From an uncultured Verrucomicrobiota bacterium (GTDB lineage Bacteria; Verrucomicrobiota; Verrucomicrobiia; Opitutales; Intestinicryptomonadaceae), in NCBI GenBank assembly GCA_949287395.1, contig CASEFZ010000094.1, forward strand, positions 1 through 34,018: a stretch of DNA of 34,018 nt, in the 5' to 3' direction. The translations under genes and the position numbers were made by a program. The notes beneath the pieces were generated by a model that saw nothing but the letters and a program-made list of their open reading frames with translations, made no database searches and was not told the DNA's origin. Each line of letters begins with the position of its first letter. The first letter of the stretch is position 1. Of the stretch, positions 1-34,018 are shown in pieces.

Positions 1-1638
1 AAAAAATATCCCCCCGATAGGAAGGATGAGGGCTTCAGGATGACCAATTCGGGCGAGGAACTTAGGCGTATGCTCTTGTGGGGATATGCCTGGATAACCA
101 CGCGCGATAAATCCTTCCCTGAGCGCGCAAGGGCGGAAATAGAGCAGCTTGCAAAATTCGAGGATTGGAACCCGAAACATTTTCTCGATACCGCCACGAT
201 GGCCGCGGCGTTTGCGGTGGCGTATGACTGGTTTTACGATGCCTTTGACGGCGGCACAAAAAAACTCATAGCGTCGGAAATAGAGAAAAAAGGCCTGCTT
301 GCGATACCTAAAAGGGCGGGCTGGATGTACGGGAAAAAAGTCAACAACAGGCGCCAAGTTTGCTCGGGGGGAATACTGTGGGGGGCGCTGTCCATATACG
401 AGGAGAATCCCGAACGTTGCGGCAGGGTTATATTGGACAGGCTCGGGTGCATACAGAAAGGGACACTGGATTGCTTCTCGGCGAAGGGCAGTTATCTTGA
501 GGGTCTTGGATATTGGAATTACGGGGCAGGTTTCCACGCAAGGTTCCTTGGGGCGTTGGAAAGCGCGTTCGGGACTGACTTGGGCTTTTGCAAGGCCTAC
601 CCGAGGTTTCTTGAGAGCGCAAAATTTATAGGCCACATGGTGGGTCCCAGCGGAAAGACGTTCAACTATTCAGATTCTGGGGAAAAGCCGGGCAAACTGC
701 CCCTTATGCTTTATTTCGCCCGCAAGACGGGAGACGGCTCGCTAATGTTTTCGCGGTATAAAGACTTTCCCAGGCGGAACTTTTACAAAGACGTTTCGTG
801 CCTTGAATATTTTATACTTTCGCCCGGGGAAGTTCCGCCCGAAAAAAAACCGGAACAAAATTTTTGGATAGATGCCGATTCCGACGTTCCGCTGTTTTTG
901 GGGCGTACCGGTTGGGACGACGGGGCATTGTATCTTGGGGTAAAGGGCGGGAAGGCAACCTCGAGCCATGCGCATATGGACGGCGGGAGTTTTGTATTCG
1001 ACGCGTTGGGAGAGCGCTGGATTTATGACCTCGGGCTCCAAAACTACTATTCGCTTGAAAAGCTCGGGATGCGCATATGGGATTTCCGCCAAAACAGCGA
1101 CAGGTGGAAAGTGTTTCGCTACAACAACCTTGCCCACAATATTCCTGCAGTGGACGGTTCCCATATTAATGTGGATGGATTCGCCAAGATTGTGCGCGCC
1201 TATTCCGACAAAAACGCTTTTGGGGCGGATCTCGATCTGACGGAATTGTACACTCCGAAACTGAAATCCGCCACAAGGAAAATGCGCGTTGTTGATTCGG
1301 AAAAATTGGAGGTGCGTGACATCTTGGAAAACGGCCCGGAGAGATCAAAGGTGCGCTGGAATGCGTGCACATACGACACTTCCAGAGTTGTCAATAAGCG
1401 CGAAATAGAGGTTGTATCGCCGAAAGGGGCAAAAATGCTCATCAGGCTGGTTTCCCCGAAAAATTTTGAGGCCAAAATTGTTTCGGCAAAGTCTGAAAAC
1501 GCCTGGGATGCCGAAAATCCCGGCAGGGCTTTTGCGGGGTTTGAGGGGTGTTTGGAGCCGTCGCAGCGGGCGGAAATTGTGGTGGAAATGATCCCTAAGG
1601 AGGCTGCGGAATTTAAACAAAACGGGGGAAATAAATGA
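1..1638 (+). CDS. Heparinase II/III family protein, 5' end cut by window
   Basis: Probable polysaccharide lyase or lyase-like protein acting on uronic-acid-containing glycans. The frame is open from base 1, and the residues before the ATG at 40 align with the middle of the next gene (lysine-proline-rich stretch, then WGYAW). That ATG is therefore internal and the N-terminus, including any signal peptide, lies outside the window. Visible features are the alpha-helical barrel motif AYDWFYDAF, the tyrosine motif GYWNYG, and the C-terminal beta-sandwich signature HAHMDGGSFVFDALGERW. At the position where the neighbour has SNWNQVCNSG this copy has NNRRQVCSGG, so the usual tryptophan and second asparagine are arginines. 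The stop overlaps the next start as ATGA, so the two genes are co-transcribed. The substrate (glucuronan, alginate, glycosaminoglycan or other) cannot be read from sequence alone. Confidence 0.85.
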   Translation, partial: KKYPPDRKDEGFRMTNSGEELRRMLLWGYAWITTRDKSFPERARAEIEQLAKFEDWNPKHFLDTATMAAAFAVAYDWFYDAFDGGTKKLIASEIEKKGLLAIPKRAGWMYGKKVNNRRQVCSGGILWGALSIYEENPERCGRVILDRLGCIQKGTLDCFSAKGSYLEGLGYWNYGAGFHARFLGALESAFGTDLGFCKAYPRFLESAKFIGHMVGPSGKTFNYSDSGEKPGKLPLMLYFARKTGDGSLMFSRYKDFPRRNFYKDVSCLEYFILSPGEVPPEKKPEQNFWIDADSDVPLFLGRTGWDDGALYLGVKGGKATSSHAHMDGGSFVFDALGERWIYDLGLQNYYSLEKLGMRIWDFRQNSDRWKVFRYNNLAHNIPAVDGSHINVDGFAKIVRAYSDKNAFGADLDLTELYTPKLKSATRKMRVVDSEKLEVRDILENGPERSKVRWNACTYDTSRVVNKREIEVVSPKGAKMLIRLVSPKNFEAKIVSAKSENAWDAENPGRAFAGFEGCLEPSQRAEIVVEMIPKEAAEFKQNGGNK

Positions 1639-3461
1639 AAAAGATAAGTTTAATTGCGGCGGTTTTTGCCGCGAGCGTTTCTATTGCCTGCGCGGCGGAC
1701 AGTCTGGATTTCTCAAAGATTGCGCCGCACCCGCGGCTGTTTATGAAGGCGGGCGCGGAGGGCACAATAAAGCAGAATATCTCCACGCGCCCAGGGCTTA
1801 AGGCGCTAAACGACGCCATATTGAATTCAGCCAAGGCAATGCTTAAAAAGCCGCCTTTGGAGCGCAACCAGATTGGAATGCGCATTTTGCACACAAGCAG
1901 GGACATGGTGCAGAGAATGGCCTTTTGGGGCTACGCATGGCGCATGACCGGCGATAAGGCCTACCCTGAGCGCGCCGAGAAGGAAATACGCAAGGTGGCG
2001 GAGTTTAAGGATTGGAATCCTAGCCACTTTCTCGACACCGCCGAAATGGCCTTTGCTTTCGCGATTGCCTACGACTGGTTTTACGACGCCTTTGATGCCG
2101 AAACCAAAAAACTCATAGCCGGGGAAATAGAGCGGAAGGCCCTGAAAGAGCTCTACGCCAGAAAATATTTTTGGCGCGCCTCCAGGCATGTAAGCAACTG
2201 GAACCAGGTTTGCAATTCGGGCATGCTGTGCGCGGCGCTCGCAATTTACGAGACCAATCCGGAGCTTTGCGGCAAGGTTGTGCGCGAGGCCGCAAGCGAC
2301 GTCGAGAGGGGCCTGAGAGACTGCTATTCAAAGGACGGCGCGTATGTCGAAGGCTACGGATATTGGACCTATGGGACAAGCTATCAGGTCTATTTGCAAC
2401 AGGCGCTTGTCAGCGCGCTTGGGACCGACGCGGGCCTTTACGAGAAATATCCCGCCCTTTTGAAAAGCGCAAAATACATGACCGCAATGCTGGGCCCCAG
2501 CGGCATGGCCTTCAATTATTACGACTCGTGGTTAGGAAAAGGGGGAAATCCGCTACTGCTGTTTTTTGCAAAAAAAACAAACGATCCGTCCCTGCTGTAT
2601 GACGAGAAGAAATTTTACGAGCCTGGAAAAGTTCGCTCGGGCGGATTTCAAGGATTATTTTCGCTCATATACGCGTCGGACACAGATTTTGATTCCGTGA
2701 AGGCGCCCAAGGAAAAGGTTTATTCTTTTCTCGACGGGGAAAGCCCCGTCATTTTGGCGCGCACCGGCTGGGAAAAGGAAGACTTGTTTTTCGGAATAAA
2801 GGGCGGCAAGGCTTCCACAAACCACGGGCACATGGACGCGTCGAGCTTTGTATTCGACGCGCTTGGCGAGCGTTGGGCTTTCGATTTGGGCGCCCAGGAC
2901 CACAATTCCCTTGAACGGCTTAAGATGAATATCTGGGGCTATTCCCCAACGAGCGACAGGTGGAAGGTGTGGCGCTACACAAACTATGTGCACAACATGC
3001 TTACGGTAAATTCAAGCCTAATAAACCCGTACGCATTCTTGCGTTTGGAGCCGCCGAGGGTTTCCGGAAACAGGGTGTCGGCAAGCCTGGATACGGGGGC
3101 GTTGTACGCCCCGGCTTTCAAAAAGAGCGCCCGCACGGTTTCCTTGGAAGACGGGAAGTTTTTGCGCGTTGAGGACACTGTGGAAAATGCTGGCAAGGAC
3201 TCGGAAATCAGGTGGACAATGTGCACCCATAAAGACGCGCGCGTGCTGGACTCAAAAACGATAAAGATCACCGCTCCAAGCGGGAAGACGCTTTTGGCTA
3301 AGCTGGTTTCGCCGTCGAATTTCAAGGCGGAAATCTTGTCGGCGGACAGCGGAAATTCGTGGGACACTAAAAATCCCGACAACAGCTTGGCAACTTTTTC
3401 GGGAAAGTTTGCGCCCTTCCAAAAGGGAAAAATAGTTGTGGAGCTAATCCCCCAAAAGTGA
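1635..3461 (+). CDS. Secreted heparinase II/III family polysaccharide lyase
   Basis: 608-residue paralogue of the preceding gene, probably a periplasmic or secreted lyase for a uronate-containing polysaccharide. Residues 1-20 form a signal peptide (MKK, hydrophobic core, ACA-A cleavage site). No good lipobox is seen although a cysteine lies near the cleavage site. The helical domain carries WGYAW, AYDWFYDAF, SNWNQVCNSG and GYWTYG. The sheet domain carries RTGWEKEDLFFGIKGGKAS, then HGHMDASSFVFDALGERW. Asn, Tyr and His residues in these motifs correspond to the regions that hold catalytic residues in heparinase II and PL17-type lyases (family knowledge). The start overlaps the upstream stop by ATGA, implying translational coupling. 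The uronate operon 6 kb downstream fits use of the released uronic acids, but the lyase family number and substrate are open. Confidence 0.85.
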   Translation: MKKISLIAAVFAASVSIACAADSLDFSKIAPHPRLFMKAGAEGTIKQNISTRPGLKALNDAILNSAKAMLKKPPLERNQIGMRILHTSRDMVQRMAFWGYAWRMTGDKAYPERAEKEIRKVAEFKDWNPSHFLDTAEMAFAFAIAYDWFYDAFDAETKKLIAGEIERKALKELYARKYFWRASRHVSNWNQVCNSGMLCAALAIYETNPELCGKVVREAASDVERGLRDCYSKDGAYVEGYGYWTYGTSYQVYLQQALVSALGTDAGLYEKYPALLKSAKYMTAMLGPSGMAFNYYDSWLGKGGNPLLLFFAKKTNDPSLLYDEKKFYEPGKVRSGGFQGLFSLIYASDTDFDSVKAPKEKVYSFLDGESPVILARTGWEKEDLFFGIKGGKASTNHGHMDASSFVFDALGERWAFDLGAQDHNSLERLKMNIWGYSPTSDRWKVWRYTNYVHNMLTVNSSLINPYAFLRLEPPRVSGNRVSASLDTGALYAPAFKKSARTVSLEDGKFLRVEDTVENAGKDSEIRWTMCTHKDARVLDSKTIKITAPSGKTLLAKLVSPSNFKAEILSADSGNSWDTKNPDNSLATFSGKFAPFQKGKIVVELIPQK

Positions 3462-3491
3462 CGGGCCCGCGCGCATTCAATAGTGCTTCGG

Positions 3492-4286
3492 CTAAATGCC
3501 GAAAAACTCCCTTGAATTTAGCAGGGAAATTTTAGCCATGTCTTCGGCGGAAATGGAAAAAATTTCCGCGGCCGCCCTTACCACAAGCGGCAGGAGCGAC
3601 GGTTCGTTTGTCTTGCCCCTGTGCGGCATGGGGGCAAGGTATGGGCAGTCGGTTTCAAACATGACCCTTTCAAGCCCCTGCGCCAGCATGGCCCGGCGCA
3701 TCTGCTCAGCGGATTTGTAAGTTATTATGCCCGTAAAAGAGGCGCGCGCGCCAAGGGCGTTAAGGCGTTTGACCTGCTCCGCAGAGCCGCTGAAACAGTG
3801 GAAGACGACGTTTGAAAAATCCACCCCAACTGAGGAGATGTCTTCAATGCAATCGCCAAGGCTGTCCCTTGCATGGACGCAGACTTTGCAGTTCAGGTCT
3901 TTTGCAAATTCAAGTTGGCGGCGGAAAAGCTGGCGTTGGGCGGAAACAATTTTTTCAGAGGCTTCGGAATCGCCCGGAAGGCGGTAATAGTCAAGGCCTA
4001 TTTCCCCGATTGCAACGGGGGGCTTGCTGTCGGAAAAGTAAGAGCTTAAGGCCTCGGCAAAATGCAGCGAGCTTTCGTCGATGTCGGACGGGTGTATCCC
4101 AACCTGCCAGTATATGTTTTCTGGAAACTTGTCGGAAAGCGTCCTGTATAGCGGCCAATCCGAAGGGTTTGTGGAGCACGCCACAATGCGCCCTACTCCG
4201 GAGGAGAAGGCTCTTTCAAGAACGCTTTCGAGAGAGCCGTTCTTTGAAAAATAGTCGAGGTGCGCGTGGGTGTCTGCAAATTCCAT
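3492..4286 (-). CDS. tatD: TatD family metal-dependent hydrolase/DNase
   Basis: Member of the TatD family of TIM-barrel metallo-hydrolases, reported as 3'-5' DNases and linked to DNA repair and quality control. All family motifs are present: DTHAHLD at the N-terminus (two metal-binding histidines), GEIGLDYYR (metal-binding glutamate), VHARDS, HCFSG and FETDCPYLAP (C-terminal catalytic aspartate). From the ATG at 4286 the protein is 264 residues, the usual family length. The frame stays open to an ATG at 4325, but those 13 extra residues precede the conserved start of strand 1, so the inner start is preferred. Neither start has a clear Shine-Dalgarno sequence. The gene is convergent with the lyase genes and divergent from lysS. 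A short TTCGGC/GCCGAA hairpin at 3487-3503 covers its stop codon, without a convincing T-run. Confidence 0.93.
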   Translation of the reverse strand: MEFADTHAHLDYFSKNGSLESVLERAFSSGVGRIVACSTNPSDWPLYRTLSDKFPENIYWQVGIHPSDIDESSLHFAEALSSYFSDSKPPVAIGEIGLDYYRLPGDSEASEKIVSAQRQLFRRQLEFAKDLNCKVCVHARDSLGDCIEDISSVGVDFSNVVFHCFSGSAEQVKRLNALGARASFTGIITYKSAEQMRRAMLAQGLERVMFETDCPYLAPMPHRGKTNEPSLLPLVVRAAAEIFSISAEDMAKISLLNSREFFGI

Positions 4287-4626
4287 GGTTGGGAAAGATA
4301 GTTTGGCGGGCTTTGGGCTCAACAAAAAAAGTGCTTTGCCCGCGCGGGTGGGAAAGCCGTTTTTTTATTGGAGAAATCTGCGCATGTTTGCATAGCTTGC
4401 GCCATCGGAAAATGGGAACCCTTGCTTGCAGGCGTCCTCCGCCCAAAAATTGCTTAAAAAGCCGCCGCGGAAATATCCGCTGATTTTGGGACAAATTTTT
4501 CCGTTCCCGGCGGTGGAGCAAGATAAAAACTTGCCAATTTTTGCAAATGTGGCAATAAGGGCAAGATAATCGCGCAGACGCCTCCGCGCGTTCGGACAGG
4601 CGGGGCGGGAATATTTTTTTACGACG
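4287..4626. other. Intergenic region between tatD and lysS
   Basis: 340 bases between divergent genes. I see no RNA gene. The longest open frame across it (minus strand, ending near 4365) has no recognisable motif and starts inside lysS, so it is not called. The right half holds a plausible lysS promoter, listed separately. Confidence 0.5.
4541..4570 (+). promoter_or_regulatory. Candidate lysS promoter
   Basis: A sigma70-like pair: TTGCAA at 4541-4546 and GATAAT at 4565-4570 with an 18-base spacer. It lies 56 bases before the lysS start. The -10 matches five of six consensus bases and the -35 four of six. It is a pattern match only. Confidence 0.4.
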
Positions 4627-6174
4627 ATGAACGAAACTAATTCAGCCGCAGACAACTCGCACGACCTCTACGCCGTGCGCAAGGGAAAGCTTGACAGAAT
4701 GCGCGCGGGCGGGTTTGACCCGTTCCGCGCCGAATGGAAGCAGACGCACACAAGCAAGGAGGCCGTCGAGTCTTTCGACCCCAACACGCCCGAAGGCGAA
4801 AATTCCCAGCACGAGGTAAGCGTTGCCGGGCGCATACTGGTTTACAGGCTGATGGGCAAGGCCAGTTTCCTGAAAATATTGGACCGCGACGGCATAATAC
4901 AGTTGTACGTCTCGCGCGACGCCCTTCCCGAGGGCGTGTATAACGACGATTTTAAAAAGAACATAGACATAGGCGACATCATAGGCGCGCGCGGAAAACT
5001 TTTCAAAACCAAGACGGGCGAAATTACCGTGCGCGTTTCCGAGTACAAGATGCTTTCCAAGAGTCTGCGCCCGCTCCCCGAGAAGTGGCACGGGCTTACG
5101 GACGACGAGCAGAGGTACAGGCAGCGCTACCTTGACCTGATTGTAAACCAGGATTCCCGCAAGAGGTTTTTCCTGCGCAGCAGGATAGTCAGGCAGATAC
5201 GCGAATTTTTGTGGGAGCGTGGTTTTGTGGAGGTTGAGACGCCGTGCCTGAACGCCATTGCCGGCGGCGCGGCGGCGCGCCCGTTTATTACGCACTTCAA
5301 CGCCTTGGACTGCACGTTCTATTTGCGCATAGCCTTGGAGCTCTACCTGAAGCGCATGCTTGTTGGAGGTTTTGACAGAGTGTTCGAGATGAGCCGCGTT
5401 TTCAGAAACGAGGGCTTGGACAGAAAGCACAACCCTGAATTCACAATGCTTGAGGTTTACCAGGCGTACAGCGACTACCGCGGCATGATGGAGATGATAC
5501 GCTCCATGATTTTAAGCATATGCAAGAACATTCTTGGCACAACCACGATTGAGCGCGCCGACGGCGGAACGATAGAGCTTGGCGGAGAGTGGCGCGAGGT
5601 CACCTATTCCGAGCTTGTAAAGCAGGCCATAGGCCACGAACACTGGTTTGAATATTCGCGCGACGAAAAAATGCGCGTGTACGAGAAGTTTATATCCGAC
5701 AATTCCTTGAAAATAAGCGTGGATCCGAAGCTGGAGGACCACGAAATAACCGACGACGTCTACGGAAAGCTTGTTGAGCCTAACTTGATTCAGCCAACTT
5801 TTGTCACGCAGATACCGCGCCAATTGTGCCCGCTTGCCAAGCTAAACAAGGACAATCCCAATGTGTTGGACGTGTTCGAGCTTTGCATAAACGGGCAGGA
5901 GATAGCGCCCGCATACAGCGAGCAAAACGATCCGTTTATCCAGCGAGAGATGTTCGAGGCGCAGGTGGGAGAGGAAAAGCAGAATTTGGACGAGGACTTT
6001 TTGACGGCTCTCGAATACGGCATGCCCCCTGCCGGCGGCATGGGCGTTGGCATAGACAGGCTTGTGATACTTTTAACGGGCGCCGCGAACATAAGGGACA
6101 CGATATTGTTTCCGTCGCTCAAGCCCGACACCGGCAGGGCCGAGGCTTCGGGGTCGAATAAAGACGCGGGGTAG
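4627..6174 (+). CDS. lysS: Lysyl-tRNA synthetase, class II
   Basis: Charges tRNA-Lys with lysine in the cytoplasm. At 515 residues it has normal bacterial LysS length. An N-terminal OB-fold anticodon-binding domain covers about residues 60-150 (VAGRILVYRLMGKASFLKI is the typical entry). The class II catalytic core follows, with motif 2 at about 253-275 (FEMSRVFRNEGLDRKHNPEF) and motif 3 at 470-479 (GGMGVGIDRL). The ATG at 4627 has no evident Shine-Dalgarno sequence, but the N-terminal alignment supports it. Eight bases separate its stop from the nearest open start of the next frame and 32 from the preferred start, so it is probably co-transcribed with the two Lol genes. The last 20 residues form a non-conserved tail. 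Confidence 0.97.
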   Translation: MNETNSAADNSHDLYAVRKGKLDRMRAGGFDPFRAEWKQTHTSKEAVESFDPNTPEGENSQHEVSVAGRILVYRLMGKASFLKILDRDGIIQLYVSRDALPEGVYNDDFKKNIDIGDIIGARGKLFKTKTGEITVRVSEYKMLSKSLRPLPEKWHGLTDDEQRYRQRYLDLIVNQDSRKRFFLRSRIVRQIREFLWERGFVEVETPCLNAIAGGAAARPFITHFNALDCTFYLRIALELYLKRMLVGGFDRVFEMSRVFRNEGLDRKHNPEFTMLEVYQAYSDYRGMMEMIRSMILSICKNILGTTTIERADGGTIELGGEWREVTYSELVKQAIGHEHWFEYSRDEKMRVYEKFISDNSLKISVDPKLEDHEITDDVYGKLVEPNLIQPTFVTQIPRQLCPLAKLNKDNPNVLDVFELCINGQEIAPAYSEQNDPFIQREMFEAQVGEEKQNLDEDFLTALEYGMPPAGGMGVGIDRLVILLTGAANIRDTILFPSLKPDTGRAEASGSNKDAG

Positions 6175-6206
6175 GCGCGGCCTTGTCCGGCGCGCGGCGG
6201 AACACT

Positions 6207-7436
6207 ATGAAGTGGTGGCTGTACATAGCTTTTAAACAGCTTTTCCCGAGCGGAAAGGTGGTGTCTTTTTTTGCGGTTGTGTCGGTTCTTGGCGTGGCGC
6301 TTGGAATATTGGGGCTGTTTGGCACGCAGAGCGTAATGAACGGCTTCCACGCACAGATAGCGGAAAAATTGAGGGATACGACGGGCGATGTTCTCATACG
6401 CAACAGGGGGCGCCCGATAGAGAACGCGCGGGAGTTGAAGTTGAGGCTTAAAAAGCTTGGCGGGGTCTCGGAGGTTGAGCTTATGGCGGGCGGGCCGGTA
6501 ATGATGCTCTTTGAAAATGTTCCGTCGTTTCCGGCGCTGAGAAGCTATGATACGGTATCGGGGGAATGCGCGTTGCCGATAAGGGAAAAGTCGTTTATAA
6601 GAATGGGGTCGGTGGACGACCTCGACGACGACTCTGTAATAGTGGGGCAGCGCCTTGGGGCTTCGATGGGCATAAGCGTTGGGGACAGCGTGGAGGTATT
6701 TTCCCCCGTCATGCTTGACAAACTAAAAAACGACGAAGTTCCCATGCCGGTGCGCCTGAAAGTTGTGGGATTGCTGGCAACGGACTATTCTGAGGTGGAC
6801 TCAAACGTGGCGCTTGTCTCTCTTCGCAGAATGCAGGATTTATACGGCTTGGGCGGGGGAGTGCATTCGATAATTCTCCGCTTGGGCGAAGGTGTTGACT
6901 GCTCGGACTGGGTTGAAAAGGTGGGCAAGAACGCCGTGGAGCGCCCGCTTACGGTGTCGACGTGGCTCGACAGCAACGAGGCTTTCTTGCGGATAATAAA
7001 GATGGAAAAGGTTATGATGTCGCTGATAATAGTGCTGATAATAATAGTGGCGTCGTTTTCCATTTGCATATCGCTGTACACCTCGGTGTTGAGGAAGACG
7101 CGCGAGATTGGATTGTTTGGGGCGATGGGCGCAAGGCCTGTGCAAATAGCGATGATGTATTGCCTGCAGGGCTTTATGATAGGTGTGTTTGGCTCGCTGT
7201 GCGGTTTAGGGCTGACGTGGCTGATACTGCATTTCAGGGAGCCAATAGTGGAATTTGTGGTGGGCAGGGAGTCTCTTATAGAATTTTACCACTTTGCCCA
7301 TTTACCGGTTAAATACGAACTTGGAGACGCGTTGAGGGCGTGCGCGTTTGCAATTGTGCTGTGCACGGCGGCGGGGTTTTTGCCCGCGGTGCGCGCGGCG
7401 CGCCTGAAGGCTTCGGAGGCTATGCGCAATGAATAG
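6207..7436 (+). CDS. LolC/LolE-type ABC transporter permease
   Basis: Inner-membrane permease of the lipoprotein-releasing (Lol) ABC system, which moves mature lipoproteins from the inner membrane toward LolA. From the ATG at 6207 it has 409 residues, the usual LolC/E length. The frame also allows a TTG at 6183, but MKWWLYIAFKQLF is the typical family start. Topology fits MacB/FtsX-like permeases: one N-terminal membrane helix (about residues 18-42), a large periplasmic domain, and three C-terminal helices (the first MMSLIIVLIIIVASFSICIS). The signature REIGLFGAMGARPVQIAMMY is the cytoplasmic coupling region. The stop overlaps the start of the ATPase gene by 8 bases. Only one permease gene is present, so the complex may use a single LolC/E hybrid type (LolF-like) rather than a LolC plus LolE pair. 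Confidence 0.88.
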   Translation: MKWWLYIAFKQLFPSGKVVSFFAVVSVLGVALGILGLFGTQSVMNGFHAQIAEKLRDTTGDVLIRNRGRPIENARELKLRLKKLGGVSEVELMAGGPVMMLFENVPSFPALRSYDTVSGECALPIREKSFIRMGSVDDLDDDSVIVGQRLGASMGISVGDSVEVFSPVMLDKLKNDEVPMPVRLKVVGLLATDYSEVDSNVALVSLRRMQDLYGLGGGVHSIILRLGEGVDCSDWVEKVGKNAVERPLTVSTWLDSNEAFLRIIKMEKVMMSLIIVLIIIVASFSICISLYTSVLRKTREIGLFGAMGARPVQIAMMYCLQGFMIGVFGSLCGLGLTWLILHFREPIVEFVVGRESLIEFYHFAHLPVKYELGDALRACAFAIVLCTAAGFLPAVRAARLKASEAMRNE

Positions 7437-8136
7437 CGGTGCAAATCTTGAGGGAGCGGCCGGCGGGGCGATCCTCGAGGCGGTTGGGGTGGGAAAATTT
7501 TTCCGCTCTCCGAACGGCGATAAAATTGAGGTGCTCAAAGGCTTGTCCATGCGAATTGCCCGCGGTGAGAGCGTGAGCCTGCGCGGCGAGAGCGGCGCGG
7601 GAAAGACCACCCTGATGAATGTGCTTTCGGGGCTCGAGTCACCAAGCGCGGGAAAAATATTTTGGAACGCCGAGAGGGTTGACAACCTCTCGAACGGGAA
7701 GCAGGCCGCGCTGAGAAGCGGCTTTATGGGCTTTGTATTCCAGAATTACTGCCTTGTCCCGGAGCTTAACGCCTTGCAGAATGTGGAGCTTGCCGCGCGC
7801 ATTTGCGGCAAGTTTGGGAAAGCCGCGCGCGCCCGCGCAAAAGAGCTTCTGGAAGCTGTCGGGCTTGGGCACAGGGCGGGGCATTTGCCCTCGCAGTTGT
7901 CGGGAGGGGAAAAGCAGAGAGTGGCGGTTGCAAGGGCACTGGTAAACGCGCCGAGGATAATTTTAGCGGACGAGCCCACGGGAAATTTGGACGAATCAAC
8001 AGCGGAGTCGGTGATGGACATGCTGCTGTCGCTGTGTTCGCGGGAGGGGGCTTCGCTGCTCTTGATAACGCACAATCCGGATTTTGCCAAGCGCACTTCA
8101 AGGGCACTTACGCTTTCGCACGGCGTGGTGGAATAA
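7429..8136 (+). CDS. lolD: LolD-type lipoprotein-release ABC ATPase
   Basis: Cytoplasmic ATPase expected to power the permease encoded just upstream. The 235-residue protein contains the Walker A motif GESGAGKTT, a Q-loop region (VFQNYCLVPELNALQNV), the ABC signature LSGGEKQRVAVARAL, the Walker B motif IILADEPTGNLD, and the switch histidine in LLITHN. The VFQ...L.PELNALENV pattern is typical of the LolD/MacB/FtsE subgroup. The ATG at 7429 overlaps the permease stop by 8 bases, indicating translational coupling. MacB-like or FtsE-like roles cannot be excluded by sequence, but the LolC/E-like partner makes LolD the best name. Confidence 0.9.
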   Translation: MNSGANLEGAAGGAILEAVGVGKFFRSPNGDKIEVLKGLSMRIARGESVSLRGESGAGKTTLMNVLSGLESPSAGKIFWNAERVDNLSNGKQAALRSGFMGFVFQNYCLVPELNALQNVELAARICGKFGKAARARAKELLEAVGLGHRAGHLPSQLSGGEKQRVAVARALVNAPRIILADEPTGNLDESTAESVMDMLLSLCSREGASLLLITHNPDFAKRTSRALTLSHGVVE

Positions 8137-8210
8137 ATTGCGCATTTACGTCCCTTTTGGGGGTGCGCGTTTTGTGGTTGCGGGCGGTTTTGCGACCTGC
8201 CAAAAGTTTG

Positions 8211-8232
8211 AAAAAACGAAAGGGCGTTTTTT
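8211..8232 (+). terminator. Possible terminator hairpin after lolD
   Basis: AAAAAACG at 8211-8218 pairs with CGTTTTTT at 8225-8232 around a 6-base loop, so the 3' arm doubles as the T-run. The stem has only two G-C pairs and is weak. It lies about 75 bases after the lolD stop. Confidence 0.3.
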
Positions 8233-8268
8233 GTGGCGGTCTTTTTTGCGTTTTTAAATCTATTTTTG

Positions 8269-8292
8269 CCGCATTTTTTTGCGGTATTTTTT
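8269..8292 (+). terminator. Possible second terminator hairpin after lolD
   Basis: CCGCA at 8269-8273 and TGCGG at 8280-8284 form a short stem with a T-only loop, followed by TA and a T-run. The 5-bp stem is short, so the call is tentative. It sits in the convergent gap between lolD and the LacI-type gene. Confidence 0.35.
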
Positions 8293-8377
8293 ACTGCCCG
8301 CATCCCGTATTGGCCCGTTTCTCTTTTAGCTGAAATGCCATTGCGCGTGGGAAGGCGCAACTTTAAGCCGCGCGGTA

Positions 8378-8446
8378 AGAAGTTTTTTAAAAAATTAAAA
8401 AAATACAAAAATTTTGCGCGTAATATATTTTATTAAAAAATTATGT
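8378..8446. other. AT-rich block in convergent intergenic gap
   Basis: About 70 bases made of A- and T-tracts (including TTTTTTAAAAAATTAAAAAAA) with little G or C, in an otherwise GC-rich region. The rest of the 8137-8476 gap holds the two weak hairpins listed. No gene is recognisable here. Confidence 0.4.
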
Positions 8447-8476
8447 TTGGCATGGAAACGCCCGCCCATTGACTGC

Positions 8477-9469
8477 CTAATGCTTTTTTAGCGCGGAACT
8501 TTGCCTTGGGACAAATTGGCCGCGTATGCTTCTTACGCCCATGGGTTTTTCAGAGATTATTGCCTCAAAACAGAATTCGGCATACTCTTTCAACGGCTGG
8601 CGAAAGGAGGTTATGGTGGGTATGTAATTTGACGAGGCGGGGAGATCGTCGAAACCAACCACGGCAATGTCCTTGCCCGCCGCGACTCCCCCTTCCGAAA
8701 GTGCCGATATCACGCCCATGGCGAAAGTGTCGTTGGCGCACACAACGGCGTCGGGAAGTTTGCCCTTTTGCAAAATGGATTTGCCTATTGCCTTGCCGGT
8801 ACAAAATTCGCCGCCGGCGCCGTTGTCCCGCTCAAAAGACACCTCTATGTCGAATTTTTCGGCGGCCTTTTGAAAGGCCAATTTGCGCTGCTGGTATATC
8901 TCAATGGGCTTGTAGGCAAAGCATACGCTCTTGGCGCAAACATCCGAGGCCAAGTGGGAAAGAATTTTATCCATGGCGTCGTCTTCGTCGACGGATACCG
9001 ACAGCCACAGGCGCTTGTCTTCGGCGCCGTGCCCTATTCTGGCAACTGGCTTGTTTTTGAAGTCGTCAATCCAGTCAAGGTCGCAATAACTGCCCAAAAC
9101 TATGACGCCGTCAACAGAGTGTTTGTACAGGGGAATCAAATTTGAGCGTTCGGGAATCCTCTCCGGAAAACCGACGAGCAGAAGCGAATACTTGTTGTCG
9201 TGCGCAAGCTTCTGAAATTCGGTAAGAAGGGCGGTAAAGTACGGGTTTTTAAAGTCGTAAACGACAATCCCTATGGTTTGCGTTTTCTTGCCCTTAAGCA
9301 TCAGTGCGGCTGGAGAGGGAACATAGTTCATTTCCTCCGCAAGCTTTAGAATGCTGTCTATTCTGCGCTGGCTGACACCTATCCTGTGCGCCTGCCCGGA
9401 AAGCACCCTCGATACGAGCGACGTTGACACCCCAAGCTTTAGGGCTATGTCTTTTTGCGTGGATTTCAT
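8477..9469 (-). CDS. LacI family transcriptional regulator of the uronate operon
   Basis: 330-residue DNA-binding regulator. Residues 3-25 form the LacI helix-turn-helix (QKDIALKLGVSTSLVSRVLSG), followed by the hinge region (YVPSPAALMLKGKKTQTIGI) and a periplasmic-binding-protein-like effector domain. The domain shows the usual NPYF after strand 1, the VDGVIVLGS-type strand, and VVCANDTFAMGVISAL plus VVGFDDLP near the C-terminus. The ATG at 9469 is 80 bases from the divergent uxaC start, and a perfect palindrome of LacI-operator type lies in that gap. It most likely represses the uxaC operon in the absence of a sugar-acid inducer. The inducer is unknown. Autoregulation is possible because the gap is shared. 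Confidence 0.93.
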   Translation of the reverse strand: MKSTQKDIALKLGVSTSLVSRVLSGQAHRIGVSQRRIDSILKLAEEMNYVPSPAALMLKGKKTQTIGIVVYDFKNPYFTALLTEFQKLAHDNKYSLLLVGFPERIPERSNLIPLYKHSVDGVIVLGSYCDLDWIDDFKNKPVARIGHGAEDKRLWLSVSVDEDDAMDKILSHLASDVCAKSVCFAYKPIEIYQQRKLAFQKAAEKFDIEVSFERDNGAGGEFCTGKAIGKSILQKGKLPDAVVCANDTFAMGVISALSEGGVAAGKDIAVVGFDDLPASSNYIPTITSFRQPLKEYAEFCFEAIISEKPMGVRSIRGQFVPRQSSALKKH

Positions 9470-9477
9470 CTAAAAAA

Positions 9478-9505
9478 TTGACAACCGTTCCCGCGGCGTT
9501 AGGAT
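9478..9505 (+). promoter_or_regulatory. Candidate promoter of the uronate operon
   Basis: TTGACA (perfect -35 consensus) at 9478-9483 and TAGGAT at 9500-9505, 16 bases apart. A start of transcription near 9512 would put the palindrome at 9522-9535 just downstream of it, a classic repression position for LacI-family proteins. Confidence 0.5.
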
Positions 9506-9521
9506 ATTTGACTTGACTATA

Positions 9522-9535
9522 CTCAAACGTTTGAG
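9522..9535. promoter_or_regulatory. LacI-type operator palindrome
   Basis: CTCAAACGTTTGAG is a perfect 14-bp palindrome with the central CG step typical of LacI-family operators. It lies between the divergent regulator and uxaC, after the candidate promoter. Its right end overlaps the start of the uxaC ribosome binding site (AGAGGA, 9534-9539). I found no second copy elsewhere in the window. Confidence 0.7.
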
Positions 9536-9548
9536 AGGATTCGGGTCA

Positions 9549-10949
9549 ATGAAAAAATTTATCCACGAGGATTTTCTTTTACAGAACGAATATTCGCGCA
9601 AGTTGTACCACGAGTACGCGGAGAAACAGCCGCTGATAGATTTCCACTGCCATCTTGACCCCAAGGAGGTTGCCGAGGACAAGAAGTGGGAAAATATAAC
9701 CCAGATATGGCTGGGCGGCGACCATTATAAATGGCGCGCCATGAGGAGCGACGGCATAGACGAGAAGTACTGTACCGGAGACGCCCCCGACAGGGAGAAA
9801 TTTCAAAAATTTGCCGAAGCGCTTGCGCACATGTTGCGCAACCCGATGTACCATTGGTGCCACCTTGAGCTGGCGCGCTATTTCGGCATAGACGACAAAC
9901 TTTTAAACGGCAATACCGCCGAGGAAATATGGAACAGGGCAAATGAGCGCCTTTCAAGCCTTTCAGCGCGCGAGTTGATGAGGAAAAGCAATGTTGAGAC
10001 CGTCTGCACCACAGACGACCCAACGTCCGATTTGTGCTGGCACAAAAAGATATCGCAGGAGGGCTTTGAGGTGAAGGTTTTGCCAACCTTCAGGCCCGAC
10101 AAGGCTTTTGCTATAGAAGACCACAAGACCTACACGGAATATTTGGGCAAGCTTGAGAAGGCCGCCGGAATGGAGATACGCTCTTACGACGATCTGCTCA
10201 CTGCGATAAAGCGCAGGCACGACTACTTCCATTCTTTGGGCTGCAGGATTTCCGACTACGGCCTTGGAACTGTGCACTATAAAAACGCCTTTTATTACGA
10301 GCTTGAGGACACGTTTAAAAAGGTGACCTCAAGCAGCGAGATGATAGACGACGACGAAATACACGCGTTTAAATCGGCGCTGCTGCTCGAGTGCGCGGCA
10401 ATGGACTACGACGCGGGCTGGACGCGCCAGCTGCACATAGGGCCCATGCGCAACAACAATTCCAGAATGTTCGATAAGCTTGGCCCTGACACGGGTTTCG
10501 ACTCGATAGGTGAGTCCAACTACGCGCTTTCGCTTTCAAAGCATTTGGACAGGCTCGATTCAATAGGCAAGCTTGGGCGCACCATAATATACAACATAAA
10601 CCCCAAGGACAACGAGATGCTTGGCTCTATGTTGGGCAACTTCCAAAACAGCGACTGCCCCGGAAAGATACAGCTTGGGGCCGGCTGGTGGTTCTTGGAC
10701 AATATCGACGGCATAAGCAGAAATTTGGAGGCCGTTTCAAATCTGTCTTTGCTGTACAGGTGCGTAGGCATGCTTACGGATTCGCGTTCCTTCCTGTCGT
10801 ATGCGCGCCACGAGTATTACAGGCGCATACTTTGCAACATTCTTGGGACGGAGATGGAGAAGGGCCTGCTGCCGGACGATTTCGACCTTGTGGGCGAACT
10901 TGTCGAGAGGGTGTCTTACAAAAACGCCAAGGAGTATTTTTGCTTTTAG
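9549..10949 (+). CDS. uxaC: Uronate isomerase (glucuronate/galacturonate isomerase)
   Basis: Interconverts D-glucuronate and D-fructuronate, or D-galacturonate and D-tagaturonate, the first step of the Ashwell hexuronate pathway in the cytoplasm. From the ATG at 9549 the protein has 466 residues, close to the 470 of E. coli UxaC. Family marks include IDFHCHLDPKE with the HxH pair at residues 33 and 35 (amidohydrolase-fold metal site), the WLGGDHYKWRAMRSDG block, the TTDDPTSDLCWH block and a C-terminal RHEYYRRILC block. An upstream TTG at 9513 also opens the frame but lies in the promoter/operator, and AGAGGA sits 9 bases before the ATG. First gene of a six-gene operon ending at uxuA, so glucuronate is the likelier substrate. 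Confidence 0.96.
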   Translation: MKKFIHEDFLLQNEYSRKLYHEYAEKQPLIDFHCHLDPKEVAEDKKWENITQIWLGGDHYKWRAMRSDGIDEKYCTGDAPDREKFQKFAEALAHMLRNPMYHWCHLELARYFGIDDKLLNGNTAEEIWNRANERLSSLSARELMRKSNVETVCTTDDPTSDLCWHKKISQEGFEVKVLPTFRPDKAFAIEDHKTYTEYLGKLEKAAGMEIRSYDDLLTAIKRRHDYFHSLGCRISDYGLGTVHYKNAFYYELEDTFKKVTSSSEMIDDDEIHAFKSALLLECAAMDYDAGWTRQLHIGPMRNNNSRMFDKLGPDTGFDSIGESNYALSLSKHLDRLDSIGKLGRTIIYNINPKDNEMLGSMLGNFQNSDCPGKIQLGAGWWFLDNIDGISRNLEAVSNLSLLYRCVGMLTDSRSFLSYARHEYYRRILCNILGTEMEKGLLPDDFDLVGELVERVSYKNAKEYFCF

Positions 10950-11031
10950 CGGCCGCGGCGCGTGCGGGTGGCGGAGCGCGCGAAACGGTGCGGAGCTGAG
11001 TGCGGTTTAACAACAAAACAAAGGATAAACG

Positions 11032-12177
11032 GTGGTAAAGATAGGAGTCATAGGGCTTGGGCCAATAGGTTCGATGCACGCTGATAATTTGTTGTCCGGG
11101 AAGATCCCGGGAGCGCGCCTGGAGTGCGTTTGCGAACAAAAACCCGTCACAGACCCAAAGTATGGCGGTATAAAAATTTACCCGGATGTGGACGATATGC
11201 TCAGACAGGCGGATATTGACGCCGCGATAGTGTCCACGCCGTCTTTTACACACTTTCCTTTGGCGCAGAAGGTTCTTGCCGCCGGAAAGCACGTATTGGT
11301 TGAAAAGCCTATAGCCCTTTGTACGGCCGATGCCGCGGCTTTGGAGGACATAGCCAAGAAATCGGGCAAAGTTTGCGCCGTTATGCTCAACCAGAGAACA
11401 ACCCCGCTTTACGCGCGCATAAGGGAGCTTATAAAGGGCGGAAGCTTGGGAAAGGTAAACAGGTTTTCGTGGACGATGACAAATTGGTACCGCCCGGACA
11501 TATATTTCACGTCCAGCCCGTGGCGCGGCACTTGGAAGGGAGAGGCCGGGGGAGCGCTGATAAACCAGTCGATCCACAACATCGACATAATAGCGTGGGT
11601 GTTCGGCCTGCCGAAATCTTTGCGGGCGTGGTGCGAGTATGGGAAGTACCACAATATAGAGGTTGAAGACGAAGTTTCGTGCCACATGCAATATGGCGGC
11701 GGCCTGAGTGCCACGTTTGCGACATCGACTGGCGAGCATCCCGGCGAAAACAGGCTTGTGATAGCCTGCGACAGGGGCTTTCTTGTTGCCGCCGGCGGGG
11801 AGCTTTCGATAACTCGCTACAAGGACGGCTCTATTTCCGAATATACGGCAAATACAAAGTACATGTTCGGCTCTCCCGAGACGGAGGTTACGGTGGAGAA
11901 GTTTGACGGTGTCGGGCCGCAGCATGTTGGGGTTGTGTCCAACTTTGTGGGCGCGATAGAGGGAAAGTGCGCGCTTGAATACGGGCCGGAGCAGGGAATG
12001 CTTTCTTTGCAGATAGCAAACGCGATGCTTCTGTCGTCTTGGAATAATGCTGACGTTTCGCTGCCGATTTGCGACGCCGAGTACAAGGCAAAGCTTGAGG
12101 AAAAGATGGCCGGAAGCGTGCTGAGGCAGAACCCCAAGACGGATTTCATAGTGGATTTCCAGAAATCCTTCAGGTAG
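11032..12177 (+). CDS. Gfo/Idh/MocA family NAD(P)-dependent oxidoreductase
   Basis: Cytoplasmic sugar or sugar-acid dehydrogenase of 381 residues; substrate unknown. The N-terminal Rossmann fold begins with GVIGLGPIGSMHA (nucleotide-binding GLGPIG at residues 8-13). The family motif EKP is at 91-93, where the lysine is the usual active-site residue. GGALINQSIHNID at 173-185 supplies the second catalytic motif with H182. The GTG start at 11032 follows AAGGAT by 5 bases. An 82-base gap separates it from uxaC and 9 bases separate it from the next gene. Being inside a UxaC/UxuA operon suggests oxidation or reduction of a uronate, a uronate glycoside or a related aldonate feeding the pathway (inference). 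Confidence 0.88.
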   Translation: MVKIGVIGLGPIGSMHADNLLSGKIPGARLECVCEQKPVTDPKYGGIKIYPDVDDMLRQADIDAAIVSTPSFTHFPLAQKVLAAGKHVLVEKPIALCTADAAALEDIAKKSGKVCAVMLNQRTTPLYARIRELIKGGSLGKVNRFSWTMTNWYRPDIYFTSSPWRGTWKGEAGGALINQSIHNIDIIAWVFGLPKSLRAWCEYGKYHNIEVEDEVSCHMQYGGGLSATFATSTGEHPGENRLVIACDRGFLVAAGGELSITRYKDGSISEYTANTKYMFGSPETEVTVEKFDGVGPQHVGVVSNFVGAIEGKCALEYGPEQGMLSLQIANAMLLSSWNNADVSLPICDAEYKAKLEEKMAGSVLRQNPKTDFIVDFQKSFR

Positions 12178-12186
12178 GGGCGGGCG

Positions 12187-13272
12187 ATGTCGAAGCACAG
12201 TACAGGTTACGATTACGTTCCCGACGGCGGCGCCTGCAAGGTCATCGGCGAGGGCGATTTATTTTTTGCGGTTGCGGGCTTGGACCACGGGCACATATAT
12301 GCGCAGACTCAGGGCCTGATAAACGCAGGGGCGGAGTGCAAGTTTGTGTACGACCCCGATGCCGCAAAAATCGTGGAGTTCAAGAAGAGGTTTCCTGGGG
12401 TGAAGGTTGCGGGAAGTTTGGACGAGATTTTGTCGGACTGCCAGGTGAAGCTTGTTGCCAATGCGGGAATACCGGCGCGGCGCTTCGATATGGGAGAGGC
12501 GGCCTTAAATGCCGGCAAGCACTTTTTTGTGGACAAGCCCCCGTTTACGTCGCTTCAGCAGCTTGCAAAGGCGCGCGATTTGACTGCCAAGACCGGCTTG
12601 AAGTATATGCCCTACTATGCGGAGCGTATTCACAACGAGGCCGCCGAAAAGGCCAATGAGCTTATAAAAAGCGGGCGCATAGGCAGGGTTGTGCAGGTCA
12701 CGATTTTGGCGCCGCACAGGCTTTCCAAGGCGGCGCGCCCGGGGTGGTTTTTTAAAAAGGCGGAGTATGGCGGAATTTTGTGCGATATAGGCTCGCACCA
12801 ATTCGAGCAGTTTTTGGAATTTTCGGGCGCGGAGGGCGGAACTGTAGAATATGCGCGCGTTGACAACATAAACAACCCGGACAATCCCGAGTTGGAGGAT
12901 TTCGGAGAGGCGGTTGTGCGGCTTGACAACGGTGCCTCCGGCTTTTGCCGCGTGGACTGGTTTACGCCGGACGGCCTTCCCGTGTGGGGAGACGGGCGAA
13001 CCGTCATAATGGGAACGGAAGGGTACATAGAGATACGCAAGTATATAGACTATTCGCGGGAGGGTAATCCGTCGCAGGTTCTCTATGTGACCGACGGGCG
13101 CGGAATTGAGCGCATAGACTGTTTGGGAATGGGCTTCCCGTTTTTCGGAAAATTCGTGCTGGATATATTGAACGGAACGGAAAATGCAATGACGCAAGAG
13201 CACGCTTTTGCCGCGGCGGAGCTGTCGCTTTTGGCGCAGGAGAAGGCCGATGCGGCGAGGGCCGGCAGGTAA
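12187..13272 (+). CDS. Second Gfo/Idh/MocA family oxidoreductase
   Basis: 361-residue relative of the previous gene but from a different subgroup. The nucleotide-binding turn reads AGLDHGHI (residues 30-37) rather than GxGxxG, a pattern I associate with a branch of this family common in carbohydrate-degradation loci. DKP at 116-118 keeps the active-site lysine (K117), and GGILCDIGSHQFEQ at 195-208 keeps the histidine (H204). About 20 residues precede the Rossmann strand. Nine bases separate it from the upstream gene. A tandem pair of such enzymes can act together in oxidising and re-reducing a sugar ring, as known for other Gfo/Idh/MocA pairs, but here this is only a suggestion. The substrate is not predictable from sequence. 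Confidence 0.86.
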   Translation: MSKHSTGYDYVPDGGACKVIGEGDLFFAVAGLDHGHIYAQTQGLINAGAECKFVYDPDAAKIVEFKKRFPGVKVAGSLDEILSDCQVKLVANAGIPARRFDMGEAALNAGKHFFVDKPPFTSLQQLAKARDLTAKTGLKYMPYYAERIHNEAAEKANELIKSGRIGRVVQVTILAPHRLSKAARPGWFFKKAEYGGILCDIGSHQFEQFLEFSGAEGGTVEYARVDNINNPDNPELEDFGEAVVRLDNGASGFCRVDWFTPDGLPVWGDGRTVIMGTEGYIEIRKYIDYSREGNPSQVLYVTDGRGIERIDCLGMGFPFFGKFVLDILNGTENAMTQEHAFAAAELSLLAQEKADAARAGR

Positions 13273-13280
13273 GGTATTTC

Positions 13281-13315
13281 GGGGCGCACTTCCGACAGGG
13301 GAGGCGCGGCGCCCC
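13281..13315 (+). promoter_or_regulatory. GC-rich stem-loop between oxidoreductase and transporter genes
   Basis: GGGGCGC at 13281-13287 pairs perfectly with GCGCCCC at 13309-13315 across a 21-base loop. Only three T's follow, so a full terminator is unlikely. It could be a partial terminator or an mRNA-stabilising structure that separates enzyme expression from transporter expression. Confidence 0.4.
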
Positions 13316-13358
13316 TTTGGGGTAAACAGCTAAAACAAGGTTTAAATAGGAAAAACTT

Positions 13359-15080
13359 ATGGCAGAAATATTGGACAATCCGCAGCTGGAGGCGCAGCGC
13401 AAAGAAATAGTGGAGGCGAGAAGGAAAGGCGTTTTGCCTCTTTTGGGAGTGTTTACAAAATTTTCCGGGCCCGGCTGGATGCAGAGCGCGACAACATTGG
13501 GCGGCGGTTCTCTGGCGTCGGCCTTGTATTTGGGCGTGTTGGGCGGATTCGGGTTCATGTGGCTGCAGCCCTTTGCGATGATATTGGGCATAATTATGCT
13601 GAGCGCAATTTCCTATGTGACGCTGTCGATATCAAGCAGGCCGATGGTTGCCATAAATAAGCAGATAAGCCCGATTCTCGGCTATGGCTGGGCAATAGGG
13701 TCTATGTTGTCGTGCTTCGTGTTTGCTATGCCGCAATTTGCGTTGGGGGTGGCGGCAGTCACCCAGAACATAACCACTGTCGGAGAGGTCTCAAAGACTA
13801 CAGAGGTTATAATAACGGCGGTTTTATTTGCAATTGCCATGACCATGGTTGCCATGTATGCGGTCGGCGGAAGCTGGGTGAAAATTTTTGAACGCATAAT
13901 AAAACTCTCTGTGGCGGCAATAGTGGTCTGCTTCTTTGGCGTGGTGATAAGCTTGACCTTGGGCGGGGAAATAGACTGGAAGCGCGTTTGGGAGGGCTTT
14001 ATCCCGAACTTTTCGGTGCTTTCTGAGCCGTCGGACGATTTTATGGAATATTTAAACCGCCTTGGTGCAGAGGGAAAACAGTTCTGGTCTGCAATGATAG
14101 TTGACCAGCAACGCTCTGTTGTTATCAGCGCGGCGGCAATGGCCATAGGGATAAACATGACATTCCTGTTCCCCTATTCGATGCTTAAAAAGGGCTGGAA
14201 TAAGGATTTCAGAGGGTTGGCGATATTCGATTTGGCCACGGGGCTGTTTGTTCCATTTTTTGTGGCTACTTCGTGCATAGTGGTGGCTTCGGCCTCGCAG
14301 TTCCACGCAAAGCCCGCCGAAGGGTTGGCGATATCGAGGGTTGAGAACGGGGCGCTTGTGTATGCGGTTGTCGACGGCAAACAGGTTGTGCCGGCGCGCA
14401 ATTTGGTGAAACCCTATGTGGCGCTGCTTGACGAGCGCGTCTCGAAAGTTATGGGCGCGGAAAAATTTGCCGCACTCACCGAGGTTCAAAAAGACGCCGC
14501 GCGCAACGGGCTTTCCAGCCAGGAGAAGGAAATGGCCGCCATGCTTGTTAAGCGCGACGCCTCGAATTTGTCGGAGACATTGGTACCCCTTGTTGGCGAC
14601 GAGGTTGCCAGGTACATATTTGGCTTCGGGGTGCTGGGAATGGCGATGAACGCAATATTGATGAACATGCTCATTTGCGGGTTGTGCTTTGCAGAAATAT
14701 TGGGCAAGAAGGGGGCGAAGTGGAACTTGATTGGGTCGTCTCTGATAGTGGTCAGCGCGGTGATATCGCGGTTCTGCGCGGGCGCGCGCATGTGGCTTGT
14801 CATATACGCGGGCGTGATGGCGATGGTGTTGCTGCCGATAGCGTACGGGGCGTTCCTGGTGATAATGAACAGCGCCAGAATAATGAAGCAATCGCAGCCG
14901 CGCGGAATCAAGCGCGTTGTGTGGAACGTGCTGATGTCGTGTTCGGTGGCGGCAAGCTGCGTGGCAAGCCTTTGGGTTTTGTGGTCGAGTTTGGGCATAT
15001 GGGGCCCGGTGGCCTTTGCGGCTTTCCTGCTGCTTGTTGTGGCAAGCTATTTTGTGATGGCGGCGCGCAGAAAGGCTTAA
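13359..15080 (+). CDS. Nramp-like (APC superfamily) transporter lacking metal-binding motifs
   Basis: 573-residue inner-membrane protein with about 12 predicted helices. The start of helix 1 (GPGWMQSA) and the general layout resemble the Nramp divalent-metal family. In Nramp proteins helix 1 carries DPGN and helix 6 carries MPH, which hold the metal ion. Here the aligned positions read GGGS (residues 48-51) and, in helix 6, GINMTFLFPYSML, so the Asp, Asn and Met ligands appear absent. A hydrophilic insertion of about 100 residues (316-412) sits between helices 7 and 8. The gene lies inside the uxaC-uxuA operon and is its only transporter. I infer a uronate or sugar-acid importer; automatic annotation would probably call it a metal transporter. 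Start ATG 13359 has AGGA 9 bases upstream. Confidence 0.75.
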   Translation: MAEILDNPQLEAQRKEIVEARRKGVLPLLGVFTKFSGPGWMQSATTLGGGSLASALYLGVLGGFGFMWLQPFAMILGIIMLSAISYVTLSISSRPMVAINKQISPILGYGWAIGSMLSCFVFAMPQFALGVAAVTQNITTVGEVSKTTEVIITAVLFAIAMTMVAMYAVGGSWVKIFERIIKLSVAAIVVCFFGVVISLTLGGEIDWKRVWEGFIPNFSVLSEPSDDFMEYLNRLGAEGKQFWSAMIVDQQRSVVISAAAMAIGINMTFLFPYSMLKKGWNKDFRGLAIFDLATGLFVPFFVATSCIVVASASQFHAKPAEGLAISRVENGALVYAVVDGKQVVPARNLVKPYVALLDERVSKVMGAEKFAALTEVQKDAARNGLSSQEKEMAAMLVKRDASNLSETLVPLVGDEVARYIFGFGVLGMAMNAILMNMLICGLCFAEILGKKGAKWNLIGSSLIVVSAVISRFCAGARMWLVIYAGVMAMVLLPIAYGAFLVIMNSARIMKQSQPRGIKRVVWNVLMSCSVAASCVASLWVLWSSLGIWGPVAFAAFLLLVVASYFVMAARRKA

Positions 15081-15100
15081 TTTTTTAACTTGGAATGAAA

Positions 15101-15916
15101 ATGAAAAATCTTTTTGACATAAGCGGAAAGGTGATTGTTGTCACTGGGGCAACCGGCGTATTGGCTGGTGCCACGGCGCGTTATCTGGCGGGTTGCGGGG
15201 CGAAGGTAGCCTTTTTGGGGCGCAACAAGCAGAAGCTTGGCGAGGCGGAAAAGTTTGCCGCCGAGAACGGGTTGGACGTGCTTGCGGTGGAGTGCGACGT
15301 TTTGGACAGGGGCTCTCTTGAAAAGGCGCGCGACACTGTGGTTGAAAAATGGGGCGACGTTGAAGTTTTGGTCAACGGCGCCGGCGGAAACCAGCCGGGT
15401 GCGGTTATAGGCCCGGATGCGTCGTTTTTCGATTTGGACGTGTCGGCGTGGAGCAGCGTCTTAGACCTAAACCTGCGCGGAACGGTTTTGCCGACTCTCG
15501 TATTTTGCAAGGCTTTCGAGCGCACGAAGCGCGGATGCGTGGTAAATTTTTCGTCGATGACGGCGCAGTCGGCGGTCACGCGGGTATTTGGATATTCCAA
15601 TGCTAAGGCGGGAATAGACAATCTCACAAAGTGGTTGGCGGTAGAGTTTGCCAAGAAGATAGGCGAGGGCGTGCGCGTCAACGCGGTTGCGCCTGGCTTC
15701 TTTATAAGCAGCCAGAATAGAACTTTGCTGACAAATCCAGACGGTTCGCTGACGGAGCGCGGAAAGGATATAGTAAAAAAGACGCCTTTTGGGCGCTTTG
15801 GCGATTGCGACGAAGTGTTTGGCACAGTGCATTACCTGTGTTCCGATGCGGCGAAATTTGTCACGGGAACGGTAATTGCCATCGACGGAGGGTTCTCGGC
15901 CTTTTCCGGGGTTTAA
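15101..15916 (+). CDS. SDR family D-mannonate oxidoreductase (fructuronate reductase)
   Basis: Short-chain dehydrogenase expected to reduce D-fructuronate to D-mannonate with NAD(P)H, the step between UxaC and UxuA. About 271 residues. It has the cofactor motif TGATGVLAG near the N-terminus, VNGAGGNQPGA, the catalytic serine in NFSSMTAQ, the YSNAK catalytic Tyr-Lys pair, and a C-terminal KTPFGRFG then GTVIAIDGGFSAFSGV. These blocks match the SDR-type mannonate oxidoreductases found with uxuA in Bacillus and other phyla rather than the long-chain E. coli UxuB. ATGs at 15095 and 15101 are both in frame. GGA at 15092-15094 is 6 bases before the second and directly abuts the first, so 15101 is chosen. 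It lies between the transporter and uxuA. Confidence 0.87.
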   Translation: MKNLFDISGKVIVVTGATGVLAGATARYLAGCGAKVAFLGRNKQKLGEAEKFAAENGLDVLAVECDVLDRGSLEKARDTVVEKWGDVEVLVNGAGGNQPGAVIGPDASFFDLDVSAWSSVLDLNLRGTVLPTLVFCKAFERTKRGCVVNFSSMTAQSAVTRVFGYSNAKAGIDNLTKWLAVEFAKKIGEGVRVNAVAPGFFISSQNRTLLTNPDGSLTERGKDIVKKTPFGRFGDCDEVFGTVHYLCSDAAKFVTGTVIAIDGGFSAFSGV

Positions 15917-15934
15917 TATAATTGGAGATTTTTT

Positions 15935-17137
15935 ATGGAACCTTTAAGAGAGGGTTTTAGATGGTACGGCGACGCCGATCCAGTGCCGTTGTCGTATATA
16001 GCTCAAAGCGGGGCGAAGGGCGTTTTTACGTCGCTTCATCAAATTCCCTATGGGGAGGAGTGGTCGGTTGCGGATATAAAGGAGCACCAGGCCAAGCTGA
16101 GGCGCTTTAATTTGGATTGGGACGTTGTCGAATCGGTTCCGGTTTCCGAAGACATCAAGCTTCGCACCGGCGACTACAAGCGCCATATACAAAACTACAA
16201 GAACACCGTGCGCAATCTTGCCGAATGCGGCGTAAGAAAGATTGTGTACAACTTTATGCCAGTTTTGGACTGGATCCGAACCGACCTGCACTACAAGCTG
16301 CCCGACGGCTCCCAATGCCTGCGCTTTGACCCTGTACAATTTGCGGCCTTTGAAATTTATCTTTTGAAGAGGGAAGGGGCCGAGGCCAACTACCCGCCGC
16401 AGCAGCTCGCCCTTGCGAAGGAGTTTTTCGAGTCTCTTTCTCCCGATTCCGTTAAGGCTTTTGAGCGCTCCATAATAGACGTATTTCCCGGCTGCAAGAT
16501 GGGGCTTCAGATAGAGGATGTCCGCAAGATGCTTGGGCGATATGACGGAATGGGGCCGCAAAAGCTTAAGGAAAATCTATTTTTGTTTTTGGAAGAGATT
16601 TGCCCGGTTGCCGAGGAGTGCTCAAGCATATTGGCAATACATCCTGACGACCCTCCGTTCGACGTTTTGGGGCTGCCGCGCATTGCATCGCGCTTGGAGG
16701 ATTTTCAGCAGATGTTTGATGCGGTTCCCTCTCCGTCCAATACAATATGCTTTTGCACGGGTTCGCTAAGCGCCGGAAATAGGAACGATATCCCGAGGAT
16801 GGCCGAGGCCCTTTCCGACAGAATATATGTTGCTCATTTGCGCAGTACCCAGACTGACCCTGACGGAAGCTTCTTTGAAGCGGGGCACCTTGAGGGCTCT
16901 GTGCTCATGGCCAAAGTTGTTTGGTTGCTCTTGAAGGCCCAAGACGCACTCTCCAAGCGCTGTGGCGAAAAGATAGTTTTTAGGCCCGACCACGGCCGCG
17001 ATATGGCCGATGATTTATCGAAGCCGCCCACTCCCAACCCGGGCTATTCATACATAGGCAGAATGAAGGGCTTGGCCGAAATACGAGGGCTTGAGGCGGG
17101 TCTGATTGCGGCGAATGGAGGGCTGCTTAATCTCTAA
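15935..17137 (+). CDS. uxuA: Mannonate dehydratase
   Basis: Dehydrates D-mannonate to 2-keto-3-deoxy-D-gluconate, the last step before KDG phosphorylation. The 400-residue length matches E. coli UxuA (394). Typical blocks are visible: FRWYGDADPVPLSYIAQSGA at the N-terminus, SLHQIPYGEEWS, VVESVPVSEDIK, YNFMPVLDWIRTDL, IHPDDPPFD, FCTGSL, HLRS and FRPDHGRDM. The His and Asp residues in the later blocks belong to the metal-binding active site of the TIM barrel. GGAG lies 7 bases before the ATG. The gene is last in the operon and is followed about 50 bases later by a strong terminator. KDG kinase and KDPG aldolase genes do not follow it here. Confidence 0.97.
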   Translation: MEPLREGFRWYGDADPVPLSYIAQSGAKGVFTSLHQIPYGEEWSVADIKEHQAKLRRFNLDWDVVESVPVSEDIKLRTGDYKRHIQNYKNTVRNLAECGVRKIVYNFMPVLDWIRTDLHYKLPDGSQCLRFDPVQFAAFEIYLLKREGAEANYPPQQLALAKEFFESLSPDSVKAFERSIIDVFPGCKMGLQIEDVRKMLGRYDGMGPQKLKENLFLFLEEICPVAEECSSILAIHPDDPPFDVLGLPRIASRLEDFQQMFDAVPSPSNTICFCTGSLSAGNRNDIPRMAEALSDRIYVAHLRSTQTDPDGSFFEAGHLEGSVLMAKVVWLLLKAQDALSKRCGEKIVFRPDHGRDMADDLSKPPTPNPGYSYIGRMKGLAEIRGLEAGLIAANGGLLNL

Positions 17138-17189
17138 GTTCTTCGGGGGGTCCAAGCCGGCAAACGCATTCTCAATAAATTTGACTCTC

Positions 17190-17221
17190 GCGCCGCGGAC
17201 ATTTTCACCGCGGCGCTTTTT
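17190..17221 (+). terminator. Rho-independent terminator of the uronate operon
   Basis: GCGCCGCGG at 17190-17198 pairs perfectly with CCGCGGCGC at 17208-17216 around a 9-base loop, followed by five T's (17217-17221). It is 52 bases after the uxuA stop. Between it and the opposite-strand terminator at 17443, about 220 bases show no gene. Confidence 0.9.
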
Positions 17222-17442
17222 GTTTGCGGCACTGCTCTAAGACGGAAATTGGCGCACTTTTGCGCGCGGTATGACAACCTTGCTGGGGTGTATTTTTTTG
17301 AGGTTTGCGCAATGTAACGCGCAGTGTGTTTGCATACGCTTGGCAGCACAATTTGTATTTCAGCCTGTGCGGTTTTTAATTTTTTCAAAGTCCGGCGCTC
17401 TCTTTTTTGCGCTCCTAAATTATGTCTCTTTTTGCCGGCAAC

Positions 17443-17468
17443 AAAAAAGCGCCCAAAAACGGGCGCTT
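17443..17468 (-). terminator. Rho-independent terminator of the rho-gspEF operon
   Basis: Read on the minus strand, AAGCGCCC (17468-17461) pairs with GGGCGCTT (17454-17447) around a 6-base loop and runs into six or more T's (17448-17443). It lies 25 bases after the gspF stop. With the facing terminator at 17190 it insulates two convergent operons. Confidence 0.88.
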
Positions 17469-17492
17469 GCAAAAATAGCCTTTTTAATCGGT

Positions 17493-18728
17493 TTAGCCCC
17501 CAGTGAGGGTTTTGATTATTTGGATGATAGGCAGGAACAAAGCTATAACGATAGTTCCTACAACCACCGCAAGGAACACTATCATTATAGGCTCAATCAC
17601 CGACGTTATAGCGCCGACAGAGTTGTCAACCTCTTCGTCGTAAGTGTCGGCTATCCTGTTCAACATTTCCGAGAGCTGGCCGGTTTCTTCGCCCACCTCA
17701 ACCATGCTCGTCACCATTGCCGGGAATATCTTTTGCTGGTCGAGCGGCGCCGCAAGAGGTTCACCGTCTCTTACGCGGTCGTGCACGCGCGATAGGGCAT
17801 CGGAAATCACCGTGTTTTTAATTGTTCCGCGCGTGATTGTAAGCGCCTCCAAAATCGGCACTCCCGAAGCAAGAAGCGTTCCGAATGTGCGCGTAAAGCG
17901 CGCCACCGTAGACTTCATCACAAGGTCCCCCAATTTTGGCAGATGCAACGCCAAGCGGTCTTTGGCAAGTATGCCAACTTTTGTCTTAAGTATGAACTTT
18001 ATGGCAAAAACAACCGCAACCACTATCAGTATGGCGGCAATATACCTGTCTTTAATAAAGTTGGATATATCTATAATACTCTGCGTCAAGGCCGGCATCT
18101 TTGCGCTTCCAAGCATTTCCGAGAAAATCTTTTGGAACTGCGGAACTACGAATATCATCAAAATGACCACTATCGCCACCGCCACAAACATAATCACGAA
18201 CGGGTAAACCATTGCGCTCTTAACCTTGTTTGTCGTCTTCATCAATTTTTCTTGGAATGTTGCCAGACGGTCAAGAACAACGTCCAACACGCCGCCCGCT
18301 TCGCCCGCGCGCGCCATGTTAACATAGAGCTTGTCGAATACCTTGGGATGCTGCGACAATCCGTCGGAGAATTTATTACCCGTGCGCACATTGTCCGAAA
18401 TGTGCTCAAGTATGGCTTTAAAGTAGGGGTTCTTCTCCTGCCTCGATATGACCTCGAGCGCCCTTAAAAGCGGCAGACCCGCCTTCAAAAGCGTGGCCAG
18501 CTGGCGCGAAAATATCGTCACATTCGCGCTTGAGACCCCAGTTCCGAACAGGGGTTTTGAACCCTTCTTCGTCTTTCCGGTTCCGAAACCGCCCATCTCG
18601 GTAATTCTGACAACATTGACGCCCTTGTCTGCCAGTTCCCTCTTGGCCTTGCTTTCGCTCGGTGCGTCTATGACACCCGAAAATTCGCTTCCGTCAGAGT
18701 CGGTTGCGATGTACTTGTATTTTGCCAT
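17493..18728 (-). CDS. Type II secretion/type IV pilus inner-membrane platform protein (GspF/PilC family)
   Basis: Polytopic inner-membrane protein on which the secretion ATPase and pseudopilin assembly converge. The 411-residue length is normal. After a short N-terminal cytoplasmic segment beginning YKYIATDSDG, two T2SF domains follow. The first starts TIFSRQLATLLKAGLPLLRAL with the P-type helix signature and ends in membrane helices at about 175-200 and 225-247. The second starts FTRTFGTLLASGVPILEAL and ends with a helix at about 378-403. AAGGAGCT about 8 bases before the ATG is a good ribosome binding site. It is 18 bases downstream of the first gspE-type gene. Pilin, secretin and prepilin peptidase genes are not in the window, so T2SS and pilus roles cannot be separated. 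Confidence 0.93.
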   Translation of the reverse strand: MAKYKYIATDSDGSEFSGVIDAPSESKAKRELADKGVNVVRITEMGGFGTGKTKKGSKPLFGTGVSSANVTIFSRQLATLLKAGLPLLRALEVISRQEKNPYFKAILEHISDNVRTGNKFSDGLSQHPKVFDKLYVNMARAGEAGGVLDVVLDRLATFQEKLMKTTNKVKSAMVYPFVIMFVAVAIVVILMIFVVPQFQKIFSEMLGSAKMPALTQSIIDISNFIKDRYIAAILIVVAVVFAIKFILKTKVGILAKDRLALHLPKLGDLVMKSTVARFTRTFGTLLASGVPILEALTITRGTIKNTVISDALSRVHDRVRDGEPLAAPLDQQKIFPAMVTSMVEVGEETGQLSEMLNRIADTYDEEVDNSVGAITSVIEPIMIVFLAVVVGTIVIALFLPIIQIIKTLTGG

Positions 18729-18746
18729 AATGCAGTAGCTCCTTTA

Positions 18747-20423
18747 TTAAGTGTATTTCAAAACTTCGTCCACGGTTGTGGCGCCGTCAAATATCGCGCG
18801 CAAGCCGTCGTCGCGCAAAGTGCGCATTCCAAGCTCTATCGCCTTCTGTTTGAGAACAAGCGTAGGCGCCTTGGCCGTAATAAGGTCTCTGAGCGCGTCC
18901 GTCACCAAGAGCAGCTCGAATAGACCCTGTCTGCCGCGATACCCCAAACCGTTGCAATCGGCGCAACCCTTGCCGAAGAAGAATTGCTTGTCGGCAATTT
19001 CTACCGGATCCACCCCGAGCAATTCTATCATCTTCTGGTCGGGCTCGTAGGGCGTTCTGCAGGTGGGGCATATCCTTCTTACAAGTCGCTGCCCCAATAC
19101 GCCCTCAAGAGAGGCCGCTATCAGGTAGGGCTCCAAGCCCATATCCATCAGACGCGTCACAGCACCCGGAGAGTCGTTCGTGTGAAGCGTCGCCAAAACA
19201 ACGTGCCCGGTAAGCGATGCCTGCACCGCTATCTGCGCAGTTTCCAAGTCTCGTATTTCCCCCACCATTATCTTGTCGGGGTCTTGTCGCAGGAAGGCCC
19301 TCAAGCACCTTGCGAAGTCCAGCCCAACCTGGTGGTTTATCTGAACCTGCATTATGCCGTCGATTTCATATTCAACAGGATCCTCAGATGTAAGAATCTT
19401 TACGTCAACCGTGTTGACCTCGCGCAAGGCGGAGTAAAGCGTCGTGGTTTTTCCGGATCCAGTCGGCCCCGTCACAATAAATATGCCGTTAGGCATCCTG
19501 ACAAGGCGCCTTATGTTGTCCTCAAGCTCCTGCGTCATGCTCAACTTGTCCAAGTCAAGGCTGACAACGGATTTGTCAAGAACACGCAACACCACGCTCT
19601 CCCCGAACTGGGTAGGCAATGTCGAAACACGAAGGTCTATCGCGCGCCCGGAAATCGTCATCTTTATACGCCCGTCCTGCGGAATTCGCTGCTCGGCTAT
19701 GTTCAAATTCGCCAAAACCTTTATGCGCGATATTACGGGCAAAGCCAAACTCTTCGGCGGCGGCGCCATCTCGTAAAGAGTTCCGTCTATGCGGTACCTT
19801 ATCCTAAACTGGTCTTCGAAAGGCTCAAAGTGAATGTCACTGGCCTTGTCGCGTATCGCCTGCTGCAACACCAAATTTACAAAGCGTATAATCGGAGTCT
19901 CGTTGGCTATGTTAACGGCATCAGCCTCGCTTCCGCCCAAATCAAGCTCGGAAATTTCCGAAAGCAAGTCTTCTATGTCGGAGTCTTCCTCGCCGTAATA
20001 TTGCGCAAGCAGCTTGTCCACGTGGTCGGGATCCATCACAACTATGGTGACGTCCCTGTTTAGCGTGAAGGTGAGGTCGTCTATTATCGCATTGTTAAAA
20101 GGATCCCTCGCGTATACGCTTATGCTGGTATTGTCGCATTTAAAGGGTACAACGCCGTATGTCCTGGCCAAATTTGGCCTCAACTGTTTTATTATTGCGT
20201 CCTCTATCGTTATAGGGGGAATCGGCTGGTACTCGTATTTCAGGTAATCTGCCGCAAGTTCCAAAAGTGTCTGCCTCTCAATTAGGCCGGAATCAACTAT
20301 CGTATCCGCAAGCGATTTGCCCGTGCTTAAATGCGTCTCGTTCAACTCTTCAAGCTGCGCGCGCGTTATTAGCTTCGACGCCGCTACTATATCAAAAATC
20401 GTGCTGTTGTGATCTTCAAACAT
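18747..20423 (-). CDS. GspE/PilB-type secretion ATPase, copy 1
   Basis: Hexameric cytoplasmic ATPase that drives pseudopilus or pilus assembly. The 558-residue protein has an N-terminal MshEN-like region (about 1-145), an acidic linker, and the catalytic core. Motifs are Walker [10 protein letters not shown] (319-327), the Asp box ILTSEDPVE, Walker [16 protein letters not shown], and the His box ATLHTND. A tetracysteine zinc site is formed by C452/C455 and C487/C490, as in GspE and PilB but not in the retraction ATPase PilT. The start is set by a strong AGGAGGT that overlaps the upstream gene's stop codon. It is the second of two consecutive ATPase genes and is followed by gspF. Confidence 0.94.
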
Positions 20424-20429
20424 GGCGCT

Positions 20430-20436
20430 ACCTCCT
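20430..20436 (-). promoter_or_regulatory. Strong ribosome binding site overlapping upstream stop
   Basis: On the minus strand AGGAGGT lies 6 bases before the ATG at 20423 and shares two bases with the TAG of the preceding ATPase gene (20437-20435). This arrangement predicts coupled translation of the two ATPases at a fixed ratio. Confidence 0.75.
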
Positions 20437-22138
20437 ATGCCTCGTTCATCGTGACTTTAAGGACCTCGTCCGCGGTCGTCAGACCGCTTGTCACCTTTCT
20501 TACACCGTCCTCGCGCATGCTTCTCATCCCAAGCTCGCGGGCCTTCGCGCGGAGCTCAACCAGCGTGCGGCCCTCGTAGACCATTTGTTGAAGTTCCTCG
20601 TTTACTATAAATATCTCGAATATACCCATTCGGCCCTTGTAGCCTATGCCGTTGCACTTGGGGCAGCCTTCGCCGTGCATGAAGGTCACCTTGGAGGCCT
20701 CTATCTCGTTTATGCCTATGGCCTCCAAAACTTTTGTCTCCGGCTGGTAGGCAACCTTGCAGTTCGTGCAATTCTTGCGCACAAGCCTCTGGGCCAAAAC
20801 CGCCCTGAGAGAGGCAGACACAAGGAAGGGCTTTACCCCTATGTCCACCAGACGGGTCACCGCGCTCGGCGCGTCGTTCGTGTGCAGCGTGCTGAACACC
20901 ATGTGGCCCGTCAACGACGCATTTATGGCAATTTCCGCCGTTTCCAGGTCTCGAATTTCACCTATCATTATAATGTTCGGCGCCTGACGCAACATGGAAC
21001 GCAACGCCGCCGCAAAGGTCATGCCAACCTCCCTTCGCACCTGAACTTGGTTGATGCCGCCCATCTGGTACTCGACAGGGTCCTCAACCGTTATTATCTT
21101 GCGGTCGGGATGGTTCAAATAATTCAGCGCCGAATAAAGAGTTGTAGATTTACCGGAACCGGTCGGCCCCGTCACCAGGAATATTCCGTCCGCCATTCCG
21201 ACAACCCTCTCAAAAGTGGTTTGGTCGTCCGAGAAAAACCCGAGTTCCGGCAGACCCAAGCGCAGGCCCTCTTTGTCGAGAATACGCATCACTATGCTCT
21301 CCCCGTACACCGTTGGAAGACTTGAAACACGCAAGTCTATCTCCTTGTCCTTGTAGGGAATTTGTATGCGGCCGTCCTGCGGAACGCGCTTCTCGGCTAT
21401 GGATATGTTCGCCATCAGCTTCAAGCGCGATATTATCGACGGCTGCAAACGCTTCGGCGGATTCTCAACCTCAATCAGCACGCCGTCTATCCTGTACCTT
21501 ATCCTAAAGCGCTTCTCTAAGGGTTCAAGGTGAATGTCGCTCGCCCTGCGCTTTACGGCTTCGGTTATAAGCTTGTGCACATAGCGTATTATCGGGGCTT
21601 CTTCCTCGCTTACGTTTTCCTCGTTACCGGTCGGCAAAAGGGAATCGTCGTCATCCGACCCGAACATCTCCTTTGCGCCCGTCTTTACCCCGTACTGCTC
21701 CTCTATGGCGTTCGATATTTCCTCGGGAGTGGCCAAGCGCAAATCCAGCGGCAACTTCAGCAGGTGGCTTATATTGTCCACCAAATCCATATTCATCGGG
21801 TCGGATATGGCTATCTCAAGCTGGCCGTTGTTAAAGGCTATTGGCAGAACATTCAGCCGGCGTATCTCGTCCGAAGGCATAATCTCCTTCACCGAAAGAG
21901 GTATGTCTATGCCGGCAAGCGCTATTCGCGGAATATTGAATTCCTGCGAGAGCATCTTGGTAATGTCCTCGTACTTGCAGTACCTCTTGTCCACAAGAAC
22001 GTCTATTATCTTAGAATCCTGCTCGGATAGGGGTACGCCGTTCTCCTCTAATACCTTGCGTTCGGCGGCTATAACCTCGCCTCCAACAAGGCCTTTCTCT
22101 TCTATGAGTTGCAGTACAAAATCGTCTGCGGAAGTCAC
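20435..22138 (-). CDS. GspE/PilB-type secretion ATPase, copy 2
   Basis: 567-residue paralogue of the adjacent ATPase, also complete. It has an N-terminal MshEN-like domain (about 1-150), an acidic linker with SDDDDSLL, and a core with Walker [10 protein letters not shown] (324-332), Asp box [11 protein letters not shown], Walker [16 protein letters not shown], His box STLHTND and a tetracysteine site at C457/C460 and C492/C495. All catalytic motifs are intact, so it is not a decayed duplicate. The N-terminal domains of the two copies differ strongly while the cores are alike, which suggests different docking partners. It starts 45 bases after the rho stop and ends 11 bases before copy 1. Confidence 0.94.
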
Positions 22139-22183
22139 GTCTTATTCTCCGTTAAAAATTCAATGTGCTGTGTGGAAAGCCAA

Positions 22184-24901
22184 CTAACTATTCAATCCCA
22201 TCAAAAATTCAACATTTGTTTTCACTTTTTTTAGTCTTTGTATCAACATTTCCATCGCTTCGGTGCCGGGCACCCCCTTCATAGCCCTCCTAAGGGCATA
22301 TATTTTCTTCATTTCGTCCGGGTGGTAGAGCAGCTCCTCCTTGCGGGTGCCGCTCTTTTCTATGTTTATGGCCGGGAATATCCTCTTGTCGGACAACTGC
22401 CTGTCCAAGTGCAGCTCAAGATTCCCGGTTCCCTTGAATTCTTCAAATATCACCTCGTCCATCTTGCTGCCGGTCTCTATCAAAGCTGTCCCTATTATCG
22501 TCAGCGAGCCGCCCCCCTCTATGTTTCGGGCGGAGCCAAAAAACCTCTTCGGCTTCTGCAGCGCCGACGCGTCCACGCCGCCGGTCATAGTCCTTCCTCC
22601 GTTCGGCATCAGCGCGTTGTAGGCGCGCGCCAGACGGGTTATGGAGTCCAGCAGTATGACCACGTCCTTGCCGGCCTCCACCATTCTGCGCGCCTTGCTT
22701 ATTACCATTTCTGCCGCGTGCACGTGGCTGTGGGCGTCCTCGTCAAAAGTCGACGATATAACTTCGCAATCTACATTGCGCTTGAAGTCCGTCACTTCCT
22801 CCGGGCGCTCGTCCACAAGAAGTATTATCAGGTGGGCATCCGGCGAATTCAGCTGTATCGATTTTGCCATTCCCTGCATCAACACCGTCTTGCCAGTGCG
22901 CGGAGGCGCAACTATAAGCGCCCTTTGCCCGCGCCCTATTGGGGTGAGCAAATCTACCGCCCTCATCGAGAGGTTGTCCCACTTGGCACATTCGGGCGCC
23001 TCCATTATCATTCTCTTTGTCGGATAGTACGGCGTCAGCTCCGAAAATGTCACCAAATTCGCCAGTTCCGCAGGATTGGCCCCCGCCACGCTCACAAGCT
23101 TTACGGCAACTGGGCAGTTGGATCCGGTTGCGTCGCAATCGCGCGGCATTGCCGCCAAGACGCAAACTTCGTGCCCGCGCTGAAGCCTGTATTTGCTTAT
23201 CGTATGCTGGGGCACATACACGCACGCCCCGCGCAGCTTGTAGTTGTCGCAAACATAGGTCACAGCCCCGCCGTAGCCGTTCTCAAATACGTCGAGTATG
23301 CCGCTCACCTTAACCAGCTTGCCGCGGCTTTTGGCAAAGTCGAAATACGCCCTTGCAAGATCTCCCTTGTCCGAACCCCTCGAGTATTCCACCCCAAGTT
23401 CGTCAAATTTTTCCTGCATCTGCTTTGGCGAAAGCGCGTAAATTTCATCAAACCCGCCTTCGCTGCCTATCAGAAGCTCGCCGGAAATTTTAAAAATATC
23501 CGCGGTTTCCGGGTCGTATCCGGCGCTTTCCTCGGGGTGTGTCTCCGCCTTTTGGGGCAATTCGCCAGAAGGCGCATCAGATGGCTCCGCTTCGGAATTT
23601 TCTTCACCCTTTTCTGAGCGGTTCCCATCGGAGGCACAAATATCGCCAGTGGCCTCTGGGACAGAATCTGCCTCTTGTATGGCGCTGGCATCGGCTGAAA
23701 GTTTTGTCGTTTCATTCCCGCCGCTTTCGGCCGCGCCCGCATCGGGCTGTTCCTGCAACGGCAAAACTTCCGGCTTGGCTTCGGAGGCGGAATCCGCCAG
23801 TGTGCACGCCACTTCGCCTGTGGGCGAAGTGGTATTGACGCCGTTGTCTTTCTTTATCCCGAAAAATACATCGGCAAGCCAGTCCGAAATTGACGCGGCG
23901 CTTTTTAGAACGTTCCAATCCGGAAGCCCTGCCGGATTCATTGCGTCTTCATAAACCCCGCTTATCTGTATTTTCTGCCCACGCGGATTCTTCAATCTTT
24001 GCTGCGGCTGCTGCCCGCGCACATTCGGTCTTTGCTGGGCTTTCTGCGCCGCCTGGTTTTGCCCGTTGCGCTGGGCATTTTGCTGCATGCGCGGGTTTTG
24101 GCGCTGCTGCCCGCGCAGGGACTGCAAGCCTTGCGGCCTTTGCCCGCGCTGAAAACGGTTCTGCTGCCACGGCTGCCCGGCTCCGCGCCCTTCGCGCCAG
24201 TCTTGGCGCTGCCCGGGCTGAAAATCCCTCCCGCCCTGAGCCCGCGGATTTTGACGCTGCTGCCCGCGTTGCTGCCTCGGATTCTGGCGGTGCCAACGCC
24301 CTTCCTGTTGCGGCGGGCGCGCGGCTTCCGCTTCAGAATAATCTTCCCCGCGCCGGTTCGGGCGATCTTCCTCGTCCGCCACCGAAGCGTAGGAATCGGG
24401 GTTCAGGTCTTCGTCGGTTGTGGAAAAGTATTGCGGAATCTCGTCTGAGTCTTCTTCTCTGCGCCCGTTTGCCGAATATTCGCCGGCTCCGTCCTCATCA
24501 AAGGTTTCCTGCTCATCCGATTGGGATCTATTGTAGGCGAAATCGTCGGTGTTGCCCCTATGTACAAAAAGTTCGGTTTCAGGGTTTGCCGCGCCGGCGT
24601 CAGCCTCTCCGGTTTCAGCCGCTTCAAAACCCCTGTCTTCAGCGTAATTGGCAGAATTTCCAGCAGCGCCGGCCCAATCCGCCCCGTCGCGCACTTCAGA
24701 CTTAGAGCCCTGAACAACATCAGCCGGCTTCGCCTTCGGAGGCCTTCCCCTGCGCTTCTTCGGAGCCTCAGTTGCGTCAGCCTGTGCCGCATCCGCCAAT
24801 TCGGCGGTTGTTACGCGCGGCGGCCGTCCGCGCTTCCTCTTTACGGGCGCATCGGACGCATTCTGGTCCCCGATGCTTGGATTGGATTTTTCTTCGTCCA
24901 T
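22184..24901 (-). CDS. rho: Transcription termination factor Rho with long disordered N-terminal extension
   Basis: RNA-dependent helicase that ends transcription. At 905 residues it is more than twice E. coli Rho (419). Residues 1-60 contain two AT-hook-like motifs (KRGRPPR near 23-29 and RRGRPPK near 50-56). Residues about 70-195 are acidic. Residues 198-308 are rich in Gln, Arg and Asn (RGQQRQNPR-type repeats). A short segment with hydrophobic residues follows (311-350), then a second acidic, Ser/Ala-rich tract (355-465). The Rho core begins near 487: N-terminal helices, a cold-shock-like domain (about 527-605), and the ATPase with P-loop APPRTGKT (665-672), [30 protein letters not shown] and the [10 protein letters not shown] loop. 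In the cold-shock domain the usual GFGFLR is GYGGAVT. It starts 13 bases after coaE. Confidence 0.96.
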
Positions 24902-24914
24902 AAGTTAAATGAAA

Positions 24915-25664
24915 TCAAATAAAACGCGACAGAATCAATACCGCCTGAACCTGCAGAAACAGCCTGTCGGATTCGTTAAACAAAACCGCGTCAGCCAATG
25001 ACGCCTTTTTTTCGGGGGAAAACTGGAACGCATCTCTTTGGGATATATCCCGCGCGGACATGCCGCGCTCTTCGAGACGCCTGCGCCTTAACCCCTCGCT
25101 ACACCCAACATCAACGCAGAAGTCGAAATCCTTTTCAAGCCTTTTTTCGTACAAAAGAGCCGCCTCTACCACAACCGGAACGCTGTCTGAATCTTTCAAA
25201 GCTTGTGCCAAATCAAATATTTTGCCTGCGCATGCGGGAAATTCGCGCCGCGCAAGTTCCAGAATTTTCCCAGCCCTTAGGCGGTCTTCCTCAAGCGCGT
25301 TTTTCACAGGCGCCTTAACCGACGCGTCGTCCGCGATAAAGCGCTCATACTCGTCCAAATCCAGCGGTTCGGTCCATAAGCGCCTTATTTGCGGATGCAG
25401 CAGCTTCTCGTATTCTTCAAGAAGATTTGCATCGGAAAACACCCTTTCTGCTATCAGTTTTCTGTTCGGGGAACCGTCGGCGTCAAAAACTTCCTCCCCG
25501 AGCAGGCGCTTCACCCCGTCTTTTACCAACACTGAATTTGCAAGGGCGTAGTGCCCCAAAATGTCAGCATCGTAGACGGCCGCCCCAAGCCTCCTAAAGG
25601 CGCGCGCCGCCTCGCTTTTGCCGGCCCCCATGGCCCCCGTCAATCCTATACGTATCGGCCTCAT
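24915..25664 (-). CDS. coaE: Dephospho-CoA kinase
   Basis: Phosphorylates the ribose 3'-OH of dephospho-CoA, the last step of coenzyme A synthesis. The protein starts MRPIRIGLTGAMGAGKSEAA, with P-loop GAMGAGKS, then DADILGH, FNES-type and LLYE blocks. The frame is open to 25739, but the ATG at 25664 directly precedes the P-loop strand and has GGAGAG upstream, so it is chosen. At 249 residues it is about 45-50 residues longer than the usual 200. The extra length lies between the LLHPQIRRLW helix and VVVEAALLYE, in the substrate-binding/lid region. The coaE-rho gene pair is 13 bases apart and probably one transcript with def. Confidence 0.92.
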   Translation of the reverse strand: MRPIRIGLTGAMGAGKSEAARAFRRLGAAVYDADILGHYALANSVLVKDGVKRLLGEEVFDADGSPNRKLIAERVFSDANLLEEYEKLLHPQIRRLWTEPLDLDEYERFIADDASVKAPVKNALEEDRLRAGKILELARREFPACAGKIFDLAQALKDSDSVPVVVEAALLYEKRLEKDFDFCVDVGCSEGLRRRRLEERGMSARDISQRDAFQFSPEKKASLADAVLFNESDRLFLQVQAVLILSRFI

Positions 25665-25735
25665 TGAATTCTCTCCGCCGCCCTGCGGTGCGCAAACGCC
25701 ACTCCTAATTTGCCAAACTGGGCGGATTGCGCATC

Positions 25736-26326
25736 TCAAGCCTTGTGCGCCTGCGCCTTCAAAAAATCCTTAGTCTGCCTCTTTAGGCGCTTTAATTTTG
25801 ACTCTATCGCAAACAGCTGGCGCTGCTCCAGCCTGTCGACAAAACACACGCCGTCCAGATGGTCGTTCTCATGCTGGACACACCTGGCGAAAAGGCCTTC
25901 GCACAAGAGCGTATGCGGAGTGCCAAAGAGGTCAAAATATTCCAATTTAACCGCATAGCTGCGCTCAACTTCCGCGTATATGCCCGGAAACGACAAACAG
26001 CCCTCCTCGGCCGATTCAAAATAATCGCCCATGCCCTCCACCGACGGGTTCACCGCCACCAGCGGCATGCAAAGATCCAGCGGAATTTCCTTGCCGTCCA
26101 GCTTGAAAACGCACGGAATGTCCTGGTCTGCGCGGCGCCTCATGTCTATGACAAACACCCTCTTCGATTCGCCTATCTGGGGGGCGGCAAGGCCAAGCCC
26201 GTTCTCACAGTTCATGGTCTCAACAAGATCTGCCGCCAGAGTTTTCAAATCCTCGTCGAACTTTTCAACTTTTTCCGCGTGCCGCTTCAGTGTGGCATCG
26301 CCGTACTTTACAAGCCTGCGATTCAT
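25736..26326 (-). CDS. def: Peptide deformylase
   Basis: Removes the N-formyl group from new proteins at the ribosome. 196 residues. All three metal-site motifs are present: GLGLAAPQIG (motif 1), EEGCLSFPG (motif 2, with the metal-ligand cysteine) and QHENDHLDG (motif 3, HExxH with the catalytic glutamate). The start MNRRLVKYGDATLKRHAEKV is typical of the family. It follows the hypothetical gene by 8 bases and precedes coaE by 71. It is usually next to fmt; here fmt is not seen. Confidence 0.96.
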   Translation of the reverse strand: MNRRLVKYGDATLKRHAEKVEKFDEDLKTLAADLVETMNCENGLGLAAPQIGESKRVFVIDMRRRADQDIPCVFKLDGKEIPLDLCMPLVAVNPSVEGMGDYFESAEEGCLSFPGIYAEVERSYAVKLEYFDLFGTPHTLLCEGLFARCVQHENDHLDGVCFVDRLEQRQLFAIESKLKRLKRQTKDFLKAQAHKA

Positions 26327-26334
26327 CTAAAGTC

Positions 26335-26781
26335 CTATTCCGATACGTCCTTTGGAACCTTGTTGTTGGTTCTTACTATAAGCACCGGCTCCTTTGTCTT
26401 AACCCAAATTTTATGCTCTTTATACATCTTCGCGCTGCCGAATTCGCATGCATCGGATATCGTCTCTATCGGCATTCTGCGCCCCTTGGGAGAGGCGTTG
26501 AAATCATACACGCCCTGGTGTATCCTGTTTAGGGCGTCCGCGGGGTTGTCGTCTTCCGGAATCTGCACAACCCAGCCGGTATAGTCGGCGTCGGTAAATT
26601 TCCCGTGCGGATCGCTCACTATTACGACAAACTGCTTCTTTACCGGCGGCTCTTTGTTTTCCTCGGCGTTCTTTGACTTAACCTCAAAATTTATGTCCTC
26701 CATTATCTGCGCTATTTTGCGCGCGTCCAAGTCGGATTTTTGGAGAATCATTTTAACAAGCTCTATATCTACCTTCGCCAT
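26335..26781 (-). CDS. Hypothetical protein upstream of def
   Basis: 148-residue soluble protein without signal peptide or membrane helix; I do not recognise a family. The first 35 residues look like a helical dimer or ligand-binding segment (VELVKMILQKSDLDARKIAQIMEDI-type spacing of hydrophobics), followed by a charged linker (about 36-48). A mixed alpha/beta domain follows, with QFVVIVSDPHG, GWVVQIPEDDNPADALNRIH and a C-terminal KEPVLIVRTNNKVPKDVSE. Codon use and composition resemble the neighbours. It sits 8 bases before def and so is probably co-transcribed with def, coaE and rho. A role linked to translation or RNA is possible only by context. Confidence 0.75.
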   Translation of the reverse strand: MAKVDIELVKMILQKSDLDARKIAQIMEDINFEVKSKNAEENKEPPVKKQFVVIVSDPHGKFTDADYTGWVVQIPEDDNPADALNRIHQGVYDFNASPKGRRMPIETISDACEFGSAKMYKEHKIWVKTKEPVLIVRTNNKVPKDVSE

Positions 26782-26816
26782 ACTCGCTTATAAGGAAAAC
26801 ATGTCGCGCGCTTTTG

Positions 26817-27273
26817 TCAAGCAAGCCCTTCTATTGACCGTCGCGTCTGTTCCGGTTGGCGGCCTCTATCGGCGGTGGGGAAAAAGTCTTGCGTAATTAT
26901 CAACAAAGTGCCGTCGCTATCCGAGACAAAGGCCTGTTCCTGGCCGTATGGAAGAATTGCGCTTTCCGATTTGCCTATATGCGCGCCGCATTTGGATGTC
27001 ACTCCGGCCCCATTATGTATTCGGGCGCCTGCCTTATTGCCTCGCGCAACGTTTTTGCATCAAAACGTCCACCTTCGATTTTAGACTCAGCGCCCGGCCG
27101 GTCTGAAATTTCCCAGCTCTAGCCTATCTTGAGACCTGTTGGAAGCTTTCTGCCAAATTCTTTTTCGAGTGCACTCCCTCCCCATACACACTCTCCGTAT
27201 ATGGGTATTGTTCTGATAAAATTCATGTGATATTTTGCGCTTTCTAAGGTCTTGGCGCGGTGAAAACTTTTCC
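26817..27273 (-). pseudogene. Possible decayed coding region between two minus-strand genes
   Basis: This 490-base gap (26782-27273) has no intact gene. On the minus strand one frame is open from within the upstream gene down to a TAG at 27121-27119, then open again for 39 codons to a TGA at 27001-26999. Its products look protein-like (for example RFDAKTLREAIRQAPEYI). A one-base shift at that point continues as 61 codons from a GTG at 27002 to 26817 (ILPYGQEQAFVSDSDGTLLI and more). Together this could be one gene broken by a stop and a frameshift. I recognise no family, and chance cannot be excluded. Confidence 0.3.
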
Positions 27274-27810
27274 CTATTTCTGCTTTGGAAGGGTGACGTT
27301 GGGTTTAGTTGCCTCCCGGGCGGCCGACCTCTCAAAAGACATCTCATCTTTTTTTCTTGGCGGCTGCGCCTTTGCCTTGGCGGGCTGTTTTTTTAGAGCC
27401 TCAACCTTCGCCGGAACCTTCATGGCTATGCTAAATCTGCCAGATTGCGTCTTGATGTCGGCTGTTTGAGTATCGGGATTGAATTTTTCGACGGCGATAT
27501 CGGCGGAGGCGTTTGACGAACCCTCGTGCATGGCGTAGACTTTCTTCGTTTGCTCGTCGAATATCCTTATCCTCCAAGTGCCATCTATTTTAACGGCCGA
27601 GATTATCTTGTACCGCTGTTCCGGCGAAGACAAATTCTGCGGCGTTTCAGACGAAATAGAAGCCCTTCCGGGAGAGGCTATTTTCATTTGGGAGCTTCCC
27701 GACGGCCCAATGAGTGTTGTCTGCTTTGGGGTTATGGCTACCTGTGCCTGGGATGTAAGTGCGATAAACGCAACCGCGCCCGAAATCAATGCCGCAAAAC
27801 TCGTTTTCAT
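27274..27810 (-). CDS. Secreted small protein, possibly a secretion-system (GspC/PilP-like) accessory
   Basis: 178-residue protein with a clear signal peptide (MKTSFAALISGAVAFIALTSQA, cleavage after QA). The middle (about 65-135) reads as a small beta-rich domain: RYKIISAVKIDGTWRIRIFD, TKKVYAMHEG, ADIAVEKFNPDTQTADIKTQ, GRFSIAMKV. The C-terminal 45 residues are Lys/Pro/Ala-rich and look disordered. The beta pattern, a value shaped by an argument then a residue-level rule, recalls periplasmic GspC/PilP-type domains, and gspE/gspF genes lie downstream on the same strand, but the similarity is by eye. TATACT at 27851-27846 (minus strand) is a possible -10 element 36 bases before the start; no good -35 is visible. 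Confidence 0.7.
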   Translation of the reverse strand: MKTSFAALISGAVAFIALTSQAQVAITPKQTTLIGPSGSSQMKIASPGRASISSETPQNLSSPEQRYKIISAVKIDGTWRIRIFDEQTKKVYAMHEGSSNASADIAVEKFNPDTQTADIKTQSGRFSIAMKVPAKVEALKKQPAKAKAQPPRKKDEMSFERSAAREATKPNVTLPKQK

Positions 27811-28139
27811 ACGCGTTAGGATAGGGAAAAAATTATTTTTTTTAAAGTATAAAAGCGGTGTATTTTGGGAAAAATTTGCCCACGTGGACTAAAACGGAAA
27901 AGTTCAATTTGCATCATCTGCATTGCCGGGGATAAAATATGCTGATCGTTTTTGTCAGCCGTGCAGCCCTGTTGCGTTGTTGGAAAATTCGGCCGGGGTA
28001 CAGCGGCCCTTCTTAGATTATCTTTTCCGAATGTCCGAACGGCCGCATTGGCAGAATTTAGATTTCCCAGCATTGGGTTTGCAAATTGCGCTTCAGATAT
28101 AAATTGACAATGCCGCCTTTTACATGTAGCTTGCCGGGC
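27811..28139. other. Divergent intergenic region
   Basis: 329 bases between the secreted-protein gene (left, minus) and the permease gene (right, plus). The left end is A/T-rich with a TATACT -10-like element for the minus strand. On the plus strand TATAAA at 28098-28103 could be a -10 element with a poor -35. No RNA gene, repeat or operator-like palindrome was recognised. Confidence 0.4.
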
Positions 28140-29150
28140 ATGTTGACGGTGACTTCTTATTGGGTTGCGGTGGTCATGTGCGTGGTCACCATGATATGTT
28201 GGGGATCTTGGGCTAATACGCAAAAGCTTGCCAGCAAAGAGTGGAAATTTCAGCTCTTTTATTGGGACTACACCATTGGAATTTTGCTCTTTTCCCTGTT
28301 CTTGGCCTTCACAATGGGCTCTTTTGGCGGTGGCGGAAGGAGCTTTATTCCCGACCTTTTCCAAGCCAAGTGGGACCTTATCCTTTCAGCCTTGATAGGC
28401 GGTGCCGTTTTTAATTTATCAAACATTTTATTGGTTGTCGCCATAGACATAGCGGGCCTGGCGGTGGCGTTCCCGATAGGCGTGGGGCTGTCTCTCGTAA
28501 TAGGGGTTGTGCAGAATTACCAGGAGGGGCAGTGCGATCCCGTCTTATTGGGAACGGGTGTTTCTTTGATAGTGGCGGCGATAGTTCTTAACGCGGTGGC
28601 TTCGGCAATGCGCGGCGGCGGCTCGGACAAAAAATCAGTTAAGGGAATTGTAGTATCGGTGCTGGCCGGTTCGCTGATGGGGCTTTTTTATTCATTTGTT
28701 TCCGCCGCGATGAGCAGCGTTGAGATTGCCGGCGGCAGCGTCATTCTGCAGGATGGAAAAATGACTCCCTATACCGCAACCACCGTATTTGCCCTGGGGA
28801 TATTTCTTTCAAACTTCGTTTTCAACACGCTGATAATGCGCTTCCCCATACATGGGCAAAAGGTTGACCCAATGGATTATTTCCGCCTTGGAACCCCGAA
28901 ATTGCACGCGGTTGGAATGTTGGGCGGTGCAATTTGGTGCTTGGGAACATGCTTTAACTTTGTTGCGTCCACGGCGGCGGGGGTGTCGCTGTCTTGGGGG
29001 CTTGGGCAGGGCGCAACCATGGTGTCGGCCCTGTGGGGCGTGTTTGTTTGGAAGGAATTTAGCGGGGTAAAGCCAAAAGTAAAGGCGCTGGTTGTGCTGA
29101 TGTTCATATTTTTCATTTCGGGATTGGGAATACTTATAGCGTCCAAGTAG
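28140..29150 (+). CDS. DMT-superfamily permease (GRP/ureide-permease-like sugar transporter)
   Basis: 336-residue protein with ten predicted membrane helices, arranged as two five-helix halves. The N-terminal helix carries ICWGSWANTQKL followed by FYWDYTIGILL, blocks I associate with a DMT-superfamily branch often annotated as GRP-type sugar or ureide permease in Bacteroidota and Verrucomicrobiota. A glycine-rich FPIGVGLSLVIG segment and a final SGLGILIASK helix are also typical. Substrate unknown; a sugar or small metabolite is likely. The frame opens at 28086, but the ATG at 28140 directly precedes helix 1 and is preferred; ATG 28110 is the alternative. It is a single-gene unit. The 29151-29389 gap after it holds only a weak hairpin (CCGAAATC/GATTTTCGG, 29160-29185). 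Confidence 0.75.
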   Translation: MLTVTSYWVAVVMCVVTMICWGSWANTQKLASKEWKFQLFYWDYTIGILLFSLFLAFTMGSFGGGGRSFIPDLFQAKWDLILSALIGGAVFNLSNILLVVAIDIAGLAVAFPIGVGLSLVIGVVQNYQEGQCDPVLLGTGVSLIVAAIVLNAVASAMRGGGSDKKSVKGIVVSVLAGSLMGLFYSFVSAAMSSVEIAGGSVILQDGKMTPYTATTVFALGIFLSNFVFNTLIMRFPIHGQKVDPMDYFRLGTPKLHAVGMLGGAIWCLGTCFNFVASTAAGVSLSWGLGQGATMVSALWGVFVWKEFSGVKPKVKALVVLMFIFFISGLGILIASK

Positions 29151-29389
29151 CCCCAAGTTCCGAAATCGCGCTTCATGATTTTCGGAGAGTGTCCTTATTT
29201 AATCAGCAAAGATGGCTGTTGCGCAGTTTCGGCGTTTTTTGCCGTTTGAGGCCGCGTCTAAAGGCGGCGGGAAGGTGGCGCGACGCCGGGATTTGAGGCA
29301 GAATGTCTCCGGTAAAGTTTTGAAAATCCAAAACGGTTTTGATGGCGGCACGGCCTAAGGCCGGAACATTTTAGCGCAGGGCTTAAAGG

Positions 29390-30271
29390 CTAAAGCTCCA
29401 CCCCGTGCACGTCCTTTGCAAATCTCCGCAGGGCAATTATGGACTTTTTCATCTCCATTTCCTCAAGAAACTTAATTATTTCCTGAAAATCCGGAGATTT
29501 TTGCTGCGAGAGCGCAACATCTACGCAGCAGTCAAGCCTTACTAGCTCCAGATTTCTGCGCAGTATGTCCGCACCGTCCCTGACAATCGCGCGGAACTTT
29601 TCCGGCTTAAGCCAATCGTAGCGCTTAATTATGGCGTCTATATTTTCAAACTCTTTAAGCCACTTTGCGGCGGTCTTCGGGCCCACCCCGGAAAGGCCGG
29701 GTATATTGTCTGCGGCGTCTCCCACAAGCGCGAGAAAGTCGGGTATCTGGGCGGGCGAAACTCCAAATTTGGTTCTTACCCCAACCATATCAAGCTCTGC
29801 CCATTCTTTGCTCTTCCCGGATGGCGGCAGGAGCTGGTGTATCTTTGGGGATATGAGCTGGGCGAAGTCTTTGTCGGCGCTGACAATCGAGACGGCGCAG
29901 TCGGCCTCGCGCAATTTTACGGCCGCGCTTGCGATAAGGTCGTCGGCTTCCACCCCTTCCATTTCATACGGGTCAAATCCGAACAGGGAGCACAATTCTT
30001 TCATTGCCGGTATTTGCCTGCGCATGTTGTCGGGCATTTGCAACCTGTTGGCCTTGTATTCGGGGTAGATGCTGCGGTGTCTCTCAGAGCCCCCCTTATC
30101 GAAAAACACGCTGCTCGCATGCGGCGCGCGCATTGACGACAACTTTACAAGGCTCGCAAAAAATGCGTGCAGCGCGCCCGTGGGAAACCCGTCGGCGCGC
30201 GACAAATCCGGCATCGCGTAAAAACATCGAAAGCCCAAGTTAAAACCGTCTATGAGGAAATGTTCCTTCAT
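29390..30271 (-). CDS. Stand-alone 5'-3' exonuclease (Pol I N-terminal domain/FEN type)
   Basis: 293-residue FEN-superfamily nuclease equivalent to the 5'-nuclease domain of DNA polymerase I, without a polymerase domain. The metal-binding acidic residues are visible: LIDGFNLGFR at the N-terminus, EMEGVEADDLIASAA, and SADKDFAQL. These are followed by the H3TH DNA-binding segment with LVGDAADNIPGLSGVGPKTAAKWL. Expected roles are removal of RNA primers or flap cleavage during replication and repair. It may be a separate paralogue such as ExoIX/Xni or the partner of a polA lacking this domain; only the rest of the genome can tell. It is divergent from tyrA with 102 bases between the starts. Confidence 0.92.
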   Translation of the reverse strand: MKEHFLIDGFNLGFRCFYAMPDLSRADGFPTGALHAFFASLVKLSSMRAPHASSVFFDKGGSERHRSIYPEYKANRLQMPDNMRRQIPAMKELCSLFGFDPYEMEGVEADDLIASAAVKLREADCAVSIVSADKDFAQLISPKIHQLLPPSGKSKEWAELDMVGVRTKFGVSPAQIPDFLALVGDAADNIPGLSGVGPKTAAKWLKEFENIDAIIKRYDWLKPEKFRAIVRDGADILRRNLELVRLDCCVDVALSQQKSPDFQEIIKFLEEMEMKKSIIALRRFAKDVHGVEL

Positions 30272-30373
30272 CTGCGGCCAGATTCTTCAAAAAGGCGATT
30301 TTTGGCAATATATTTCTTAAAAAAACTTTTTTGGTTGAGCAAAAGCGGGCGAGGTGTAATCTCGGGCGGGTTT

Positions 30374-31243
30374 ATGGAAAATGGCGTTGGGAAAGTGTCG
30401 ATTTTGGGCGTCGGGCTGATTGGGGGCTCGATAGCAAAGGCCCTCAAAGAGCGCGGGAGCAGGACGGAAGTGTCGGTGTGGTCCCGCAGCGCGTCGACGC
30501 GCCAGAAATGTTGCGCCATGGGCGGTGTTTTCGACAGGGTTTGCCCGACGCCGGCCGAGGCTGTCCGCGGGGCCGATATGGTTTTCCTGTGCGCGCCCAC
30601 CGACACCATACCAAATTTGGCCGGCGAAATTTCTCCGCACCTGAGGGAGGGCGCGATAGTGACCGACGTCGGAAGCGTGAAATCCGAAATATGCAGCAAG
30701 TGTTCGCGCGCTTTGGAGGCTGGCGGGGGAATTTTTATAGGCTCCCATCCAATGGCAGGGTCCGAGAAGACCGGGGTGGAAAATGCGCAGGGGTCTCTCT
30801 TTGACGGAAGAATGTGCATGGTGACTCCGTCGGGCGAAACCGCAGAGCGGGCGCTGAAGGCTGTGTGCGATTTCTGGAGGGGCCTTGGAATGGAAGTGAG
30901 GGTGCTTTCTCCCGGGCTTCACGATAAAATTGTGGCGTGCGTTAGCCATGTTCCGCACCTTGTGGCGGGGGCGTTGTGTAAAACGGCGGCCGACTCTAAT
31001 GTGGCTGACATATTCGACTTCATAGGGCCGGGCTTTAAGGATTGCACGCGCGTGGCGTCGGGCTCGCCGGATATATGGCTTCCAATATGCCGCGACAACC
31101 GCGGCGAAATACTTGCGGCTCTCAGGCGGTGCAGGGACAATTTGGACGCCCTTGAGCGCGATTTGGAGAGGTCGGATTTTAACGGCGTGTCCGAATTCTT
31201 GCGGAATGCAAAAAGCATAAGAGACTCTTTGAGGTGGAAGTAG
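30374..31243 (+). CDS. tyrA: Prephenate dehydrogenase
   Basis: Oxidatively decarboxylates prephenate to 4-hydroxyphenylpyruvate (or arogenate to tyrosine) in tyrosine synthesis. The frame is open from 30167 but the upstream part overlaps the divergent exonuclease; the ATG at 30374 starts MENGVGKVSILGVGLIGG, directly before the Rossmann GVGLIGGS. About 289 residues. It has VFLCAPTDTIPNLA, VTDVGSVKSEI, and the HPMAGSEKTGVENA block with the conserved histidine. The C-terminal helices carry VSHVPHLVAGAL and the GPGFKDCTRVASGSPDIW block typical of TyrA. It is followed 13 bases later by the aroA-cmk fusion. No chorismate mutase domain is present. Confidence 0.93.
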   Translation: MENGVGKVSILGVGLIGGSIAKALKERGSRTEVSVWSRSASTRQKCCAMGGVFDRVCPTPAEAVRGADMVFLCAPTDTIPNLAGEISPHLREGAIVTDVGSVKSEICSKCSRALEAGGGIFIGSHPMAGSEKTGVENAQGSLFDGRMCMVTPSGETAERALKAVCDFWRGLGMEVRVLSPGLHDKIVACVSHVPHLVAGALCKTAADSNVADIFDFIGPGFKDCTRVASGSPDIWLPICRDNRGEILAALRRCRDNLDALERDLERSDFNGVSEFLRNAKSIRDSLRWK

Positions 31244-31256
31244 GCGTTTTTTTCAG

Positions 31257-33263
31257 ATGAAGAGGGTAATAGACACCTTTAGGGGCAAATGCCGCGCCAG
31301 CGTGGCTTTGCCTGGTTCTAAGAGCGTGACCAATAGAGCCATGGTTTTGGCGGCTCTTGCGGGAGGCTCGACGCGCCTTGAGGGGGCGCTCTTTTCAAGG
31401 GATACAAAGATTATGGCCGACTGCCTTCAAAAGCTTGGCTGCGCGGTTGTGCTTTGCGAAGCGGAAGGCTATGTAGAGATACGCTCTGGCGGCGTTGAGA
31501 AATTTGCCCGAAGTGCCGATTTTTTTGTTGGAAATGCGGGCACGGCGGCGCGCTTTGTGACGGCTCTGTCCGCGCTTGTCCCTGGCGGAGAGTATTCGTT
31601 TGACTGCGACGCTGCAATGCGCCTGAGGCCGATGTCGGGCCTTTTGAACGCCCTAAAATTGCAGGGGGCGAAGTTTGATTTTTTCGGAGAGGATGGGTTC
31701 TTCCCGTTTTCAATGCGTTCGTGCGGTTTGCGCGGGGGGGATATTGAAGTGGATGCGTCGGCTTCAAGCCAGATTTTGTCGGCGCTGTTGATGGCGGCGC
31801 CGTTTGCGGAGTCTCCGGCGCGGGTGGTTCTCGGCGGGGAGACTGTGTCGCGGCCGTTTGTCGGAATGACTTTGGGCCAGATGGGGCAGTTCGGCTTTTC
31901 GGCGCGGGAGGCGCGCAGCGGGGTTTTTGAGGTCGGCAAGGCGCAATGCGCGGATTCAGGCGCGGCGCGCGTGTACGAAATTGAGCCGGACGCAACGGCG
32001 GCCTCCTATTTTGCGATGTTGCCTGCGCTTACGGGCGGGGCTGTGCTGCTTGAGCGCTTCGGCAGGTGCGTATTGCAGGGAGACGCAAAGTTTGTGAAAC
32101 TTTTGGAGTGTGCGGGGCTTGTTAAGACTTGCAAAGTTGGAGACAGCCTGCTTGTGGAATCGGCCCGGGCAGAGCCGCCTTTCCCGCCGGAGCTAACTTC
32201 TTCGGAATACGATTTCAACGATATTTCCGACACGTTTTTGACTTTTGCGGCGTCGTCGGCCCTCTTTCCGTCGTCGGTGGAAATACGCGGCATAGGGCAT
32301 ACCCGCGCGCAGGAGACCGACAGGGTGGCCGCGGTTGCGGCGCAGCTTGCAAAGATTGTTGCCAGGGTGGACGAGAAAAGCGACAGCATAGGCGTTTTCC
32401 CAATGGAGCGCCGGGCGTTGCGGGACGCGCTTTCGGGCGGGCGGGTTGAAATTTCCACTTACGACGACCACAGAATGGCCATGGCTTTTTCGATACCGGG
32501 CTGCGTTCCCGTGTCGGAGGGCGCTTGGATTGAAATTGAAAATCCTGGCTGTGTTTCCAAGACGTGGCCCGGGTTTTTTGAAGTTTTGGACAGGGCGCGC
32601 GCGGATTCTGAAAAGTTCCGCGTGGTGGCGGTTGACGGCGGGGCGGCCGTGGGGAAATCGACGGTGTCGCGCGTGTGCTCGCAAAAGTTGGGCTATATGC
32701 ACGTGGATACCGGGGCGCACTACAGAACTCTTTCATTCGGCCTGCTTGAGAGCGGAATATCTCCCGACGACATTTCGGCAATAGAAGGAATGCTTTCGCG
32801 CATTCAGATAGGGACACTTGTTGACGGGCAGTCTGCGAAAATGACGGTAAACGGCGTTCTTGCTCGTGACGACCAGATTAGAAACAAGCGCGTAAACGAG
32901 GCCGTGGCGAAATTCGCGGCTGTGCCGCAGGTGCGCAACTTCCTTAAAAACTACCAGCGCTCAATGCCGTCGGTAGCCGCTGAAAACGGTTTTTCGGGCC
33001 TGATTATGGAGGGAAGGGACATAGGGTCGGTGATATTTCCGGACGCAAACGCGCGGATATTCTTGGATGCCGACGAGGCAACAAGGCAGGCCCGCAGGGC
33101 CAAGGAGGGAATATCGGATTCAATAAGCAAGCGCGACGCCCTTGATAAATCGCGCAAGTCTGCGCCGCTTGTGTGCGCCGAGGGCGCGGAGAGAATAGAC
33201 ACGACGAATATGGACAAGGACGAGGTCGCAGCCAAGACGCTTTCAATAATATTGAAGTCGTAG
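31257..33263 (+). CDS. Bifunctional EPSP synthase/cytidylate kinase fusion
   Basis: 668-residue fusion. Residues 1 to about 447 are EPSP synthase (AroA), which joins shikimate 3-phosphate and phosphoenolpyruvate. Marks are LPGSKSVTNRA (19-28), GNAGTAARF (92-100), the catalytic aspartate region FNDISDTF (320-327) and DDHRMAM (403-409). Residues about 454-668 are cytidylate kinase (Cmk), which phosphorylates CMP/dCMP. Marks are the P-loop GGAAVGKST (461-469), VDTGAHYR (483-490) and MEGRDIGSVIFPDA. The linker is short. There is no frameshift, internal stop or separate start with a ribosome binding site at the junction. The order tyrA, aroA-cmk, plsC resembles the aroA-cmk-plsC-rpsA order of many bacteria, so rpsA may follow outside the window. 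Confidence 0.95.
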   Translation: MKRVIDTFRGKCRASVALPGSKSVTNRAMVLAALAGGSTRLEGALFSRDTKIMADCLQKLGCAVVLCEAEGYVEIRSGGVEKFARSADFFVGNAGTAARFVTALSALVPGGEYSFDCDAAMRLRPMSGLLNALKLQGAKFDFFGEDGFFPFSMRSCGLRGGDIEVDASASSQILSALLMAAPFAESPARVVLGGETVSRPFVGMTLGQMGQFGFSAREARSGVFEVGKAQCADSGAARVYEIEPDATAASYFAMLPALTGGAVLLERFGRCVLQGDAKFVKLLECAGLVKTCKVGDSLLVESARAEPPFPPELTSSEYDFNDISDTFLTFAASSALFPSSVEIRGIGHTRAQETDRVAAVAAQLAKIVARVDEKSDSIGVFPMERRALRDALSGGRVEISTYDDHRMAMAFSIPGCVPVSEGAWIEIENPGCVSKTWPGFFEVLDRARADSEKFRVVAVDGGAAVGKSTVSRVCSQKLGYMHVDTGAHYRTLSFGLLESGISPDDISAIEGMLSRIQIGTLVDGQSAKMTVNGVLARDDQIRNKRVNEAVAKFAAVPQVRNFLKNYQRSMPSVAAENGFSGLIMEGRDIGSVIFPDANARIFLDADEATRQARRAKEGISDSISKRDALDKSRKSAPLVCAEGAERIDTTNMDKDEVAAKTLSIILKS

Positions 33264-33274
33264 CCTTTAACAAA

Positions 33275-33931
33275 ATGAAGATAAGATATTTCAAATTTCC
33301 CGGGAGGTTGATATACAAGGGTTGGTTCGACCTGTTCTGCCTGGTGTGCGATTCTTTCGGCAGAATAGAGCTTTACGGGTACGAGAATATTCCCGAGGGG
33401 CCGTGTATTATAATAGGCAACCACGTCAGTTTTTTGGATCCCATGGCCATGGCCTTTTTCCATGAAACTCTGATATGCGCGGTTGCGCGGGATACCCTTA
33501 TGAACGGAAGAATTTCCGGGCCGTTTTTTAGGCACTTAAACGCCATACCGGTAAAGCGCGGGGAATCCGGAAATTTAAACGCATTTAGAGAAGTGCTGCG
33601 CAATGTAAAAGGCGGCTCGAGTGTGATTATTTTTCCGGAGGGCACGCGCAGCCCAGACGGGAAGCTCCAGCCGGGCAAGGCCGGGGCGGGGCTTATAGCC
33701 ATAAAAGCGGGCGTGCCAATATTGCCGATTCGCTCGTTTGGTTTCGAGACGGTTTTGCCGAGGTCCAATAAGCTCAGGGGCGGCAGAAGGGTGTCGCTGT
33801 GCGCGGGCAAGCCAATTATGCCGTCGGAAATAGATCCCGGAAAGGACCATCCTGACAGGGCGCAGATTATTGTGGACGCGATTATGCAGCGCCTTGCTCA
33901 AATAAAGCCTCCGCGCGTTTGCGAGGTGTAG
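33275..33931 (+). CDS. plsC: 1-acyl-sn-glycerol-3-phosphate acyltransferase
   Basis: Membrane-associated acyltransferase that converts lysophosphatidic acid to phosphatidic acid. About 218 residues from the ATG at 33275; the frame is open further upstream but overlaps the end of the fusion gene in a different frame. The acyltransferase motifs are NHVSFLD (NHx4D, catalytic His and Asp), FRHLNAIPVKRGES, FPEGTRSPDGKL (motif III) and the later LPIRSFG. It follows cmk by 11 bases, the conserved cmk-plsC arrangement. The last 87 bases of the window after its stop hold no recognised feature. Confidence 0.92.
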   Translation: MKIRYFKFPGRLIYKGWFDLFCLVCDSFGRIELYGYENIPEGPCIIIGNHVSFLDPMAMAFFHETLICAVARDTLMNGRISGPFFRHLNAIPVKRGESGNLNAFREVLRNVKGGSSVIIFPEGTRSPDGKLQPGKAGAGLIAIKAGVPILPIRSFGFETVLPRSNKLRGGRRVSLCAGKPIMPSEIDPGKDHPDRAQIIVDAIMQRLAQIKPPRVCEV

Positions 33932-34018
33932 TTTCCCGAGGGCGCTTTTGCCGTTTAGCGGCGGCTCTAAAACCCGTGAATTGGCACTCGCGGAGATTTT
34001 GTTTTTTGCCTTTAGATT

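Follow-up and report, generated by a model that had tools for sequence, protein, structure and literature searches.

A candidate sugar-acid carrier of the Nramp superfamily in a glucuronate-branch operon of Verrucomicrobiota

The uronate operon and its control region

The window, that is the whole stretch of 34,018 nucleotides that was analysed, carries a hexuronate catabolic operon in the order uxaC-gfo1-gfo2-NRL-uxuB-uxuA, in which an Nramp-related protein (NRL) is encoded among the catabolic enzymes and from which a LacI-family repressor gene diverges. The features of the locus are as follows.

8477..9469, minus strand: LacI-family repressor, divergent from the operon
9478..9505, plus strand: sigma-70-like promoter TTGACA-16-TAGGAT (10/12 matches, consensus match only)
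9522..9535, no strand: perfect palindrome CTCAAACGTTTGAG, predicted LacI-type operator, directly following the promoter
9513..10949, plus strand: uxaC, glucuronate isomerase (start probably 9549)
11032..12177, plus strand: gfo1, Gfo/Idh/MocA oxidoreductase, position conserved
12187..13272, plus strand: gfo2, Gfo/Idh/MocA oxidoreductase, position conserved
13359..15080, plus strand: NRL, Nramp-related 12-helix carrier (573 aa, ATG start, GGGS at residues 48-51)
15095..15916, plus strand: uxuB-like SDR (mannonate oxidoreductase model NF006132 (PRK08277) above cut-off)
15935..17137, plus strand: uxuA, mannonate dehydratase

According to the domain annotation of the operon genes, NRL is the sole membrane protein encoded between uxaC and uxuA and no further transporter is present in the operon, as the original prediction had claimed. 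A hexuronate uptake system is expected to be the only transporter of a conserved operon for hexuronate catabolism, and NRL has this position. ExuT-type MFS and hexuronate TRAP importers share the expected role and the operon position with NRL, but belong to another fold and family and none of them is encoded in the NRL operon. Elsewhere in the genome, the nearest models of the three MFS proteins are of the efflux, nucleoside and phosphoglycerate type. An SDR and an IclR regulator are encoded beside one TRAP system, and an epimerase together with a GHMP kinase beside one SSS; the TRAP and SSS systems may be other acid carriers, none of them part of the NRL operon.

With respect to the control region, the layout of promoter and operator indicates that uxaC probably starts at ATG 9549 and not at TTG 9513. 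The 14-mer CTCAAACGTTTGAG, of which the copy at 9522 is the only perfect one found in the genome, is also located upstream of the operon in the relatives L032, L036 and L055, whereby L036 is the NRL locus of the cultured Puniceicoccaceae bacterium Marseille-Q1082. A wider LacI regulon was considered and rejected, as near operator matches genome-wide did not exceed those of the reversed-pattern control. Equally, a Mn, Mg or NiCo riboswitch upstream of NRL was rejected as there was no Rfam match.

Beyond the operon, two consecutive heparinase II/III-family proteins of 532 and 608 aa are encoded at 40-3461, which are possible lyases of polysaccharides and as such would set uronates free; between this pair and the uronate operon are lysS and two genes of the Lol-type ABC family. 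The window further encodes two tandem T2SSE/PilB-type ATPases (18747-22138), then a T2SSF protein (17493-18728), and a Rho-like terminator protein of 905 aa (22184-24901) with RNA-binding and ATPase domains at 532-850 and a long N-terminal extension that has no Pfam match. In a single 668-aa open reading frame at 31257-33263, an EPSP synthase domain is fused with a cytidylate kinase domain.

An Nramp fold without metal and proton-pathway residues

The single Pfam match of NRL is Nramp (PF01566; 38.2 bits, cut-off 29.8), with no match among the NCBIfam models. As phmmer with the NRL sequence found no match in the PDB and the family profile (hmmsearch) reached only human NRAMP1, weakly, structural comparison was used. 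The AlphaFold model (pTM 0.78, mean pLDDT 81) comprises 12 helices, of which helix 1 is interrupted at 47-48 (GGGS) and helix 6 at 267-269 (MTF). Foldseek hits 1-24 of this model in the PDB are all entries of the Nramp superfamily, including DraNramp, EcoDMT, EleNRMT, BfraNramp, DMT1, NRAMP1, the YcsG model and NRAT, with a best TM-score of 0.81 (on target). Alignment of the family with canonical Nramps by hhalign gave a probability of 98.8%, and the GGSH-type Nramp-like group showed no significant similarity by the same method. Judged by the Pfam score above the cut-off and the broken helices 1 and 6 of the predicted model, NRL is a member of the Nramp superfamily with its LeuT/APC fold.

Compared with canonical Nramp/SLC11 proteins (MntH, DraNramp, ScaDMT), NRL shares the fold, the 12 helices, the GPG start of helix 1, the broken helices 1 and 6 and PF01566. 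On the other hand, it has GGGS in place of DPGN, lacks both MPH and any acidic residue in helix 3, carries a loop of approximately 100 residues between helices 7 and 8, and falls into a separate clade. The corresponding codons, computed from the start of the open reading frame, are located as follows.

13500..13511, plus strand: codons G48-G49-G50-S51, the helix 1 break, at the DPGN place of metal Nramps
14142..14165, plus strand: codons A262-I263-G264-I265-N266-M267-T268-F269 of the broken part of helix 6, which has no MPH
14304..14594, plus strand: codons of the hydrophilic loop that connects helix 7 with helix 8 (residues 316-412)

Residues 48-51 are placed on the canonical DPGN by MAFFT, with canonical Nramps of the same phylum, and by hhalign, while hmmsearch with the family profile aligned the same stretch with human NRAMP1. 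In the MAFFT comparison the canonical rows taken from loci of the phylum have DPGN and MPH, as does the row for E. coli MntH. Helix 6 of NRL contains no MPH and its break reads AIGINMTF (262-269). The register of the MPH position is uncertain, as MAFFT sets M, P and H on G264, I265 and N266, and a reading of the break in the model locates it near N266-T268; the global hhalign alignment misplaced helix 6 and was left out of this assignment. M267 stays inside the break.

Neither Asp nor Glu occurs in helices 1, 2, 3, 6, 9 and 10 of the window NRL, including helix 3 (105-138), where no acidic proton-pathway residue is found. As a consequence, both the metal-ligand Asp and the helix 3 proton-pathway acids are missing, and NRL has lost metal and proton-pathway residues on an intact Nramp fold. 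In the model, helix 7 spans 282-315 and helix 8 spans 414-448, separated by the 97-residue loop 316-412, which is of mixed strand and helix and differs in length among relatives. An Nramp-like 12-helix protein at 13359-15080 with GGGS for DPGN, no MPH in helix 6 and a hydrophilic insertion of approximately 100 residues between helices 7 and 8 had been predicted by eye, and the alignments, the Pfam score and the structural model agree with this prediction.

Loss of the canonical site is shared with the NRMTs, the Mg2+ transporters represented by EleNRMT, as is the fold (TM-score 0.81 on target). NRMTs, however, move Mg2+ with the helix 1 Asp retained in a DxxG-TxxA/T motif (PMC8806188), whereas NRL lacks this Asp.

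The GGGS family and its genomic neighbourhood

Relatives of NRL were drawn from 54 related genomes, the genome collection and 289 genomes of the phylum. Those from the genome collection are all from Verrucomicrobiota, and none was found on a plasmid or phage. Near-invariant in the 38-member alignment are GPGW-x-Q-x-A-x-T-x-GGGS-L and A-x-G-I-N-M-T. None of the 38 members has an Asp or an Asn in this position of helix 1, and the family comparison includes one GGGT variant. In three relatives at greater distance the motif is GAGS, GGGS and GASS. Intact Asp/Asn/Met-Pro-His ligands, which would speak for metal transport, were found in no aligned sequence of the family. In the tree, which was built by a quick search under a site-homogeneous model and has long branches outside the family, the 38 members form one group (SH-aLRT 99), the canonical DPGN Nramps form a separate one (SH-aLRT 100), and the GGGS group is also apart from Nramp-like types with GTGS, GGSH, GPGS and GASD. 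Loci L127 and L128 of genomes G130 and G050 encode one such type, which is approximately 790 aa long, reads GTGS in helix 1 and, in contrast to the GGGS family, possesses a long C-terminal part.

All same-family relatives with sufficient flanking sequence retain the gene order gfo1-gfo2-NRL-uxuB-uxuA (the L032 contig ends after NRL), while uxaC is part of the operon in many of these relatives and located elsewhere in the genome in several. This joint conservation of motif and operon in relatives shows that the arrangement is not due to chance. A KDG kinase gene adjoins locus L033, and KDG kinase and KDPG aldolase genes adjoin L041; with these two enzymes the glucuronate pathway is complete down to glyceraldehyde 3-phosphate and pyruvate.

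Among distant loci, uxaC is located within 7 kb of NRL in 6 of 28 (genomes G319, G257, G240, G281, G289 and G156), against an expectation of 0.13 calculated from genome size and copy number, and the proximity occurs in three separate parts of the tree, the window clade counted. In the 54-genome set, uxaC is present in 26/26 genomes with NRL and in 14/28 without it (Fisher 1.5e-5), whereby the Fisher figure, like the Poisson figure for proximity, ignores shared ancestry. The one-contig assembly G011, the only genome of the same genus without NRL, is also without uxaC. As uxaC is common in the phylum (213/289 genomes), the co-occurrence is supportive, not decisive.

Many distant members do not adjoin uronate genes. 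Among 114 genes around distant NRLs, a Gfo/Idh N-terminal domain is present in 20, a xylose-isomerase-like TIM barrel in eight, 3-keto-disaccharide hydrolase, sulfatase and SDR domains in five each, and UxaC in two. Gfo/Idh genes are common in Verrucomicrobiota, and adjacency to them alone is therefore weak evidence. The distant NRL genes L045, L047, L050 and L052 are located next to or near genes for plastocyanin/azurin-domain (cupredoxin) proteins. Cumulatively, the repeated link of NRL with uronate and sugar-oxidoreductase genes, together with a local LacI-type control region, is strong. The expectation that homologues sit with uronate genes in Verrucomicrobiota is supported by the same-family core with uxuB-uxuA and by the distant loci near uxaC, while the metal-homeostasis neighbourhood that would have contradicted it was not encountered, as none of the 25 commonest neighbour families of distant NRLs is of this kind.

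Candidate substrates and the place of NRL among Nramp-related proteins

Loss of the metal ligands and the gene context both support the proposal, made in the original prediction, of a uronate or sugar-acid carrier on an Nramp/APC scaffold, with a free hexuronate, another sugar acid or a uronide as possible substrate. We consider it likely that NRL is the inner-membrane secondary transporter of the glucuronate-branch operon and imports hexuronates, related sugar acids or uronides, not metals. For the Verrucomicrobiota clade as a whole (GPGW-x-Q...LGGGS in helix 1, GINMTF in helix 6), activity on carboxylated sugars in place of metals is favoured with less assurance, at slightly better than an even chance.

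In the proposed scheme, the LacI protein would be bound to the operator at 9522-9535 in the absence of substrate and be released by a pathway intermediate, whereupon NRL would take up the sugar acid. The helix 1 break G48-G49-G50-S51 is predicted to face the helix 6 break G264-I265-N266-M267-T268, so that backbone amides and polar side chains may hold the carboxylate and the hydroxyls of the substrate. Glycine motifs bind substrate in a like manner in APC amino-acid carriers. Gfo1 and Gfo2 would adjust or release the sugar by oxidation or reduction, UxaC and the UxuB-like enzyme would convert the sugar acid to mannonate, and UxuA would convert mannonate to 2-keto-3-deoxygluconate.

That Gfo/Idh is the commonest neighbour across the family, that 3-keto-disaccharide hydrolase and sugar TIM-barrel genes recur near NRL and that gfo1-gfo2 are always inside the operon, with uxaC outside in several relatives, would also fit a carrier of a non-acidic glycoside or disaccharide, which the Gfo/Idh pair would process via 3-keto intermediates with the uronate enzymes acting on one released part. 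We regard this reading as unlikely, since UxuB and UxuA accompany NRL in the window family wherever the sequence reaches and no NRL-bearing relative lacks uxaC (26/26). Both the glycoside and the sugar-acid reading would be satisfied by a uronide, for example an aldobiouronate.

Transport of a divalent cation (for example Mn2+ or Mg2+) for the metal-dependent enzymes of the pathway, as discussed for YcsG/MntG, would be in line with the Nramp fold of NRL. UxuA enzymes are generally metal-dependent. Counted against the sugar-acid reading are also M267, which remains in the helix 6 break, the four distant loci near cupredoxin genes, the TRAP and SSS systems as possible acid carriers outside the operon, and the genome content, as neither another Nramp nor a FeoB_C match was found in the genome. 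Moreover, overexpression of YcsG raises cellular Mn (PMC10448178). However, the helix 1 Asp, which has been described as universal among SLC11 proteins and required for transport (PMC8806188), is missing from all aligned family members, and no acidic residue is present in helices 1, 3 and 6 of the window NRL. Instead of a metal-responsive RNA recognized by Rfam there is a local LacI-type control region, and metal genes are missing from the 25 most frequent neighbour families, so that a cation substrate appears quite improbable. Finally, an exporter or sensor role is barely credible: although transport direction cannot be read from sequence, NRL is the sole membrane protein of a catabolic operon, has been lost along with uxaC from G011, and occupies the place of the importer in uronate operons.

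Like NRL, YcsG/PxpT/MntG are Nramp-family proteins encoded in an organic-acid catabolic operon, which for YcsG is the 5-oxoproline operon, although operon and pathway are different; the likeness observed is structural (Foldseek match to the YcsG model 9a52). The proteins have been placed in the 'G-motif 3' group (PMC12873925). Growth of C. glutamicum on 5-oxoproline requires PxpT, a relative of B. subtilis YcsG (PMC13274462), which provides a precedent for a non-metal Nramp-like carrier; this precedent is contested as another group reported YcsG to be a Mn importer and renamed it MntG (PMC10448178). A 2026 preprint considers Nramp-related groups other than the NRMT-like and MntG-containing ones to be entirely uncharacterised (PMC12873925). 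Among the open-access papers listed in the literature searches, none had assigned an Nramp-like protein to the uptake of uronates or sugars, in agreement with the original view that such a role is not generally assigned to the family.

Nramp-related proteins without a metal site are numerous and still named Nramp, and the GGGS family provides a concrete candidate for a non-metal substrate class in one of these groups. If the sugar-acid reading is true, the Nramp superfamily would have a branch for sugar acids, with a Gly-Gly-Gly-Ser break replacing the metal-binding Asp-Pro-Gly-Asn, annotations in many genomes would be corrected and the missing uptake step of uronate catabolism would be supplied for these Verrucomicrobiota. 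One membrane scaffold would then be suited to sugar acids as well as to bare metal ions.
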